The notes beneath the pieces were generated by a model. That model searched no databases. It was not told the origin of the DNA and saw only the letters and a program-made list of their open reading frames with translations. This document shows positions 1 through 64,000 of a stretch of 64,000 nucleotides of DNA, in pieces. A program made the translations under genes and the position numbers. Within the stretch, counting starts at the first letter, position 1, and each line of letters begins with the position of its first letter. This stretch comes from Geodermatophilus poikilotrophus (lineage in GTDB: Bacteria > Actinomycetota > Actinomycetes > Mycobacteriales > Geodermatophilaceae), in NCBI RefSeq assembly GCF_900111455.1, contig NZ_FOIE01000003.1, positions 124,001 through 188,000 on the forward strand, in the 5' to 3' direction.

Positions 1-81
1 CGTCCTCCGCGCCGTTCGCGGGCTCACGGTGAGCCACTGGACGGGACCGCGAGGGGCGGGGGGCAGGGGGGTCCTCCATCA
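1..81 (-). terminator. Stop-anchored repeat (family A) after the DUF1206 gene
   Basis: Read on the minus strand, this begins at the TGA stop of the DUF1206 gene (79-81) and continues as GGAGGACCCCCCTGCCCC, matching copies after several other genes in the window. Further on, at 21-35, lies a 7-bp inverted repeat GGCTCAC/GTGAGCC with one central base. It is likely a factor-independent terminator or terminator-like dispersed repeat. The window edge cuts off anything beyond it. Confidence 0.5.
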
Positions 82-915
82 GGTGCGCTCGGGATAGCGG
101 GCGCGGACGAAGCAGTAGGCGCCGAACGCGGCGATGCCGACGGCAACCAGCGTCAGCAGCACCCGGCCGAAGGGGGCGCCGAGGATGGTGCGCAGCGCAC
201 CGTCCAGCCCGGTGGCCCGGGCCGGGTCGAAGGTGACGGCGGCGTAGACCAGCAGCCCGCCCACCACGCCCAGCGCCACGCCCTTGGCGGGGAAGCCGAC
301 CTGTCCCAGTCGGGTGACCAGCCGGGTCGTCTGCGGGGAGGCCGAGCCCAGCTCGACCTCCTCGAGGAACCGCTTCGACACGCCCTTGTGCACCAGGTAG
401 GCGCCGACGCCGATGACGACGAGGCCGACGAGCGCCACGAGCCAGCGTCCGGCCGGCCAGCCGAAGACGCCGGCCGCCGACTGCTGGCCCCCGCTCGAGC
501 CTCCGCTGGTCGCGGTGCGGACGGCCAGCACGGCGAGCACCAGGTAGAGGACGGCCTTGGCGACCGACTTGACGGTCTTCTCCAGGGCCTTCTTCCGGGC
601 GTCCCCGGACGACGACAGCGGGCTCCGCCAGCGCAGCACCTCGGCCGCCTGCCAGGCCGCGAGCGCGACCAGCCCGACGGCGAGCAGCCACAGCAGCGGC
701 CGGCCCAGCGGCTGCTCGGCCAGCGTGGCCAGTGCGCCGGCCTGGTCGGCGGACTCGCCACTGCCCCCACCCCAGGCCAGCTGGAGTGCCAGCCAGGCGA
801 GCAGCAGGTGGACCACGCCGTAGGCGATCAGCCCGACGCGGGCCAGGTGCTCGAGGGCGTCGCTGTCGCCCGCCCGGCCCGCGGCTCCCGCGGCGCGCCC
901 CGTCGTCCCGCTCAT
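79..915 (-). CDS. DUF1206 domain-containing membrane protein
   Basis: A 278-residue integral membrane protein. It carries repeated units of paired hydrophobic helices (first unit LARVGLIAYGVVHLLLAW, later units opening with LGQVGFPAKGV), which is the three-repeat DUF1206 architecture. The role of this family is not established. The ATG at 915 is chosen over longer in-frame openings because GGGGAGGAG lies 6-8 bases upstream and the hydrophobic family region begins shortly after it. It is transcribed away from the 1094 gene, and its stop codon is the first base triplet of a repeat found after other genes in the window. Confidence 0.8.
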   Translation of the reverse strand: MSGTTGRAAGAAGRAGDSDALEHLARVGLIAYGVVHLLLAWLALQLAWGGGSGESADQAGALATLAEQPLGRPLLWLLAVGLVALAAWQAAEVLRWRSPLSSSGDARKKALEKTVKSVAKAVLYLVLAVLAVRTATSGGSSGGQQSAAGVFGWPAGRWLVALVGLVVIGVGAYLVHKGVSKRFLEEVELGSASPQTTRLVTRLGQVGFPAKGVALGVVGGLLVYAAVTFDPARATGLDGALRTILGAPFGRVLLTLVAVGIAAFGAYCFVRARYPERT

Positions 916-1093
916 GGCCGGCTCCTCCCCGAACGCTGCACCGTCCCCCGCGAGATGATCAGCGTGGCACAGCGCGGAGTCGGCCGCTCCCGGCGAGATC
1001 GGCGACTGGCCCCGACACGACTGGCTCGGCGACGACGGGGCCGGCCTGCGGCGGGCCGCGGCCGCCGTCGGCCGGTGAGGGACACTCTGTGTC

Positions 1094-1723
1094 GTGGCGA
1101 GCGGTGCAGCGGTGACGGCGGGGGAGCGGACGAGTCCGGAGCAGGCCCGGCGGGCGTGGCCCCGGTGGCTGGTCGGCGGGGTCGCGCTGCTGGTGGTCGC
1201 CGCGGTCGCGGTCTTCTGGGCAGACGGCGGCGCGCGGCTGGTCCTGGGGGCGGGCGGCGCGCTCCTGGCCTGGCGCGGCGGGCAGCTGGCGGCCGGGGCC
1301 GCCGGCCGGGGACGGGCGGTGGGCTGGGCGGTGGCCGCCGCCGGCGTGCTCGCCCTGACGTTCGCGTTCGGCTCCGCGGGCGTCGCGGGCTGGGTGCTCC
1401 TGGTGGCCGTTCCGGCCGGGCTGCTCGCCGGGGCGCTGACGCTGCTCGGCAGGGGCGGTGCGGTGCGCCGCAGCGGCCAGGCCGCCCTCATCTGGTGGGC
1501 GCTGGTCACCGGCCTGCTGGTCGTCACCGGGCTGCTGGCCGACTGGGAGCGCGCGGCCGACGGTGCCACCCTCGTCGGGGCGCTGGGCCTGGGCCTGCTG
1601 GGCGTCGTCCTGCTCGTCGGTGCCTCGAGCCTGCGGGCCATCGCCGCACAGCCGGCGCCGGCCCGGCCCGCGGCCTGCGCCGGGTGCGCGTGCGGCGCCG
1701 GCGGCTGCGGCATCCCGCGCTGA
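1094..1723 (+). CDS. Hypothetical membrane protein with Cys-rich tail
   Basis: A 209-residue protein of unknown function starting at GTG with GTGAGGGA about 12 bases upstream. A short polar N-terminus is followed by roughly six hydrophobic segments (from about residue 22 to 190), so it is probably a polytopic membrane protein. The last residues are unusual: CAGCACGAGGCGIPR, four cysteines spaced among glycine and alanine, which could bind metal or form disulfides. It is divergent from the DUF1206 gene and upstream of the SIR2 gene, with no obvious functional link to either. I do not recognise a family. Confidence 0.6.
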   Translation: MASGAAVTAGERTSPEQARRAWPRWLVGGVALLVVAAVAVFWADGGARLVLGAGGALLAWRGGQLAAGAAGRGRAVGWAVAAAGVLALTFAFGSAGVAGWVLLVAVPAGLLAGALTLLGRGGAVRRSGQAALIWWALVTGLLVVTGLLADWERAADGATLVGALGLGLLGVVLLVGASSLRAIAAQPAPARPAACAGCACGAGGCGIPR

Positions 1724-1795
1724 GCGTCCGACCCGGCCAGGCAACGCCGGTTGCGTGCCGGTTCACCCCCGGCCCGGCGGGGCACCCCTCCGACC

Positions 1796-3421
1796 GTGAC
1801 CGGACACGTCTTCGTCGTCGGCGCCGACCTGCGCCGGCTGGTGTGCGACGACGTCCTGGTGCCCACCGACCGGTCGTTGCGGGTCACTCCCTCGTGGCGC
1901 GGCATGCTGCCCGACGACGTCGTGACCAGCGAGGACCGCGGCGGCGTCTGCCTCGACCTCCGCTGGCGCGGGGACGAGCGGGTGCTGGAGCTGCCCGGCG
2001 GGCGGGTCGGGGACGCGGGGCGGGCGCTGTGGCTGGTCGACACCGTCCACGAGGAGGAGCGCGACCCCGACGACGCGCTGCGCTGGCTGGTCGACGGCGC
2101 GCGGGAGGCCCTGGCCGCCGTCGCCCGGCGAGAGGTGCCCGACCCGGTGCAGGGGCGGGCCCGCCGGCTGGTCGCGCTGCCGGCCCTCGGCACCGGCTGG
2201 GGCGGGGCGGCCGGACAGCGCGGCACCCTGCTGCAGCGGCTGCTGCCCGTGCTGCGCGAGGGCGCCGCCGAACACGGCTTCGACGTCGCGCTGGTGCTGC
2301 GCGGGCCCAGCGACCTGGCCGCGGCGCAGCGGGTCCGCCGAGCCGAGGCGAGCAGCTGGGACCTGCCCGGGCACCTGCGGGAGCTGGCCGAGGACCTCGG
2401 TGAGCGGGCCCGCCGCGGGCAGCTGGCCGCCTTCGTCGGCGCAGGCGTCAGCGCCGCCGCCGGGCTGCCCACCTGGGAGCAGCTGCTCGACGAGCTGGCC
2501 GAGCGGTCCGGGCTGGACGACGCACTGCGTGACGGGCTGTCCGGGCTGCCGGCCCAGGACGCCGCCGCGCTGCTGGCCCGTGAGCTCGGCCGCGAGCAGC
2601 TGGAGGGCTTCGTCAAGGAGCGGTTCGGGCCCGGGCACTACGCGCTCGCGCACGCCCTGCTCGCCGACCTGCCGGTGCAGGAGTTCGTCACCACCAACTA
2701 CGACCCGCTGGTCGAGCTCGCCGCCGCGGACATCGGCCGGGACCTCTCGGTGCTGCCCTTCGACGACGCCGTCCCCGGCCGGCCGTGGCTGCTCAAGCTG
2801 CACGGGGACGCCGCGCACCCCGAGAGCGTCGTGCTCACCCGCGAGGAGTACCTGCAGTTCGGCGACACGCGCGCGGCCCTGGCCGGGGTGCTGCACTCCC
2901 TGCTGCTCACCCGGCACGTGCTCTTCGTCGGCACCTCGATGCAGGACGACGACCTGATCCGCATCGCCCACCAGGTGCGCAGCGCCACCCGGGCCCCCGG
3001 CGCGGCACCGCGGCAGCGCAGCGGCACGGTGCTGGCGCTGCTGGACGACCCGGCCCGCGCGCGGCTGTGGGAGCAGGACGTGCAGACGGTGGCGATCGCG
3101 CCGGGCGACACCCCGCCGGCCGAGGCCGCCCGGCTGCTGGAGGTGCTGCTGGACTGCATCGGCTGCCTGTCCACCCCGCCGACCGGCTACCTCCTCGACC
3201 CCGCCTACCGGGGGATGCTCTCCGCCGAGGAACGGGCCCTCGCCGAGGCGCTGCAGCAGGTGGAGCGCACGGTGCCCGACAGGGCGTCGTCCTCGGCGGT
3301 CGGCGAGGTCACCGCACTGCTGCGCCGGCTGGGCTCGCAGGTGTGCACGCCCGACGGACCGCCGCCGGACGAGGCCAGCGCCCCGCACGACGACCGCCTG
3401 CAGGAGCAGCGCCCGGGGTGA
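1796..3421 (+). CDS. Macro-like domain fused to SIR2-like (SIR2_2) domain
   Basis: A 541-residue two-part protein. The N-terminal ~185 residues look like a macro domain (binder of ADP-ribose-type ligands): VFVVGADLRRLVCDDVLVPTD near the start and the loop ALPALGTGWGG at 127-137. The second half is SIR2-like: GAGVS at 215-219, TTNYD with Asn301, LHG with His336, and FVGTSMQDDDL. The zinc-binding cysteines of protein deacetylases are absent. Known SIR2_2 proteins are often NAD-consuming enzymes in anti-phage or stress modules, so NAD cleavage with an ADP-ribose-sensing partner domain is plausible but inferred. The GTG at 1796 is preferred to 1751 because the macro fold begins right after it. 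No defence genes are adjacent. Confidence 0.7.
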   Translation: MTGHVFVVGADLRRLVCDDVLVPTDRSLRVTPSWRGMLPDDVVTSEDRGGVCLDLRWRGDERVLELPGGRVGDAGRALWLVDTVHEEERDPDDALRWLVDGAREALAAVARREVPDPVQGRARRLVALPALGTGWGGAAGQRGTLLQRLLPVLREGAAEHGFDVALVLRGPSDLAAAQRVRRAEASSWDLPGHLRELAEDLGERARRGQLAAFVGAGVSAAAGLPTWEQLLDELAERSGLDDALRDGLSGLPAQDAAALLARELGREQLEGFVKERFGPGHYALAHALLADLPVQEFVTTNYDPLVELAAADIGRDLSVLPFDDAVPGRPWLLKLHGDAAHPESVVLTREEYLQFGDTRAALAGVLHSLLLTRHVLFVGTSMQDDDLIRIAHQVRSATRAPGAAPRQRSGTVLALLDDPARARLWEQDVQTVAIAPGDTPPAEAARLLEVLLDCIGCLSTPPTGYLLDPAYRGMLSAEERALAEALQQVERTVPDRASSSAVGEVTALLRRLGSQVCTPDGPPPDEASAPHDDRLQEQRPG

Positions 3422-3555
3422 ACCGGAGGACCACCCCTCCCCTCGCGACTCGGCCCCTCTCAGGCACCGCCGCGGCCTCGTCCCGAAGCTCACGCCGAGC
3501 CTGCGAGGGGTGAGGAGGACGGGGTCCTCTCACGGTGGGGGTCCTCCTGCTGGAG
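3419..3555 (+). repeat. Family A repeat, diverged copy, after the SIR2 gene
   Basis: It starts with the SIR2 gene's TGA and continues ACCGGAGGACCACCCCTCCCC, a diverged version of the element seen after helR and the hemerythrin gene. Further along it has the recurring segment GAGCCTGCGAGGGGTGAG at 3498-3515 and GTCCTC runs. It is probably a transcription terminator plus repeat debris; no gene is visible between 3422 and 3626. Confidence 0.4.
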
Positions 3556-3626
3556 GGTGGCCGTTCCAGCACCTCACCGGAGGGGCCGCGGTGTGAGCCG
3601 GCGAGGTCTGGGGCACACGGGCCCCC

Positions 3627-4862
3627 GTGCGCCGACCCCGACTCGAGAACAGCCCCCTCCTGTTCGCCAAGGGCTACGGCTGGCTGCCGGACGCCCGGCG
3701 GGCGCGCGGCCGCCGGACCGTCGCGGTCCGGCTCGGTGGCCTGCCCGCACTGGGGATCCAGGGCCCGGACGCCGCCCGCTTCCTGTACGACGAGGACCAC
3801 GTGCACCGGTCGCACGCCATCCCCGAGCCGGTGCGGGGCACGCTGTTCGGCAAGGGCGCGGTGCACACCCTCGACGGGCAGGAGCACCGCACCCGCAAGG
3901 CGATGTTCGTGTCGCTGCTCATGGACCACGACCGGATCGCCCCGCTCGTCGACTCCGCCACGGCCGCCTGGGACGCCGCGGTCCCCGGCTGGGTGGACCG
4001 CGGGGAGGTCGTGCTCTTCGACGAGGCGGCCGCGGTGCTCACCCGGGCGGCCTGCGACTGGGCCGGCGTCCCCCTGACCGACGACGAGGTCCCCTCCGTC
4101 GCCCGGGATCTCACCGCGATGGTCGACGGCTTCGCCACCGGAGGGCCCCGGCACTGGCGCGCCCGCCGGGCACGCGGCCGCCGGCAGGCGGAGCTGTCCC
4201 GGCTCGTGGCGGACGTGCGCAGCGGCGCGGTGGCGGTCCCCGGCGGCTCGGTCGTCGACGTCGTCGCCCGGCACCGTGACGCCGACGGCGAGCGGCTCGA
4301 CCCGCACACCGCGGCGGTCGAGCTGCTCAACGTGATCCGCCCGACCGTGGCCATCAGCTGGTTCCTCGCCTTCTCCGGGCACGCGCTGGCCCGCTGGCCG
4401 CAGCACGGCGAGCGGCTGGCCTCGGCCGAGCCCGCGTTCGCGGAGGCCTGGGCGCACGAGGTGCGGCGCTTCTACCCGTTCGCGCCGTTCATCGGCGGGC
4501 GCGCCCCGCGCGAGGTGGAGTGGGACGGCGAGCGGGTGCCGGCGCACTCGATGGTGCTGCTGGACCTCTACGGCCAGAACCACGACCCCGCGCTGTGGGG
4601 CGACCCGTACACGTTCCGCCCGGAGCGCTTCCTCGACCGGGAGATCGGCGCCTTCGAGCTGGTGCCCCAGGGCGCCGGGGACCCGAGCACCAACCACCGC
4701 TGCCCGGGGGAGCAGGTCACCGTCGCCGTCCTGGCCGCGCTCGCCGTCCGGCTCGCCCGGCTGCAGGCCGACGTCCCGGCGCAGGACCTGTCGATCTCGC
4801 TGCGCCGGATCCCGGCCAAGCCGGCCAGCGGCGTGGTGCTGCGGGTCCGCGGCACCGACTGA
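3627..4862 (+). CDS. Cytochrome P450, CYP152-type fatty-acid peroxygenase
   Basis: A 411-residue P450 close in size to Bacillus BSbeta. The heme-ligand segment is GAGDPSTNHRCPGEQ with Cys359. In the I helix the usual acid-alcohol pair is replaced by RPTVA, with Arg238-Pro239 corresponding to the Arg-Pro pair of BSbeta, SPalpha and OleT that binds the fatty-acid carboxylate and lets H2O2 drive the reaction. The expected activity is therefore alpha/beta hydroxylation or decarboxylation of fatty acids using peroxide and no reductase; no ferredoxin or reductase gene is adjacent. The GTG start at 3627 gives the usual N-terminal length. It is followed after about 100 bases by a small membrane protein gene. 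Confidence 0.85.
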   Translation: MRRPRLENSPLLFAKGYGWLPDARRARGRRTVAVRLGGLPALGIQGPDAARFLYDEDHVHRSHAIPEPVRGTLFGKGAVHTLDGQEHRTRKAMFVSLLMDHDRIAPLVDSATAAWDAAVPGWVDRGEVVLFDEAAAVLTRAACDWAGVPLTDDEVPSVARDLTAMVDGFATGGPRHWRARRARGRRQAELSRLVADVRSGAVAVPGGSVVDVVARHRDADGERLDPHTAAVELLNVIRPTVAISWFLAFSGHALARWPQHGERLASAEPAFAEAWAHEVRRFYPFAPFIGGRAPREVEWDGERVPAHSMVLLDLYGQNHDPALWGDPYTFRPERFLDREIGAFELVPQGAGDPSTNHRCPGEQVTVAVLAALAVRLARLQADVPAQDLSISLRRIPAKPASGVVLRVRGTD

Positions 4863-4963
4863 ACCGGCTCCGTCGCGCTCCGTTGCGAACGCGCCGGGGA
4901 CGGCGCCAGGTGTCGGTACCGCGTGGTGTCATCGCAGGGCCGTACGGACGAGGAGGACGGGAC

Positions 4964-5164
4964 ATGGGCAGGTGGCTCGCGCCGCTGGTGGGCGTGGTCG
5001 GTCTGCTGGCGCTCGTCGTCGGCATGGCCTGGGCCGAGCTCGACAAGAGCACCATCAACGGCGTGCCCCTGGTCGGCGCCGGCGGCGTGCTGCTCCTGGC
5101 CGCGGCGATCGTGGCCGCCTCCGCGGAGGTCTCCACCCGCCGCCGGGACGCGCTGCCCCGCTGA
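4964..5164 (+). CDS. Small two-helix membrane protein, unknown
   Basis: A 66-residue protein with a strong AGGAGGACGGG ribosome site just before ATG 4964. Hydrophobic stretches at about residues 5-23 and 37-53 indicate two transmembrane helices joined by a polar loop (AELDKSTINGVP), with a basic C-terminus. I do not recognise a family. It lies downstream of the P450 gene with its own ribosome site and is followed directly by a terminator-like repeat. Confidence 0.65.
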   Translation: MGRWLAPLVGVVGLLALVVGMAWAELDKSTINGVPLVGAGGVLLLAAAIVAASAEVSTRRRDALPR

Positions 5165-5185
5165 GCCGCCACGAGCGGCCCCTGC

Positions 5186-5285
5186 ACGGTCCCGCCGGCC
5201 CCGTCCGGAGGCTCACCCCGAGCGTGCGAGGGGTGAGGGGGACGGGGCCCTCCGACGGGTGGCAGGGGCAGGGGGTCCTCCCTCA
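5186..5285 (-). terminator. Family A repeat / terminator hairpin after helR
   Basis: On the minus strand it starts at the TGA stop of helR and runs GGGAGGACCCCCTGCCCC into a two-stage hairpin: outer arms GGCCCCGTC/GACGGGGCC and inner arms CTCACCCC/GGGGTGAG around TCGCACGCT. It lies between convergent genes (small membrane protein and helR), so it can terminate both. It is almost identical over about 90 bases to the copy after the hemerythrin gene at 8131-8219. Confidence 0.65.
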
Positions 5286-7580
5286 GGCGAGGCGGGCGAG
5301 TTCCCCGGGCAGGTCGCCGGGGGAGAGCACGCCGAGCCGCTGGGTGGCCCGGGTGAGCGCCACGTAGAGGTCGTTGTGCCCGCGCACGCCCTCGTCGAGC
5401 ACCCGCTGCGGGTCGACGACGAGCACCGCGTCGAACTCCAGGCCCTTCGCCTCGGCCGGCGTGAGCACCACCGGCCCCCGCGACGAGTCGGCGTCCGGGC
5501 CGGACGAGACGCCGTCCACCCGGGCTGCGGCCGCTGCGGTGAGCTCGGCGACCCGGCCGGCCGGGGCGACGACCGCGGTGGTGCCCTCGTGCGCCGCCCA
5601 CTCCTCGACCACCTCGGCGGCGCGGGCGGCCAGCCCGTCCTCCCCGGTGACCTCCGCCCACGGCTCGGCGGTTCCCGGCCGGACCGAGCGCGGTGCACTC
5701 GCCCCGGTGCCGCCCGCGGCGAGGACGTCGGCGGCGACCGCCATGATCTCGGCCGGCGTCCGGTAGTTGACCGTGAGCTCCTCCAGCCGCCAGGCGTCGC
5801 CGACGTGCGGCCGCAGCGTCTCGTCCCAGACGGCCGCGCCGGCCAGCGTGCCGGTCTGGGCGAGGTCGCCGACGGCGGTCATCGACCGGGTCGGGCAGCG
5901 GCGCACCAGCAGCCGCCAGGCCATCGCGGAGAGCTCCTGGGCCTCGTCGACGACGACGTGCCCGAACGTCCAGGTGCGATCGGCGGCGGCCCGCTCGGCG
6001 GTGGTGCGGGTGTCGAGCGCCCGCTGCCGCTCGGCCAGCTCCTCGGCGCTGATCAGGTCGCCGGCGCTGAGCACCTCGGCCTCCAGGTGCTCGTCCTCCA
6101 GGTCGATGGAGCGCGAGCCGTGCAGCACGTCGAGGGTCTCCTGCGCCTCGGCCAGCCGCCGGCGGCGGTCCCGCTCGGCGCGGGCCCGCTGCGCGCTGTC
6201 GTCGAAGCCGAGCAGCTCCTCGGCCTCCTCCAGCAGCGGGACGTCGGCCGGCGTCCAGCCCGATCCCCGCGGCCGGTGCAGCAGCGCGCGCGTCCGGTCG
6301 TCCCACCCCGGGGTGGCGGCGGCGACGCGGGCGGGGTCGGCGAACAGGTCGGTCAGCAGCCGCTCGGGGGTGAGCACCGGCCACAGGTCGTCGACGAGCA
6401 GCCGGACGGCCGGCTCCTCGGCCACCTCGCGGCGCAGCGCGGCGGTGTCCTCGCGGTCGAGCAGGTCCGAACCGCCGTCGATGCCCAGACCGATCCGCTC
6501 GGCGTAGCGGCGGGTGAGCAGGTCGACGACGCGGCGGGCGAACACCGGTCGGGCCAGGTTGTGCAGCGAGTCGGCCCGGCGGGCGGCGTTCTGCGCGCGC
6601 TTCACGTCGATCGGCCGCAGCCGCAGCGCGAACCCGTCGACGGTCACCTCGCGCGGGGCGTCGGGCACGACCTGCCGGTCGGCGACGGCGCGCTCGAGCA
6701 CCTCCACCATCTCCAGCCGGCCCTTGACCGCGGCGGTCTCCGGCGACTCGGTGCCGCGGGCGTCCAGGCCGGGGCGCAGCTGGCCGAGGCCGGCCAGCAG
6801 CACGCCGGTCTCGCCGAGGGAGGGCAGCACGTCGGCGATGTAGCGCAGGAACGTGGGGGTCGGGCCGACGACGAGCAGGCCGCGGCGGGCCAGCCGTTCG
6901 CGGTGGGTGTACAGCAGGTAGGCCGCGCGGTGCAGCGCGACGGCGGTCTTGCCGGTGCCCGGCCCGCCCTGCACGACCAGGACGCCGCGGTCGTCGGCGC
7001 GGATGATCCGGTCCTGCTCGGCCTGGATGGTGCGGACGATGTCGGTCATCCGGCCGGTGCGGGCGGTGTCGAGGGCGGCCATGAGCGCGACCTCGCCGGT
7101 CAGCCCCGACCCCGCGACCCCCTCGGTCAGTACCTCGTCGTCCAGCCGGACGACGGTGCGCCCGCGGGTGCGGATGTGCCGGCGGCGCGCCACGCCCAGC
7201 GGGTGCACCGGGGTGGCGGTGTAGAACGGCCGCGCGGCCGGCGCCCGCCAGTCGACCAGCGCGGGGTCCCCGCCGGCGTCGTCGGCGGCCAGCCCGATGC
7301 GGCCGATGTAGAGCGGGCCGTCGTCGGTGCGGTCGATCCGGCCGACGCACAGGCCGGCCTCGGCGGCGTCGAGGGCGGTGACCCGCTCGGTCTGGAAGCG
7401 GACGGTCGCGTCGCGCTCCTGCAGCGCCTGCGGGTCGACCGCGGGCCACGAGATGGCCTGCTTCAGCCGTCGCTCGGCCAGGTCGCGGGCGGCGTCGAGG
7501 CGGGCGTAGAGCTCCTTGACGTACTGCTGTTCGGTGTCGATCTCCGGGTGGGACACGACCTCGGGCTGCGTCGTCGGCAC
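5283..7580 (-). CDS. helR: HelR/HelD-type RNA polymerase recycling ATPase
   Basis: A 765-residue superfamily-1 helicase-like protein. It opens with EIDTEQQYVKELYARLDAARD, the N-terminal coiled-coil of HelD proteins. It has Walker A GGPGTGKT (Lys211) and a DEAQELSAMAW motif, plus a C-terminal UvrD-like half with NYRTPAEI and VALTRATQRLGVL. HelD and HelR bind RNA polymerase, pry it from nucleic acid and use ATP to recycle stalled complexes; actinobacterial HelR also displaces rifamycins and gives tolerance. GTG 7580 is chosen because longer openings add low-complexity residues without family similarity. A palindrome with core TGCGGCAA lies 22 bases upstream, resembling the rifamycin-associated element known before helR genes. 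Confidence 0.85.
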   Translation of the reverse strand: MPTTQPEVVSHPEIDTEQQYVKELYARLDAARDLAERRLKQAISWPAVDPQALQERDATVRFQTERVTALDAAEAGLCVGRIDRTDDGPLYIGRIGLAADDAGGDPALVDWRAPAARPFYTATPVHPLGVARRRHIRTRGRTVVRLDDEVLTEGVAGSGLTGEVALMAALDTARTGRMTDIVRTIQAEQDRIIRADDRGVLVVQGGPGTGKTAVALHRAAYLLYTHRERLARRGLLVVGPTPTFLRYIADVLPSLGETGVLLAGLGQLRPGLDARGTESPETAAVKGRLEMVEVLERAVADRQVVPDAPREVTVDGFALRLRPIDVKRAQNAARRADSLHNLARPVFARRVVDLLTRRYAERIGLGIDGGSDLLDREDTAALRREVAEEPAVRLLVDDLWPVLTPERLLTDLFADPARVAAATPGWDDRTRALLHRPRGSGWTPADVPLLEEAEELLGFDDSAQRARAERDRRRRLAEAQETLDVLHGSRSIDLEDEHLEAEVLSAGDLISAEELAERQRALDTRTTAERAAADRTWTFGHVVVDEAQELSAMAWRLLVRRCPTRSMTAVGDLAQTGTLAGAAVWDETLRPHVGDAWRLEELTVNYRTPAEIMAVAADVLAAGGTGASAPRSVRPGTAEPWAEVTGEDGLAARAAEVVEEWAAHEGTTAVVAPAGRVAELTAAAAARVDGVSSGPDADSSRGPVVLTPAEAKGLEFDAVLVVDPQRVLDEGVRGHNDLYVALTRATQRLGVLSPGDLPGELARLA

Positions 7581-7601
7581 TGCACGTCTCTCTGTCGGTA
7601 C

Positions 7602-7621
7602 TCGTCTGCGGCAACAGACGA
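7602..7621 (-). promoter_or_regulatory. Candidate rifamycin-associated element (RAE-like palindrome)
   Basis: The inverted repeat TCGTCTG/CAGACGA flanks CGGCAA, so the plus strand reads TCGTCTGCGGCAACAGACGA. Its core TGCGGCAA matches the centre of the RAE as I recall it (a palindrome around TTGCGGCAA), while the outer arms differ. It ends 22 bases before the helR start, where an induction element or 5' leader hairpin would sit. Confidence 0.45.
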
Positions 7622-7949
7622 ACGTCCATGGTGCCCACGCATTCCCCGCCCGGGGGTCAGGCGCCGCCGTGCGGTCGGCCACGGACGCGGCGTCACCGGT
7701 CTGCGACGGACAGCGCGGACAGGGGACCCACGAGCCGGTCGGCCAGCTCGGCCGGACGGTCCAGCGGACCAGGTGGCCGCCGGGCAGACCGACCGCACGA
7801 GCTGGTGGTGACCGCCCCGGCCCGCGGACGCGGGGCCCCTGCGACACGCGGGGCGGCGGCACGCGGACGGACGGCGACGGCAACCCGGAGGTCACCTCCA
7901 CGACACGTCGGCTGCCTAGCGTCGGGCGTGCGACCCCAGGAGGTGCCCC
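7622..7949. other. Intergenic region between helR and the zinc-ribbon gene
   Basis: About 330 bases between divergent genes with no convincing coding region; the open frames here are continuations of other frames and lack family features. It must hold the promoters for helR (minus) and the zinc-ribbon gene (plus). I cannot place -35/-10 boxes with confidence. Confidence 0.4.
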
Positions 7950-8117
7950 ATGAGCCCGACCACCAGTGACATCCGGACCGATCCCCGGCTCCGGCGCAGC
8001 GCGCGCACGCGCACCCGGCCGCATCCGGACCGCAGCGCCTGGACCTGCCCCAACTGCCAGCGGGAGACCCTGCCGCCGCGCAAGCGCTGCGCGGACTGCG
8101 GCACCTCCCGCTACTGA
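7950..8117 (+). CDS. Small zinc-ribbon protein
   Basis: A 55-residue protein with a good ribosome site (CAGGAGG seven bases before ATG 7950). The basic, arginine-rich N-terminal half is followed by a four-cysteine ribbon: WTCPNCQRETLPPRKRCADC. The two CxxC knuckles are 14 residues apart and should bind one zinc. The positive charge suggests RNA or DNA contact, but no function is assignable. It is divergent from helR and convergent with the hemerythrin gene. Confidence 0.65.
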   Translation: MSPTTSDIRTDPRLRRSARTRTRPHPDRSAWTCPNCQRETLPPRKRCADCGTSRY

Positions 8118-8130
8118 GTCCCCGTCCCGG

Positions 8131-8219
8131 GTCCCGCCGGCCCCGTCCGGAGGCTCACCCCGAGCGTGCGAGGGACGGGGCCCTCCGACGGGCGGCGGGG
8201 GGCAGGGGGTCCTCTCTCA
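8131..8219 (-). terminator. Family A repeat / terminator after the hemerythrin gene
   Basis: A close copy of the element at 5186-5285. On the minus strand it begins at the hemerythrin gene's TGA and reads GAGAGGACCCCCTGCCCC, followed by the GGCCCCGTC/GACGGGGCC arms. The inner stem is shortened by loss of a few bases (CTCGCACGCTCGGGGTGAG lacks one CTCACCCC arm). It separates two convergent genes. Confidence 0.6.
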
Positions 8220-8945
8220 GGCGGCGGGCGGTGCCCCGCGCAGCCGCACGACGGCGGCGCGGTAGCGGCGCCGGCCGGCCAGCCGCCAGGCCAGCCGGGT
8301 CGACGTCGGCAGCCCCGCGAGCAGCCGGGCCCGGTCGCCGGCGCAGGCGTCCTCGAGGGCCAGGCCGAGCACCAGCGAGCGCTCGCGCCGTGACAGCGGG
8401 CAGCGCGCCGCCCCGGTGACCTCCGCCCACGCCGCGGGGGAGAGGTGCGCGGCCAGCAGCGGCAGCAGGTCGCGCTCCTCCTCGGCGGTCTGCTCCGCCA
8501 CGGCGTCCGCCGTGTCGAGGCAGGCCAGCGTGAAGGCGTCGCGCGCCTTGTCCGAGCAGGCGACCGCCCACTGCCGCGCGGCGGTGGACAGACCGCGCAA
8601 CCGGTCGTCGAGGCCGGCGACGCGGGCGGTCCACTGCGCCACCAGCGGCCGGGCGGCCGGCGCCGCGCGCAGCAGCGCCGGCCAGACCAGCTCGCGCTCG
8701 GTGGCGTGGTGGTGCAGCAGCAGCCGGCCGAGCAGGTCGGCGTGCCGGGTCAGTTCCCGGGTGCGCTCGACGTCGTCGGCGGAGGCCCACGCGGACAGCT
8801 CGGCCAGCAGCCGCAGCTCGCGGCGCACGAGCCGGTGCAGCAGCAGCTCGGAGGCGACCGCGCGGGGGGCCGGCACGTCGGCCGGCGGGTCGTCGGTGGG
8901 TGTCCGCAGGGCGGAGGGACGGCGGAGCGCCGCGGCGGCGGGCAT
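8217..8945 (-). CDS. Hemerythrin/HHE domain-containing protein
   Basis: A 242-residue, largely helical protein. Histidine and acidic positions typical of the HHE di-iron bundle are present: LLLHRLVRRELRLL (about 53-66), LLLHHHATERELVWPAL (about 95-111) and EEERDLLPLL (about 173-182). Such proteins bind O2 or NO or store iron, often as stress factors. The last ~60 residues (CPLSRRERSLVLGLALEDAC to the end) are a helical extension seen in related actinobacterial proteins. ATG 8945 is used; the upstream region shared with rsbQ is about 160 bases. Confidence 0.75.
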   Translation of the reverse strand: MPAAAALRRPSALRTPTDDPPADVPAPRAVASELLLHRLVRRELRLLAELSAWASADDVERTRELTRHADLLGRLLLHHHATERELVWPALLRAAPAARPLVAQWTARVAGLDDRLRGLSTAARQWAVACSDKARDAFTLACLDTADAVAEQTAEEERDLLPLLAAHLSPAAWAEVTGAARCPLSRRERSLVLGLALEDACAGDRARLLAGLPTSTRLAWRLAGRRRYRAAVVRLRGAPPAA

Positions 8946-9105
8946 GGAGCACCTCGGTGCGGTCGGCGGGACCGGACGACAGCCCAGCGTAGGAACAGCG
9001 TCCCCCTGCGCGACAGGGCTCTCCGTCCCTGTCGCGCCGCGCCGTGGACCACGACGCGCGGCGAGGGGAGGGACAGGAGGGGTCCGGGACGGCTACGTTG
9101 CGGCG

Positions 9106-9900
9106 GTGAGCGTGATCGCCCGGAACCGGGTCCGCGTGAGCGGGGTCGACGACGGTCGGCCGATGGTCTTCGCGCACGGCTTCGGGTGCGACCAGGAGAT
9201 GTGGCGCCTCGTCGCACCCGCGTTCGAGGTCGACCACCGCGTCGTCCTCTTCGACCACGTCGGCTCCGGCCGGTCGGACCTGTCGGCGTACGACCGCGTC
9301 AAGTACGGGTCGCTGGACGGGTACGCCGCCGACGTCGTGGAGATCTGCCGCGAGCTGGCCCTCGACGACGTCGTCTTCGTCGGGCACTCGGTGAGCGCGA
9401 TGATGGGCGTGCTGGCCGCGGCCTGCGCCCCGGGCCTGTTCGGCGCGCTGGTCATGGTCGGGCCCAACCCGCGCTACGTCGACGACGGCGACTACACCGG
9501 CGGCTTCTCGCGGGAGGACATCGCCGCGCTGCTGGAGTCCCTCGACAGCAACCACCTGGGCTGGTCGGCCGCGATGGCGCCGGTGATCATGGGCAACCCC
9601 GACCGGCCCGAGCTCACCGCCGAGCTGACCAACAGCTTCTGCCGCACCGACCCCGACATCGCCCGGCAGTTCGCCCGCGTCACCTTCCTCTCCGACAACC
9701 GCGCCGACCTGCCCGGAGTCCGGGTGCCCACGCTGGTCCTGCAGTGCACCGCCGACGCGATCGCCCCCGAGGTGGTGGGCCGGTACGTGCACGAGCAGGT
9801 CCCGGGCAGCGTCCTCACCCGGCTGGCGGCCACCGGGCACTGTCCGCACCTGTCGGCGCCGGAGGAGACGACCGCCGCGATCCGCGCCTTCCTCGAGTAG
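9106..9900 (+). CDS. rsbQ: RsbQ-like alpha/beta hydrolase
   Basis: A 264-residue alpha/beta hydrolase of the RsbQ/KAI2 group, almost the length of Bacillus RsbQ. The triad is visible: Ser95 in GHSVS, Asp217 in TADAIAPE, and His245 in GHCPHLS. In Bacillus, RsbQ is required for the phosphatase RsbP to respond to energy stress and activate sigma-B. The next gene, 7 bases downstream, is an RsbP-like PAS/PP2C phosphatase, which strongly supports this assignment. The start could be GTG 9106 or GTG 9112. TACGTT at 9094-9099 is a plausible -10 box so close that the transcript may be almost leaderless. Confidence 0.85.
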   Translation: MSVIARNRVRVSGVDDGRPMVFAHGFGCDQEMWRLVAPAFEVDHRVVLFDHVGSGRSDLSAYDRVKYGSLDGYAADVVEICRELALDDVVFVGHSVSAMMGVLAAACAPGLFGALVMVGPNPRYVDDGDYTGGFSREDIAALLESLDSNHLGWSAAMAPVIMGNPDRPELTAELTNSFCRTDPDIARQFARVTFLSDNRADLPGVRVPTLVLQCTADAIAPEVVGRYVHEQVPGSVLTRLAATGHCPHLSAPEETTAAIRAFLE

Positions 9901-9907
9901 CCCCGCC

Positions 9908-12181
9908 ATGGACGACCCGCGGCGACCGGACCCCCGCGAGGGTCCTGCCGGGCTGCGCCGACTGCTCGAGGACGACCCGGCCGACCTGTACGAGAACGCC
10001 CCGTGCGGCTACTTCTCCGCGCTCCCCGACGGCCAGCTCGTCAAGGCCAACCGCACCTTCTGCGAGTGGACCGGCCGGCCGGTCGGCGAGCTGATCGGGG
10101 TGCGCTTCCAGGAGCTGCTCAGCATCGGCGGGCGGGTGTTCTACGAGACCCACCTGGCGCCGCTGCTGCGGATGCAGGGCATGGTGCGGGAGGTGGCGCT
10201 CGACGTCGTCCGGGCGGACGGGTCGCTGCTGCCCTGTCTGCTCAACGCCGTGGAGGTGCGCGACGCCCGCGGCGCGCCGCTGCTGGTGCGCGCGACCGTG
10301 TTCGAGGCGACGTCCCGGCGCCGCTACGAGCGTGCGCTGCTGGCCGCCCAGCGGGCGGCCGCGGAGTCCGAGCGCCGGGCGCGCACGCTGCAGCAGGTGG
10401 TCTCGGAGGTGTCGGCGGCGGTCACGGCACGGGACGTGGCCGAGGTGATCGTGCGCCGCAGCCGGGAGGCCGTGGGGGCCAGCGGCGCGGCACTGTGGCT
10501 GGCCGGCGAGCGGCGCGCGAGCCGCCGGGCGGAGCCCTCGGTGCCGCCGCTGGAGCTGGTCGCCGCCGGCGGGATCCCGGCCGACCTGCTGGACGCGATG
10601 GAGTCCGCGGCGCTCGGCGGCGCCGAGCTGGTGCGCGACGGCGGGGTGCACACGGTGCCGCGGGGGGCGGGGCTGCGTGCGGTGTGGCCGGCTCTGGCCT
10701 CGGTGATGGAGGAGCACGGGCAGGAGGCGCTGGTCGTCGTCCCGGTGGACGCCGACGCCCGCCACCTGGGGGCGCTGGTGCTGCTGCTCGGGGTGACGGG
10801 GGACACCGGGCTGATCGACCTCACCCCGCCGGGCGAGCGGGGCACGCTGGTCCAGGCCGACGCCGACCTGCTGGCCACCGTCGGCCGCCAGGCGGGACAG
10901 GCGATCGAGCGGGTGCGGCTGTACGAGGAGACGGCGCGGCACGCGGAGCGCTCGGCCTTCCTGCTCGACGCGGCCCGGCTGATGTCCTCGGCCGGGGACG
11001 TCACCGAGACCGCGGAGCGGCTGGCCGAGCTGGCCGTGCCGCGGCTGGCCGACGTCTGCGTCATCGATCTGGCCGGCGAGCACGGCCTGGCCCGGGCGGC
11101 CGCGCGGCACGGCGACCCGGCGCGGCAGAAGCTGGCCGCCGCGCTGCAGGAGCGGCACCTGCCGTACCGCGAGTCACCGCACCCGGCCGTGCAGGCCATG
11201 GAGCTGGGCCGGACGGTGTGGATCCGCGAGGTGACCGACCGGTGGCTCGCGCAGATCACGCTCGACGAGGAACACCTCGGGGTCGCCCGCGCCCTCGAGC
11301 TGGTCAACCTCGTCTGCGTGCCGTTGCTGGCCGACGGGCGCGTCCTCGGCGTCCTGAGCCTGGGCAGCGACCGGCGGCGCGGGGCGTTCACGCCGGCCGA
11401 CGTGGAGGTCGCCGAGCAGCTGGCGCTGCAGGTGTCGCAGGTCGTGGACAAGGCGCAGCGGCTGGAGCTGGAGACCCGCACGTCGCACACGCTGCAGGCC
11501 AACCTGCTGCCCCCGGCCCCACCGCCGGTGCCGGGGCTGGCCGTCGCCGTCCGCTACCTGCCCGCCAGCCGCGGCGCCGACGTCGGCGGCGACTTCTACG
11601 ACGTCGTCCCGCTGCCCGGCGGGCAGGTGGCGCTGGCCGTGGGGGACGTCGTCGGGCACGACATCACCGCCGCGGCGGTGATGGGGCAGCTGCGCAGCGT
11701 CTACCGGGCGCTGCTGTCCGACCGGCCGCCGCCGAGCGCGGTCATCGACCGGCTGCAGGCAGGGTGGTCGCTGCTGGGACTGCAGCTGATGGCCACCGCC
11801 CTGTTCGCGGTGCTCGACCCGGAGACGGGCCGGCTGCGGATGGCCTCCGCCGGGCACCCGGCACCGCTGCTGGTCGCGGGCGGGAGGGCGGAGCTGATCG
11901 ACGTGCGGCCCAGCCGGATGCTGGGCGCGCCGCCGGCGCCGGGCCCCGCGGTGGAGTGGGCCGGGGTGCTCGCCCCGGGCGCGACGCTGCTGTTCTACAC
12001 CGACGGGCTGGTGGAGAGCCGGGACGCCGACCTCGACCGGGGCCTGGCGACGCTGATGGACGCCGCGGTGCGGGCCGGCACGAACGACCCCGACGAGCTC
12101 TGCGACCGGCTGCTGGCCGAGCTGGCGAGCGGGGTGCGCGCCGACGACGTGGCCCTGCTGGCGATCACCCGGCGCCCCTAG
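9908..12181 (+). CDS. rsbP: RsbP-like PP2C phosphatase with PAS and GAF domains
   Basis: A 757-residue cytosolic signalling protein. Domains in order: PAS at about 27-140 (LYENAPCGYFSALPDGQL...), a short coiled coil, a GAF-like domain at about 165-325, a second GAF at about 345-505, and a SpoIIE-type PP2C phosphatase from about 530 to the end (PASRGADVGGDFYDV with metal-binding Asp, later GHPAPLL and FYTDGLVE). Such enzymes dephosphorylate an RsbV-type anti-anti-sigma factor and release an alternative sigma factor. Coupling to rsbQ fits the energy-stress branch. Bacillus RsbP lacks the two GAF domains, so extra signals may feed in here. No rsbV, rsbW or sigma gene lies nearby. Confidence 0.85.
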   Translation: MDDPRRPDPREGPAGLRRLLEDDPADLYENAPCGYFSALPDGQLVKANRTFCEWTGRPVGELIGVRFQELLSIGGRVFYETHLAPLLRMQGMVREVALDVVRADGSLLPCLLNAVEVRDARGAPLLVRATVFEATSRRRYERALLAAQRAAAESERRARTLQQVVSEVSAAVTARDVAEVIVRRSREAVGASGAALWLAGERRASRRAEPSVPPLELVAAGGIPADLLDAMESAALGGAELVRDGGVHTVPRGAGLRAVWPALASVMEEHGQEALVVVPVDADARHLGALVLLLGVTGDTGLIDLTPPGERGTLVQADADLLATVGRQAGQAIERVRLYEETARHAERSAFLLDAARLMSSAGDVTETAERLAELAVPRLADVCVIDLAGEHGLARAAARHGDPARQKLAAALQERHLPYRESPHPAVQAMELGRTVWIREVTDRWLAQITLDEEHLGVARALELVNLVCVPLLADGRVLGVLSLGSDRRRGAFTPADVEVAEQLALQVSQVVDKAQRLELETRTSHTLQANLLPPAPPPVPGLAVAVRYLPASRGADVGGDFYDVVPLPGGQVALAVGDVVGHDITAAAVMGQLRSVYRALLSDRPPPSAVIDRLQAGWSLLGLQLMATALFAVLDPETGRLRMASAGHPAPLLVAGGRAELIDVRPSRMLGAPPAPGPAVEWAGVLAPGATLLFYTDGLVESRDADLDRGLATLMDAAVRAGTNDPDELCDRLLAELASGVRADDVALLAITRRP

Positions 12182-12241
12182 ACCCCCGGCCCTGCGAGGG
12201 CCACCATCGGCGCAGGGGCACGTGCGGCGCGGGAGGCGGCC

Positions 12242-12613
12242 ATGGAGCGTCCACCCAACCCGGTGACCGAGTCGATCGACGGGGCCACCGGCGACATCAC
12301 GATGTCCGGCGACGCGATGCGCTGGTCACCGGAGCTGGCCGACGGACAGGCGCGGGCGGTCGGTGCGCCCGGTGCCCTCCCCGGGGTGGACGTCGCCGCC
12401 GGGTTCGGTGCGCTGCTCGGCCTGGACGCCCCCGGGGTGCGCCGGCTGGTCTCCGACGCGGTCACCTCGCTGGCGACGGTGGCCGGGGACGTCGTCGCCG
12501 AGCTCCGCCAGCTCACCCGGGGCACGGAGGGCGAGGAGCCGGCCGACGACGACGAGGAGGAGCAGGCGCCGCCCGACCCACCGCCGTCGTCCCCGCCGTC
12601 GCCCGCGGGTTGA
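12242..12613 (+). CDS. Hypothetical protein with acidic/proline-rich tail
   Basis: A 123-residue protein of unknown function beginning at ATG 12242. The middle (about 45-90) is predicted helical and amphipathic (VRRLVSDAVTSLATVAGDVV); the last 30 residues are acidic then proline-rich (GEEPADDDEEE, PPDPPPSSPPSP) and probably disordered. It follows rsbP by 60 bases and may be co-transcribed. No family recognised; codon bias supports coding. Confidence 0.45.
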   Translation: MERPPNPVTESIDGATGDITMSGDAMRWSPELADGQARAVGAPGALPGVDVAAGFGALLGLDAPGVRRLVSDAVTSLATVAGDVVAELRQLTRGTEGEEPADDDEEEQAPPDPPPSSPPSPAG

Positions 12614-12761
12614 CCACGGGGTCGGTGCCGGGGACGCGCGACGAGGCGCCGCCGGTCCCGGCAACGACCCGGTGACCACGGCCGGAGTCGGCCGTGCCGC
12701 CCACGTCGCCGCCCTGTACAACCAGAGGGCACAGCCACATCGACGTGGGGAGTCGCACCGC

Positions 12762-13922
12762 ATGAGCAGCTCGCTGACCCTGGCGCCCGCGCCGCCGTCC
12801 CAGGCCGCCGAGGAGGTCCGCGCCCAGGTGCGCGAGTTCCTGGCCGAGGAGCTGGCCGCCGGGACCTTCACCACCCACGTCGACACCTGGTTGTCCGGCG
12901 TCGACCCGGCGTTCTCGCGGAAGCTCGGCGAGCGCGGCTGGCTGGGGATGACCTGGCCGAAGCAGTACGGCGGGCACGAGCGCTCGGCGATGGAGCGCTA
13001 CGCGGTGACCGAGGAGCTGCTGGCGGCGGGCGCCCCGGTGGCGGCGCACTGGATCGCCGACCGGCAGTCCGGGCCGAACCTGCTCCGCTACGGCACGGAG
13101 GAGCAGCGGCGGGAGATCCTGCCGAGGATCGCCGCAGGGGAGTGCTACTTCGTCATCGGCATGAGCGAGCCGGACTCCGGCTCCGACCTCGCCTCGATCC
13201 GCACCCGCGCCGCGCGCAACGGCAACGGGGACTGGGTGGTCAACGGCGCCAAGGTGTGGACGTCCAACGCCCACTTCTCGCACTACGGGATCGTGCTGGT
13301 GCGCACCTCACCGGCCGACCCGGCGAGCCGGCACGCGGGGCTGTCCCAGCTGCTGGTGGACCTGTCGCTGCCCGGCATCACGATCAACCCGATCCGCATC
13401 CTCGACGGCGGCCACCACTTCAACGAGGTGGTCTTCGAGGACGTCGTCGTCCCCGGCGACATGCTGCTCGGGGAGAAGGGCGCCGGCTGGCACCAGGTGA
13501 CCGCGGAGCTGGCCTTCGAGCGGTCCGGGCCGGAGCGCTTCCTGTCGACCTACCCGCTGCTCGCGGAGTTCGCCCGGCGCGCCGGCGACACCGGGGACGC
13601 CGCGCAGCTGGCCACCCTCGGCCGGCTCTCGGCGCGGCTGCTGGCGCTGCGCCAGCTCTCGCTGCGGATCGCGGCGGCGCTGGACCGCGGTGAGCTCCCC
13701 GACATCCCCGCGGCGCTGGTCAAGGACGTGGGGACGACGTTCGAGGCCGACGTCGTCGACGAGATCCGCCGGGTGGTCGAGGTGACCGTGTCGCTGGAGT
13801 CGCCGGACCCGCTGGGGCGGGCGCTGGCCGAGGCCCAGCTGCACGCGCCGGGCTACACGCTGCGGGGCGGGACCAACGAGATCCTGCGCGGGATCGTGGC
13901 GCGGGGGCTGGGGCTGCGATGA
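12762..13922 (+). CDS. Acyl-CoA dehydrogenase, larger subunit-type
   Basis: A 386-residue FAD-dependent acyl-CoA dehydrogenase with the standard order: N-terminal helical domain, beta domain with GMSEPDSGSDLASIRTRA, and C-terminal helical domain ending YTLRGGTNEILRGIVARGLG, where the family's catalytic-base region lies. It would introduce a 2,3 double bond in an acyl-CoA. The next gene is a second, shorter homologue, the arrangement of actinobacterial alpha2beta2 dehydrogenases that act on bulky side chains. ATG 12762 is used. A strongly similar pair occurs at 50507-52707. Confidence 0.85.
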   Translation: MSSSLTLAPAPPSQAAEEVRAQVREFLAEELAAGTFTTHVDTWLSGVDPAFSRKLGERGWLGMTWPKQYGGHERSAMERYAVTEELLAAGAPVAAHWIADRQSGPNLLRYGTEEQRREILPRIAAGECYFVIGMSEPDSGSDLASIRTRAARNGNGDWVVNGAKVWTSNAHFSHYGIVLVRTSPADPASRHAGLSQLLVDLSLPGITINPIRILDGGHHFNEVVFEDVVVPGDMLLGEKGAGWHQVTAELAFERSGPERFLSTYPLLAEFARRAGDTGDAAQLATLGRLSARLLALRQLSLRIAAALDRGELPDIPAALVKDVGTTFEADVVDEIRRVVEVTVSLESPDPLGRALAEAQLHAPGYTLRGGTNEILRGIVARGLGLR

Positions 13923-13986
13923 CGACGGTGGGTGAGCACCGCGGCCGGGAACGAGCGAGCGCGGACGCGAGCCAGGGGGCAGTGCG

Positions 13987-15057
13987 ATGAGCGACCAGGA
14001 CCTGGTGGTCGAGACCGTCCGCGACATCCTCTCGGCGCACGAGCCGTTCGCGCTCACCGCGGACACCGCGTGGGACGCCGGGCTGTGGGCCGACCTGGCC
14101 GAGGCGGGGCTGACCGGCGTCGGGCTGCCCGAGGAGGCCGGCGGGTCGGGCGGTGAGCTGGCCGACGCGGTGGCCGTCGTCCGCACGCTGGCCGCCGGTG
14201 CCGGGGCGGTGCCGGTGGCCGAGCAGCTGCTGGCCGCCGGGCCGGCGCTGCTGGCGGCCGGCCTGGACCTGCCCGACCCGGCCGAGCCGCTGACGCTCGC
14301 GGTCGCCGGCGCGGTCACCGCCGAGCCGGTGGACGACGGCGACGGCCCGGGGCGCTGGCAGCTCACCGGCTCCGCGACCGACGTCGCCTGGGCCGGGGTG
14401 GCGCAGCACGTCGCGGTCCTCGCAGCGGCGCCCGAGGGCATCGAGGGCGCGGTGCTGGCGCTGGTCGACGCTGAGGGGCTGGCGACCAGCGACGCGCGCA
14501 ACCTGGCCGGGGAGCCGCGCGGCTCGCTGGTGCTCGGCGGTGCGCCGGCGGCCGGAGCGCTGCTGACCCCGGCGAGGGCCGCGGAGGTGCGGGCCCGGTT
14601 CGCGCTGGCGCGGGCGGTGCAGCTGGCCGCGGCGCTGGAACGGGTGCTGGCCTGGACCGTGCAGTACGCCGGGGAGCGGCACCAGTTCGGTCGGCCGCTG
14701 GGCAAGTTCCAGGCCGTGCAGATGGAGCTCGCGGAGATGGCCGGCGAGGTCACCGCGGTGACCGCGCTGACCGACGCCGCCGTCCAGGCCCTCGGGCGGG
14801 GGGACGACGTCGTCCTCGCCGCGGCGGCGGCCAAGGTGCGCGCCGGGGCGGCGGTCGAGGCGGTGGCCCGGCTGGCGCACCAGGTGCACGGCGCGATCGG
14901 GTTCACCCAGGAGCACAAGCTGCACCACCTGACGCGGCGGCTGTGGTCCTGGCGGGACGAGGCCGGGTCGGAGCTGACCTGGTCGCAGGTGCTCGGCGTC
15001 GGGCTGCTCGCCGAGGGCGGCGACGGCCTCTGGCCGGCCCTGACCCGGGTGGTCTGA
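13987..15057 (+). CDS. Acyl-CoA dehydrogenase, smaller partner subunit
   Basis: A 356-residue acyl-CoA dehydrogenase homologue. It keeps ERHQFGRPLGKFQAVQMELAE and HQVHGAIGFTQEHKLHHLTRR, typical of the C-terminal domain of the second subunit of heteromeric dehydrogenases, but lacks the SEPDSGSD signature of its neighbour. Pairing with the upstream subunit is inferred from order and the 64-base gap. ATG 13987 follows a weak ribosome site. Its TGA begins an inverted copy of the family A repeat. Confidence 0.8.
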   Translation: MSDQDLVVETVRDILSAHEPFALTADTAWDAGLWADLAEAGLTGVGLPEEAGGSGGELADAVAVVRTLAAGAGAVPVAEQLLAAGPALLAAGLDLPDPAEPLTLAVAGAVTAEPVDDGDGPGRWQLTGSATDVAWAGVAQHVAVLAAAPEGIEGAVLALVDAEGLATSDARNLAGEPRGSLVLGGAPAAGALLTPARAAEVRARFALARAVQLAAALERVLAWTVQYAGERHQFGRPLGKFQAVQMELAEMAGEVTAVTALTDAAVQALGRGDDVVLAAAAAKVRAGAAVEAVARLAHQVHGAIGFTQEHKLHHLTRRLWSWRDEAGSELTWSQVLGVGLLAEGGDGLWPALTRVV

Positions 15058-15140
15058 GGGAGGACCCCCTCGCCCCCGCCACTCGCGAGCTGGCGGCGGG
15101 ACCCGGCAAGGGGCCGCGGCGGGCCCCTCGCCGGGAGGCC
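15055..15140 (+). terminator. Family A repeat after the acyl-CoA dehydrogenase pair
   Basis: It begins at the TGA stop and reads GGGAGGACCCCCTCGCCCCC, the same start as the copies after helR and the hemerythrin gene, then CACTCGCGAGCTGGCGG, and ends in a GC-rich stretch with GGGCCGCGGCGGGCCC. It lies between convergent genes, so a terminator role fits. Confidence 0.5.
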
Positions 15141-15181
15141 GCCAGGGGCCGGCCGGGGCGACCCGGCCGGCCCCGCGGCGA

Positions 15182-15802
15182 TCAGGCGGTCTCGGGCACC
15201 CGCAGGTGCGCGAGCACCAGGTCGAACTCGGCGACCTCGAGGATCCGGCTGCCCATCGCGGCGGCGAACTCCTCCCGGACGGCGGTGGCGTCGGTGCGCG
15301 AGCGCTCCAGGGTCTCCCGGTCGGCGTAGGTGACCGATGCGGCGCCCCGCCCCTCCCAGCGGTCGACGAGCAGGCTGGCACTGCAGAAGCCGGCCATCTC
15401 CTCGAGCCGGGGCAGCAGGCTCAGCCGGTAGGCGTCGAGGACCTGCTCCACCCGGTCGGGGTCGGTGCGCGTCCAGGTGACCCGGGTGCAGGCCCCGTCC
15501 GGCGCCTCGTGCACCCGGTGCAGGACGGCGATCTCCCACGTCTGCAGCTCCGGCGGTCCGCCCAGGATCTGGGCGAACCGGGCCCGCAGGGGCCGGAGCT
15601 GCTCGGCGGTCTCGGACATCGCGGCCTCGTCGGCCCACGACGTGGTCGCGATGCAGCGGCCGGAGCCGCGGTCGGCGAGCATCGACAGGCCCACGTAGCC
15701 GGGCAGGCCCTCGACGGCCGGCATGACCCTGTCCCGCAGGAAGGCGACGCCGTCGTCGACCGCCTCCGGGTCGCCGTGGACGGTGACGGTGCGCGCGTAC
15801 AC
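15182..15802 (-). CDS. Double ABM-like (dimeric alpha-beta barrel) protein
   Basis: A 206-residue protein with two related halves. SMLADRGSGRCIATTSWAD at about 40-58 and SLLVDRWEGRGAASVTYAD at about 145-163 align, each followed by a helix ending in REEF or RARF. This is the pattern of antibiotic-biosynthesis-monooxygenase/ferredoxin-like folds fused in tandem. The function could be a cofactor-free monooxygenase, heme-related or regulatory; no catalytic residue can be named. GTG 15802 has GAGAGGAAG just upstream. The next gene on the same strand is a close paralogue of exactly the same length, ending in the same LAHLRVPETA. Confidence 0.6.
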   Translation of the reverse strand: MYARTVTVHGDPEAVDDGVAFLRDRVMPAVEGLPGYVGLSMLADRGSGRCIATTSWADEAAMSETAEQLRPLRARFAQILGGPPELQTWEIAVLHRVHEAPDGACTRVTWTRTDPDRVEQVLDAYRLSLLPRLEEMAGFCSASLLVDRWEGRGAASVTYADRETLERSRTDATAVREEFAAAMGSRILEVAEFDLVLAHLRVPETA

Positions 15803-15861
15803 GGGCGGCTTCCTCTCGGCGCGGGTGCCGGCGGAGGCCACCCCGGCCTGCTCTGCGGCGC

Positions 15862-16482
15862 TCACGCGGTCTCGGGTACCCGGAGGTGGGCGAGGACGAG
15901 GTCGAACTCCCGGACGTCGGTGACGGCCAGGCCGAGCGCCGGCACGAACTCGTCGCGCAGCGCGCGGGCGTGCTCGCGGGTCTCGATCATGTCCTCCCGG
16001 CTGTCGTAGGTGACCGCGGAGACGGCCATGCCCTCGGCGGCGTGGGTCATGAGGCTGACGCTGCAGAAGCCGGCGAGGTCGTCCAGCCGCGGCATCAGGC
16101 TCATCCGGAAGGCGTCGATGCTGCGTTCCATGTCGTCGGGGGCGCCGCGCAGCCAGGTCACCCGGGTGCAGGCGCCGTGGTGGGCCTCGTGCCGGCGGTG
16201 CATGGCCGACACCTCCCACTCGTGCACCTCGACCTCGCCGCCGAAGACCTCCCTGGCCCGGTCGCGCAGCGGCCGGACCCCCTCGGCGCTGGCCTGCATC
16301 GTCTCCCGGTCCCGCCAGGACGTCGTCACGATGCACATCCCGGACTCGGAGTCGGCGATCATGGACAGTCCGATGCAGCCCTCCATGCTGCGGACGGCGG
16401 GCATCACCTCGTCGCGGACGTAGTCCGTCCCACGGTCGACGGATTGCGGGTTGCCGCGGATGGTGGTCGAGCGTGCGTACAC
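15862..16482 (-). CDS. Double ABM-like protein, tandem paralogue
   Basis: 206 residues, the same length and start sequence (VYAR) as the downstream neighbour and the same last residues (FDLVLAHLRVPETA). It has the same two-repeat layout (SMIADSESGMCIVTTSWRD and SLMTHAAEGMAVSAVTYDS). Starting GTG 16482 has GGAGAGGAG upstream. The 59-base gap implies co-transcription. A recent tandem duplication followed by divergence of the central region is the simplest reading. The function is unknown. Confidence 0.6.
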   Translation of the reverse strand: MYARSTTIRGNPQSVDRGTDYVRDEVMPAVRSMEGCIGLSMIADSESGMCIVTTSWRDRETMQASAEGVRPLRDRAREVFGGEVEVHEWEVSAMHRRHEAHHGACTRVTWLRGAPDDMERSIDAFRMSLMPRLDDLAGFCSVSLMTHAAEGMAVSAVTYDSREDMIETREHARALRDEFVPALGLAVTDVREFDLVLAHLRVPETA

Positions 16483-16646
16483 GTCACCGCTCCTCTCCCA
16501 GGCGCGCTGGGGTTCTCGGGCGGCGGTGCTCGGGCGGCATCGCCGCGGCGCCCAGCGTCCTCGCGCCCGGGCCGGCAGGCAATGTCCCGGTGCGCCGCCG
16601 TCGGGACGACGGCCCGCGCCGGCGGCGGGCGGCCGCGGCAGCCCGC

Positions 16647-18302
16647 TCACCGGGGTCCGCGGGCGGGCAGCAGTCCCTCCTCGTGGTCCAGCTCGCGCTC
16701 CAGGATCCGCAGGCCCGCGTCGGGCAGCTGGCCCACCTCCCGCCAGCGCAGCAACTCGTGCCGTTGCGCGTCCAGCACCTCCCGGCGCAGGCGCAGCGCC
16801 GCCTCGTACTGAGGGGACAGGGGGATCTCCCCGCCCTCCGCGTTCTGCAGGAGGTCCAGCCGCCGTCGGTAGCGGTTGAGCCGGGGGGTCAGCTGGGCAC
16901 GGAGGCCGGCGATCACCTGGTCGTCCACGTCGTCGTGCTGCTGGGCCTCGATCTCGGTCAACCGGACGAGCGCGGCCTCCACCGAGGCCGCCCGGGCCTC
17001 GTTGCGCAGCCGGGCCTGGTCGGCCTGGTCGGCGCGCAGGTCCAGCGCGCGCACCAGCGGGGCGAAGGTCAGCCCCTGCCCGACGAGCGTGACCAGCACG
17101 GCCAGGAAGGCGCAGAGCAGCAGCAGGTTGCGGTCGGGGAACGGCTCGCCGGTGTCGGTCACCAGGGGCAGCGTGAAGATGGCAGCGAGGCTGATGACTC
17201 CCCGGGTCCCGGCCCAGCTGAGGACGACGATCTCGCGGCCGGTGAGCCGGGGGACGCCGTCCTCCTCCGGCGTGCCGTCGCCGTGCCCGCCCAGCCGCGT
17301 GTGCAGGGCCTGCGGCAGGTGCTCGGTGAGCCAGAGCCAGAGCGGGCGCAGCAGGAGGACGACGCCCACGGTGACGGCGGCGGCGGTGACGATCGTCGAG
17401 GTGTCGTACTGGTCCAGCCCGCGGATGACCATGGGCAGTTGCAGGCCGATGAGCAGGAAGACGATGCCCTCGAGCAGGAAGTCGACCAGCCGCCAGACGG
17501 CGTCGGTCTGCAGCCGGCTGGCACCCGAGGCCCAGCTCGGGTTGTTGTGCCCGATGACCAGCCCGGCGACGACGACCGCCAGCACGCCGGACACGTGCAG
17601 CGACTCGCCGAGCAGGTAGGCGACGAACGGCGTGGCCAGGGAGACGGCGTTGGACGACAGCGGGTCGCTGCGCAGCCGGCGCAGCGGCCGGACGGCGTAG
17701 GCCACCGCCACGCCGGCGGCCACGCCCCCTGCGGCGGCGACGACGAACTGCAGGACGGCCGCGGGGGTGGAGAACCCGTCGCCGCGGGCCGCGGCCACCG
17801 CGACCGAGAGGATGGTGAGCGCGGTGGCGTCGTTGAGCAGGCCCTCGCCCTGGATGAGCGTGATCAGCCGCGGCGGGAGGCCCACCTTGCGCCCCACCGC
17901 GAGGGCCGCCACCGGGTCCGGCGGCGCGACGGCGGCGCCCAGCGCGATCCCGGCGGCGAGCGTCGCGCCGGCGACGAACAGCGCGAAGCCGACGCCGATG
18001 AGCAGCGCCGTCGCGGTGACGAGCAGGACCGACAGGCTGACGACCGTCCGCAGGTTCCGGCGGATGGCCAGCAGCGAGGAGTCCAGCGCCGCGCTGTAGA
18101 GCAGCGGTGGCAGCACGAGGGTGAGGACCAGCTCGGGGTCGAGCGCGACGTTCGGGCCGGGCAGGTAGGCGTAGGCGATGCCGGCCAGGGTCAACAGCGC
18201 GGCGGCCGGCAGGCCGGTGCGTCCGGCGACCCACCGCACCCCGACGATCACCGCGACCGCACCCAGGACCAGCAACACCGCAGTCTCCGCGTGCACCTGC
18301 AC
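16647..18302 (-). CDS. Na+/H+ antiporter, CPA1 family
   Basis: A 551-residue membrane protein with about 12 hydrophobic segments in the first 400 residues and a cytosolic helical tail. The signature PPDPVAALAVGRKVGLPPRL followed by GEGLLNDATALT is the ion-binding and gating region of bacterial CPA1 exchangers; the Asp in LLNDA is the transport residue. It expels Na+ (or K+) in exchange for protons for pH and salt balance. It is divergent from the AlaX-like gene. Confidence 0.85.
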   Translation of the reverse strand: MQVHAETAVLLVLGAVAVIVGVRWVAGRTGLPAAALLTLAGIAYAYLPGPNVALDPELVLTLVLPPLLYSAALDSSLLAIRRNLRTVVSLSVLLVTATALLIGVGFALFVAGATLAAGIALGAAVAPPDPVAALAVGRKVGLPPRLITLIQGEGLLNDATALTILSVAVAAARGDGFSTPAAVLQFVVAAAGGVAAGVAVAYAVRPLRRLRSDPLSSNAVSLATPFVAYLLGESLHVSGVLAVVVAGLVIGHNNPSWASGASRLQTDAVWRLVDFLLEGIVFLLIGLQLPMVIRGLDQYDTSTIVTAAAVTVGVVLLLRPLWLWLTEHLPQALHTRLGGHGDGTPEEDGVPRLTGREIVVLSWAGTRGVISLAAIFTLPLVTDTGEPFPDRNLLLLCAFLAVLVTLVGQGLTFAPLVRALDLRADQADQARLRNEARAASVEAALVRLTEIEAQQHDDVDDQVIAGLRAQLTPRLNRYRRRLDLLQNAEGGEIPLSPQYEAALRLRREVLDAQRHELLRWREVGQLPDAGLRILERELDHEEGLLPARGPR

Positions 18303-18448
18303 AGTCTTCCCGACGGCCGTGATCCTCCGGGTCGACGCCCGGGCTCGAGCCGCTCACACCGGAGGACGCCGGTCCCCTCGCCGTACCGTCCGACCGGACG
18401 GGGGCCCGATGGTGGCCGCCGTCCGGCCATCCCGGGCAGCATGCCGGG

Positions 18449-19189
18449 GTGACCACTGCCGGCGACGCCCACGGGCACACCCACCGTCTCGACCTGACCG
18501 ACGCCACCGTGCGGGAGTGGGACGCGACGGTGGTCGCGGCCGATCCCGAGCGGGGCGTCGTCCTCGACCGCAGCGCCTTCTACCCGGGCGGCGGTGGGCA
18601 GCCCCCGGACGAGGGCGTGCTCCTGTGGGGCGGCGTCCGCACGCGCATCGCCGGCACCCGCAGAGGCGACGAGCTGTACCTGGTCCCGGTGGAGGGCGAT
18701 CCGGTGCCGCCGCCGGGCACCGCCGTCCGCGGGGCGCTCGACGACGAGCGGCGGACGGCGCTGATGCGGACGCACTCGGGCCTGCACGTGCTCACCGGCG
18801 TCGTCCTGCGCGACTTCGGCGCGAAGGTCACCGGCGGCAACATGGAGCCGCTGACCGCGCGCATGGACTTCGACCTGGCCGAGGTGCCGGCCGACTTCAA
18901 GGACCGCGTGGCCGAGGCGGTCAACGCCGAGATCGCCGCGGACCGGCGCATCGAGGTGCGGACGCTGCCGCGTGCGGAGGCCTACGCGATCCCCGATCTG
19001 ATCCGGACGGCGACCGACCTGCTGCCGCCCGACATCGAGGAGGTCCGGATCGTCGACATCGTCGGCCTGGACCTGCAGGCTGACGGCGGCACGCACGTGG
19101 CCTCGACGGCGATGGTCGGCCGGGTCGAGGTGGTCAAGATGGAGAACAAGGGCCGCGGTTTCCGCCGGCTGCGCATCCGCGTCGTCTGA
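18449..19189 (+). CDS. AlaX-like alanyl-tRNA editing protein
   Basis: A 246-residue protein with an N-terminal barrel (SAFYPGGGGQPPDEG) and the editing domain. The zinc site has His109 and His113 in HSGLH and His216 in DGGTH. In characterised AlaX proteins the fourth ligand is the Cys of CGGTH; here that position is Asp212. It would hydrolyse Ser-tRNA(Ala) or Gly-tRNA(Ala) mischarged products in trans. The Asp may act as ligand or mark a different subfamily. GTG 18449 gives the standard start. Confidence 0.75.
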   Translation: MTTAGDAHGHTHRLDLTDATVREWDATVVAADPERGVVLDRSAFYPGGGGQPPDEGVLLWGGVRTRIAGTRRGDELYLVPVEGDPVPPPGTAVRGALDDERRTALMRTHSGLHVLTGVVLRDFGAKVTGGNMEPLTARMDFDLAEVPADFKDRVAEAVNAEIAADRRIEVRTLPRAEAYAIPDLIRTATDLLPPDIEEVRIVDIVGLDLQADGGTHVASTAMVGRVEVVKMENKGRGFRRLRIRVV

Positions 19190-19245
19190 CGTGCCGGTCC
19201 CGGGCCGGGAGCGGTTCAGCTCCCGGCCCGGGGACCGGGTGGTGC

Positions 19246-20307
19246 TCAGGCGACGTTCGACGCCACCGCGGCGTCGATGGGGACCCGCGGCACGGGGATC
19301 GGCGGCAGTGCCGCGGTCGCGGGGGCCGCGTCCAGGTCCAGCGACCGCAGCACGTCGTCGCCGTAGATGTCCTGCACCCAGTTGGGCTGGTAGACGGTGT
19401 CGAGGTACCGCTCACCCAGGTCCGGGGCGATGGTGACCGCGGTGAGCTCCCGCCCGCCGTTCTCCTCGTGGCGGGCCAGCCAGCTCGTGGCCCCGCTGAC
19501 CACGGTGCCGGTCGAGCCGCCGAACAGGAAGCCGCGCCGGGCCAGCCGGTGGCAGGCGCGGACGGTGTCCGCCTCCTCCACCATCACCAACTCGTCGACG
19601 TAGGACTCGTTGAGCAGCGGCGGGCGGACGCCCATGCCCAGACCGGGGATCATCCGCGTGCTCGCCGGACCGCCGAACGACACCGAGCCGACCACGTCGA
19701 CGGCGACGATGCGCACCGAGGGGCGGTGCTCGCGGAACCACCGGGCGCAGCCCATCAGGGTGCCGGTGGTGCCGGCCCCGACGAACAGGACGTCCAGCTC
19801 CGGGAACTGCCGGGCGATCGCCGGCGCGGTCTGGCGGTAGTGCGCCTGCCAGTTGTTCTGGTTCTCGTACTGGTTGAGCCACAGGTACCGGGGGTCGGCG
19901 GCACACCGAGCCCTCACGTAGTCCATCCGCGCACCGAGGAGGCCGCGGGCCGGGTCGGCCACCTCGGTGACCACGTGCACCTCGGCGCCGAGCGCCTCCA
20001 TCAGCAGCCTGGTCTGCAGGTTGCAGCGGGGGTCGGTCACGCACAAGAACCCGTAGCCCTTGCTCGCCGCGATCATGCTCAGCGCGACGCCGAGGTTGCC
20101 CGACGAGGACTCGACGATGACCGACCCCGGCTGCAGCCGACCCTCACGCTCGGCGGCCGCCACCATCCCGCTCGCGGCCTTGAGCTTCACCGATCCGGCG
20201 AAGTTGAGCCCCTCGACCTTGAGGAACAGCGGGTGTCCGATCACCGACCGCAGGTCGATGAACAGGTCGTGCTGGTTGTACTCGTGCGGCTGGGAGATGA
20301 CGGTCAC
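19246..20307 (-). CDS. SbnA-like PLP-dependent synthase (cysteine synthase fold)
   Basis: A 353-residue fold-type II PLP enzyme. FAGSVKLKAA (about 36-45) carries the PLP lysine, SSSGNLGVAL binds the cofactor carboxylate and GAGTTGTLMG the phosphate. The overall sequence, including LNQYENQNNWQAHY, resembles SbnA, which makes N-(2-amino-2-carboxyethyl)-L-glutamate for 2,3-diaminopropionate, rather than a plain cysteine synthase. Characterised systems need an SbnB dehydrogenase partner and feed siderophores or peptides; none lies nearby. Substrates are therefore uncertain. A ~320-base non-coding leader precedes it. Confidence 0.7.
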   Translation of the reverse strand: MTVISQPHEYNQHDLFIDLRSVIGHPLFLKVEGLNFAGSVKLKAASGMVAAAEREGRLQPGSVIVESSSGNLGVALSMIAASKGYGFLCVTDPRCNLQTRLLMEALGAEVHVVTEVADPARGLLGARMDYVRARCAADPRYLWLNQYENQNNWQAHYRQTAPAIARQFPELDVLFVGAGTTGTLMGCARWFREHRPSVRIVAVDVVGSVSFGGPASTRMIPGLGMGVRPPLLNESYVDELVMVEEADTVRACHRLARRGFLFGGSTGTVVSGATSWLARHEENGGRELTAVTIAPDLGERYLDTVYQPNWVQDIYGDDVLRSLDLDAAPATAALPPIPVPRVPIDAAVASNVA

Positions 20308-20626
20308 GATCGGTTCTCATCTCGTCGGCGCGGAACTGCGGTGTCCCGCGCGGCCCGTGGGTGGATCCCCTGGAGACAAGAGTCCGGTGTGGCGCCGCTT
20401 GATTCGACCGTGCCGACCCCCGGATCGACCCGGCATTCCCCCACGGTCGGGGTGGGGTCATCCCCACCCCGAGCGGACAGCTCCGACCTCGCGCTCACGC
20501 CGCGTACCCGGCCGGGCAGCGAGGCGCGGCTCGACCCCACTGATGACCCGGGAGGCGTGCCGACGGTCGGCCGTGGAGCTGGACGGGACCGTCGACGTCA
20601 CCGTCTTCGACGGCGCGCTCGACCGG
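20308..20626. other. Intergenic leader of the SbnA-like gene
   Basis: 319 bases with no supported gene. It contains the promoter and 5' region of the SbnA-like gene and a strong terminator hairpin at 20448-20471 for the gene transcribed towards it. I see no recognisable riboswitch. Confidence 0.4.
20448..20471 (-). terminator. Perfect 10-bp hairpin terminator
   Basis: Arms CGGGGTGGGG (20448-20457) and CCCCACCCCG (20462-20471) enclose the loop TCAT. It lies downstream of the 20627-21394 gene in the direction of transcription and upstream of the SbnA-like gene, so it should insulate the two. Confidence 0.6.
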
Positions 20627-21394
20627 TCAGGCCCGCAGCGCCGCCCACTCCGGGGTCTGCCTGCCGAGGGCGACGGCGTGCGCCAGCCGGAGACCGCCGC
20701 TGAGCCAGACCAGGACGTCGTGCAGCCGCAGCCGGGTGAGCGGGACGCCCCCGGTCGCGGTCAGCAGTCGGGACGCCACCGTCTCGAGCGCGCCGAACGC
20801 CTCGGCGTTGACCAGCAGCTCCCGGTGCACGACCGCCTCCGGCCCGCTGTCGCCCTCCTCGACGTGGGGCAGCAACGAACGGCGGGTGGTGCCGCCGACC
20901 AGCGGCACGAGGTCCGGACGCCGGTGGTGCAGCGCCGCGACGAGGTGGTCCCGGTGCTGCCCGGGACCGTGCCGGCCGACCGCCCGCAGCGCGGCGCCGA
21001 CCGTGCCCGGCTCCTCCAGCACCGACAGCTCACCGGGCGGGAGCCCCCAGAACGCCCGCTCTTCCGCCCGCACGGCCACGGCGTCGGCGAGCGGGCCGGC
21101 ATCGTCGAGCGCAGAGCGGACCGTGGCCCAGCCCGCCGGGTCGAGGCGGCCGTGCAGCCCCTCGGCGACCAGGACGTCGTCGTCGCCCAGCGGTCCGACG
21201 ACCGGCGGGCGGCAGTCGAAGCGCTCGTAGCCGAAGGCCGGGACCCGCACCCACCGACCCTCGGGGTGGCCCGGGGAGCGGAACCACAGCGCCCGCCGCC
21301 CCCGCGCGTACCCGAGCACCGCTGCGAGCGCGGTGTCCCAGGGCACCGGGTCCGGTCCGACGCTGGGCAGGGACAGGGGCGGACCGGCAGCCAC
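20627..21394 (-). CDS. DUF6308-like protein
   Basis: A 255-residue soluble protein of unknown function. The segment ALHHRRPDLVPLVGGTTRRSLLP and the surrounding helical layout (a DDDVLVAEGLHGRL region before it) resemble the actinobacterial DUF6308 family. No catalytic motif is evident. ATG 21394 is the natural start; a 126-base gap separates it from the next minus-strand gene. Confidence 0.5.
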   Translation of the reverse strand: MAAGPPLSLPSVGPDPVPWDTALAAVLGYARGRRALWFRSPGHPEGRWVRVPAFGYERFDCRPPVVGPLGDDDVLVAEGLHGRLDPAGWATVRSALDDAGPLADAVAVRAEERAFWGLPPGELSVLEEPGTVGAALRAVGRHGPGQHRDHLVAALHHRRPDLVPLVGGTTRRSLLPHVEEGDSGPEAVVHRELLVNAEAFGALETVASRLLTATGGVPLTRLRLHDVLVWLSGGLRLAHAVALGRQTPEWAALRA

Positions 21395-21520
21395 CTTCCC
21401 AGCCTGCTCGACGTCGAGCCGAGCCGCGCCGTCGAGGGCCGCGCCCGGCGTGGCCTGCCGCGCGGTCGTGCGGACGACCGCCGGTCGTGTCGACCGCGCC
21501 GGCCATCCTCGATCCCCGCC

Positions 21521-21952
21521 TCACCCGGTCGACGGCCGCCACGTCGGGCGCTCGACGACCGGGACCACCCGGCCACCTGCGGCCAGGTGCAGGCTCCAGC
21601 TGCTCCCGATGGCGTCGTCGAGGACGGTGTGCAGCCCGGTCGCCCACTCCTCGTCCGCGGCGGTGACCACGGCGCGCCCGGGGCGGCAGAGCGCCATCGC
21701 CAGGTGCGTGACGTCGAGGTCCTCGGTGAGCGTCTCGTGGAAGTCGGCGAGCCCGCGGAGCATCAGCCGGTCGGGGACCGCCGGCAGGTCGTCGACCGGG
21801 ACGACCAGCGGCAGCGAGCGACCGTCGCCGGTGAGCCACAGCAGCCAGAGGCTGCGGGCGGCGAAGACCGGTGGGTCGAGCAGGGCGGCCCAGCGCCGGG
21901 TCAGCTCGGCGGCCGAGCGGACGGGGACCTGCGCGAGCGGGGGAGTCGTCAT
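21521..21952 (-). CDS. Hypothetical small cytosolic protein
   Basis: A 143-residue protein resembling widespread unannotated actinobacterial proteins. It has a conserved-looking core (LWLLWLTGDGRSLPLVVPVDDLP at about 35-57, then THLAMALCRPGRAVVTAADEEWA). No signal peptide or membrane helix. Function not assignable. ATG 21952; it may be transcribed with the downstream DUF6308-like gene. Confidence 0.5.
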   Translation of the reverse strand: MTTPPLAQVPVRSAAELTRRWAALLDPPVFAARSLWLLWLTGDGRSLPLVVPVDDLPAVPDRLMLRGLADFHETLTEDLDVTHLAMALCRPGRAVVTAADEEWATGLHTVLDDAIGSSWSLHLAAGGRVVPVVERPTWRPSTG

Positions 21953-22340
21953 GGCCGCGACCCTGGCCGCGGCCGCCGTCGGTGCGGTCCGCCGTCCACA
22001 GGAGGGCGCTTGTCCACACGACCGGCGTCACCGTGGGCCCGATCCTGCTACTGCGCCATCCCGTGGCCGTCCGCGATCAGCCCGTGGACGCCGACGGCAC
22101 GTCCTGGCGGCTCCGCGGCGGGGAACCCACGGTGGAGCGGGTGGAGCTCCTGCTGCGTCCGCCCGACGACCGCACCAGCTCCGACGTCGCCGGGTTCACG
22201 GACGACCGGCGTCGGGGCCTCCCGGCCCGGCGGTCCTCCCCGGCAGCTCGTGCTCTGCCCAACGGTGCGGGCAGAGCACGAGCGCTGCCGAGGACACCCG
22301 GCGCCGGCCGGACCCGCGTGGTGCCGGGCCGCGCCGGTGT
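21953..22340. other. Gene-poor interval upstream of the GST gene end
   Basis: 388 bases without a supported gene. Short open frames exist on both strands but none has a ribosome site or family similarity. It contains the palindrome at 22246-22283 and probably the promoter of the 21521-21952 gene. Confidence 0.4.
22246..22283. repeat. Family B palindrome, copy 1
   Basis: 15-bp perfect arms GCTCGTGCTCTGCCC (22246-22260) and GGGCAGAGCACGAGC (22269-22283) around an 8-base loop. The same palindrome occurs at 46636-46669 and 56223-56260. Here it lies about 60 bases beyond the 3' end of the GST gene, consistent with a terminator. Confidence 0.65.
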
Positions 22341-23378
22341 TCAGCGGTGGCCGAGGCCGCCGGGGCCGTGGTCGGCCGGCACGCGCTCGTCCGCAGGAGG
22401 AGGCCCGGGCGGTGTCCCGTCGCCGAACGGCGCGCCGCCGAGCTCCTCGCGCCCGTGCGGGGTCAGCCAGTTCGAGGTGTCGGGACCGACCGGGACGACC
22501 TGGGTCGGGTTGATGTCGGCGTGCACGACGTAGTAGTGCTCCTTGATCTGCGGGAAGTCGATCGTGTCGCCGAACCCGGGGGTCTGGAACAGGTCGCGCG
22601 CGTAGGCCCACAGCACCGGCATGTCGGTCAGCTTCTGCCGGTTGGCCTTGAAGTGGCCGTGGTACACGGGGTCGAACCGGGCCAGCGTGGTGAACAGCCG
22701 GACGTCGGCCTCGGTGATCGTGTCGCCCATGAGGTAGCGCTGCCCGGACAGCCGCTCCTCGAGCCAGTCCAGCGCCGTCCACAGCCGCTGGTACGCCCTG
22801 TCGTAGGCCCGCTGGGAGCCGGCGAACCCGCACCGGTACACGCCGTTGTTGACCTCGGTGTAGACCCGCTGCATGACCTCGTCCATCTCGTCCCGCAGCT
22901 TCTCGGGGTAGAGGTCGGGCGCGCCGTCGCGGTGGAACGCGGTCCACTCGGTGGAGAGGTCCAGCGTCATCTGCAGGAAGTCGTTGGTGACGACCTGCTT
23001 GGTGGGGACGTCGACCAGCGCCGGCACCGTGATGCCGCGGTCGTAGTCGGGGAAGCGGGCGAGGAAGGCCTCCTGCAGCCGCTCGTAGCCGAGCACCGGG
23101 TCGCGGCCGCCGGGGTCGAGGTCGAAGGTCCAGGACCGCTCGTCGTGGGTCGGCCCGCACATGCCCATGGAGATCGCGTCCTCCAGGCCGAGCAGCCGGC
23201 GCACGACGGCCGCCCGGTTCGCCCACGGGCAGGCCCGCGCGATGACGAGCCGGTAGCGCCCGGCCTCCGCCGGCCACCCGCTCGAACCGTCGGCGGTGAT
23301 CCGGTCGGGGATGTAGTTCGTGTCCCGCTTGAACTCCCCGGAGGTGACGTAGCCCGACCCGCTGTTGTCTTCGCTCAC
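22341..23378 (-). CDS. Glutathionyl-hydroquinone-reductase-type GST
   Basis: A 345-residue Xi-class glutathione-transferase family protein. The N-terminal thioredoxin fold has the catalytic ACPWANR motif (Cys50); the C-terminal helical domain has NNGVYRCGFAGSQRAYD and the GDTITEADVRLFTTLARFD motif. Such enzymes reduce thiol-hydroquinone adducts. Actinobacteria make mycothiol instead of glutathione, so a mycothiol-conjugate substrate is likely (inference). The last ~35 residues are a Pro/Gly-rich tail. Confidence 0.8.
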   Translation of the reverse strand: MSEDNSGSGYVTSGEFKRDTNYIPDRITADGSSGWPAEAGRYRLVIARACPWANRAAVVRRLLGLEDAISMGMCGPTHDERSWTFDLDPGGRDPVLGYERLQEAFLARFPDYDRGITVPALVDVPTKQVVTNDFLQMTLDLSTEWTAFHRDGAPDLYPEKLRDEMDEVMQRVYTEVNNGVYRCGFAGSQRAYDRAYQRLWTALDWLEERLSGQRYLMGDTITEADVRLFTTLARFDPVYHGHFKANRQKLTDMPVLWAYARDLFQTPGFGDTIDFPQIKEHYYVVHADINPTQVVPVGPDTSNWLTPHGREELGGAPFGDGTPPGPPPADERVPADHGPGGLGHR

Positions 23379-23414
23379 GCCCCCAGCCTCATCGAACCCG
23401 CGCCGGGCCGCTCG

Positions 23415-23837
23415 TCAGAGCCGCGTGGTCGTCGCCTCGTCCCGCTCGCCGTCGAACCAGCGCTCCAGCACCTCGGCGAACACCCGCTCGTCGGGCGCGG
23501 CCGCCTCGAACAGCGTCATCGACGAGCGCAGCTTGACCGCGTCCACGGACCCGAGCACCCGGACCGGGTCACGGCCGGGCAGCTCCAGCAGCGCCTGCGC
23601 GCACTCCACCAGCCGCGGCCCCAGCACGGGGTGCGCGAGGTACGCCCGCGCCTCCTCCAGGCCGGACAGCGCGTAGTGCTGCGCGGTCGAGCTGCGCCCC
23701 AGACCTGCGATCTGCGGGAAGACGAACCACATCCAGTGACCGCGCTTGGCCCCGGCCCGCAGCTCGCGCAGCGCGTGCTCGTACACCCCGCCGTCCTGAG
23801 CCCGGACGAACCGCTCGAGGCCGAAGGGGTCGCTCAC
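23415..23837 (-). CDS. DUF1810 family protein
   Basis: A 140-residue soluble protein matching DUF1810: FVRAQDGGVYEHALRELRAG, then KRGHWMWFVFPQIAGLG, then the AQHYALSGLEEARAYLAHPVLGPRL region. Full family length. The biochemical role is unknown. ATG 23837; encoded just upstream of the S9 peptidase's end and downstream of nothing obviously related. Confidence 0.8.
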   Translation of the reverse strand: MSDPFGLERFVRAQDGGVYEHALRELRAGAKRGHWMWFVFPQIAGLGRSSTAQHYALSGLEEARAYLAHPVLGPRLVECAQALLELPGRDPVRVLGSVDAVKLRSSMTLFEAAAPDERVFAEVLERWFDGERDEATTTRL

Positions 23838-23890
23838 GGGACCTCCTCGCTGGCGCTCGTCGGCCGCGTTCGCGGCGCTGTTGTGCCGTC

Positions 23891-23916
23891 GGGTGAGCTC
23901 GCAGGCTCGCTCACCC
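23891..23916 (-). terminator. Hairpin overlapping the S9 peptidase stop codon
   Basis: Arms GGGTGAGC (23891-23898) and GCTCACCC (23909-23916) around TCGCAGGCTC. The peptidase TGA stop (23911-23913 read on the minus strand) lies inside the stem. The loop resembles the GAGCSTGCGAG core of family A repeats. Confidence 0.5.
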
Positions 23917-25815
23917 GGCCCGGCCGCCCACCGGGTCGGCCTCGCGCGACCGGGACAGCGCCCGGGCCAGGAAGCGCACCATCGTCCCCAGCAGCCGCTT
24001 GCGCGAGTCGGCCCGCCGGAAGTCGTGGCCCTCGCCCTCGAGCTCCAGGTACTGCACCGTCCGGTCCTGCTCGCGCAGCGCCAGGACGACCTGGTGCGCC
24101 TCGCCGATCGGCACGTTGGTGTCGTGCTCGCCGTGCACCACCAGCAGCGGGACGTCGATGGCGCCGGCGGCCCGCAGCGGCGAGATCTCCTCCAGCAGCG
24201 CGCGGTCCCGCTCGGGGTGGCCGTACTTCGACACCGCGGCCGCGCCGATCCACGGGTCGGTGTCGCGGTAGAAGGTGACCAGGTCGGACATGCCGCAGAC
24301 GTCCACTCCCGCGGCGAAGACGCCGGGCGAGAAGGCGAGCGAGGCCAGGGTCAGGTAACCGCCGTAGGAGCGGCCGGTCACCGCGATGCGGTCGGCGTCG
24401 GCGACACCGGTGTCCACCAGGTGCTGCGCGGCGGCCAGGACGTCGGCGAACGCGTCGTAGCGGCCGTGCAGGTCGTCGGCGTGCACGAACTCCCGGCCGA
24501 ACCCCGACGAGCCGCGGATGTTGGGCGCGAACACGGTGATGCCGGCCGCGGCCAGCGCCTGGTGCTCCGGGTCGAACGTCGGCCGCTCCTGCGCCTCAGG
24601 CCCACCGTGCAGCCACAGCACCGCCGGGCCGGTCCCCTTCAGCCGGCTCGGCGCGCGGTACAGCCAGCCGGTCAGCGGCAGGCCGTCCTGCCCGGCGAAG
24701 GTCGCCGGTGTCGGGACGACGAGCCGCCGCGCGGGCAGCGGGGGGGAGGAGGAGACCCGGGTCCAGGCGTGCGTCGTGGTGTCCAGGTGCCAGAGCTCGC
24801 GGGGTCGCGTCGGGCCCTCCACGCCGAGCACCACGCTCGAGCCGTCGCGGCTGAGCACCGGGTCCGCGGCCACCAGCCCGGGCAGGCCGGAGATCGGCGT
24901 CCGCCCGCCCGTGGCGGTGTCCATGAGCTCCAGCTCGCTGCGCCCGGCGACGTTCCACACCAGCAGCAGCAGGCGGCCGGCGTCGTCGGCGTCGATGAAC
25001 TCCAGCTCCGCGTCGTCGCGCGCCGCCAGCGTCCGGGGCTCGCCGCGCCACCCGTTCGGGCCGAACGGCAGGCCGATCAGCTGGCGCCGGGGCAGGCCCA
25101 CGTCGGAGGCCAGGTACACGTAGACCGGTCCGCCGTGCTCCGCGGGAGCCGGCCGGATGAGCGCGACCTCCGTCGAGCCGGTCGCGCCCTGGGGCAGCAC
25201 GCTGAGGGCCTCGTCGGTGAGCCGGTCGACGACGACGACGTACTGCTGCCCACGCGCGCCGTCGCGGATGACGATGAAGCGCTCCTCCAGCGACACGTCG
25301 AGCACGCGGATGAGCTCGCCCTCCGCCAGCGGGTCGAGCCGGCCGGTCGCGGGGTCGGCCAGGAAGCAGCGGGTCGGCACCCCCTCGGCGGCGCCGGGGA
25401 AGGTGACGACGAAGCGGTGCCCGCTGCGGGTCCAGGGACCCAGCTCGGCGTGCGTGGTCGCGTCGCCGGCGATCCGGCGGGCGTCGCTGCCGTCGGGACG
25501 CACCACCCACACCGCCGTCCGGACCCCGCCGTCGGTGGCGACCTCGCAGGTGAGCCAGCCGCTGTCGGCCGCCCACCGCACGGAGACCACCGGGTCCTCG
25601 GAGAGCTTGACGTGCCGCGCCGCGGGCCGCGGCCCGTCGAGCACGACGTCCTTGATGTAGAGCTGGGGCACGCCGGAGCGGTCGCTGATGAAGGCGACCT
25701 GCCGGGCGTCCGGCGTCATGTTCGGTCCCCAGCTGCCCCAGGCGTCGACGAGGGAGTCGCCCAGCGCGATCGCGTCCTCGACGACCGTCGGGTCCGCGTC
25801 CGGGTACGTCGTCAC
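23911..25815 (-). CDS. S9 family (prolyl oligopeptidase-like) serine peptidase
   Basis: A 634-residue protein with an N-terminal beta-propeller (repeats such as PDARQVAFISDRSGVPQLY) and a C-terminal alpha/beta hydrolase. The nucleophile is Ser483 in GRSYGGYLTL; the acid-base pair lies in VVHGEHDTNVPIGEA and EGEGHDFRR. The family cleaves short peptides or removes acylated N-terminal residues in the cytosol. GTG 25815 has GGAGGACC upstream; the much longer open frame beyond it is not coding. No signal peptide. Confidence 0.85.
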   Translation of the reverse strand: MTTYPDADPTVVEDAIALGDSLVDAWGSWGPNMTPDARQVAFISDRSGVPQLYIKDVVLDGPRPAARHVKLSEDPVVSVRWAADSGWLTCEVATDGGVRTAVWVVRPDGSDARRIAGDATTHAELGPWTRSGHRFVVTFPGAAEGVPTRCFLADPATGRLDPLAEGELIRVLDVSLEERFIVIRDGARGQQYVVVVDRLTDEALSVLPQGATGSTEVALIRPAPAEHGGPVYVYLASDVGLPRRQLIGLPFGPNGWRGEPRTLAARDDAELEFIDADDAGRLLLLVWNVAGRSELELMDTATGGRTPISGLPGLVAADPVLSRDGSSVVLGVEGPTRPRELWHLDTTTHAWTRVSSSPPLPARRLVVPTPATFAGQDGLPLTGWLYRAPSRLKGTGPAVLWLHGGPEAQERPTFDPEHQALAAAGITVFAPNIRGSSGFGREFVHADDLHGRYDAFADVLAAAQHLVDTGVADADRIAVTGRSYGGYLTLASLAFSPGVFAAGVDVCGMSDLVTFYRDTDPWIGAAAVSKYGHPERDRALLEEISPLRAAGAIDVPLLVVHGEHDTNVPIGEAHQVVLALREQDRTVQYLELEGEGHDFRRADSRKRLLGTMVRFLARALSRSREADPVGGRAG

Positions 25816-26169
25816 CGTGCCAGGTCCTCCCTGTTCTGCAGCCTCGTGGCGTACGCGCAGGCTGGCACAGCCCCCGCGCCGAGAGTGGTCCGTGGCGTCC
25901 GGCTCGCGCAGCACGCGCTCCGCCGGTCCCGGCCGGGGCGGACCACGCCGTCCGGCCGCTGGATCGCCGGGTCGCCCGGCGCCTCCTCCACGGTACGGCC
26001 CGCGTCCCCGCCGGACGAGGAGCACCGGGACTCTCGTGCCGAGTGGGGCACGCGTGACCCGGATCCTCCGAGGTGCCGACCTGGCGTCCCGCCGGTGCGC
26101 CCGGTGGGACCGCTCTCCCCGCGCTCTGGCACGCTGCCTCCACCGCCGCCCACCCAGGAGGGAGTGCCC
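25816..26169. other. Divergent promoter region, S9 peptidase / CoA transferase
   Basis: 354 bases between divergent genes with no supported gene. A small inverted repeat GTGCC/GGCAC lies at 26036-26051. Promoters of both genes must be here but I cannot define them. Confidence 0.35.
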
Positions 26170-27384
26170 GTGCCGCCGTCGCCCGGACCGCTCGCGGGCC
26201 TGACCGTCCTGGAGCTCACCTCGACGTTCCTCGGCCCGTACTGCGCGGTGCTCATGGCCCAGATGGGCGCGCGGGTGGTCAAGGTCGAGCCGCCGTCGGG
26301 CGACATCATCCGCGGCGTCGGCGACGAGCGCGGCTCCGGGCTGGGGCCGGCGTTCCTCACCTTCAACCGGGGCAAGGAGTCCGTCGTCCTGGACCTGACG
26401 ACGCCGGCCGGCCGGGAGGCACTCGACCTGCTGGTCGACGAGGCCGACGTGGTGCTGCACAACATGCGGCCGAGGGCCGCCGCCCGGCTCGGCATCGACG
26501 CCGGGACGGTCCTGGCCCGCAACCCGCGGGTCGTCCACTGCGCCGCCGTGGGCTACGGCTCGGCCGGCCCGTACCGCGACGAGCCGGCCTACGACGACGT
26601 CGTCCAGGGCGTCTCCGGGCTGGCCGCCGTCCAGGGCGGCGCCGGGGAGCCGCAGTACGTGCGCACCCAGGTGGTGGACAAGACGGTCGGCGTCATGGCG
26701 CTGGCCGCCGTCCTCGCCGCCCTGCACGAGCGGTCGGTGTCCGGCCGCGGGCAGGCGGTCGAGGTGCCGATGTTCGAGTCCATGGCCGGCTTCCTGCTCA
26801 TGGAGCAGCAGGGCGGCCGGGTGTACGCGGGCCGCACCGGCGGCACGGGGTACGCCCGGACGGCGTCGCCCTACCGCCGCCCGCACCGCACCGCCGACGG
26901 GGTCGTCGCGATGCTGCTCTACACCGACGCGCACTGGCGCGAGTTCTTCCGGCTGGTCGACCGGCCCGACCTCGCCGACGACCCCGAGCTGACCACCATC
27001 CGGGGCCGCACCCGGCGGATCGACGAGCTCTACCGGCTGGTCGACGACGAGCTCGCCCGCCGGCCCACGGCGCACTGGCTGTCGACGCTGCGCGACCGGC
27101 ACATCCCGGCCATGCCGGTGAACACCGTCGAGGACCTGTTCGACGACGAGCACCTGGCCGCGGTCGGGTTCTTCGAGGAGGTCGAGCACCCGACCGAGGG
27201 CACGCTGGTGCACGCCCGGCTGCCGTGGACCTTCGGCCGCAGCGGTGCCCCCTCGCTCCCGGGCGCGCCCGCCCTGGGCCAGCACACCGAGGCGACGCTG
27301 CGCCGGCTGGGCCTCGACGACGACGCCGTCCGAGCCGCCGGCACCGCCCGGCCGGTCACCGGGGAGCGGCCCGCTCCGGGGTGA
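26170..27384 (+). CDS. Family III CoA transferase (CaiB/BaiF)
   Basis: A 404-residue enzyme opening with GPLAGLTVLELTSTFLGPYC and GARVVKVEPPSGD, the nucleotide-binding region of the family. PAYDDVVQGVSG carries the Asp that forms the aspartyl-CoA anhydride. It moves CoA between carboxylic acids; the donor and acceptor cannot be told. GTG 26170 is 7 bases after AGGAGGG. It is convergent with the MFS gene, and the two reading frames overlap by 29 bases. Confidence 0.85.
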   Translation: MPPSPGPLAGLTVLELTSTFLGPYCAVLMAQMGARVVKVEPPSGDIIRGVGDERGSGLGPAFLTFNRGKESVVLDLTTPAGREALDLLVDEADVVLHNMRPRAAARLGIDAGTVLARNPRVVHCAAVGYGSAGPYRDEPAYDDVVQGVSGLAAVQGGAGEPQYVRTQVVDKTVGVMALAAVLAALHERSVSGRGQAVEVPMFESMAGFLLMEQQGGRVYAGRTGGTGYARTASPYRRPHRTADGVVAMLLYTDAHWREFFRLVDRPDLADDPELTTIRGRTRRIDELYRLVDDELARRPTAHWLSTLRDRHIPAMPVNTVEDLFDDEHLAAVGFFEEVEHPTEGTLVHARLPWTFGRSGAPSLPGAPALGQHTEATLRRLGLDDDAVRAAGTARPVTGERPAPG

Positions 27385-28633
27385 GCGCGGCAGCCCGCTC
27401 GGCGGAGAGGATGAGCGCGGCCGCGGCGAGCGTGCAGACCGCGACCGCCCCGAACGCCACGCCGTACCCGGCCGCTCCGATCAGCGCGCCGGCCGCGACC
27501 GGGGCGACCACCCGGCCCAGCTGCCCGGCCAGGGCCTGGCCGCCGGAGACCGACGCGAAGACGGCGGCGGGCACGTAGCTGCCCAGCAGTGCCGGGCGGG
27601 CGATGTGGATGACGCCGAACCCCGCACCGAACAGCAGCACGAACACCACCGTCGACGCCGGCTGCGGCAGGGCGAACAGCAGCCCCACGCCGACCGCCTG
27701 GCCGGCGATCAGCGCGGCGCTCACCGGCCCGGTGCCCAGCCGCCCGGCCAGCGCGGTGAGCACCACCCGCCCGGCCACCGACATCGCGCCGAGGGCACCG
27801 GCCGACGCCGCCGCCAGCGTCGGGGACGCGCCGCGCTCCAACAGGTGCGCCACCAGGTGCACCGCGACGGCGGTGGTGGCCAGCATCTCCAGCGCCGTGG
27901 CCAGGGTCAGCCGGCGCACCGCGGGGTCCTGCCACGGGTCGACCGGGGCGGCGGGCGGGTCCGGCGTCGCCGACGGCCCGGGACCGGGCGCCGCAACGGG
28001 TTCGGGGGACGCCGCGCCGTCCGGGGCGAGGCCGAGGTCGGCCGGGGCGCGCCGCAGCAGCAGCGCGTGCGGCACCGCGCAGAGTGCGACCGGCACGGCG
28101 AGCACCAGCAGTGCGCCGCGCCACCCGAGCCCGTCGATGAGGGCCTGCGAGGTCGGCAGGAAGACGGTCGAGGCGAACCCGGCGACCACGGTGAGGGTCA
28201 GCAGCGCGGCCCGCCGCTCGCGGTGGAACCACGTGTTGATCACCGCGTACGCCGGCTCGTAGAGGACGGCCGCGCAGGCCAGCCCGATGCCGGTGAACAC
28301 CAGGTACAGCTGCGGCAGGGTGCGCACCTGCGACCAGCCGACGACGCAGGCCGCGCCGAGCAGGCTGCCCGCGGTCATCAGCCAGCGCGCCCCGTGCCGG
28401 TCCAGCCAGCGGCCCACGGCCGGGGCGGCCGCTCCGGTGACGGCCATGGCGAGGGTGAGCGCGCCCGACAGCTGCGCGGTGCCGGCGCCGAGGTCGCGCT
28501 GCATCGGCACGAGGAACACCGCGAAGGAGTAGAAGAGCACCCCGTAGGCGACGGTCTCGGTGCCGGCCAGCGCCCACACCATCCGCCAGCCCGGGAAGTC
28601 CCGGCGCCGCCCGGCCCCCACGGTCGGCGTCAC
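27356..28633 (-). CDS. MFS transporter
   Basis: A 425-residue major facilitator with about 12 transmembrane segments, a long cytosolic loop at about 200-240 (Pro/Ala-rich) between the halves and PAVGRWLDRHGARWLM in loop 2-3. Resembles oxalate/formate or monocarboxylate carriers. GTG 28633 begins one base after the SDR gene's stop, so the two genes are translationally coupled; an organic acid handled by that SDR is a plausible substrate. Confidence 0.75.
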   Translation of the reverse strand: MTPTVGAGRRRDFPGWRMVWALAGTETVAYGVLFYSFAVFLVPMQRDLGAGTAQLSGALTLAMAVTGAAAPAVGRWLDRHGARWLMTAGSLLGAACVVGWSQVRTLPQLYLVFTGIGLACAAVLYEPAYAVINTWFHRERRAALLTLTVVAGFASTVFLPTSQALIDGLGWRGALLVLAVPVALCAVPHALLLRRAPADLGLAPDGAASPEPVAAPGPGPSATPDPPAAPVDPWQDPAVRRLTLATALEMLATTAVAVHLVAHLLERGASPTLAAASAGALGAMSVAGRVVLTALAGRLGTGPVSAALIAGQAVGVGLLFALPQPASTVVFVLLFGAGFGVIHIARPALLGSYVPAAVFASVSGGQALAGQLGRVVAPVAAGALIGAAGYGVAFGAVAVCTLAAAALILSAERAAALTPERAAPR

Positions 28634-28634
28634 C

Positions 28635-29393
28635 TCACGAGCTGCGGCGGGCGACCCTGCCGGAGCCGGCCTGGTCCACCGGGTAGAGGAGGACGTCGGC
28701 GACGACGACGTGCGGCGGCCGGCTCGCGACCCAGGTGACGACGTCGGCGACGTCGGCCGCCGACAGCGGGGTCAGGCCCTCGTAGACGGCCTTCGCCGGG
28801 GCCTCGTCCCCGTCGAAGCGGACCAGGGAGAACTCGGTCTCGACCATCCCGGGGTCGACCTGGCTGATCCGCACGCCGCTGCCCAGCACGTCCATCCGCA
28901 TACCGCGGGTGATCCGCTCCACGGCGGCCTTGGTGGCGCAGTACACGGCGCCACCGGGGTAGACCTCGCGGCCGGCGTTGGACCCGATGTTGACCACGTG
29001 GCCGGAGCCGCGCTCGACCATGCCGGGCAGCACGCAGGCCGAGACGTTGAGCAGGCCGCGGACGTTGGTGTCCAGCATCCGGTCCCAGTTCTCCGGGTCG
29101 TCGGTGTGGATCGGCCCGCGGCCGGCGGCCAGCCCGGCGTTGTTGACCAGGACGTCGATCGGCGTCCAGTCGGCGGGCAGCGAGCCGAGCGCGGCCGACA
29201 CCTGGGCGCGGTCCCGGACGTCCACGGTCAGCGGCAGCACCGCGTCCCCGTGCTGCGCGTGGAGGTCCGCCAGCCGCTCGGTGCGGCGGGCGGCGGCGAT
29301 CACCCGGGCGCCCTCGGCGAGGAACGCCTCGGTGCAGGCCCGGCCGATGCCGCTCGAGGCTCCGGTGACCAGTACGACGCGTGCAGTGCTCAC
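28635..29393 (-). CDS. Short-chain dehydrogenase, YdfG-like
   Basis: A 252-residue classical SDR: TGASSGIGRA near the start, NNAGLAAG, catalytic Ser in NIGSNAGREV and YCATK (Tyr and Lys). Similar to NADP-dependent 3-hydroxy acid/serine dehydrogenases. GTG 29393 follows AGGAGCCCCC. It is encoded between the GntR regulator and the MFS gene on the same strand, suggesting control by the same regulator. Confidence 0.8.
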   Translation of the reverse strand: MSTARVVLVTGASSGIGRACTEAFLAEGARVIAAARRTERLADLHAQHGDAVLPLTVDVRDRAQVSAALGSLPADWTPIDVLVNNAGLAAGRGPIHTDDPENWDRMLDTNVRGLLNVSACVLPGMVERGSGHVVNIGSNAGREVYPGGAVYCATKAAVERITRGMRMDVLGSGVRISQVDPGMVETEFSLVRFDGDEAPAKAVYEGLTPLSAADVADVVTWVASRPPHVVVADVLLYPVDQAGSGRVARRSS

Positions 29394-29424
29394 GGGGGCT
29401 CCTGTGCTCGGGGCGGGGTTGGGG

Positions 29425-30177
29425 TCAGGCGCGGGCGCGCCGGGTGCGGGGGGTGTCGGCGGCCCGCGAGCCCGACGGCGCCCGGGTGCGGCGGAAGGCG
29501 ACCGGCTCGGGCGGGGCGTCGTCGACCGGCTGGGTGTCGAGGTAGGAGTCGCGGGACTGGTGGACGTGCGCGCGCATGGCGGCCGCGGCCTCGTCGGGCC
29601 GGCCGGCCGCGATGAGCTCGGCGACCCGGCGGTGCTCGGCCCACGCGCGCGGGGCGATGGTGCTGACCAGCGGCGCGAAGAACCAGCGGCTGCGCTGGGA
29701 GAGCTGCTCGCCGAACTCGAGCAGCAGGTGGTTGCGCGCGCAGAGCACCACGGTGCGGTGGAAGCGGGCGGTGTGCCCGGCCATCTGCTGGGCGGGCACC
29801 CCCCGCGCCCAGTCGGCGTCGGCCTCGTCGCAGATGCCCAGCAGCGCCGCGGCGTCCTCGGGCGTGCAGCGCCGCGCGGCCAGCTCGGCGGCGGCGCGCT
29901 CGACCACCTCCCGGGCCTCGAAGAACTCCTCGACCTGCTGCCGGGTCGGTTGGTTGACGAACGCCCCCTGCCGCGGCCGCAGCGTGATCCAGCCGTCGCG
30001 GTGCAGCCGCTGCAGGGCCTCGCGCACCGGACCGCGGCTGACCCCGAGCTCGGCGGCCAGGCGCTCCTCGACCAGGTGGTCGCCGGGCGCGAGCGTCCGG
30101 GCGATGAGCAGCTCCTGCAGCCGCCCGTAGACGTGCTCGCGCAGCGGGAGGGCGTGGATGTGGTCGGCGCCGGACAC
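29425..30177 (-). CDS. GntR/FCD family transcriptional regulator
   Basis: A 250-residue repressor type: winged helix at about 10-75 (LREHVYGRLQELLIA...LAAELGVSRGPVREAL) and an FCD ligand domain with metal-binding His/Asp positions (HTARFHRTVVL, EHRRVAELI). FCD proteins bind small organic acids. Start GTG 30177 is preferred; a TTG at 30243 would extend it by 22 residues but falls within operator-like sequence. It faces the TAXI operon across ~190 bases and very probably controls it. Confidence 0.8.
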   Translation of the reverse strand: MSGADHIHALPLREHVYGRLQELLIARTLAPGDHLVEERLAAELGVSRGPVREALQRLHRDGWITLRPRQGAFVNQPTRQQVEEFFEAREVVERAAAELAARRCTPEDAAALLGICDEADADWARGVPAQQMAGHTARFHRTVVLCARNHLLLEFGEQLSQRSRWFFAPLVSTIAPRAWAEHRRVAELIAAGRPDEAAAAMRAHVHQSRDSYLDTQPVDDAPPEPVAFRRTRAPSGSRAADTPRTRRARA

Positions 30178-30211
30178 GATCGATCCCCACTTCCCGCGTC
30201 GGTGTGCAGCA

Positions 30212-30250
30212 GGATCGTTCCACGGATCGTTAACAGTAGACAAGATTTGT
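30212..30250. promoter_or_regulatory. Candidate GntR operator region
   Basis: An unusually AT-containing patch in the divergent gap. Direct repeats GGATCGTT at 30212-30219 and 30224-30231 are 12 bases apart, and an inverted repeat ACAA-GAT-TTGT lies at 30240-30250. FCD-type GntR regulators commonly bind short TTGT/ACAA-like palindromes, so this is the likeliest binding site. Confidence 0.45.
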
Positions 30251-30363
30251 TGTGAGCTGGTTCACTCAGCGACCGACCGCTCCGGCTCGGCCCCTCGAGC
30301 CGTCCCGACCAGGGAGGACGCCGGCCCTGGGGTCCCCGACCGCACGCACCAGGAAGGCCAACG

Positions 30364-31365
30364 ATGACCTCCAGCCCGATCCCTGCCCGGCCGACCCGCC
30401 GCCTCCTCGGCACCGCGCTGGCCACCGCGCTCCTGCTCACCGCCTGTGGCGGGGGCGAGTCCGGCGGCTCCGGGGGAGGTGAGGGCGCGCAGGCCGGCGG
30501 CCCGCTGACCTTCGCCACGGGTGGCACCGGCGGCGTCTACTACCCCTACGGCGGCGGCATCGCCAACCTGCTCAGCTCGGAGCTGGAGGGGACGACGGTC
30601 ACGGTCCAGGAGACCAACGCCTCGGTCGACAACATGCAGCTGCTGGCCTCGGGGCAGGCGCAGCTGGCCTTCGGCCTCGGCGACGTCGTCTCCGACGCGG
30701 CCAACGGTGAGAACACGTTCACCGAGGCGCTGCCGCTGTGCTCGCTCGGCAACATCTACAACAACTTCACGCACGTCTTCACGACCGCGGCGACCGGGAT
30801 CACCTCGATCGAGGACCTCCGCGGCAAGCGGGTGTCGCCCGGGGCCGTCGGCTCGGCCTCGGAGGTCACCGCCGACCGGATCATGCAGGCGGCCGGCCTC
30901 GACCCGCAGGCCGACATCGAGCGCGCCCAGCTGGGGGTCGCGGAGACCGTCGCGGCGATCCAGGACGGCACCGTCGACGCGGGCTTCTGGTCCGGCGGCC
31001 TGCCCACCGGCGCCATCGTCGAGCTGGCCAACAACGCCGACCTGGTGCTCATCCCGACCGCCGAGTACACCGACGCGATGGCCGAGCAGTACGGCGACTA
31101 CTACTTCGCCGACGAGATCCCGGCCAACACCTACGAGGGCCAGACCGAGGCCTCGCCGCAGGTGGTCTCGCCGAACATCCTCGTGGCCCGCACGGACATG
31201 GACGAGCAGCTGCAGCAGGACATCACGCGGACGATCTTCGAGAACAAGGAGCAGCTGCTCACCGTCCACCCGGCGGCCGAGGAGCTGGACCCGGCGACCG
31301 CCGGCGAGGTCGCCTTCATCGAGACCTGCCCCGGCGCGCAGGCCTACTTCGACTCGGTGGGCTGA
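30364..31365 (+). CDS. TAXI family TRAP transporter binding lipoprotein
   Basis: A 333-residue substrate-binding protein. Signal peptide with lipobox LLTACGG (mature Cys about residue 28), then TFATGGTGGVYYPYGGGIANLLS, the TAXI-family start, and FGLGDVVSDAANG. It captures an organic acid outside the membrane and delivers it to the fused permease two genes downstream. First gene of the operon, divergent from the GntR gene. Confidence 0.9.
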   Translation: MTSSPIPARPTRRLLGTALATALLLTACGGGESGGSGGGEGAQAGGPLTFATGGTGGVYYPYGGGIANLLSSELEGTTVTVQETNASVDNMQLLASGQAQLAFGLGDVVSDAANGENTFTEALPLCSLGNIYNNFTHVFTTAATGITSIEDLRGKRVSPGAVGSASEVTADRIMQAAGLDPQADIERAQLGVAETVAAIQDGTVDAGFWSGGLPTGAIVELANNADLVLIPTAEYTDAMAEQYGDYYFADEIPANTYEGQTEASPQVVSPNILVARTDMDEQLQQDITRTIFENKEQLLTVHPAAEELDPATAGEVAFIETCPGAQAYFDSVG

Positions 31366-31394
31366 CCGGGCAGCGAGCGCGGGAGGAGCCGGTC

Positions 31395-31946
31395 GTGGTC
31401 GTGCTGCCGGGGTCCGGGGCTGCTGCCGCGGGCCCCGGCGGCGCGACCGCCCGCCGCCGCACGGTGCGGTGGTTCGCCGCCGTCGTGCTGGTGGTGGTCG
31501 CGGCGACCACCGCGGCGCTGGCCGGGGACGACGGCCGGGCGGTCGTCGTCCGGACGCCGGACGGCGAGGTCGTCGCCCGCGTCCCGCTGACCGGGGACCG
31601 GTTCGCCGTCAGCTACCGCAACAGCGTCTACACCACCCTGGCCGAGGAGCGGTACCGCGTCCTCCCCGACGGCCGCTTCGAGCTCGTCGAGCTGGCCGCC
31701 GACCAGGTGGCCGTGCTCGAGGAGTACTACGCCGTACCGGGTGCACCACGACCCGCGCCGCCCGGCGACCGCCGCCACCACGTGGCCGAGCCCGACCCGG
31801 CCCGCCCGGCCGTCTTCGACGTCCTGAACATCGCCGCCACCGACCTGGGCGAGCGCACACTGCACACCCCGGGTACCGACCCCGTCCCGATCTGGCGGCT
31901 CCTGACCAGGGAGGACCCCACCGTGCTACTGGAGATCGAGCGATGA
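31395..31946 (+). CDS. DUF1850 protein of TAXI-TRAP systems
   Basis: A 183-residue protein with one N-terminal membrane anchor (about 22-42) and a DUF1850-like outer domain: FAVSYRNSVYTTLAEERYRV and FELVELAADQVAVLEEYYAV. DUF1850 proteins sit between binding protein and permease in TAXI operons; their role is unknown, perhaps assembly. GTG 31395 follows GGGAGGAG. Its stop overlaps the permease ATG (ATGA). Confidence 0.75.
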   Translation: MVVLPGSGAAAAGPGGATARRRTVRWFAAVVLVVVAATTAALAGDDGRAVVVRTPDGEVVARVPLTGDRFAVSYRNSVYTTLAEERYRVLPDGRFELVELAADQVAVLEEYYAVPGAPRPAPPGDRRHHVAEPDPARPAVFDVLNIAATDLGERTLHTPGTDPVPIWRLLTREDPTVLLEIER

Positions 31947-34171
31947 AGATGAAGCTGCCAGGCCGCGCACGGACGCGGACGGCCGAGGACGAGCAGGCCC
32001 CGGCGGAGCACCGGCACGACAGCGTCCACAGGGCCGCCCACCACGCCGCTCACCGGCAGGGCGGCATCGTGGACGTCGCCACCCTGGACAAGCGCCCCGG
32101 CGCCGATCCGGTCGACGACCCCGACCGGATCGACGAGGAGGCGCTGATCGCCGAGTTCGAGGCCGAGAAGCCGGCCCGCCACCTCACCGGCTGGCCGAGC
32201 TGGGTCACCTCGGTGGTCGGCGTGGGGCTGTCCCTGTTCGGCCTCTACTGGGTGTTCAACCCGCTCCCGCGACAGGTGTACCTGCCGACGTTCCTGTCCA
32301 TCGGCCTGTTCCTGACCTTCCTGACCTACCGCGGCTGGCCGCGGTCGGTCAGGGCCAAGGAGTCCGGGAGAGCCGACCGCCCGAACGTGCTGGACTGGCT
32401 GCTGGCGCTCGCCTCGCTCGTGCCCGGCCTCTACATGGTGTTGGACTGGCAGGGCTTCTTCCGGCGCGCGATCCTGCCGACCGACACCGACCTGATCATC
32501 GGCACGCTGCTCGTCCTGCTGTGCCTGGAGGCCGCACGGCGCACCGTCGGCATCCTGGTCCCGGTCGTCGTGCTGCTGTTCATCGCCTCGGCGTACTGGG
32601 GATCGTTCCTGCCCGCGCCGTTCACCACCGCCAACTTCGGCTGGCCGCGGCTGGTCGGGCACAACGTCATGGGGCTGCAGGGCATCTTCGGCACGCCGCT
32701 GGAGGTCGCCGCCACCTACATCATCCTGTTCACCATCTACGGCGCCGTCCTGGCCGCCTCGGGTGCCACCCGGTTCTTCATCGACCTGTCCTTCGCCGCG
32801 TTCGGGCAGTCCCCGGCCGGCCCCGGCCGCACGGTCACCCTCTCGGGCTTCCTGCTGGGCACGGTGTCCGGCTCGGGCGTCGCCACGACGGTGACCCTCG
32901 GTGGCATCTCCTGGCCGCTGCTGAAGCGGGCCGGCTACCCGAAGGAGGCCGGCGGCGGCGTGCTGGCGGCCGCCGGCATCGGCGCGATCATGTCCCCGCC
33001 GACCCTGGGCGCGGCGGCGTTCATCATCGCCGAGCTGCTGCAGGTCTCCTACCTCGAGGTGCTCATCTGGGCGACGATCCCGACGATCCTGTACTACCTC
33101 GGGATCATCCTGGCGATCGAGATGGACGCCCGGCGGCACAAGACGCACACCGTGGCGATGGAGACCCAGTCGGCCTGGAAGCTGCTGCTGCGCTTCGGCT
33201 ACCACTTCTCCTCCCTGGCCGCGATCGTCTTCTTCCTGGTGCTGGGCTTCACGCCCTTCCGCGCGGTCGTCTACGCCACCGTGCTGGCGTTCCTGCTCAG
33301 CTTCCTCGAGCGCCGGTCGTGGATCACGCCCCGGCGGCTGTGGGAGGCGCTGGCCCAGGGCGCGACCGGGGCGCTGTCGGTCATCCCGGTCATGGCCGTC
33401 GCCGGCATCATCGTCGGCGTCATGACCCTGACCGGCCTGGCGCTGCGGCTGGCCGGGATCATCGTCGACTTCTCCAACGGCAACGTGGTGCTGACCGCCG
33501 TCTTCTCCGCGGTGGTGGTCGTGCTGCTGGGGCTCGCGGTCCCGGTGACGGCGAGCTTCATCATCTCGTTCGTCGTCATCTCCCCGGCGCTGCAGCAGGT
33601 GGGCGTCGAGCCGTTCGCCGCGGCGATGTTCATCTTCTACTACGCGGTGCTCAGCGAGGTCTCCCCGCCGACGGCGCTCTCGCCGTTCGCCGCCGCTGCC
33701 ATCACCGGTGGCAAGCCGGTCAAGACCATGTGGCTGACGTGGAAGTACACGCTGCCGGCATTCCTCGTGCCGTTCATCTTCGTGCTCTCCCCGCGCGGCG
33801 TCGGGCTGCTCTTCGAGGGCGGCGCCGCCACGGTGGCGATCGCCTTCGTCACCTCGGTCTTCGCCGTGGCCTCGCTGGCGGTGGTCACCGGCGCCTGGCT
33901 GTTCGGCCCGGCGCGCGTCCCCGAGCGGGTGCTGTTCCTCGTCGCGGCCATCGCGCTGCTGGTCATGACGCCGATGTTCATCGCGGTCGGCGCGGGCTTC
34001 GCCCTCGCCGGCGTGGTGGTGCACCTGGTCACCCGCCGCCGGGCCACGCCGGACGACGACGGACGTGCGGTGGAACCCGAGGCCGGGAGGTCCGACGTGC
34101 CCAGCGGCTCGGCCGACGCGCTACCGACGGCCGGTGCCACGACCGCGGACCGCCCGCGGACGGAGCGGTGA
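31943..34171 (+). CDS. TRAP transporter fused permease (DctQ-DctM type)
   Basis: A 742-residue membrane protein. A polar, His-rich cytosolic N-terminus of ~75 residues precedes a 4-helix small-subunit part (to about 215), then the large 12-helix permease with TLSGFLLGTVSGSGVATTVTLGGISWPLLKRAGYP and SEVSPPTALSPFAAAAITGG. Transport is driven by the sodium gradient in characterised TRAP systems. Works with the TAXI protein upstream. Confidence 0.9.
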   Translation: MKMKLPGRARTRTAEDEQAPAEHRHDSVHRAAHHAAHRQGGIVDVATLDKRPGADPVDDPDRIDEEALIAEFEAEKPARHLTGWPSWVTSVVGVGLSLFGLYWVFNPLPRQVYLPTFLSIGLFLTFLTYRGWPRSVRAKESGRADRPNVLDWLLALASLVPGLYMVLDWQGFFRRAILPTDTDLIIGTLLVLLCLEAARRTVGILVPVVVLLFIASAYWGSFLPAPFTTANFGWPRLVGHNVMGLQGIFGTPLEVAATYIILFTIYGAVLAASGATRFFIDLSFAAFGQSPAGPGRTVTLSGFLLGTVSGSGVATTVTLGGISWPLLKRAGYPKEAGGGVLAAAGIGAIMSPPTLGAAAFIIAELLQVSYLEVLIWATIPTILYYLGIILAIEMDARRHKTHTVAMETQSAWKLLLRFGYHFSSLAAIVFFLVLGFTPFRAVVYATVLAFLLSFLERRSWITPRRLWEALAQGATGALSVIPVMAVAGIIVGVMTLTGLALRLAGIIVDFSNGNVVLTAVFSAVVVVLLGLAVPVTASFIISFVVISPALQQVGVEPFAAAMFIFYYAVLSEVSPPTALSPFAAAAITGGKPVKTMWLTWKYTLPAFLVPFIFVLSPRGVGLLFEGGAATVAIAFVTSVFAVASLAVVTGAWLFGPARVPERVLFLVAAIALLVMTPMFIAVGAGFALAGVVVHLVTRRRATPDDDGRAVEPEAGRSDVPSGSADALPTAGATTADRPRTER

Positions 34172-35019
34172 GCCCGCGGCTCATCGACGGCGTCGCCGAC
34201 CTGCACGTGCACGGGGCACCCAGCCTCGTCGCCCGGCACGGGCTCGACCACGAGGTGGTCGGCGCGCACGCACAGGTCGGCGTCGACCTCGCCGTCCTCA
34301 AGGCGCACGAGGGCTCGACGGTGGAGCGCGCGGCCCTGGCCGCGGGCCGGCCGGAGACCGACGGCGTCCGGGTGGTCGGCGGGATCGTGCTCAACTCACC
34401 GGCCGGCGGGGCCAACCCCGACGCGGTGGAGGTGGCCGCCCGGCTCGGTGGGCGGGTGGTGTGGATGCCGACGGTCTCCGCGCCCGCGCACGTCGCGTCG
34501 GCGGCCGCCCCCGAGCTCTCGGTGCACCGGACGCTGTCCTTCCGGCAGGTCGACGTGCTGGACGACGCCGGTGCGCTGCTGCCCGCGTGGCAGGAGGTGC
34601 TCGACGTCGTCGCCGCTTCCGACCTGGTGCTGGCCTCGGGTCACCTGACCTGCGCGGAGGCGCTGGTGCTCTTCCGGGCGGCGTCGGCGGCCGGGGTGCG
34701 CCGGATGCTGTTCAACCACCCGCGCATGCCGTTCCTGCAGTGGGACGACGACGCCGCGCCGGAGCTGGCGCGGCTGGGCGTGGTGCTGGAGCTCGGCATC
34801 CTGCCCGACATCCTCACCACCGACGGGCCGCCGTCGACCACCCTGGGCGAGGTCTACCCGCACGACCAGCTGGCCTTCGGCGGCGACCTCGGGCACGCCG
34901 ACCACCCCACGATGGCGCAGGCGCTCCCCGGCTGGCTGGCCGGGCTGGAGGCGTGCCTGGGCGAGGCCGGCGCCGAGCACGCCCTCACCACCGTGGGCCG
35001 CGAGCTGGTGCTCCGGTGA
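34168..35019 (+). CDS. DUF6282 family metal-dependent hydrolase
   Basis: A 283-residue amidohydrolase-like protein: DLHVHGAPSL (HxH metal ligands at about 12-14), LKAHEG, FNHPRMPF and GDLGHADHP supply further His/Asp ligands. This is the DUF6282 pattern; members sit in TRAP and hydroxyacid gene clusters and probably cleave a C-N or C-O bond or lactone of the imported compound (inference). GTG start overlaps the permease stop. Confidence 0.75.
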   Translation: MSPRLIDGVADLHVHGAPSLVARHGLDHEVVGAHAQVGVDLAVLKAHEGSTVERAALAAGRPETDGVRVVGGIVLNSPAGGANPDAVEVAARLGGRVVWMPTVSAPAHVASAAAPELSVHRTLSFRQVDVLDDAGALLPAWQEVLDVVAASDLVLASGHLTCAEALVLFRAASAAGVRRMLFNHPRMPFLQWDDDAAPELARLGVVLELGILPDILTTDGPPSTTLGEVYPHDQLAFGGDLGHADHPTMAQALPGWLAGLEACLGEAGAEHALTTVGRELVLR

Positions 35020-37214
35020 TCCGGATCGCGCTGCTGCCGGGGGACGGCGTCGGCGAGGAGGTGCTCGACGGGCCGACGCGGCTGCTGCGGCTGCTGGCCG
35101 AGCGCGGGCAGGTGGAGGTCACCGGGCCCTGGCCGGTCGGCGCCCGGGCCGCGGCGGAGAGCGGCGACGTGCTGCCGGCCGGGACGCTGGCCGCCTGCGA
35201 CGCCGCCGACGCGGTCCTGCTCGGCGCCGTGGGGGAGGACCCCCGCGTGCCGGCCGGGGTGTGCCCGCGCCCGGAGGTCGCCCTGCACCGGCTCCGGGAG
35301 CGCTACGACCTGCGCATCTCGGTCCGCGAGATCCCGTTCGGCGACGGCCGGGAGCTCACCGTCGTGCGCAACCTCATCGGCGGCTCGTACGGCGGCGCGG
35401 ACGACCGGGTGCTGCACGAGGACGGCAGCGAGGCCGCCGACGTGCTGCGGCTGACCCGGGAACGGGTCGCCGAGGTGGTGCACACCGCCTGCGACGTGCT
35501 GGCACGGCGGGGCGGCGGGCGGCTGGTCTCGGTGGACAAGGCCAACCTCTACGCGACCGGACGGCTCTGGCGGCAGGTCGCCGGCGACGTCGCCCGCGAG
35601 CGCGGGATCGAGGTCGAGCACCGGTACGTGGACCGCGCGGCGTTCGAGCTGGGCTCGGGGGCCCCGGTGCCCGACGTCCTGGTCACCGAGGGCCTGCTCG
35701 GCGACATCCTCTCCGACCTCGCCGCCGGCCGGGCCGGCTCCCCGGCGCTGTGCGGCTCGGCGTCGCTGCACCCCGGCGAGCCGGTCCGCGGGCGGTGCGT
35801 CGGCCTGTTCGAGCCGGCGCACGGCTCGGCTCCGCGGCGGGCGCTGCGGGACCAGGTCGACCCGCTCGGCGGCTTCCTCGCCCTGGCCGCCCTGCTGCGG
35901 CACTTCCCCGCCACCCGCGAGGCCGGCGAGCGGGTGCGGGCGGCGGTCGACGCCGTGCTCCGCGCGGGCCCGTGGACCTACGACCTGGCGCCGGCGGGCG
36001 CAGCGGCGGCGTCGACGGGCGAGGTGGCCGACGCCGTCCTCGCCGCGTTCGGGTCGGTCGAGCCGTCGGCCCCCGCGTCCCCGCCCGCCGAGCCGGCGGC
36101 GGGAGAGGCCGCGCAGGTGCTCGGGGAGCCGCCGGTGCGCGTGCCGGCTGACGTCCTGGAGACCTGGACCGCCGAGGTGCTCGAGGCCGTCGGCGTCCGG
36201 CCGTCGCACGCCCGCGACACCGCGCGGGTGCTCGCCTACGCCGACCTGTCGGGCATCGACTCGCACGGCATCGCCCGGCTGCCGGCCTACGTCGGCGCGA
36301 TCGGCACCGGCGTCGTCGCCGTCGACGGCGAGCCGAGCGTGCACTCCGACGGCGGTGCGGTGGCGCTGGTCGACGGCCACGACCTGCTCGGCCACCCGGT
36401 CACCACGCGTGCCTTCGACGAGGCGGTCGAGCGGGCGCGGCGGTACGGCGTCGGCTGGGTCAACGTGCGCAGGAGCAGCCACCACGGCGCCAGCGGCTGC
36501 TACGTGCACGACGCGGCACGGCTCGGGCTGGTCGGGCTGGCGGGGACCAACACCGGCCCGGTCGTCGCACCCGCCGGGGCCGCCCGCCCGTACCTCGGCA
36601 CCAACCCGCTGGCCCTGGGGGTGCCGGTCGCCGGGGAGGAGCCGCTGGTCTTCGACATGGCGACGTCCGCGGTCGCCGCCGGCAAGTTCGAGATCGCGCT
36701 GCGCCTCGGCAAGCCCGTGCCGCTGGGCTGGGGCGTGGACGCCGAGGGCCGGCCGACGACCGACCCGGCCGCGGTCTTCCCCGGCCGGGGGGCGCTGCTG
36801 CCGCTGGGCAGCGACCGGGAGCGGTCCGGTCACAAGGGCTACGGCCTGGGTCTGCTGGTCGAGCTGCTCACCGCGGTCCTGGCCGGTGGGCCCACCGGGC
36901 CGGGGGTCGGCAACCTGACGTTCCGGTCCGGCGCCCGGCCGCCGGACACCAGCCACCTGGTCGTGGTCCTCGACCCGGCGCGGCTGGGCGACCCGGAGGC
37001 CATCGGCACCGGCGCCGCCCGGCTGCTCGCCGGGCTGCGGGCGCTGGCCCCGGTCGACCCGGAGCTGCCGGTCCGGACGCCGGGGCAGCGGGCCGCCGCC
37101 GAGCGCGCGCTGCGTCGCGCGCACGGCGTCCCGCTGGACGCCGAGACGCACCGCGCGCTGCAGGTGCTGGGCGAGCAGGTGGGCCGGCCCCTGGCGGGCG
37201 GAGCGCGTGGCTGA
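35016..37214 (+). CDS. Fusion: IPMDH/tartrate-DH-like + Ldh2-type dehydrogenase
   Basis: One uninterrupted 732-residue reading frame holding two complete enzymes. Residues 1-348 resemble 3-isopropylmalate/tartrate dehydrogenases: PGDGVG at 8-13, Tyr125 in GGSYGG, Lys175 in SVDKANLY, Asp206, Asp230 and Asp234 (GDILSD), and EPAHGSAP. Residues ~349-372 form an Ala/Pro/Glu linker. Residues ~373-732 are an Ldh2/YiaK-type NAD(P) oxidoreductase: GIDSHGIARLPAY (His417), RRSSHHGASG and SGHKGYGLGLLVELL. Both active sites look intact, so sequential redox steps on one hydroxyacid are plausible. No stop codon or ribosome site separates the halves. GTG 35016 overlaps the upstream stop; the 3' end overlaps the MFS start by 8 bases. 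Confidence 0.85.
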   Translation: MIRIALLPGDGVGEEVLDGPTRLLRLLAERGQVEVTGPWPVGARAAAESGDVLPAGTLAACDAADAVLLGAVGEDPRVPAGVCPRPEVALHRLRERYDLRISVREIPFGDGRELTVVRNLIGGSYGGADDRVLHEDGSEAADVLRLTRERVAEVVHTACDVLARRGGGRLVSVDKANLYATGRLWRQVAGDVARERGIEVEHRYVDRAAFELGSGAPVPDVLVTEGLLGDILSDLAAGRAGSPALCGSASLHPGEPVRGRCVGLFEPAHGSAPRRALRDQVDPLGGFLALAALLRHFPATREAGERVRAAVDAVLRAGPWTYDLAPAGAAAASTGEVADAVLAAFGSVEPSAPASPPAEPAAGEAAQVLGEPPVRVPADVLETWTAEVLEAVGVRPSHARDTARVLAYADLSGIDSHGIARLPAYVGAIGTGVVAVDGEPSVHSDGGAVALVDGHDLLGHPVTTRAFDEAVERARRYGVGWVNVRRSSHHGASGCYVHDAARLGLVGLAGTNTGPVVAPAGAARPYLGTNPLALGVPVAGEEPLVFDMATSAVAAGKFEIALRLGKPVPLGWGVDAEGRPTTDPAAVFPGRGALLPLGSDRERSGHKGYGLGLLVELLTAVLAGGPTGPGVGNLTFRSGARPPDTSHLVVVLDPARLGDPEAIGTGAARLLAGLRALAPVDPELPVRTPGQRAAAERALRRAHGVPLDAETHRALQVLGEQVGRPLAGGARG

Positions 37215-38529
37215 CCCGGCCGGGGACGTGGACGCCGACCCCGACCAACCCGGCCGGCGCACCGCGGCCCGGAACCGGCGTGCCCGGTCCCCGGCCGCGG
37301 TGGGCGCCGTGCTCCGGGCGGTCGCCGTCTCCGTGCTCGGCGTGCTGCCGGCCTTCCTCGTCGGGGCGCTGGCCGTGCAGATCCGCGCCGACCTCGACGT
37401 GGGCCTCGGCCTGTTCGGCCTGGCCGCGGCGACGCTGTTCACCGTCTCCGGCGGCCTCGCCCGGCCCGCCGGCCGGCTGGTGCAGCGGCTCGGCTCGCGC
37501 CGCGGCGCCGCCCTGGCCGCGGCGCTGGCCACGGCCTCGCTCGCCGTCATCGCCCTGGCCGGCTCGCCGGCCGCGCTGATGGCCGGGCTGGCCGTCGGCG
37601 GCCTGGGCAACGCCGTCGCCCAGCCGTCGGCCAACGCGGTCGTCTCCGAGCTGGTCACCGAGCAGCGGCTCGGCGTCGCCTTCGGCATCAAGCAGTCCTC
37701 GATCCCCGCGGCGACGCTCCTCGGCGGGCTCGCCGTCCCCGGGGTGGCCCTCGTCTTCGGCTGGCGGTGGGCGGTCGCCTGCGCCGTCGGTCTCGCCGTC
37801 GTCCTGCTGCTGGTCGCCCTCACCGGCCGGGACGCCGGACGGCGGGCCGGGGCGCCGCGCGCCCCCGGCGCTCCCCGGGCGCCGGACCGGGGGCTGCCCC
37901 GCGGCGGGCTGGTGGTGCTCACCGTCGGCGGCTTCCTCGGCTCGGCCGCGGCCACCCCGACCGGGGTCTTCCTCGTCGACTCCGCGGTCGCCGCCGGCAT
38001 CGACGCGGGTGCGGCCGGGCTGCTGTTCGCGGGCTGCTCGGTGCTCGGGCTGGTCGTCCGGATCGGCTACGGCCTGCTCGTCGACCGGCACCCGACCCGC
38101 AGCGCCTACCTGTTCATCGCGAACCTGCTGGCCGCCGGTACGGCCGGCTACGTGCTGCTCGCGGCGGGCCCGGTGCCGGCCTTCGTCGCCGGCGGCGTGC
38201 TGGCCTACGGCGCCGGCTGGGCGTGGACCGGGCTGTTCCACTACGCCGTCATCCGCGACAACCGCGACGCCGCGGCGTCGGTCACCGGGTTCGTGCAGAC
38301 CGGCCTGTCGCTGGGCGCCGCCTCCGGTCCGCTGCTGTTCGGCGTCGTCGCGCAGACCTGGTCCTACTCCGCGGCCTGGCTCACGGCCGCGGCGCTCAGC
38401 CTGGCCGGGGCGGTCACCGTGCGGGTCAGCCGCCGGATGGTCCGCCGGTCGCGCGGGCTGCCGGTGAGCCGGCTGCCCGGTCGCCGGCGCCGCGCCGCGG
38501 CCGCCCCCGACCTGCCCGCACCCACCTGA
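37207..38529 (+). CDS. MFS transporter
   Basis: A 440-residue, 12-helix major facilitator resembling the MFS protein at 40615-41838 (shared GLGNAVAQPSANAVVSE / GWGNGVGQPASNDLIAR and FGIKQSSIPAATLLGG / YGLKQAAIPLSTLLAG). Start GTG 37207 overlaps the fusion enzyme. It may export or import an intermediate of the pathway. Confidence 0.75.
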   Translation: MADPAGDVDADPDQPGRRTAARNRRARSPAAVGAVLRAVAVSVLGVLPAFLVGALAVQIRADLDVGLGLFGLAAATLFTVSGGLARPAGRLVQRLGSRRGAALAAALATASLAVIALAGSPAALMAGLAVGGLGNAVAQPSANAVVSELVTEQRLGVAFGIKQSSIPAATLLGGLAVPGVALVFGWRWAVACAVGLAVVLLLVALTGRDAGRRAGAPRAPGAPRAPDRGLPRGGLVVLTVGGFLGSAAATPTGVFLVDSAVAAGIDAGAAGLLFAGCSVLGLVVRIGYGLLVDRHPTRSAYLFIANLLAAGTAGYVLLAAGPVPAFVAGGVLAYGAGWAWTGLFHYAVIRDNRDAAASVTGFVQTGLSLGAASGPLLFGVVAQTWSYSAAWLTAAALSLAGAVTVRVSRRMVRRSRGLPVSRLPGRRRRAAAAPDLPAPT

Positions 38530-38539
38530 GGAGCCCGAC

Positions 38540-39223
38540 ATGAGCACCTGCCGGCTGCACCCGCCCGGCCCCCGTCCCGACGCAGGACTGCTGGAGCGCA
38601 GCCGTGCGCTGCCGACGAGCACCCTGTCCGACTGCATGGCGCGCAGCGGCGGGATCTGCGGCGTGCACCGGGTGCCGGGCGGTGGCTGGCCGCGGGTGGC
38701 CGGGCCCGCGCTGACCGTGCGCACCCGACCGGGGGACAACCTCGTCGTCCACCGCGCTCTTGGCCTCGCCGAGCCCGGCGACGTGCTCGTCGTCGACGGC
38801 GGCGGCGCGCTGGACCGGGCACTGCTCGGCGAGATCATGGCGCGCTACGCGGCCGCCCGCGGGCTGGCCGCGCTCGTCGTCGACGGCGCGGTGCGCGACG
38901 TCGAGGGGCTGGCCGCGGGCGCCGTGCCGGTCTTCGCGCGGGGCGTCAACCACCTCGGCCCGTACAAGGACGGCCCCGGCGAGATCGGCGGCCCGGTGCA
39001 CGCCGGGGGCACGGTGGTGCGCGCCGGCGACGTCGTGGTCGGCGACGCCGACGGCGTCGTGGTGGTGCCGCACGAGCGGGTCGCGGAGGTGGTCGCGGCC
39101 GGCGAGGAGCAGGCGCGGGCGGAGGAGGCGGTGTTCGCGCACATCGCCGCCGGCACGTGGGACAGGTCGTGGGTGGCCGCCGCGCTCACCGAGGTGCGGG
39201 TCGGCCCCGGGGTGGTCGCGTGA
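38540..39223 (+). CDS. RraA/HMG-aldolase family protein
   Basis: A 227-residue protein of the RraA fold. LPTSTLSDCMARSGG at the start, GGALDRALLGEIMARYAAARG, then VDGAVRDVEG with the Arg-Asp pair that binds metal and the carboxylate in HMG/CHA aldolases. In catabolic operons such proteins cleave 4-hydroxy-4-methyl- or 4-carboxy-4-hydroxy-2-oxo acids to pyruvate or oxaloacetate. That role fits better here than RNase E regulation, absent in most actinobacteria. Confidence 0.75.
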   Translation: MSTCRLHPPGPRPDAGLLERSRALPTSTLSDCMARSGGICGVHRVPGGGWPRVAGPALTVRTRPGDNLVVHRALGLAEPGDVLVVDGGGALDRALLGEIMARYAAARGLAALVVDGAVRDVEGLAAGAVPVFARGVNHLGPYKDGPGEIGGPVHAGGTVVRAGDVVVGDADGVVVVPHERVAEVVAAGEEQARAEEAVFAHIAAGTWDRSWVAAALTEVRVGPGVVA

Positions 39224-40101
39224 GCACCCGGTGGGGGCTGGTCGGCTTCGGCGAGGCCGGCCGGGTCATCGGCACCGCCCTGGCCGCCTCCGGCGCCGAC
39301 CTGGCGGTGCACGACCGGGTGCTCCTCGACCCGGAGCGCGGTCCGGGGCTGGCGGCGGCGGTGCGGGCGGCCGGAGCGCAGCCGGTGGCCGACGTCGCGG
39401 AGCTCGCCGACCGGGACGTCGTCCTGTCGCTGGTCACCCCGGCCACCGCGCTGGCGGTGGCCGAGGGGCTCGCGGCCGTCGTGGGCGACGGCGTCCTCTA
39501 CGTCGACCTCAACTCGACCGCGCCGCTGGTCAAGGAGGCGGTGGCGGCCGCCCTGCCCGCCGCCCGGGTGGTCGACGGAGTGATGACCGGCGGGGGCATC
39601 CGGCTCGACGGCAGCCGCATCCCGATCTCGCTGGCCGGGCCGGACGCCCCGGAGGCGGCCCGGCTGCTGTCGGGCGCCGGGTTCCGCACCGGCGTCGTCG
39701 GCGAGCGGGTGGGGGCCGCGGCCGCGCTGAAGATGCTCCGCAGCGTCGTGGTCAAGGGCCTGGAGGGGCTGTGGACCGAGGCGCTGCTGGCCGCCCGCGA
39801 GCTGGACGTCGTGGAGCCGCTGATCGCCATGGTCGAGGAGACGCTGGACCGCTGGCCCACCCGCGACTTCGCCACGATGCTCGTCACCACCCACGTCGCG
39901 CACGCCGGCCGCCGGCAGGGGGAGGCCCGGATGGTGCGCGACACGGTCGCCGGCACCGGCGTCGAGCCGTTCATGTCGACCGCCCTGGTGGCCCGGCAGG
40001 AGCGCACCGCGCGCGGGCTCGAGCAGGCCGGACGGCGGGCGGGGGAGGTGCCGCCGACGCTCGCCGACGCGCTGGAGGTGCTGCGCTCGCTGCCCGGCTG
40101 A
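39220..40101 (+). CDS. Beta-hydroxyacid dehydrogenase-like, DUF1932 type
   Basis: A 293-residue NAD(P)-binding protein: LVGFGEAGRVIGTAL (Rossmann), VDLNSTAP, and VGAAAALKMLRSVVVKGLEGL, where the Lys matches the catalytic residue of 6-phosphogluconate/hydroxyisobutyrate dehydrogenases. The C-terminal part looks like DUF1932. Overlaps the RraA-like gene (GTGA). Last gene of the TAXI operon; acts on a 3-hydroxy acid (inference). Confidence 0.75.
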   Translation: MSTRWGLVGFGEAGRVIGTALAASGADLAVHDRVLLDPERGPGLAAAVRAAGAQPVADVAELADRDVVLSLVTPATALAVAEGLAAVVGDGVLYVDLNSTAPLVKEAVAAALPAARVVDGVMTGGGIRLDGSRIPISLAGPDAPEAARLLSGAGFRTGVVGERVGAAAALKMLRSVVVKGLEGLWTEALLAARELDVVEPLIAMVEETLDRWPTRDFATMLVTTHVAHAGRRQGEARMVRDTVAGTGVEPFMSTALVARQERTARGLEQAGRRAGEVPPTLADALEVLRSLPG

Positions 40102-40170
40102 GCCGGGAGTTGTCGTACCCCTCCGGCATCGTGGGGGCGACGTGCGAGACGGACTCCGGGAGGGGACGCG

Positions 40171-40608
40171 GTGATCCTCGAACCCAGGGCGGCCGACCTG
40201 GACCTCGTCGAGGTCGAGAACGCCCTGCTGCGCGCCGCGGTCGGCGACTACTCCGCCGAGGCCGCGGTCCTGCTGCTCGCCAACGCCGGGCACTGGCTGC
40301 CCCAGCTGCAGGGCGCCGGGCTGATCTCCCTGCTCGGGGACGTCGACGGCGACGGGCTGTGGGCGCAGGTCGCCTGGCCCGACCTCGACGCCGCGCTGCG
40401 CGCCGGGCGCATCGGCGGCAGCAGCAGCCAGCTGCGTCTGCTCCGGGCGGCCGCCTCCCTGGCCGAGGGGCAGCCGGTCGACCTCGGCGACCTCGCCGCG
40501 GGCCTGGACCGCGACGGCCTCGCGCTGCTGCTGGCCGCCGTCGCCCACGCCGGCGGCAGCCACGGCGGGGAGCTGCCGCCGCTGGCCGCCTGGCCGCTGC
40601 GCGGCTGA
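40171..40608 (+). CDS. Hypothetical protein
   Basis: A 145-residue soluble, leucine/alanine-rich protein starting at GTG 40171 after GGGAGGGGAC. No motif or family recognised. It has a conserved-looking DGDGLWAQVAWPDLDAALRAG segment and a histidine-rich AVAHAGGSHGG near the end. It is separated from the TAXI operon by 69 bases and convergent with the MFS gene, so it may be unrelated to both. Confidence 0.5.
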   Translation: MILEPRAADLDLVEVENALLRAAVGDYSAEAAVLLLANAGHWLPQLQGAGLISLLGDVDGDGLWAQVAWPDLDAALRAGRIGGSSSQLRLLRAAASLAEGQPVDLGDLAAGLDRDGLALLLAAVAHAGGSHGGELPPLAAWPLRG

Positions 40609-40614
40609 CCGCGC

Positions 40615-41838
40615 TCAGGCCCGGGCGGCGGCCCGGCGGCGGTGTGCGGCGACCAGCGCGGGGCGGTCGCGCAGCAGCAGGTGCCGGGCGAGCACGACGA
40701 CCAGCCCGCCGACGACGGCGAGGGCCGCGGTGGCGGTCCAGGCCACGGCGTAGGAGCCGGCCGACACGACCGCGCCGAAGGCCAGCGGCCCGAGCGCGGC
40801 GCCCAGGCCCATGCCGCCCTGCGTGATCGACGTCGCCTGCGCGGCCATGCCGTGGTGCATGCGGGTGATGGCGTAGGTCGACAGCCCCGCCCACGCCCAC
40901 CCGGTGCAGTACCCGACCACCGCGCCGACGGCGATGAGCGCCTCGACCCCGGTGCCCAGCAGCGCGTAGGACAGCCCGCCCAGCGACATCTGCGCGGCGA
41001 CGACGAGCAGCCAGCGGGTGCGCACCCGGTCGGCCAGCCAGCCGGCGACCACCCGGGCCAGGGCCCCCAGCCCGCTGGCCACCGCGGCCAGCACGCCGGC
41101 GGTCGCCGGGGCGATGCCGCCGGCGACCGCGGTGCTGACGAAGAAGGAGCCCAGCGCGTTGCCGGTGCCCGCGCCGAGCGCCAGCCCGGCGGCCAGCACG
41201 TACAGCGGGCCGCGGCGGAACGGCCCGGCCGCCTCCGACGGCGGTGCCGAGGCCCCGGCCGACCCCATCCGCCGCGCGCCGGGCACCGACAGCACCACCA
41301 GCAGCGCCAGGACGGCCCCCAGCCCGAACGCCGTGCGCCAGCCCAGCGGGATGGCCACCAGCGGGATGGCGACGCCCGCGAGCAGCGTGGACAGCGGGAT
41401 CGCCGCCTGCTTGAGGCCGTAGGCCAGGCCCTGCCGGTCGGCGGGCACCGACCGGGCGATCAGGTCGTTGCTGGCCGGCTGCCCGACGCCGTTGCCCCAC
41501 CCGGCGACGACGAGGGCGGCGACCAGGACGGCGGTGTCACGGGCGACGACCGCGACCCCCAGCATCGCCAGCGCCGCGGTGAGCCCGGAGAGCCGCACGA
41601 CCCGGATGCCGCCCAGCCTGCGCACCAGCGTTCCGGCGAACAGCGCCGACACCGCCGAGGTGGCGAAGAACGCCGCGACCAGCAGGCCGAGCAGCGACGG
41701 CCCGACGCCGAGGTCGGCGCTCAACTGCACCCACAGCACGCCGACCAGGTAGGCCGGGAGCACGCCCGCGGTCGTCACCGTGACCGCGGCGGTCGCCGCG
41801 CGGGCCGAGCCCGCCGGCCGCTCCCGGCGCGCCCTCAC
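40615..41838 (-). CDS. MFS transporter
   Basis: A 407-residue major facilitator with 12 predicted helices, similar to the one at 37207-38529. GTG 41838 overlaps the stop of the LhgO-like gene upstream, so the two are expressed together. The likely cargo is a hydroxyacid or an intermediate for that oxidase (inference). Confidence 0.75.
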   Translation of the reverse strand: MRARRERPAGSARAATAAVTVTTAGVLPAYLVGVLWVQLSADLGVGPSLLGLLVAAFFATSAVSALFAGTLVRRLGGIRVVRLSGLTAALAMLGVAVVARDTAVLVAALVVAGWGNGVGQPASNDLIARSVPADRQGLAYGLKQAAIPLSTLLAGVAIPLVAIPLGWRTAFGLGAVLALLVVLSVPGARRMGSAGASAPPSEAAGPFRRGPLYVLAAGLALGAGTGNALGSFFVSTAVAGGIAPATAGVLAAVASGLGALARVVAGWLADRVRTRWLLVVAAQMSLGGLSYALLGTGVEALIAVGAVVGYCTGWAWAGLSTYAITRMHHGMAAQATSITQGGMGLGAALGPLAFGAVVSAGSYAVAWTATAALAVVGGLVVVLARHLLLRDRPALVAAHRRRAAARA

Positions 41839-43046
41839 GCCGCCCCTTCCTCCGCCAGCAGCAGCTCCACCAGGTGCTCGGCGATGGCGAGGGACGACGT
41901 CGCCGCGGGGGAGGGGGCGTTGCGCACGGCCACCACCGCGCCCCGCCGGGTGATGCGGAAGTCGTCGACCAGGCTGCCGTCGGACTCCAGCGCCTGCGCC
42001 CGGATCCCCGCGGTCGCCGGGACCATGTCCTCGACGGTCAGCTCGGGCACGTAGCGGCGGGCCGCGGCGGTGTAGGCGCGCTTGCTCAGCGAGCCGCGCA
42101 TCTCCGCCAGGCCGGTGCGCCAGTGCTGCTTCGCGAAGCGCCGGAAGCCGGGGAAGCGGGCGATGGCGGCCAGCTCGGCGGGGGAGACGTCCCGCCACCG
42201 GTAGCCCTCGCGGGCCAGCGCCAGCACGGCGTTGGGCCCGACCAGCACCTCGCCGTCCACCCGCGGGGTCAGGTGCACGCCGAGGAACGGGTACCGGGGG
42301 TCGGGCACCGGGTAGACCAGGCCGTTCACCAGCGCCCGCTTGTCCGGCCGCAGCGCGTAGTACTCGCCGCGGAAGGGCACGATCCGCGGGGCGTCGTCGT
42401 CCCCGGCCAGCCGCGCCAGCCGGTCGACGTGCAGCCCGGAGCAGAGCACCACCCGGTCGACGGCGACCTCCTCGCCGGCGGTGCTGCTGACGACGACCTC
42501 CCCGCCGGCGGACCGCAGGCCGGCGACCTCGAAGCCGGTGCGGACGGTGGCCCCGGCCTTGCGGGCCTCCTCGGCCAGCTGCTCGGTGACGGCGACGTAG
42601 TCGACGATCGCGGTGGTCGGCGAGTGCAGCGCGGCGATGCCGGCGACGTGCGGCTCGAGCTCGTGCAGCTCCGCCCGGTCGATCACCCGGACCCCGGGGA
42701 CGCCGTTGGCGCGGGCCCGCTCGGCGATCGCGCCCAGCCGCTGCTCCTCGGCCCCGTCGAGCGCGACGAGGACCTTGCCGATCTCCTGGTAGGGCAGCCC
42801 CTTCTCCGCGCAGAACTCGCGGAGCAGGGAGACCCCGCGGCGGCACAGCGTCGCCTTGAGGGAGCCGGGCTCGTAGTAGAGGCCGGCGTGCACCACGCCG
42901 CTGTTGCGGCCGGTCTGGTGGGCGGCGAGCCGGTCCTCCTTCTCGAGGACGGTCACCACGGCGTCGGGGGCGCGGGCGAGCAGCCGCCGGGCCACCGCCG
43001 TCCCGATGATCCCGCCCCCGACCACGGCGTATCGCTGGACCGGCAT
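41835..43046 (-). CDS. lhgO: L-2-hydroxyglutarate oxidase (LhgO)-like flavoprotein
   Basis: A 403-residue FAD-dependent oxidase of the DAO fold: YAVVGGGIIGTAVARRLL, AHQTGRNSGVVHAGLYYEPGS and KRALVNGLVYPVPDP. The last two match LhgO, which oxidises L-2-hydroxyglutarate to 2-oxoglutarate and passes electrons to the membrane quinone. In this catabolic setting a related 2-hydroxydiacid is possible. ATG 43046; divergent from the DapA-like gene. Confidence 0.8.
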   Translation of the reverse strand: MPVQRYAVVGGGIIGTAVARRLLARAPDAVVTVLEKEDRLAAHQTGRNSGVVHAGLYYEPGSLKATLCRRGVSLLREFCAEKGLPYQEIGKVLVALDGAEEQRLGAIAERARANGVPGVRVIDRAELHELEPHVAGIAALHSPTTAIVDYVAVTEQLAEEARKAGATVRTGFEVAGLRSAGGEVVVSSTAGEEVAVDRVVLCSGLHVDRLARLAGDDDAPRIVPFRGEYYALRPDKRALVNGLVYPVPDPRYPFLGVHLTPRVDGEVLVGPNAVLALAREGYRWRDVSPAELAAIARFPGFRRFAKQHWRTGLAEMRGSLSKRAYTAAARRYVPELTVEDMVPATAGIRAQALESDGSLVDDFRITRRGAVVAVRNAPSPAATSSLAIAEHLVELLLAEEGAA

Positions 43047-43187
43047 CGCTCTCCGTCCTCTCGGCCGCCCGCGGCTCTGCGGGGGGCGGGTGTGGGAACG
43101 GCTCCCGGCAGGCGGCTACGGTGCCGATGTGATCTCCGTCGCGCGCCGAGCCCCCGGCCTGTGCTCCCGTCCGCAGGGTAGTTCCTG

Positions 43188-44075
43188 GTGAGCGCCCTCA
43201 CGGGTGTGCTGCCGATCACACTGACGCCGTTCACCGACGACGGCGAGGTCGACGAGGGCAGCATCGACAGCCTCGTCGAGGACTACCTCGGCGCCGGGGC
43301 GCACGGGCTGACCATCCTCGGGATCATGGGCGAGGCGGCCCGGCTGCTCGACGACGAGCGCGAGCGGGTGCTGCGCCGCTACCTGCAGGCGACCGCCGGC
43401 CGGGTACCGGTGGTGGCCGGCGTCTCCGCCCGGGCCACCCGCATGGCGCTGGACTACGCGCGCCGGGCCGAGGACGCCGGCGCGGCGGCGGTCATGCTCG
43501 CCCCGCCGGACAACACCCGGAACCTCGACCTGGTCTTCGAGCACTTCCGGCTGGTCGCCGAGGCGGTGTCGGTGCCGGTCGTGGTCCAGGACGAGCCGGT
43601 GAACACCGGCGTGGTGATGCCGGCGCCGTTCCTCGTCCGGCTGCTCGACGAGATCGAGGGGTGCCGCTACCTCAAGCTCGAGGAGACCCCGACGCTGCCC
43701 AAGATCACCGCGGTGCGGCAGAAGGCGAAGGGGCCGGTCGGCGTCTTCGGCGGCCTCGGCGGGCTGTACCTGTACGAGGAGCTGCTCCGCGGCGCCGACG
43801 GCATCATGACCGGCTTCGGCTTCCCGCAGGTGCTGGTCGGCACCTACGAGCGGTTCGTCGCCGGCGACCGCGCGGGCGCGCAGGAGTTCTTCTTCCGGTA
43901 CCTGCCGCTGATCCGCTACGAGGCCCAGCTCGGCGTCGGCGGGGTGACCATCCGCAAGCAGGTCTTTGCCCGGCGCGGGGCCATCGCCTCCCCGCACGCC
44001 CGCTTCCCGGCCCCGCCGGTCGACGAGCTCACCCTCGCCGAGCTCGACGACCTCATCGCCGCCGTCGGCCTGTAA
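43188..44075 (+). CDS. Dihydrodipicolinate synthase-family aldolase/lyase
   Basis: A 295-residue TIM-barrel protein of the DapA family. The Schiff-base Lys163 is in YLKLEETPT. Two hallmark sites differ from true DapA: GIMGEA replaces the usual GTTGE, and VVVQDEPVNTG stands where YNxP normally provides the catalytic Tyr. A lyase or aldolase on another 2-oxo acid is therefore likelier than lysine biosynthesis. GTG 43188, first of four plus-strand catabolic genes. Confidence 0.75.
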   Translation: MSALTGVLPITLTPFTDDGEVDEGSIDSLVEDYLGAGAHGLTILGIMGEAARLLDDERERVLRRYLQATAGRVPVVAGVSARATRMALDYARRAEDAGAAAVMLAPPDNTRNLDLVFEHFRLVAEAVSVPVVVQDEPVNTGVVMPAPFLVRLLDEIEGCRYLKLEETPTLPKITAVRQKAKGPVGVFGGLGGLYLYEELLRGADGIMTGFGFPQVLVGTYERFVAGDRAGAQEFFFRYLPLIRYEAQLGVGGVTIRKQVFARRGAIASPHARFPAPPVDELTLAELDDLIAAVGL

Positions 44076-44137
44076 CCACCCACCCCCGCAGGTCGTGCTG
44101 CCGCACGGCCCGCGCCCGCCTGCGAGAGGACACCGCT

Positions 44138-44992
44138 GTGCGACTGACGACGCTGCGACTGGACGGCGCGGAGCCGGGGGCGCTGGTGCGCCCGGGTGGC
44201 GCGGTACCGCTGCCCGCGCTCAACCGGCGCCTGCGGACCGACTGGCCGGAGACCGTCCAGGGGCTGCTCGAGAGCGGCCGGGTCGAGGAGCTGCGCGACT
44301 GGGTCGCCGGCCAGGACGCCGCCGGGCTGGACGAGCTCGTCGTGCCGCAGGAGCAGCTGGCGTACGCGCCGCTCTACCGGCGCCCGCGGAAGATCTGGGG
44401 CATCGGCCTGAACTACGTCGAGCACGCCGCCGACCTGTCGGAGAAGGCGCCCTCGACAGAGCCGGCCAGCTTCCTCAAGCCCGACACCGCGATCATCGGC
44501 CCGGGGGACCCGATCCGGATCCCCCCGCAGTCGCAGCGCACCACCGCCGAGGGTGAGCTGGGCGTGGTCATCGGCCGCGAGTGCAAGGACGTCGACGAGG
44601 CCGACGCCCCCTCGGTGGTCGCCGGTTTCACCACGATCGTGGACATGACCGCCGAGGACATCCTCGAGAAGAACCCGCGCTACCTCACCCGGTCCAAGAG
44701 CTTCGACACCTTCTTCAGCTTCGGCCCCGAGCTGGTGACCGTCGACGAGGTGGACGACGTCGACGCACTGGAGGTGGCCACGATCCACAACGGCGCGGTG
44801 CACCGGCGCAACGTCGTCTCGAACATGACCTTCCGGCCCTGGTGGCTGGTGGCCTTCCACTCCCGGGTCATGACGCTGCTGCCCGGCGACGTCATCTCCA
44901 CCGGCACGCCGGGTGCCGTGCACATCCGCTCCGGTGACACCGCCGGTGTGCAGATCACCGGCTTCCGCGAGCTCACCAACCCCGTGGCCTGA
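44138..44992 (+). CDS. Fumarylacetoacetate hydrolase family protein
   Basis: A 284-residue FAH-fold enzyme. KIWGIGLNYVEHAAD begins the catalytic domain; metal ligands are E-x-E in TAEGELGVVIG and Asp in IVDMTAEDIL; GDVISTGTPGAVH closes it. A short ~75-residue N-terminal domain precedes. Such enzymes hydrolyse or decarboxylate acylpyruvate-type intermediates of ring or chain cleavage. GTG 44138 after GAGAGGAC. Confidence 0.8.
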   Translation: MRLTTLRLDGAEPGALVRPGGAVPLPALNRRLRTDWPETVQGLLESGRVEELRDWVAGQDAAGLDELVVPQEQLAYAPLYRRPRKIWGIGLNYVEHAADLSEKAPSTEPASFLKPDTAIIGPGDPIRIPPQSQRTTAEGELGVVIGRECKDVDEADAPSVVAGFTTIVDMTAEDILEKNPRYLTRSKSFDTFFSFGPELVTVDEVDDVDALEVATIHNGAVHRRNVVSNMTFRPWWLVAFHSRVMTLLPGDVISTGTPGAVHIRSGDTAGVQITGFRELTNPVA

Positions 44993-45035
44993 GCGCCCGA
45001 CCGAATCCGCCCCGACGACCACGGAGGACAAACCG

Positions 45036-45824
45036 ATGGACCTCGAACTCACCGGCCGGGTCGCCCTGGTCACCGCCGCCTCCAAGGGCCTGGGCCGCGC
45101 CACCGCGACCCAGCTGGCCGCCGAGGGCGCGCGGGTGATGATCTCCAGCCGCGGCGCCGACCGGCTAACGAGCACCGCGCAGGAGATCGCCGACGCCACC
45201 GGCGCGCAGGTCGAGCACTGCCCGGCCGACGTCTCCGACGCCGCCGACCTCGACCGGCTGCTGCGGGAGACGCGGGAGCGGCTCGGCGGCGTCGACGTGC
45301 TGGTCAACAACGCCGGGGGGCCGCCGCCGGGCGGGTTCGACGCGCTCGACGACGCCCGGTGGCAGCAGGCGTTCGAGCTGAACCTGCTGTCGACCGTGCG
45401 GCTGTTCCGCGGCGTGCTGCCGCACATGCGCGAGCAGCGCTGGGGCCGGATCGTCACCGTCGCGTCCTCCTCGATCAGGCAGCCGATCGAGAACCTCACG
45501 CTGTCCAACACGCTGCGGGTGGGCCTGCTCGGGCTGGCCAAGAGCGTCGCCCTGGAGGTGGCCGCCGACGGCGTGCTGGTCAACACCCTCGGCCCCGGCC
45601 GGATCGCCACCGACCGCGTCGCCTCGCTCGACGCCGGTCGCGCCGAGAAGACCGGGCAGTCGGTCGAGGAGGTCCGCGCGCAGAGCGAGGCGGGCATCCC
45701 GCTGGGCCGCTACGGCACCGCGGAGGAGTTCGGCAAGGTGGCGGCGTTCCTGGCCTCGGGCGCCAACACCTACGTCACCGGCCAGAACTTCCTGGTCGAC
45801 GGTGGCATGGTGCGGGCCATCTGA
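45036..45824 (+). CDS. SDR-family protein with altered active site
   Basis: A 262-residue SDR: VTAASKGLGRATA nucleotide motif, NNAGGPPPG and a C-terminal TYVTGQNFLVDGGM. The catalytic YxxxK is missing; the region reads SSSIRQPIENLTLSNTLRVG, with Ser present but Asn/Arg in place of Tyr/Lys. A subgroup with this pattern is common in catabolic clusters, so it may still act as a dehydrogenase by another route or as a dehydratase. ATG 45036 follows CGGAGGAC. Confidence 0.75.
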   Translation: MDLELTGRVALVTAASKGLGRATATQLAAEGARVMISSRGADRLTSTAQEIADATGAQVEHCPADVSDAADLDRLLRETRERLGGVDVLVNNAGGPPPGGFDALDDARWQQAFELNLLSTVRLFRGVLPHMREQRWGRIVTVASSSIRQPIENLTLSNTLRVGLLGLAKSVALEVAADGVLVNTLGPGRIATDRVASLDAGRAEKTGQSVEEVRAQSEAGIPLGRYGTAEEFGKVAAFLASGANTYVTGQNFLVDGGMVRAI

Positions 45825-46594
45825 TGCGCATCGCCCGCTACACCCCGGCCGCCGGCGGTCCGGCGTCCTACGGCCTGGTCGAGGGGGACGGCGACGACGC
45901 CGTCGTCGTCCGGCTCGAGGGCGACCCGTTCGACGGCGTCCGGACGACGGAGGAGCGGACCCCGCTGGGTCAGGTGCGGCTGCTCGCCCCCGTCGAGCCC
46001 AGCAAGGTGCTGTGCCTCGGCCGCAACTACGCCGAGCACGCCAGGGAGCTGGGCAACGAGGTGCCGGAGATCCCGGTCGTGTTCGCCAAGTTCTCCACGT
46101 CCGTGGTGGGGCCCGACGCCGAGGTACCCTATCCGCCGGACACCGGGAACCTGCACTTCGAGGGCGAGCTGGCGGTCGTCATCGGCCGGGAGTGCACGCG
46201 GGTCCCGGCCGAGGAGGTGGCCGACGTGGTGCTCGGCTACACCGTCGCCAACGACCTGACGATGCGCGACATGCAGCGCGCCGAGAAGCAGTGGACCCGC
46301 GCCAAGGGCTTCGACCGCTCCTGCCCGCTGGGGCCGTGGGTGGAGACCGACGTCGACCCGGCGGCGCTGTCCCTGCGGACCACCGTCAACGGCGACGTGA
46401 AGCAGGACGGCACGACCGCCGACATGCTGCTCGACGTCGCCGCGTGCGTGTCGTGGGTCAGCCAGACCATGACCCTGCTGCCCGGCGACGTCGTGCTCAC
46501 CGGCACCCCGGCCGGCGTCGGGCCGCTGCAGGCCGGCGACGAGGTGACGGTGACGCTCGAGGGGATCGGGTCGCTGTCCACCCGCATCGTCTGA
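45824..46594 (+). CDS. Fumarylacetoacetate hydrolase family protein (second)
   Basis: A 256-residue FAH-fold enzyme, more typical than the first: KVLCLGRNYAEHA, metal ligands in FEGELAVVIG and NDLTMRDMQ, and LLPGDVVLTGTPAGVGPL. Resembles acylpyruvate hydrolases and 2-hydroxyhepta-2,4-diene-1,7-dioate isomerases. ATG overlaps the SDR stop (TGATG). End of the four-gene set; a family B hairpin follows. Confidence 0.8.
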   Translation: MRIARYTPAAGGPASYGLVEGDGDDAVVVRLEGDPFDGVRTTEERTPLGQVRLLAPVEPSKVLCLGRNYAEHARELGNEVPEIPVVFAKFSTSVVGPDAEVPYPPDTGNLHFEGELAVVIGRECTRVPAEEVADVVLGYTVANDLTMRDMQRAEKQWTRAKGFDRSCPLGPWVETDVDPAALSLRTTVNGDVKQDGTTADMLLDVAACVSWVSQTMTLLPGDVVLTGTPAGVGPLQAGDEVTVTLEGIGSLSTRIV

Positions 46595-46635
46595 GGCGGG
46601 CGTCAGCCGCGCCGGACCTCCCCACCTGACGACGC

Positions 46636-46669
46636 TCGTGCTCTGCCCACCACCGTGGGCAGAGCACGA
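46636..46669. repeat. Family B palindrome, copy 2
   Basis: 15-bp perfect arms TCGTGCTCTGCCCAC (46636-46650) and GTGGGCAGAGCACGA (46655-46669) with loop CACC, between convergent genes (FAH and TetR). A bidirectional terminator is the simplest role. Confidence 0.65.
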
Positions 46670-46719
46670 CTCCCCGCGGAGCAGGTCGGTGCGGCTCCCT
46701 GCGGAGCAGGTCGGTGCGG
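46670..46719. repeat. 25-bp tandem duplication
   Basis: Two copies of a 25-base unit (46670-46694 and 46695-46719) differ at one base (CTCCCCGCGG versus CTCCCTGCGG) and share GAGCAGGTCGGTGCGG. It ends four bases before the TetR gene's stop. Likely a recent slippage or duplication; no function evident. Confidence 0.6.
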
Positions 46720-46723
46720 TCGG

Positions 46724-47404
46724 TCAGGTGCGCACCGGCAGGCCGAGGGCCTGCGCCCACAGCCGGGTGAGCGCGGCGACCAGGCGCTCCTGCTCGAACT
46801 CGCCGTCGAGCACCAGCCAGTAGTGCACCAGCCCGTTGACCATCGCGACGAGCGCGTGCGCGCTGTACTCGGCGTCGAGGTCGGCGGCGACCAGGCCGTC
46901 GCGCTGCAGCTGCTCGATGCTGTGCCGCACCCGGCCGACGTTGCGCTCCCGGGCGGCCTGGCGCAGCGCCCGCACCTCCGGGTCGAAGGTGGTGACCTGC
47001 TCGAACAGCGCCATCAGCGCGGTGTTCTGCCGGTACATGGCGACGAACCGGCGGTTGGCCCGGTCGATGCGGTGCACCGCGACCTCCTCCGGTGAGCCGT
47101 CCGGCGGGCCCGGCTCGTGGCGGGTCCCCATCGAGGCGTAGAGGTCGTCCATCGTCTCGGCCACGAGCGCCCGGAAGACGGCGGTCTTGGAGCCGAAGTA
47201 CGTGTAGAAGCTGCCGTGCGCGACACCGGCCGCCGCCGAGATGTCGGTGACCCGGGCCTCGAGGAAGCCGTCCCGCTCGAACACCTCGCGGGCCGCGGCC
47301 AGCAGCCGGGCCCGCATCCGGCGGCCGCGCTCGGTCGTCGGCAGGGCGGCCGGGGCGGTGCCGGCCGGGCCGCTCACCGCCTCCGGTGGTGGGGGCACGG
47401 GCAC
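46724..47404 (-). CDS. TetR family transcriptional regulator
   Basis: A 226-residue regulator. Helix-turn-helix at about 45-70: VTDISAAAGVAHGSFYTYFGSK. The ligand-binding C-terminal domain is similar to acyl-CoA-responsive TetR proteins. It diverges from the acyl-CoA synthetase operon; a 24-bp palindrome lies between. It probably represses the 47494-56168 operon until an acyl-CoA intermediate binds (inference). Confidence 0.8.
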   Translation of the reverse strand: MPVPPPPEAVSGPAGTAPAALPTTERGRRMRARLLAAAREVFERDGFLEARVTDISAAAGVAHGSFYTYFGSKTAVFRALVAETMDDLYASMGTRHEPGPPDGSPEEVAVHRIDRANRRFVAMYRQNTALMALFEQVTTFDPEVRALRQAARERNVGRVRHSIEQLQRDGLVAADLDAEYSAHALVAMVNGLVHYWLVLDGEFEQERLVAALTRLWAQALGLPVRT

Positions 47405-47418
47405 CTCCGGCCCTCGTC

Positions 47419-47442
47419 GTTGACATTGACGTCGGTGTCAAC
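47419..47442 (+). promoter_or_regulatory. TetR operator overlapping a promoter
   Basis: Arms GTTGACA (47419-47425) and TGTCAAC (47436-47442) are symmetric about 47430.5 with the palindrome GACGTC in the centre. TTGACA within the left arm is a good -35 box, and TTAGCT at 47443-47448, 17 bases on, is a possible -10. A repressor bound here would block transcription of the acyl-CoA synthetase operon and could autoregulate the TetR gene. Confidence 0.65.
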
Positions 47443-47493
47443 TTAGCTGCTGTCCAGCTCCGCTGTCGTCCCCCCGAGGAGGCGTGCCGCCCG

Positions 47494-49638
47494 ATGACCG
47501 TGCCGACGCCGGACCCGCAGGACGACGGTCTGCAGGCGCTGCTGCGACCGCGCGGGATCGCGCTGCTCGGCATCTCGGGCCGGTCGGAGAACCTGATGTC
47601 CCGGCCGCTGCGCTACCTGGTCGAGCACGGGTACGAGGGCGGCCTCTACCCGGTCAACCCGAACTACGAGGAGCTGGTCGGCCGGCGCTGCTACCCGACG
47701 CTGGCCGACGTCCCGGGCCCGGTCGACCTGGTGCTCGTGCTGGTCGCCGCCGACCGGGTGGAGGACGCGATCCGGCAGGCCGCCGCGGTCGGCGCGCGGG
47801 CGGCGGTCGTCTACGCCTCCGGCTTCGCCGAGGTGGGTCCTGCGGGCGTGGCGCTGCAGCAGCGGCTGGCCGCGGTGGCCCGGGAGACCGGCGTCCGCGT
47901 CGTCGGACCCAACTGCCAGGGCTTCCTGTACGCGCCCACCGGCGTGGTGGCCACCTTCACCGCCGCCGCCGACCGGCCGCTGACCTCCGGCAGCGGGGTG
48001 GCCTACGTCGGGCAGAGCGGCGCCGTGGGCGGCTCGGTGCTCGACCTGGCCACCGACATGGGACTGGGCCTGGCGGCGTGGTTCAGCACCGGCAACCAGG
48101 CCGACCTGGACCTGACCGAGGTCTCGCTGCACCTGCTGGCCGACCCGACGGTGCGGGTGCTGATGCTCTACGTGGAGGCCACCGGGAACGGCGCGGCCTA
48201 CGCCGAGCTGGCCCGCCGCGCGCAGCTGGCCGGCACGTCGCTGGTCGTGCTGCGTTCGGGCCGGTCCAGCGCCGGGCGCCGGGCGGTGGCCAGCCACACC
48301 GGCTCGATGCTCGGCGACGACGTCGCCTTCGTGCTCACCTCCCGGCGGTACGGCGTGGTGCTGGTCGACGACATCGACGAGCTGCTCGCGGTCGCGGCGG
48401 TGCTCGCCGCGGGGAAGCCGGCCGAGGGGCCGCGGGTCGCCGTCGTCACGACCTCCGGCGGGGCCGGCAGCCTGGCCGCCGACCAGTGCGAGGACGTCGG
48501 CCTGCAGCTGCCCGAGCTGTCGGCGGCGACGCAGGCGCGGCTGCGCCCGCTGATCCCGCCCTTCGGTGCGCTGGCGAACCCGGTCGACGTCACCGCGCAG
48601 CTGTTCAACCGGGGGGCGCACGCCTTCGGGGACGTCTGCCGGATCATCGCCGAGGACGACGCCGTGGACGTCGTCGCCGTCCTGGTGACCATGGTCGTCG
48701 GCGACGCCGGCGCCCGGCTGGCCGAGGACCTCGTCGCCACCGCGGCCAAGCTGCGCTGCCCGCTGCTGGTCGGCTGGATCGCCGGGCAGGAGCTGACCGC
48801 CGAGGGCCGCCGGGTGTTCCGCGAGGCCGGCGTCCCGGTGTTCGGCTCGGTGGGCGACCTCGCCCGCGTCGCCGCGCGGCTGGCCCCGCCGCGGCACCGG
48901 GGCACCCCGCCGCCGCTGCCGCCGGTGCCCGACGTCCCGGCCGCCGAGGTGCGCGCGCTGCTCGAGGGGCCGGTGGTGGACGGCCCGGCGCTGCTGCGGT
49001 CGATCGGCATCGCGCAGCCGGCGTCCACGCTGGTGACCGGCCCGGAGGCCGCGCAGGAGGCGGTCGCCGCGCTGCCCGGCCCGGGTGTGCTCAAGCTCGC
49101 CGCCGCGGACCTGGCGCACAAGAGCGAGGTCGGCGGGGTGCGGGTCGGCGTGGGCCCCGACGAGGCGGCGGGCGTCTTCACCGAGCTGCTCGACGCCGCG
49201 CGCCGGCACCACGTCCCCGGCGTCGAGGGCGTGCACGTGCAGGAGCTCGTCCCGCCGGGCACCGAGCTGATCCTCGCGGTCACCGCCGGGCGCGACGGCT
49301 TCCCGCCCGTGGTGACCGTCGGCCTCGGCGGGGTGACCACCGAGCTCTACCGCGACCTCGCCTCGGCGCTGGCCCCGGTCTCGCCGGAGGAGGCGTGGGC
49401 GATGCTGCGCAGCCTGCGGGCCTGGCCGCTGCTGGCCGGCTTCCGCGGCGCCGAGCCCGCCGACGTGCCGGCCGCGGTCGACGCCGTCGTCCGGCTGTCG
49501 CAGGCGGCGGTGGCCGCGGGCGACCGGCTGGCCGAGTTCGAGGTGAACCCGCTCATCGTCGCGCCGCGCGGCCGGGGGGCGACCGCCGTCGACGTCCTGG
49601 TGCGCACCACCGGCTCGCGGGAGCCGGTGGGCGAGTAG
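47494..49638 (+). CDS. ADP-forming acyl-CoA synthetase (acetate-CoA ligase family)
   Basis: A 714-residue fused alpha-beta enzyme: CoA-binding domain (RPRGIALLGISG, SGFAEVGPAG, VVGPNCQGF), a ligase domain with the phospho-His in VASHTGSMLGDD, and a C-terminal ATP-grasp half (LKLAAADLAHKSEVGGVRVGV). It activates a carboxylic acid to its CoA ester with ATP to ADP. First gene of the TetR-controlled operon, so it probably commits the substrate. ATG 47494, GAGGAGG upstream. Confidence 0.85.
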   Translation: MTVPTPDPQDDGLQALLRPRGIALLGISGRSENLMSRPLRYLVEHGYEGGLYPVNPNYEELVGRRCYPTLADVPGPVDLVLVLVAADRVEDAIRQAAAVGARAAVVYASGFAEVGPAGVALQQRLAAVARETGVRVVGPNCQGFLYAPTGVVATFTAAADRPLTSGSGVAYVGQSGAVGGSVLDLATDMGLGLAAWFSTGNQADLDLTEVSLHLLADPTVRVLMLYVEATGNGAAYAELARRAQLAGTSLVVLRSGRSSAGRRAVASHTGSMLGDDVAFVLTSRRYGVVLVDDIDELLAVAAVLAAGKPAEGPRVAVVTTSGGAGSLAADQCEDVGLQLPELSAATQARLRPLIPPFGALANPVDVTAQLFNRGAHAFGDVCRIIAEDDAVDVVAVLVTMVVGDAGARLAEDLVATAAKLRCPLLVGWIAGQELTAEGRRVFREAGVPVFGSVGDLARVAARLAPPRHRGTPPPLPPVPDVPAAEVRALLEGPVVDGPALLRSIGIAQPASTLVTGPEAAQEAVAALPGPGVLKLAAADLAHKSEVGGVRVGVGPDEAAGVFTELLDAARRHHVPGVEGVHVQELVPPGTELILAVTAGRDGFPPVVTVGLGGVTTELYRDLASALAPVSPEEAWAMLRSLRAWPLLAGFRGAEPADVPAAVDAVVRLSQAAVAAGDRLAEFEVNPLIVAPRGRGATAVDVLVRTTGSREPVGE

Positions 49639-49704
49639 GCAGGCCCTGCCACCAGACTCCGAGGCTCCCCAGACCACCCCCAGCAGAGAGGCAGGACACC
49701 CAGC

Positions 49705-50442
49705 GTGGGACAGATCCAGTTGGAGCGGCAGGGCGGCGTGGCCGTGTTCACGGTCGACTCGCCCGAGGTCAGGAACGGGCTCACCCCGGAGATGGGGCTG
49801 CAGCTGTCGGAGCTGTGCGACGAGGTGGACGCCGACCCGGCGATCGGCGCGGCGGTCGTCCGGGGCGCGGGCGGCACCTTCTGCTCCGGCGCGGACCGCC
49901 GGCGCTGGACGCCGGGCAGCGACCAGGCCGAGGACAAGACGTACAAGGAGCTCGGCGCGGTCTACACCGCCTTCCGCCGGGTGGGCACGCTGCAGGTGCC
50001 GACCATCGCCGCGGTGCGCGGCGCCGCGGTCGGCGCGGGGATCAACCTGGCTCTCTCCACCGACCTGCGCATCGTCTCCGAGAGCGCCCGGCTGCTCGCC
50101 GGGTTCCTGCGCATCGGCCTGCACCCGGGCGGAGGCTACTTCACGATCAGCAGCCGGACGGCGGGCCGCGAGGCCACCGCCGCGATGGGCCTGTTCAGCG
50201 AGGAGATCGACGGCGTGCGCGCCGCCGAGATCGGCCTGGCCTGGAAGGCGGTGCCCGACGACCAGGTCGAGGACCTCGCCCTGGAGCTCGCCGGCCGCGC
50301 CGCCAAGGACCCGGAGCTGGCCCGCGAGGCGGTCCGCTCCTTCCGCACCGAGGCCGGCCCGCCCGGGATCGGCTGGGAGGCCGCGCTGCACTTCGAGCGG
50401 GCCACCCAGATGTGGTCGCAGCGGCGGCGCGAGACCGCCTGA
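49705..50442 (+). CDS. Enoyl-CoA hydratase/isomerase family protein
   Basis: A 245-residue crotonase-fold protein: GAGGTFCSGADRRRW (oxyanion hole) and AAVRGAAVGAGINLALSTDLRI. The catalytic glutamates of true hydratases are not seen: the GLLPE-type motif reads GLHPGGGYF. It may therefore catalyse another crotonase reaction such as isomerisation, hydrolysis or C-C cleavage. GTG 49705. Second gene of the operon. Confidence 0.75.
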   Translation: MGQIQLERQGGVAVFTVDSPEVRNGLTPEMGLQLSELCDEVDADPAIGAAVVRGAGGTFCSGADRRRWTPGSDQAEDKTYKELGAVYTAFRRVGTLQVPTIAAVRGAAVGAGINLALSTDLRIVSESARLLAGFLRIGLHPGGGYFTISSRTAGREATAAMGLFSEEIDGVRAAEIGLAWKAVPDDQVEDLALELAGRAAKDPELAREAVRSFRTEAGPPGIGWEAALHFERATQMWSQRRRETA

Positions 50443-50506
50443 CCCCGAACCCCCGCCGGGCCGGCGACGGAGCCGGCCCGGCGGGACCCACCCGAGGAGG
50501 GATGCC

Positions 50507-51643
50507 GTGCAGTTCGCGCCGACCGTGCTCGCCCCGGCCGAGGAGGCACTGCGCGCCGAGGTGCGCGAGTTCCTCGCCGCCGAGCTCCCCGCCGGGCACC
50601 GGCCGGCGCTCGGGTTCGCCGGCCGGCACGACCCGGAGTTCTCCCGCACGCTGGCCAAGCGCGGCTGGGTCGGCATGGCGATCCCACCGGAGTACGGCGG
50701 CCACGGCCGCAGCGCCGTCGACCGCTTCCTCGTCGCCGAGGAGCTGCTCGCCGCCGGCGCCCCCATCGGCGCGCACTTCGTCGCCGACCGGCAGACCGCG
50801 CCGGCGCTGCTGCACTTCGGCACCGAGGAGCAGCGGCAGCGCTTCCTGCCGGGCATCGCCGCGGGCGAGGTCTACTTCTCCCTCGGCATGAGCGAGCCGG
50901 ACTCCGGCTCCGACCTCGCCTCGGTGCGCACGAGGGCCACCCGGGTCGAGGGCGGCTGGACGGTCACCGGCACCAAGGTGTGGACCAGCGAGGCCCACCG
51001 CAACCACTTCTTCGCCGTGCTCTGCCGGACCTCCCCGGTCGAGGAGGGCCGCAAGCACGCGGGCCTGTCCCAGCTGCTCGTCGACCTCGCGGCGCCGGGC
51101 GTGCGCATCTCGCCGATCCCGTACCTCGACGGCAGCCACCACTTCAACGAGGTGGCGCTGGAGGACGTGTTCGTGCCCGACGACATGGTGCTCGGCGAGC
51201 TCGGCTCCGGCTGGCAGCAGGTGACCAGCGAGCTGGCCTACGAGCGCAGCGGCCCCGACCGCTGGCTGTCGACCTTCCCGGTGCTGCGGGAGTGGCTGCG
51301 CGAGCGCGGGGCCGACGTCTCCGGTGAGGAGGCCGTCGTCCTCGGCCGGCTGGCGGCCCGGTTCCGGGCGATCCGGCAGCTGTCGCTGTCGGTCGCCCGC
51401 GCACTCGACGCCGGGGCGGCGCCCGCGGTCGAGGCGGCGCTGGTCAAGGAGGTCGGCACCCGCTTCGAGCAGGACCTCGTCGAGGCGCTGCGCGACGCCG
51501 CGGAGACCGAGCTCGACCAGGGCTCGGGCTCGCTGTTCTCGGCGCTGCTCGCCGAGGCGGTGCTGACCTCGCCGTCGTACACGCTGCGCGGCGGCACCAC
51601 CGAGATCCTCCGCTCCGTCGCCGCGAAGGGACTGTCCGCATGA
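50507..51643 (+). CDS. Acyl-CoA dehydrogenase, larger subunit-type
   Basis: A 378-residue acyl-CoA dehydrogenase very similar to that at 12762-13922: GMSEPDSGSDLASVRTRA, YLDGSHHFNEVALEDVFVP and YTLRGGTTEILRSVAAKGL. It oxidises the acyl-CoA made by the synthetase. GTG 50507 has GAGGAGGG upstream. Stop overlaps the next subunit's start (ATGA). Confidence 0.85.
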   Translation: MQFAPTVLAPAEEALRAEVREFLAAELPAGHRPALGFAGRHDPEFSRTLAKRGWVGMAIPPEYGGHGRSAVDRFLVAEELLAAGAPIGAHFVADRQTAPALLHFGTEEQRQRFLPGIAAGEVYFSLGMSEPDSGSDLASVRTRATRVEGGWTVTGTKVWTSEAHRNHFFAVLCRTSPVEEGRKHAGLSQLLVDLAAPGVRISPIPYLDGSHHFNEVALEDVFVPDDMVLGELGSGWQQVTSELAYERSGPDRWLSTFPVLREWLRERGADVSGEEAVVLGRLAARFRAIRQLSLSVARALDAGAAPAVEAALVKEVGTRFEQDLVEALRDAAETELDQGSGSLFSALLAEAVLTSPSYTLRGGTTEILRSVAAKGLSA

Positions 51644-52707
51644 GCGACGACCGCGCGGTGCTGACCGAGGTCGCCACCGGCCTGTTCCGCGACCTGTGCA
51701 CCCCCGAGGACGTCGTCGCCGCGGAGGCGACCGGCTGGAGCGAGCGGCTCTGGACGGCGCTCACCGAGTCCGGGTTCCCGCTGGTGTCGGTGCCCGAGGA
51801 GGCCGGCGGATCCGGCGGGGACGTCGCCGACGCCTGCGCGCTGCTCACCGTCGCCGGCCGCTCCGCCGCGCCGGTGCCGTTGGCCGAGACCGGACTGCTC
51901 GCCGGCTGGGCGCTGGCCGCGGCCGGGCTGCAGCTGCCGGAGGGCCCGCTGTCGGTGGCCGTCGGCGCGCCCGGGGACGCCGTCGAGCTCAGCGGCCGCC
52001 GGTTCTCCGCGCGGCTGTCCCGGGTGCCGTGGGGCGGGCGCAGCGACCGGGTGGTCGCCTTCGCGGCGAGCGGCGGGCAGCGGTTCGTCGTCTCCGCGCC
52101 TCCCGCCGCCGCGACCGTCACGCCCGGCCGCAACCTCGCCGCCGAGCCGCGCGACACCCTGGTGTGGGACGACGTCGAGCTGCCCGACGACGCGGTGGCA
52201 CCGGCCCCGCCCGGGGTGGACGCCGCGGCGCTGCGGCTGCGCGGCGCGCTGGCCCGCGCAGCGCTGATCGCCGGGGCGCTGGCGCGGGTGGCCGAGCTGA
52301 CCGTCCGCTACACCGGCGAGCGGCAGCAGTTCGGCCGCCCGGTCGCCCGGTTCCAGGCGGTGCAGGCGCACCTGGTCACCATCGCCGAGGAGGCGCAGCT
52401 GGCCGGGCTCGCCGTCCAGGTGGCCGCGCTGAACGCCCGCCCCGACCCGTCGTTCCTCGACGTCGCGGCGGCGAAGACGGCGGCCGGCGAGGCGGCGACG
52501 GTCGCGGCGCGCGCGTCCCACCAGGCGCACGGCGCGATCGGCATGACCAAGGAGTACGAGCTCGGCCAGCTCTCCCGCCGGCTGTGGTCCTGGCGCGACG
52601 AGTTCGGCAGCGAGCGCCACTGGAGCCGCGAGCTGGGCCGGCAGCTGGCCGCCGAGGGCGCCGACGCGCTGTGGCCGCGGATCTCCACCGGGCTGGTGGA
52701 GGCGTGA
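51640..52707 (+). CDS. Acyl-CoA dehydrogenase, smaller partner subunit
   Basis: A 355-residue homologue of the 13987-15057 protein: FPLVSVPEEAGGSGGD, ERQQFGRPVARFQAVQAHL and HQAHGAIGMTKEYELGQLSRR. Overlap with the preceding gene supports a heterotetramer. Its TGA overlaps the GTG of the flavoprotein-selenoprotein gene. Confidence 0.8.
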   Translation: MSDDRAVLTEVATGLFRDLCTPEDVVAAEATGWSERLWTALTESGFPLVSVPEEAGGSGGDVADACALLTVAGRSAAPVPLAETGLLAGWALAAAGLQLPEGPLSVAVGAPGDAVELSGRRFSARLSRVPWGGRSDRVVAFAASGGQRFVVSAPPAAATVTPGRNLAAEPRDTLVWDDVELPDDAVAPAPPGVDAAALRLRGALARAALIAGALARVAELTVRYTGERQQFGRPVARFQAVQAHLVTIAEEAQLAGLAVQVAALNARPDPSFLDVAAAKTAAGEAATVAARASHQAHGAIGMTKEYELGQLSRRLWSWRDEFGSERHWSRELGRQLAAEGADALWPRISTGLVEA

Positions 52708-54116
52708 GCACCGACTGGGACGTCGTCGTCGTGGGCGCCGGGATCGCCGGGCTGACCGCCGCGCGGGTCGCCGCCGAGCACGGCCTGCGGGTGGTCGCCT
52801 ACGACCGGCTGACCCCCGGCGGCCAGCTGGTCAACCTCACCGCGCTGCACGAGCACCCGGGCGGCACCGGGCCGGAGCTGGTGGCGGCGCTCACCGCCGC
52901 GGCCGAGGGGGCCGGGGTCCGTCTGGCGTACGCGGAGGTCACCCGCGTGCACCCGGGCTCGCCGGTGCGGCTGGAGACCTCGGGCGGCGAGGTCACCGCC
53001 GGCGCGGTCGTCGTCGCGACCGGGCTCGGTCCCGGTCGGCTGGGGCTGCCGGGGGAGGAGGCGCTCGCCAGGCGCGGCGTCTCCACCTGCGCCGGCTGCG
53101 ACGGCCCGCTGTTCCGCGGCCGCGCGGTCGCGGTCGTCGGCGACGACGAGTGGACGGCGGAGGAGGCGCTCGAGCTGGCCGGCTGGGCGTCCGCGGTGAC
53201 GGTGCTGGTGCCGGGGCAGCCGCGGTGGTCGCCGGACCGGGCGGCGCGGCTGGCGGCCGCCGAGCGGGTCGAGGTGGTCCCGGATGCGACGGTCACCGCG
53301 CTGCGCGGCGAGGGCGTGCTGTCCGGCGTCGTCGTCCGCACCGCCGACGGGGAGCGCGCGCTGGCCGTCGCCGGGCTGTTCCCCTTCGTGGGCCGCCGCG
53401 GGCCCGAGGGCCTGGTCGAGGGGCTGGCCGCCGACGCGCAGGGCCGACTGGTGCCGTCGGGCGGGGTGCTCGTGGCCGGTGACGCCCGGGCCGGTGCGGA
53501 GCAGTCGCTGACCGCCGCCGAGGCCGACGGGCGCGCCGCCGGGGAAGCCGCCCTCGGGGCGCTGGCGGCGTCCTCCGGGTCGCTGCGGATCGTGGACCCG
53601 ACCCACGGCGTGCTGCCGGAGGTCGACGCCGCGCCGGTGGGCGCCGGGAGCACGGCGACGTGGACCGACGTCGCGCTGTTCACCAACTCCAAGCCGAACG
53701 CGACCGAGCTGCTGCGCGGACTCGGCGAGCGGCTGCAGGCGCACTGGGGGCTGCCCGAGCTGGGCTTCGCGGCCAAGGAGAACGCCTCGGTCGCGGCCGA
53801 GAAGGACACCATCGACTGGCTGTCGCAGCGCTTCAAGATGGTGCTCGTTGCGGTCGGCGACTAGGGCTCGTGCTCGTCGTGGAGTCTCCACGACTCGGTG
53901 GAACTGGAGCGGCGCGGCGTCGTCGCACCGCTGGTGGTGACCGAGACGTTCCTGCCGCTGGTGCAGGCGCAGGCCCGGGCGCGGCGGGTGGAGCCCCGCC
54001 TGGTCGTCGTCCCGCACCCGGTCGGCGGGCTGAACGAGGCCGAGCTGGCCGGCCGGATCGAGGGCGCGGCGGCGGAGCTGCTGCGGATGGCCGACGAGGC
54101 GAGGGGAGGGGCGTGA
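52704..54116 (+). CDS. TrxR-like flavoprotein fused to UGSC selenoprotein (UAG = Sec)
   Basis: An in-frame UAG at 53862-53864 is proposed to encode selenocysteine 387 of a 470-residue protein. Residues 1-~290 are thioredoxin-reductase-like: VVVGAGIAG near residue 8, redox CAGC (Cys129, Cys132) followed by DGPLF, and the closing VAGDARAGAEQSL. Residues ~293-470 match UGSC-family proteins: LFTNSKPNATELL, AAKENASVAAEKD, then GD-U-GSCSSWSLHD across the UAG, and ELERRGVVAPLVVTETF with VVVPHPVGG after it. If UAG were a stop, the product would be 386 residues and lack the family's motif; the downstream frame has no good ribosome site. A SECIS-like hairpin follows the UAG. Other genes here still end at TAG. 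Overlaps both neighbours. Probable role: thiol/selenol redox chemistry linked to acyl-CoA breakdown. Confidence 0.85.
53876..53894 (+). promoter_or_regulatory. bSECIS-like hairpin downstream of UAG-Sec codon
   Basis: Stem GTCGTGGA (53876-53883) pairs with TCCACGAC (53887-53894) around GTC; read more openly, TCGTGG/CCACGA encloses AGUCU. Counting the UAG as bases 1-3, the loop G and U are at 23 and 24, the positions SelB needs in E. coli fdhF (AGGUCU loop). The bulged U17 of fdhF is not matched (C here). Confidence 0.7.
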
Positions 54117-55141
54117 GCGCCGGACTGCTCGACCTGCCCGGGGTCACGGAGGAGAGCTGGCAGGAGGAGGCCCACCGCCGCGGTTGGGGCGACGGGCTGC
54201 CGCTGGTCGCGCCGACCCCGGCCCGGGTGGCGGCGGCGCTGGCCGCGCTCGACGGCATCGACCTGGAGCTCGGTCCGCTGCCGCCGTCCGGGCTGGTGCC
54301 GACCCGGGAGAGCTTCGCGGCGAACGCGGTGATGGCCGGCTGCCGGCCGGTGGACCTGCCGGTGGTGCTCGCGGCCGTCCGCGCGCTGCAGGCCCCGGAG
54401 TACAACCTGCACGGCGTGCTGGCGACGACCCACCCCTGCGCGCCGATGGTCGTCGTCAACGGCCCGGTGCGCGGGACGCTCGGCATCAACTCCGGCAGCA
54501 ACTGCCTGGGCCAGGGCACCCGGGCCAACGCCGTCATCGGCCGGGCGGTGCAGCTGGTCACCACGCACGTCGGCGGCGCGCGCCCGGGCGTGATGGACCG
54601 GGCGACGCAGGGCAGCCCGGCCAAGTACTCGTTCTGCTTCGGCGAGAACGAGGAGGACAGCCCGTTCCCGCCGTTCTCGGTGCGCCGGGGCTTCGCGCCG
54701 GGGGAGTCGGTGGTGACGGTCGCGGCGACCGAGGGGCCGCACAACGTCAACGACCACGGCGGGACGACGGCCGAGGACCTGCTGCTCACCATCGCCGGGA
54801 CCATGGCCCAGCCGGGGTCGAACAACGTGTACGTCAAGGGCCCGCACTTCCTGGTGCTCGGCCCGGAGCACGCGGCCACCTTCGCCCGCGACGGGTGGAC
54901 GGCCGACGCGGTGCGGGACGCGCTGTGGGAGCGGGCGCGGATCCCGGTGGCGGAGGTGTCGGAGGCCAATCAGCGGCAGTTCGAGGACTGGGGCGTGGTG
55001 CCCGACAACGACGCCTACCCGGTGAGCACCGGCCCGGAGATGCTGCACGTGCTGGTGGCCGGGGGAGCGGGCAAGCACTCGGCGTGGATCCCGTCGTTCG
55101 GTGCGACGGCGGCGGTGTCGCGACCGGTCCCCGGTGCCTGA
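54113..55141 (+). CDS. Unknown protein of the UGSC operon (paralogue 1)
   Basis: A 342-residue soluble protein; family not recognised by me. It shares a common plan with the next gene: GDGLPLVAPTPARV, VNGPVRGTLGINSG, NAVIGRAVQLV, GSPAKYSFCFGENEE and GGAGKHSAWIPSFG. The Cys in SPAKYxxC and the Cys in MAGCRPVDLP are shared, as is a glycine-rich segment. GTG 54113 overlaps the selenoprotein stop. A redox or thiol-transfer partner of the UGSC protein is suggested only by context. Confidence 0.65.
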   Translation: MSAGLLDLPGVTEESWQEEAHRRGWGDGLPLVAPTPARVAAALAALDGIDLELGPLPPSGLVPTRESFAANAVMAGCRPVDLPVVLAAVRALQAPEYNLHGVLATTHPCAPMVVVNGPVRGTLGINSGSNCLGQGTRANAVIGRAVQLVTTHVGGARPGVMDRATQGSPAKYSFCFGENEEDSPFPPFSVRRGFAPGESVVTVAATEGPHNVNDHGGTTAEDLLLTIAGTMAQPGSNNVYVKGPHFLVLGPEHAATFARDGWTADAVRDALWERARIPVAEVSEANQRQFEDWGVVPDNDAYPVSTGPEMLHVLVAGGAGKHSAWIPSFGATAAVSRPVPGA

Positions 55142-56168
55142 GCTGCCGCTGTTCCCCCCGGACGCCGATCCGGCGGCGGTGGCCGCCGACCTGCTGGCCG
55201 CGGGGCACGGCGACGGGCTGCCGGTGGTGCCGCCGACCGCGGCCCGGCTCGACGCGGTGGTGGCCGGGGCCGCCGACCCGGACGCCGCCCTGGGGCAGGT
55301 GCCACCGCTGTTCGGCGAGCTGACCGTGCGGGCCGTGGCCTGGTACGCGGTGCTGGCCGGGTGCCCGGCGCCCGCGCTCCCGGTGGTGGTAGCCGCGTGC
55401 CGGGCGGCGCTGGAGCCGGGGTTCAACCTGCTCGGCCTCGCGACCACGACCGGGGCGCCGGCGGTGGGCGTGCTGGTGCACGGGCCGGTCGCCCGCCGGG
55501 TCGGGATGACCTCGGGCGCGGGCGGGCTGGGCACCGGGAACGCGGGGAACGCCGGCGTCGGGCGGGCGGTCTCCCTCGCCCTCGCCGGGATCGGCGGGGC
55601 ACGCGCCGGACTGACCGACATGGCGACGATCGGCTCGCCGGCGAAGTACACCTGCTGCACGGCGGAGGCGCCCCGTCCGCTGCCCTCGCTGGCCCAGCGG
55701 CGCGGGCTCGGGGTGGACGTCGACGCGGTGACCGTGGTTGGGGTCGGCGGGCTGGTCGAGGTGCTGCCGGGTGAGGGGTACCGCGAGCCGCCGTCCGTGC
55801 TGGGTCCGGCTGCGGCGGCGATGGCGGGCGCGGCCATGGCCGCCGGGGACCCGGGCCGCTTCCGGGACGGCGAGCAGTTCCTGCTGCTGCCGCCGGAGCT
55901 CGCCGCGCTGGTGGGGGAGCAGGGCTGGGGCGCCGACCGGATGGCCGGGTTCCTCTTCGAGCAGGGCAGCGCGCTGCTGCGGGCGTCGGCGTCCGCGCTG
56001 GCGTTCCGCGCGGGACTGCCGGTCTACGCCGCCGGGGACCTGCGCGTGGCGGCCTCGGCGGACGACGTCCGGGTCGTGGTCACCGGCGGGGCGGGCGGGA
56101 AGATGGCGCTGCTGCCGACCTGGGCGGGGGGCTCGCGGTCGGTGACCGCCGCCGTCCGCCCGCTCTGA
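55134..56168 (+). CDS. Unknown protein of the UGSC operon (paralogue 2)
   Basis: A 344-residue paralogue of the preceding gene: GDGLPVVPPTAARL, VHGPVARRVGMTSG, NAGVGRAVSLA, GSPAKYTCCTAEAP and GGAGGKMALLPTWAGG. The SPAKYxxC Cys is kept and doubled (TCC). GTG 55134 overlaps the previous stop by 8 bases. The pair probably forms a heteromeric complex. Last gene of the operon, followed by a family B hairpin. Confidence 0.65.
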   Translation: MPELPLFPPDADPAAVAADLLAAGHGDGLPVVPPTAARLDAVVAGAADPDAALGQVPPLFGELTVRAVAWYAVLAGCPAPALPVVVAACRAALEPGFNLLGLATTTGAPAVGVLVHGPVARRVGMTSGAGGLGTGNAGNAGVGRAVSLALAGIGGARAGLTDMATIGSPAKYTCCTAEAPRPLPSLAQRRGLGVDVDAVTVVGVGGLVEVLPGEGYREPPSVLGPAAAAMAGAAMAAGDPGRFRDGEQFLLLPPELAALVGEQGWGADRMAGFLFEQGSALLRASASALAFRAGLPVYAAGDLRVAASADDVRVVVTGGAGGKMALLPTWAGGSRSVTAAVRPL

Positions 56169-56222
56169 CGCGCGGCCGGCGACCCGGACGAGAGCTGGGT
56201 CCCGGTGTCCTCCTCCCCGCGG

Positions 56223-56260
56223 GCTCGTGCTCTGCCCACCACCGTGGGCAGAGCACGAGC
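56223..56260. repeat. Family B palindrome, copy 3
   Basis: The most complete copy: 17-bp perfect arms GCTCGTGCTCTGCCCAC (56223-56239) and GTGGGCAGAGCACGAGC (56244-56260) around CACC. Lies between the convergent UGSC operon and copper amine oxidase gene; likely bidirectional terminator. Confidence 0.7.
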
Positions 56261-56279
56261 GCCGGTGCCGCGGGTCCGG

Positions 56280-58181
56280 CTACCCGGGGGTGCAGGGGGA
56301 CGACATCGAGGGCGGGGTGTCCAGCGCGGGGTTGCGGTCGAAGAAGCCGACCGGCACCAGCCGGAAGCCGGCCACCTCGACCGGCATGACCGGCCAGTCC
56401 TCCGGGCGCGGGAAGTGGGTCGCCCCGAAGGTGTGCCACAGCACGACGTCCTCGTCCTCCAGCGACCGGTTCCCGGACACGAACGCCGGCAGCCCACCCG
56501 CGTCGGCCAGGTCGCCGGCGGCGTACCGCTGCGCGGGGTCGTACCGGGTCACCCACAGGTGCCTGGTCGCGAACGCCGCCCGGCGGTGGGTGGACGACGA
56601 CTCGTCGGCCAGCAGCACCGGCCTGCCCTCGGGCACGAGCGCGTAGGCCACCGGCTGGCCCAGCCGGTTGGTCACCGACGGGTTCACCACGTGCCACACC
56701 CGGTCGACCAGCGGGTCGGCCATGCGCTGGGCCGTCCACTCCCGCGTGAGCGCCGTGCGCCGACGGCGGAAGGCCCTGCCGTCCGGGTCGGTCCGGCTGA
56801 CCGGTTCCCGCACCGCGTCCACCTCGTGGACCGTGTTCGTCCGCCCGTCGACCGCCATGTCCAGCCGGGCGCAGAACAGGTGCTGGTGGAACGGCGCCCC
56901 CGGCCCGTGCCCGGCCTCCGTCGCGCAGGGGTACTCGGCGCCGCGGTGGGTGGACGCGAAGGGCAGGCCGGTCGCCCGCACCTCGAGCTGGACGACCCCG
57001 TCGAGGTGCAGGTACCAGGAGAAGCCGTAGTCGTAGCTCCCGACGGTGGTCGAGGTCCTGACCACCAGCCGCCGCTGCCGCCGGGTCCGGGACGTGGCGC
57101 TGGAGAAGTCGGTGTGCCTCCAGAGGATCCCGGCGTCCTCCTCGTGCAGGGAGACGGCGCGCGGGACGACCTGCGGCCGGCCGTCGTCGTCGGCCAGTGG
57201 CACGTCGAGGAACCGCATCTCGCCCAGGCAGTCGCAACCCGGGTCGGGGGAGGTGCCGAACCGGCCGAAGAGGTACTCGCCGGCGTCGGCGTAGTCCTGC
57301 CAGGAGCGCACGGGGAAGGGGTCGGCGTGCGGCACCACCATCTCGGCGATGGACGCCCGGTGGATGACCGACCGGCCGTCGTGGGTGACCTGGTGCAGCG
57401 ACAGCCCCTCGCGGCTGTCGAAGCCGATGCGGAACTCCCAGCCGGCCCAGCGCACGACGTCGTCCTCGACGGCGCAGGCGGGTCCCCCCGGCGAGGTGCT
57501 CCCGGTGCGCCGGGGGTCCCTGGCCGGGGGGACGGCGGGCGGCGGCGCGTTCTCCTGCCCGCGCTCGGCCGGCACCGGCAGGTCGAGCGCGTCGTGCACC
57601 GCGATGGCCCGCCGCCGGGTGAGGTCGAGGTAGGCGACGAGGCCATCGACCGGTCGGGCCCGCGAGACGTCCTGCGGACCGGTCCGCTGGAAGCCGAGCA
57701 CGCGGATCGTCCGGCGTCCGTACTGCTCGGAGCAGCCGTACATCCCGGCGGTGAGCGGAACGGCGCGGACGCTCCCGACGTCGAGCCCGCGTCGCGCCAG
57801 CGCGGCCCGCCAGCGCTCGTCCCCGGCCAGCAGCTCCCCGGCCTCCGCGAACTCCTCGGGCAGGAGCGGGACCCGGCCCTCGGGAGCCACGTCGACCCCG
57901 GTGTCGCGGACGACGGTCCGGCGGGTCAGCGACACCGACAGGTCGCGGGCCCGGCAGGTGACCCGGTCCAGCAGCAGCACCCGCACGCGGCGGTCGACGT
58001 CCGTGCCCGGGGTCCAGCCGAGGACCTCGGCCTTGTCCGGCTCCTCCAGGCCGACGTAGACGAAGCGGGTCGTGCCGGTGAGGATCCCGGCGACCAGTTC
58101 CCGGACCGCGTCGATCTCCTCGGCCGTCAGCCGCGACAGCGGGTGGCGGACGGCGGTGGCGGGGGCTGCGGTGGCGGTCAT
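56280..58181 (-). CDS. Copper amine oxidase
   Basis: A 633-residue quinoprotein amine oxidase with N2/N3 domains (RFVYVGLEEPDKAEVLGW) and the large catalytic domain. Copper ligands are in HQHLFCARLDM and in THFPRPEDWPVMP. The cofactor tyrosine is Tyr383 in VGSYDYGF; the residue before it is Ser382, where the family has Asn. LGCDCLG-like CDCLGEMRFLD is present. It oxidises a primary amine to aldehyde, ammonia and H2O2. Whether the Ser slows TPQ formation is unknown. No signal peptide, so cytosolic. ATG 58181. Confidence 0.85.
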   Translation of the reverse strand: MTATAAPATAVRHPLSRLTAEEIDAVRELVAGILTGTTRFVYVGLEEPDKAEVLGWTPGTDVDRRVRVLLLDRVTCRARDLSVSLTRRTVVRDTGVDVAPEGRVPLLPEEFAEAGELLAGDERWRAALARRGLDVGSVRAVPLTAGMYGCSEQYGRRTIRVLGFQRTGPQDVSRARPVDGLVAYLDLTRRRAIAVHDALDLPVPAERGQENAPPPAVPPARDPRRTGSTSPGGPACAVEDDVVRWAGWEFRIGFDSREGLSLHQVTHDGRSVIHRASIAEMVVPHADPFPVRSWQDYADAGEYLFGRFGTSPDPGCDCLGEMRFLDVPLADDDGRPQVVPRAVSLHEEDAGILWRHTDFSSATSRTRRQRRLVVRTSTTVGSYDYGFSWYLHLDGVVQLEVRATGLPFASTHRGAEYPCATEAGHGPGAPFHQHLFCARLDMAVDGRTNTVHEVDAVREPVSRTDPDGRAFRRRRTALTREWTAQRMADPLVDRVWHVVNPSVTNRLGQPVAYALVPEGRPVLLADESSSTHRRAAFATRHLWVTRYDPAQRYAAGDLADAGGLPAFVSGNRSLEDEDVVLWHTFGATHFPRPEDWPVMPVEVAGFRLVPVGFFDRNPALDTPPSMSSPCTPG

Positions 58182-58260
58182 GCCGGGCTCCTCACCACGG
58201 GGATCCCACTCTGGCCCACGATGCGGCCGGTGCTCTACGGACTTCCGACCCGACGGGGTC

Positions 58261-58335
58261 TCACGGCAGGACCTGGCCTCCTGCAGGGCCCCGCCGCGAG
58301 CCTGCGAGCGGTGGGGGGCAGGGGGTCCTCTCTCA
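58261..58335 (-). terminator. Family A repeat after the GT51 gene
   Basis: On the minus strand it starts at the GT51 gene's TGA, GAGAGGACCCCCTGCCCCCC, then contains CGCAGGCTCG and GGCGGGGCCCTGCAGG. Diverged in the outer part from the helR and hemerythrin copies. Confidence 0.5.
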
Positions 58336-59445
58336 GGCAGTGCCCTCCGCGGCGATCAGGTCGGCGACCGCCTGCGGGCGGGTCGAGCAGTCGTCGTCAG
58401 AGGCCGGCTGGTCACCGGCCAGGCCGGTGACCCCGGCGTCCTCGACCGGCTGGAACCCGAGACGCTCGATGTGCCGGGGCACCCGGTTCTGGGCGTTGAC
58501 CACGTGCGAGCGGGACAGCCAGCCCTGGCCGTCGGCGACGTCGAAGTCCAGGCCGCCGCCGGGTGCCCGCTGCACGTGGCCGGGGGAGGGCAGCAGCCCG
58601 ACCAGCTGCACCGCCTGGTCGACCGGGAGGTCCTGCGGCGGGCGGTCGAAGTAGTACCAGCTGGCCGCGCAGACTCCGTAGAGCGAGGGCCCGAACTGGG
58701 CGTAGTTGACGTAGAGCTCGAGCATCCGGCGGTCGTCGACGGCCAGCGCGAGCTCCGCGGACAACCCGGCCTCCACGGCCTTGCGCCAGGAGCTCATCTC
58801 CTGGTTCAGGAAGAGGTTCTTGGCGACCTGCTGCGGGATGGTCGAGCCCGAGGGGTCCTCGTCGCCGGCGAGGTGCGCCTGCGCGCGGGCCCACATCTCG
58901 TCCCAGGTGAAGGCACCGGATCGATAGGGCAGCTTCGCGTCCTCGTGCGCGATGACGGCGGCGAGGAAGTTGCGCGACACGTGCTCGACCGGCACCGACT
59001 GCTGGAGGGCGCCGTTCGGGTTGGCCGCCATGAACGCCGTCGTCGGCGGGTCGACCCAGCGCAGCGAGAGCATCACCAGCGCCTGGACGACGAAGCCGAC
59101 GACGAGCACCTTCCCGACCCGCCCGGCGAGCTGCCGGCGCCGGCGGGGCCGGTCCGGCCGGTCGTACCCGTCCCGCCGTCCGCCCTGGGGACGCCGCTCG
59201 TCGCGGTCCTCCCGGTCGCGGCGCCGCCGCCGGCGCCCGGGCTGCTCCTCCGGCGCGGGACCGTAGCCGTCGACGCCGTACCGGTCGGCCGCGTCGTCCC
59301 ACGGCGAGCGGAGGGGCGGCACCGGCCGGGACGGGACCGCGTCGTCGTACCCGGACCAGCCGTTGTCGGGCCGGTCGGCGGTCGTGGTGCCGCGGTTCCG
59401 CCGGCGGCGGACGCCGGGCCAGCGATCCGGTGAGCCGTGGGGCAT
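58333..59445 (-). CDS. GT51 peptidoglycan transglycosylase (MtgA-like)
   Basis: A 370-residue single-pass membrane enzyme. The first ~110 residues are a disordered Arg/Pro/Asp-rich cytosolic tail; a membrane helix follows (VGKVLVVGFVVQALVML), then the GT51 domain: IAHEDAKLPY (catalytic Glu), GSTIPQQVAKNLFL, RKAVEAGLSAELAL and the second Glu in LELYVNYAQFG. No penicillin-binding domain, so it only polymerises glycan strands from lipid II. ATG 59445 with GGGAGAG upstream; ATG 59481 is an alternative start. Confidence 0.85.
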   Translation of the reverse strand: MPHGSPDRWPGVRRRRNRGTTTADRPDNGWSGYDDAVPSRPVPPLRSPWDDAADRYGVDGYGPAPEEQPGRRRRRRDREDRDERRPQGGRRDGYDRPDRPRRRRQLAGRVGKVLVVGFVVQALVMLSLRWVDPPTTAFMAANPNGALQQSVPVEHVSRNFLAAVIAHEDAKLPYRSGAFTWDEMWARAQAHLAGDEDPSGSTIPQQVAKNLFLNQEMSSWRKAVEAGLSAELALAVDDRRMLELYVNYAQFGPSLYGVCAASWYYFDRPPQDLPVDQAVQLVGLLPSPGHVQRAPGGGLDFDVADGQGWLSRSHVVNAQNRVPRHIERLGFQPVEDAGVTGLAGDQPASDDDCSTRPQAVADLIAAEGTA

Positions 59446-59553
59446 GGCGCGGTGCTCTCCCTGGTGGACGCGAACCGTCATGGTACGGCGGCGGAGGGTG
59501 AGACCCGGAGAGTCGTCCGGTGAGTTCCGTGCCACCGGCCGGTCTGCCCTCGT

Positions 59554-60138
59554 ATGGAGACGGTGCAGCTCGACCTCGGTCCGCAGACGACGGAGCTGGC
59601 CCGGGTGGTGGCCGGCATCCGCGACGACCAGCTCGGCGACCCGACCCCGTGCGCCGGCACCCCGGTGGCGGGGCTGCTTGCGCACGTGGCGGGCCTGACG
59701 ACGGCGTTCCGGATGGCCGCGGAGAAGACGCCGGTGTCCGGCGGGCCGTCGGCGTCGGCCGACGACCTGCCGCCCGACTGGCGCACCGCGATCCCGGAAC
59801 GGCTCGACGCACTGGTGGAGGCGTGGCGGCGGCCCGCGGCATGGGAGGGGATCGCGGAGGCCGGCGGCGTGACGATGCCCGCGCCCGTCGCGGCGGCCGT
59901 GGCGCTCGACGAGGTGCTGGTGCACGGCTGGGACCTCGCCGTCGCCACCGGGCAGGACTACGCGGCCGATCCGGCGTCGGTGGCGGCGTGCACGGGGTTC
60001 GCCGCCCAGGCCGCCGCCGAGGGGCCCACGCCCGGGCTGTTCGGCCCGCCGGTGCCCGTGCCCGACGACGCCCCGCCGCTGCACCGGCTGCTGGGCCTCA
60101 CCGGCCGCGATCCCGCGTGGCGCCCACCGACGAGTTGA
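59554..60138 (+). CDS. TIGR03086 family metal-binding protein
   Basis: A 194-residue DinB/mycothiol-isomerase-like helical protein: TPCAGTPVAGLLAHVAGL (metal His) near residue 30-47 and LVHGWDLAVATG. TIGR03086 proteins are common in actinobacteria and may be mycothiol-dependent; the exact reaction is unknown. ATG 59554; stop codon lies within the terminator hairpin. Confidence 0.75.
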   Translation: METVQLDLGPQTTELARVVAGIRDDQLGDPTPCAGTPVAGLLAHVAGLTTAFRMAAEKTPVSGGPSASADDLPPDWRTAIPERLDALVEAWRRPAAWEGIAEAGGVTMPAPVAAAVALDEVLVHGWDLAVATGQDYAADPASVAACTGFAAQAAAEGPTPGLFGPPVPVPDDAPPLHRLLGLTGRDPAWRPPTS

Positions 60139-60181
60139 TCACGGGCTCGTCGCCGCCCGAGGGTGCGACGACCCCGTGATC
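60137..60181. terminator. Long hairpin overlapping the stop codon
   Basis: Arms GATCACGGG-C-TCGTCGC (60137-60153) and GCGACGA-C-CCCGTGATC (60165-60181), with one C-C mismatch, loop of 11. It begins inside the TGA of the TIGR03086 gene and lies between convergent genes; a bidirectional terminator. Confidence 0.65.
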
Positions 60182-60257
60182 GACAGCCGGTGAGGCCGGG
60201 CAGCTCACCCCTCCGGCCGCGGGTCACCGCGCTCCGGCTCCTGCACCCGCCGTCCGG

Positions 60258-61040
60258 TCAGGGCAGCTGCCGTGCCAGGTCCTCGATCGGGGCCGACCAG
60301 GCCGCCGGTGTCGTCCACACGAAGCTGTGCGCGCCGGGCACCGCGCGGAACCGGCCGTCGGGCGCCAGGTCGGCGAGCTCGCGTGCCCACTCCTCGGTGC
60401 ACAGCCGGTCCTGGTCCCCCCGCAGCACGAGCACCGGCACCTGCACCTGCGGGACGACGTCCTCGAGAGCGTCGGCGAGGTGCGCCGATAGGGCGTGCCG
60501 GACCCGGCGCAGGCCGGCACGCTGCCGTTCGGAGGTGTGCTGGGCGTCGAGGCTCGGCGGTTCCAGCGCGTGGTTGCGCCGCCAGGCCAGCAGCACCCGG
60601 CGCAGGCTGCGGAAGCGCGGGTCGACGGTCGGGCTGGCCAGGACGAGCGCCCGCACGTCCCGGGGACGGCGGACCGCGACCCGCGCCGCCACCTGCGTGC
60701 CGCTGGAGTGCCCGGCGAGCACGATGCCGCCGAGCCCGCCGGCGTCGAGCCACTGCACCACGGCGTCGGTGAACTGGGCGACGTCCAGCGGGTGCGGCGG
60801 CTCCCCGCTGCCGGAGAAGCCGGGCAGCTCGACCAGGTGGGCGCGCGTCCAGCTGCCGAGCTCGCACAGCGCCGGCTGCAGGTAGTCGGCCACGGCCAGC
60901 CCGGGGACGACGACCACCTCGGGAACGCCGTCGCGCGGCGTCCCCACCGTGCGGCTGCGCAGGACGCCCCAGCTGGTGGGGCGGTGCGCGAGCTCGACGT
61001 CGGGCGGGCCGTGCGGACCCCCGCCGGGGTCGAGAGCCAT
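60258..61040 (-). CDS. Alpha/beta fold hydrolase
   Basis: A 260-residue hydrolase: VVVPGLAVADY, VELPGFSGSGEPP, nucleophile Ser in LAGHSSGTQV, Asp in LRGDQDRLC and His in GAHSFVW. General esterase/hydrolase; substrate unknown. ATG 61040. Confidence 0.75.
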   Translation of the reverse strand: MALDPGGGPHGPPDVELAHRPTSWGVLRSRTVGTPRDGVPEVVVVPGLAVADYLQPALCELGSWTRAHLVELPGFSGSGEPPHPLDVAQFTDAVVQWLDAGGLGGIVLAGHSSGTQVAARVAVRRPRDVRALVLASPTVDPRFRSLRRVLLAWRRNHALEPPSLDAQHTSERQRAGLRRVRHALSAHLADALEDVVPQVQVPVLVLRGDQDRLCTEEWARELADLAPDGRFRAVPGAHSFVWTTPAAWSAPIEDLARQLP

Positions 61041-61146
61041 GGCGCGACCGTAGCCAACGGCGTCCGCTGCGGCGGGACGGCGTTGCTGGTTGACTCCGGC
61101 CAGACGGTGAGCCGAGCCGTCCGGGTCGGCCCGGGAGGGGTGCGCC

Positions 61147-61527
61147 ATGGCGACGACGGTCGCGGGGATGTCGAAGCAGCAGCTGGCGAGGGCGCTGGGC
61201 GCCACGGGGGCGGCCTTCGGGCTCACCAGCATCGTCGCGCCGAGGGCGGTCGCCACGGGCTACGGCGTCCCGGTCACCCCGGCGGGGCTGCAGCTGCAGC
61301 GGCTGTTCGGCAGCCGGGCGCTGGCGATCTCGGTCCTGGCGCTGAGCGCGAAGACCGAGGAGGAGACGAACCGCGGGCTGGCCGTGCTGGCCGGGGCGAA
61401 CGCGATCGACGCACTGACCGCCCTGGCGGCGGCTGCCCAGGCCGGCCGGCCGACCACGCTGCGGGCGGTCGTCAGCTCGGTGGCCTACGGCGCGGCCGCG
61501 CTGGCGGTCCGGTCGATGAAGGGCTGA
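61147..61527 (+). CDS. Small membrane protein, possibly DUF4267-like
   Basis: A 126-residue protein with about four hydrophobic segments: ATGAAFGLTSIVAP, RALAISVLALSA, GLAVLAGANAIDALTALAAA and VVSSVAYGAAALAV. FGSRALAISV resembles DUF4267-like actinobacterial proteins. Function unknown. ATG 61147 after GGGAGGGG; divergent from the hydrolase. Confidence 0.5.
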   Translation: MATTVAGMSKQQLARALGATGAAFGLTSIVAPRAVATGYGVPVTPAGLQLQRLFGSRALAISVLALSAKTEEETNRGLAVLAGANAIDALTALAAAAQAGRPTTLRAVVSSVAYGAAALAVRSMKG

Positions 61528-61571
61528 CGCCGCAGTCACCACGGCGCACCGGTTCTCCGGACGGCGGGTGC

Positions 61572-62690
61572 TCAGCCGACCAGGAAGGCCGTGGCCTGCG
61601 GGCCGTCGCCGTCCACGCACGACCCGGTGGCGACGAGACCGGCGTCCGCACCGAACGGGGCGACGTCGCCCAGCACCGCGGCCCCGGCGCACAGCGACAC
61701 TGCAGACACCCGCTCGCCGCTGGCCAGGTCCACGGTGACCAGCTCGGCGGGGTAGGAGAGGTCGGCCTGCGGCACCCACGCGGAGCCGCCGTCGGGCGAG
61801 ACGACGACCTCGAGCGCGGAGTCGCCGACGCCGTCCAGCTCGATCGAGTCGGTGACCGCACCGTCCGCCACGGTGACCAGCCGCCCGAGCTCGCGCCCGT
61901 CGCTGACGTGCAGGGTGGCGACGACGGTGCCGTCGGCGGTCACGTCGAGGCCGGCCGGTGTGCCCACCGGGGCGTCGGGCGCGAGGTCGACCGGCTCGCC
62001 GACCGGCCGCAGGTCGCCGTCGTAGGCCGTGAGCACAGCGCGCCCGTCCTCGGTCTCGACCAGCGCGGCGACCCCGCCGTCCGGCCGGGTCGCGAGTGCG
62101 GGGACCGTCCCGCCGGGGACGACGGGGGCGGTCATCGTGACCACCCCGGCGGCCACGTCGACGGCGAGCAGCTGGGCGGGGGCGGGGGCGGGGAGGGAGA
62201 GCGCGGCGTAGAGGGTGCGCCCGTCGGGGGAGAGCGCGGTGGCCGCGCGGTCGGGGCGCAGCCCGAGTGCGGTGACGGTGGCCTGCCCGTCGCGCGGGAC
62301 GGTGAGCAGCTGGTACCCGGCGGTCGGGTTCGTGTGGGCCACGAGGAACGAGCCGTCGGGGAGGACGGAGAGCGCGGCGTCGTCCCCGACGTCGGGGAGC
62401 TCGAGCAGGGCAGTGGCCGTCGGGCCCTCCTCGCCGGGCGCGACCTCGACCAGCCAGGCACGCGTGCCGCCGTCCCCCAGCAGCGCGACCGGGCCGTCGC
62501 CGGGCACGGCGGCGAGGTCGAGCAGCCGGGCGTCGCCGCCGACGGCCGCGTCGAGGTCGACGGTGCCGAGCAGGGCGGGGGCGCCGTCGCCGCCGGTGCG
62601 CGGAGACGGACCCGCGTCCCCCTCCCCGGTGCAGGCGGCAGCCGTCAGGACGACGGCGAGGGCCGCGGCGGTGCGGCGGACGCGGGGCAT
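61572..62690 (-). CDS. Beta-propeller lipoprotein
   Basis: A 372-residue secreted lipoprotein: signal peptide with lipobox LTAAACTG (Cys about 20), then six to seven repeats with phrases such as LSVLPDGSFLVAHTN, TALSPDGRTLYAALS and VVVSPDGGSAWVPQ, forming a WD40/YVTN-like propeller. Binding partner unknown. ATG 62690. Confidence 0.7.
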   Translation of the reverse strand: MPRVRRTAAALAVVLTAAACTGEGDAGPSPRTGGDGAPALLGTVDLDAAVGGDARLLDLAAVPGDGPVALLGDGGTRAWLVEVAPGEEGPTATALLELPDVGDDAALSVLPDGSFLVAHTNPTAGYQLLTVPRDGQATVTALGLRPDRAATALSPDGRTLYAALSLPAPAPAQLLAVDVAAGVVTMTAPVVPGGTVPALATRPDGGVAALVETEDGRAVLTAYDGDLRPVGEPVDLAPDAPVGTPAGLDVTADGTVVATLHVSDGRELGRLVTVADGAVTDSIELDGVGDSALEVVVSPDGGSAWVPQADLSYPAELVTVDLASGERVSAVSLCAGAAVLGDVAPFGADAGLVATGSCVDGDGPQATAFLVG

Positions 62691-62905
62691 GACGGCTCCG
62701 GGGTGGGCAGACGCCGAGCGTCCGCCGGGCCGGACGGCGCGGCAACTCGGGCGGTGGCGGTGGGCCGTTCGGGCGCGCCGGACCCGTGGGGCTGGTCACG
62801 GGCTGGGACTGGTGGGACGAGAGGTCCCCGTTCCGCCGTCCCCCTGCCGATAGCGCAGGGGAGACGACGGATCGATCTCTACCCCCGTCGTCGGGGAGTG
62901 GCTCC

Positions 62906-64000
62906 ATGTCGGCAGTGCTGAGACGACTCGGGGACGGCCTGGCGGTGCTGGGCGGTGCGCGCCCGGACGTGCTCGAGGCGGCGCCCGGTGCGCGGCCGCG
63001 GTTCGTGGCGCTGGGCGGCGTGCTGCTGAGCACCGGTGGGCTCGCCGTCGTGTCGATGGCGTTCGCCGTGGCGATGGCGCTGGGCGTGTGGTGGCCGCTG
63101 GCGCTGCTCGTCGGCCTGGGCTGGGGCGCGGTCGTGGTCAACCTCGACCGGATGCTGCTGGTCGGGATGGCGCACGACGCCTCGCTCAAGCGCAACCTCG
63201 TGCTGGCCGTGCCGCGGGTGGGCCTGGCGCTGATCCTGGGCGCGGTCATCGCGACGCCGCTGACCCTGCAGGTGTTCTCGTCGGAGATCGACACCGAGGT
63301 CAAGGCGATGCAGGCCGAGGCCGCCGACGCCTACCGGGAGACGCTGGAGACCGACGCGCGGTTCGCCGGGCTGGACCGGCTGCGCGAGGAGGTGGCGCTG
63401 GGCGAGTCGATCGTGGCCACCGGGGGTGCCGCGGACCCGCAGCTCGCGGCGGTGCAGGGCGACGCGACCGCGGCCCAGCAGGCCTACGACGCGGCGCTGG
63501 CCACCCAGCGGGAGCTGGAGGCCAGGGCGCAGTGCGAGCTGGACGGCACCTGCGGCACCGGGGACGCCGGCACGGGGCAGGCGTACGTCGAGGCCCGGGC
63601 GGCCGCGGACGCGCAGGCCTCCGTGGTCGCGTCGGCGCGGTCGTCGCTGGACGCTGCTCTCGCAGCCGCGTCGGCGGCGGAGGGGCGCAGCGCGGGGCTG
63701 GCGTCCGCGTCGCTGGAGACCGACCGGGCGGAGCTGGCGCGGCTGACCGCCGAGCAGACCCGGCTGCAGACGGTGTTCGACGCGACCAACGAGGACGCCG
63801 ACGGGATCCTGGCGCGGCTGGAGGCCCTCGACCGGTTGGGCGACCGCAACGCCACCCTGGCCGCCGCGCAGGTGATGCTGTCGCTGCTGTTCATGAGCAT
63901 CGAGATCCTCCCGGTGCTCATGAAGCTGCTGCTCAACTTCGGCCCGCCGTCGGCCTACGACAAGCTCGCGGCGCTGCGGGACTCCGGTGACGTGGAGATC
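62906..64000 (+). CDS. DUF4407 domain membrane protein (cut by window end)
   Basis: At least 365 residues; the 3' end is outside the window. Membrane helices at about 34-57, 60-75 and 95-118 (FVALGGVLLSTGGLAVVSMAF...), then a long Ala/Glu-rich coiled coil (~130-300) outside, and a fourth helix (MLSLLFMSIEILPVLMKLLL). This is the DUF4407 layout. A CELDGTCG pair of cysteines lies in the coil. Function unknown. ATG 62906 after GGGGAG. Confidence 0.8.
   Translation, partial: MSAVLRRLGDGLAVLGGARPDVLEAAPGARPRFVALGGVLLSTGGLAVVSMAFAVAMALGVWWPLALLVGLGWGAVVVNLDRMLLVGMAHDASLKRNLVLAVPRVGLALILGAVIATPLTLQVFSSEIDTEVKAMQAEAADAYRETLETDARFAGLDRLREEVALGESIVATGGAADPQLAAVQGDATAAQQAYDAALATQRELEARAQCELDGTCGTGDAGTGQAYVEARAAADAQASVVASARSSLDAALAAASAAEGRSAGLASASLETDRAELARLTAEQTRLQTVFDATNEDADGILARLEALDRLGDRNATLAAAQVMLSLLFMSIEILPVLMKLLLNFGPPSAYDKLAALRDSGDVEI

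What the first reader, a model, noticed from the sequence alone, without database searches (positions are those of the whole stretch)
52704..54116. UAG-encoded selenocysteine in a UGSC-family protein
A reading frame interrupted only by TAG at 53862 continues in frame for 83 more codons. The bases across the TAG spell GD-*-GSCSSWSLHD, exactly where UGSC-family proteins have Sec (or Cys) before Gly-Ser-Cys. Both flanks match the family. Seen directly: frame, motif, missing ribosome site downstream. Established: UAG-programmed Sec is reported for Geodermatophilus and Blastococcus. Inference: this genome has a tRNA-Sec with anticodon CUA.
Basis: partly seen in the sequence, partly recalled or inferred. 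Interest (0 to 1): 0.97.

Follow-up and report, generated by a model that had tools for sequence, protein, structure and literature searches.

The report
Selenocysteine written as UAG
In this Geodermatophilus-like bacterium a redox-enzyme gene carries the stop codon TAG exactly where related proteins have selenocysteine or cysteine, and the genome encodes a selenocysteine tRNA whose anticodon matches UAG, so the codon is likely read as selenocysteine: a real but already reported code variant.

Summary
Confirmed, but not a new phenomenon. Frame 52704-54116 is open except for TAG at 53862. It encodes a thioredoxin-reductase-like domain (CAGC) fused to a UGSC domain; TAG sits at the Sec/Cys of Sec-Gly-Ser-Cys. 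The genome has one tRNA-Sec, anticodon CUA, beside selD, selA and selB, plus RF1. A bSECIS-like hairpin follows (6 bp, 5-nt loop 18 nt after TAG): stem and loop are present in 38 of 38 distinct UAG/UGA UGSC genes examined and 0 of 16 Cys versions. A second UGSC gene and formate dehydrogenase in the same genome have UAG plus hairpin. Of 112 family genomes, 101 match the CUA tRNA-Sec pattern; in three other genera the seven tRNAs read are UCA, and formate dehydrogenase uses UGA in the three genomes where the site was read. A SelA tree needs one change. UAG-Sec in Geodermatophilaceae UGSC proteins is already in print (PMC5330540 and its reference 56). Extra, outside the window: a genome listed as Geodermatophilus marinus also carries a foreign UCA tRNA-Sec about 300 bp from an AhpD-like gene with UGA at its CxxC position, a candidate two-codon selenocysteine genome. 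No protein evidence exists here.

The parts
52704..54116 (+). selenoprotein gene: TrxR-like domain (about residues 1-285, CAGC) fused to a UGSC domain (about 296-470); GTG start overlaps the stop of the gene before
53862..53864 (+). in-frame TAG, predicted selenocysteine codon (residue 387)
53877..53893 (+). bSECIS-like hairpin TCGTGG-AGTCT-CCACGA, 18 nt between TAG and loop
   Evidence: the minimum-energy fold draws it as an 8-bp stem with a 3-nt loop
54113..55141 (+). partner protein A, no Pfam family, usually beside UGSC genes
   Evidence: model pLDDT 83, pTM 0.87
55101..56168 (+). partner protein B, 36% identical to A in the alignment (start may lie a little downstream)
51640..52707 (+). 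acyl-CoA dehydrogenase, same operon
50507..51643 (+). acyl-CoA dehydrogenase, same operon
49705..50442 (+). enoyl-CoA hydratase, same operon (found in L120 too)
47386..49638 (+). ADP-forming acyl-CoA ligase-like gene, same operon (found in L120 too); start not settled

Best explanation
The gene at 52704-54116 is a thioredoxin-reductase-like/UGSC fusion whose in-frame TAG at 53862 is predicted to be read as selenocysteine by the genome's CUA-anticodon tRNA-Sec, with SelB and the hairpin that follows the codon. Seen directly: the TAG at the Sec position, the hairpin sequence, the CUA tRNA-Sec, selA/selB/selD, RF1, and two more genes built the same way. Inferred: SerRS charges the tRNA; SelA with selenophosphate from SelD makes Sec-tRNA; SelB binds the hairpin and outcompetes RF1 at this UAG only, so other UAGs still stop translation. 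The protein would pass electrons NADPH to FAD to CAGC to the Sec-Gly-Ser-Cys pair and act with partner proteins A and B on an unknown substrate linked to acyl-CoA metabolism. The code state likely arose inside the family, when an ancestral UCA/UGA system changed once to CUA/UAG.
For: Codon: of 95 UGSC matches in 112 family genomes, 72 hold one TAG, 23 no stop, 0 a TGA (my count of its rows). Elsewhere the site is TGA (L081), TGC or TGT. tRNA: CUA in the window genome; CUA pattern in 101 of 112 family genomes and in 2 of 394 of a class sample, both of this family, where the UCA pattern finds 76 of 394; the pattern read backwards hits 0 and 1 genome. Machinery: selD 382.6 bits, selA 412.1, selB 278.1, each above its cut-off, near the tRNA. 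Hairpin: stem of 5-6 pairs plus AGTNT loop in 38 of 38 distinct Sec-type genes against 0 of 16 Cys-type; the loop-closing pair switches G-C to C-G with the codons. Other genes: formate dehydrogenase L190:1496 and UGSC L110:7685, TAG with a 6-bp hairpin at the same spacing. History: SelA tree, CUA group one change, support 100/100, 0 of 500 shuffles as low. Redox wiring: fused here, while L081 has UGSC(TGA), A, B and a TrxR-like protein as four neighbouring genes.
Against: No selenium, mass-spectrometry or expression data. RF1 is present and TAG ends 5 of 43 genes in a rough GC-based count (pieces overlap, and one may be the UGSC gene itself), so UAG must be a stop elsewhere. The read-through scores 104 bits to NF041046, below its 125-bit cut-off. 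The hairpins are not unusually stable (z -1.68 here, 0.77 for formate dehydrogenase). The stem alone does not separate the groups: 7 of 16 Cys genes also have 5 of 6 pairs; the loop does. The UGA formate dehydrogenase of the UCA genera is only a distant relative of the UAG one (33-36% identical around the site), so it is no codon swap within one orthologue. Electron path, partners' roles and substrate are inference; domain packing in the model is uncertain (pTM 0.49).
Confidence: 0.95

Rival explanations
1. The TAG is a true stop: the cell makes a 386-residue reductase and the rest is a relic (nonsense mutation).
For: Databases hold it so: the 120 listed relatives (300-414 aa; many named thioredoxin reductase, others NAD(P)/FAD-dependent oxidoreductase or unnamed) all end at the residue before the TAG position. 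RF1 is present.
Against: The 83 codons after TAG score 57.7 bits to UGSC and stay open in 9 of 9 named orthologues, all with TAG; a relic would drift. Hairpin and matching tRNA are unexplained.
Confidence: 0.03
2. The tRNA is a pyrrolysine tRNA and UAG means pyrrolysine.
For: ARAGORN labels the CUA tRNA tRNA-Pyl.
Against: That label follows the anticodon: the molecule fits RF01852 over all 91 positions at 65.1 bits, lies near selA/selB/selD, and the codon replaces Cys/Sec sites with a bSECIS. pylS was not searched for.
Confidence: 0.005
3. Sequencing or assembly error for TGA or TGC.
For: None found.
Against: Same TAG in 9 of 9 named genomes and one TAG in 72 of 95 family matches (the two sets share some genomes).
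Confidence: 0.003
4. Regulated dual output: with little selenium the UAG ends translation and the 386-residue reductase is itself useful; with selenium the fusion is made.
For: The TrxR-like domain is complete before the TAG; RF1 is present.
Against: The short product would also carry half of a UGSC domain (to residue 386). Not excluded; compatible with the main reading.
Confidence: 0.1

Closest known systems
UAG-programmed selenocysteine of Geodermatophilus and Blastococcus (Mukai et al. 2016, title and abstract recalled; paper not held here; cited as reference 56 in PMC5330540)
   Same: CUA tRNA-Sec, UAG at the Sec site of UGSC proteins and formate dehydrogenases, same family (passages of PMC5330540 read)
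   Different: This genome is a further instance. The family-wide count, the UCA/UGA sister genera, the TrxR fusion with partners, and the Sec/Cys hairpin contrast come from calls here; whether the 2016 paper shows any of them was not checked.
UGSC-containing selenoproteins (PMC2398784, 2008; passages read)
   Same: UGSC motif, predicted redox role; fusion of UGSC with an unknown domain already described there (Unknown_1)
   Different: UGA there; here UAG and an N-terminal TrxR-like domain. Whether Unknown_1 is partner A was not tested.
Bacterial-type thioredoxin reductase, e.g. PDB 4up3, 1f6m
   Different: Below the TrxB equivalog cut-off (161.4 of 343.45 bits); carries a C-terminal UGSC domain

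Membership tests
UAG-programmed selenocysteine system | in-frame UAG at the Sec position of a known selenoprotein family | tested here: met
UAG-programmed selenocysteine system | tRNA-Sec with anticodon CUA in the same genome, no UCA one | tested here: met
   two matches over the RF01852 cut-off: one is the CUA tRNA-Sec, the other tRNA-Ser
UAG-programmed selenocysteine system | selA, selB, selD | tested here: met
   each above its curated cut-off
UAG-programmed selenocysteine system | bSECIS after the codon | tested here: met
   sequence level only
UAG-programmed selenocysteine system | selenium found in the product | not testable with these tools
   needs 75Se or mass spectrometry
UGSC family, Pfam PF24696 | profile match above gathering score on both sides of the Sec site | tested here: met
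   42.5 and 57.7 bits, cut-off 25
UGSC_fam equivalog, NCBIfam NF041046 | curated cut-off of 125 bits | tested here: not met
   104 bits for the read-through; the other UGSC gene of this genome reaches 135.2. Filed under PF24696, not under this equivalog.
thioredoxin reductase TrxB, TIGR01292 | curated cut-off of 343.45 bits | tested here: not met
   161.4 bits; called TrxR-like domain only
pyrrolysine system | pylS and pylBCD | not tested
   tRNA fits tRNA-Sec and neighbours are sel genes

The most novel reading that the evidence does not exclude
A genome can write selenocysteine with two codons at once. In Geodermatophilus marinus (G058) the family's UAG system (CUA tRNA-Sec, UAG formate dehydrogenase, UAG UGSC, one SelA/SelB) coexists with an IS-flanked, lower-GC island that carries its own UCA tRNA-Sec and, about 300 bp away, an AhpD-like gene whose UGA stands for a CxxC cysteine and is followed by a bSECIS-like hairpin. 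A UGA selenoprotein that moved into a UAG-Sec host brought the tRNA it needs.
Probability: 0.6. Interest if true: 0.88.

Novelty: new member of a known kind. Interest (0 to 1): 0.6.

Why it matters
It confirms a natural change in which stop codon means selenocysteine, and bounds it: the change sits between genera of one family, with both states alive, so the steps (anticodon, codons, SelB, hairpin) can be compared and tested. It also shows that public databases cut these proteins at the active site: all 120 listed relatives of this fusion end just before the TAG. If G. marinus really uses both codons, it is a natural test of whether one SelB can serve two codons.

Tried and rejected
Pseudogene, base error and pyrrolysine: see rivals. 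An apparent TGA in the formate dehydrogenase of a CUA genome (G079) was followed up: a deletion and frame change there remove the Sec site, so it is no exception.

Dropped or partial: one search gave loci for 30 genomes only. The SECIS comparison used 54 distinct UGSC genes in the loci held then, those with motif D[stop or C]GSC; stop-free copies in L115-L118 and L121 did not appear under that motif and were not scored. The SelA tree used 28 of 35 loci tried; the other 7 had no usable SelA hit, among them all three g5 loci, so genus g5 is not on the tree. L039 and L110 are the same place. One search's list was cut; of the 46 stop-bearing rows I counted in it, 45 show TAG. UGA at the formate dehydrogenase site was read in three g7 genomes; in G067, G068, G070 and G072 the match does not reach the site.

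Paper searches for UAG-Sec here. A search for a dual-codon case returned 2,361 loose matches, of which only ten titles and abstract starts were seen; so no claim is made that the G. marinus case is absent from print.

Full report
What is there. The frame 52704-54116 is 386 codons, TAG, 83 codons, TGA. It starts with GTG overlapping the stop of an acyl-CoA dehydrogenase gene and ends overlapping the GTG of the next gene, as in a translationally coupled operon (read by eye). Residues 1-285 are a thioredoxin-reductase-like domain with CAGC; from about 296 a UGSC domain follows. Pfam UGSC stops at the residue before TAG and resumes at the residue after it, missing one position.

The codon. In nine named genomes (6 Geodermatophilus, 3 Blastococcus) the site is TAG; in an alphaproteobacterial MAG (L081) TGA; in two Natronomonas TGT; in two Pseudonocardia and one Actinophytocola TGC. 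Across 112 genomes of the family, 54 have UGSC matches, 95 in all: 72 with one TAG, 23 without a stop, none with TGA (my count of its rows).

The machinery. The window genome (G000; Geodermatophilus-like by 85-92% identity of the UGSC domain to named Geodermatophilus) has one tRNA-Sec, CUA, at C12:394964, with selD, selA and selB around it. RF1 is present, so UAG is also a stop.

The hairpin. 18 nt after the TAG comes loop AGTCT closed by TCGTGG/CCACGA. The E. coli fdhF loop GGUCU has, as I recall it, the same spacing. In 38 of 38 distinct UAG/UGA genes examined, 5 (4 genes) or 6 (34 genes) of 6 pairs and an AGTNT loop stand at that spacing; in 16 of 16 Cys genes the loop is absent, although 7 of them keep 5 of 6 pairs. 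The closing pair changes G-C to C-G between subfamilies together with the codons. A scan with loop offsets 9-29 finds three sites in about 129 kb of G000 sequence held (overlaps included), and all three are Sec sites: this one, UGSC L110:7685 and formate dehydrogenase L190:1496.

The code switch. tRNA-Sec is found in 108 of 112 family genomes: 101 match the CUA pattern; the other seven, all in genera g5-g7, read UCA. In the 61 tRNA reads the CUA arms carry GGC-CTCTAAA-GCC and the g5-g7 arms GGT-CTTCAAA-ACC, so a stem pair differs along with the anticodon. Formate dehydrogenase shows TAG in 45 of the 46 stop-bearing rows that I counted in the cut list; the exception is a deletion. In three g7 genomes it shows TGA, in a gene only distantly related (33-36% around the site). 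In 394 genomes of the class the CUA pattern hits 2, both of this family; the UCA pattern hits 76. On the SelA tree of 28 rows, without g5, CUA is one side of one branch, 100/100. So the switch most likely happened once within the family; the direction rests on UCA being the state found elsewhere.

What the protein does. UGSC genes travel with partner A: 24 of 25 loci examined have it (two of the 25 are one place). UGSC and A share one frame in L084, L119 and L125, and a Pseudonocardia protein, P0041, begins with the post-Sec half of UGSC and continues as A (by eye). In L081 UGSC(TGA), A, B and a TrxR-like protein are four adjacent genes; in Geodermatophilus TrxR and UGSC are fused. This supports one electron chain, NADPH-FAD-CAGC-Sec/Cys, serving A and B. 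The operon with an acyl-CoA ligase, enoyl-CoA hydratase and two acyl-CoA dehydrogenases recurs in L120, and its two dehydrogenases in L072, L077, L078 and L080, whose stretches end there. Substrate unknown.

Prior knowledge. PMC5330540 (passages read) states that three Geodermatophilaceae genomes have CUA tRNA-Sec, that formate dehydrogenases and UGSC-motif selenoproteins were reported in its reference 56, and adds a UAG AhpC in Blastococcus saxobsidens. Reference 56 (Mukai et al. 2016) is not held; I know its abstract by recall. PMC10778597 (passages) repeats that some species use UAG or UAA for Sec. A 2026 review of prokaryotic selenoproteins (PMC13188914) mentions UAG only in engineering and annotation contexts in the passages I saw. 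The finding is therefore a good catch of a known code variant in a further genome.

An unexpected relative. G058, 100% complete, has two tRNA-Sec genes: CUA with selA and selB on C11, and UCA on C17. The UCA one has 69 identical of 96 aligned columns to the CUA one, whereas the CUA one is 84 of 92 to the UCA tRNA of a g7 genome. C17 shows no selA, selB or selD by tblastn in the four pieces searched. Its stretch 1001-5500 has 59-63% GC against 73-78% for the three pieces further along, with ISAs1 and IS30 transposase genes on either side. At L087:1870 a frame with TGA inside, read through, fits the peroxidase-related AhpD family (TIGR01926, 112.4 bits, cut-off 81.8). The TGA aligns with the second Cys of CxxC in solved AhpD-type chains, reading CFYU; NF041238 is a named AhpD-related selenoprotein family (its name holds CFYUT), but its cut-off is not met (51.7 of 175 bits). 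A 6-bp hairpin with loop AGTTT follows, 16 nt between TGA and loop. A C17 protein is listed under Geodermatophilus marinus on a 69,133-base contig, and parts of a 3-kb piece from the middle of C17 match two other genomes of the genus at 79-87%, so the contig is of this genus; a wrong join at the IS30 copy is not excluded. Its formate dehydrogenase and UGSC use TAG.

Noticed in passing
L087:1173-1263 (-) and L087:1570-2154 (+), G058 contig C17 (Geodermatophilus marinus): Second tRNA-Sec with UCA anticodon beside an AhpD-like gene with in-frame TGA (CFY*M) and bSECIS-like hairpin, in a genome whose formate dehydrogenase and UGSC genes use TAG.
   Followed up: partly
window 54113-55141 and 55101-56168: Two homologous proteins with no Pfam or NCBIfam match, the first from a large family (6884 relatives in a capped search) and found in 24 of 25 UGSC loci examined.
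   Followed up: partly
G079 (genus g8), L194: Its Sec-type formate dehydrogenase has lost the Sec site by a deletion and frame change.
   Followed up: yes
NZ_CP110115.1 and NZ_LR134459.1 (L212, L213): selA, selB, tRNA-Sec (UCA), selD and a formate dehydrogenase together on plasmids of Arthrobacter and Tsukamurella: a possible route for moving UGA-Sec systems among actinobacteria.
   Followed up: partly
G037:C25 and G037:C168: Two CUA tRNA-Sec genes in an 88%-complete genome, possibly mixed strains.
   Followed up: no
window 56280-58181 (-): Copper amine oxidase gene (PF01179, 435.8 bits) next to the operon on the other strand.
   Followed up: no
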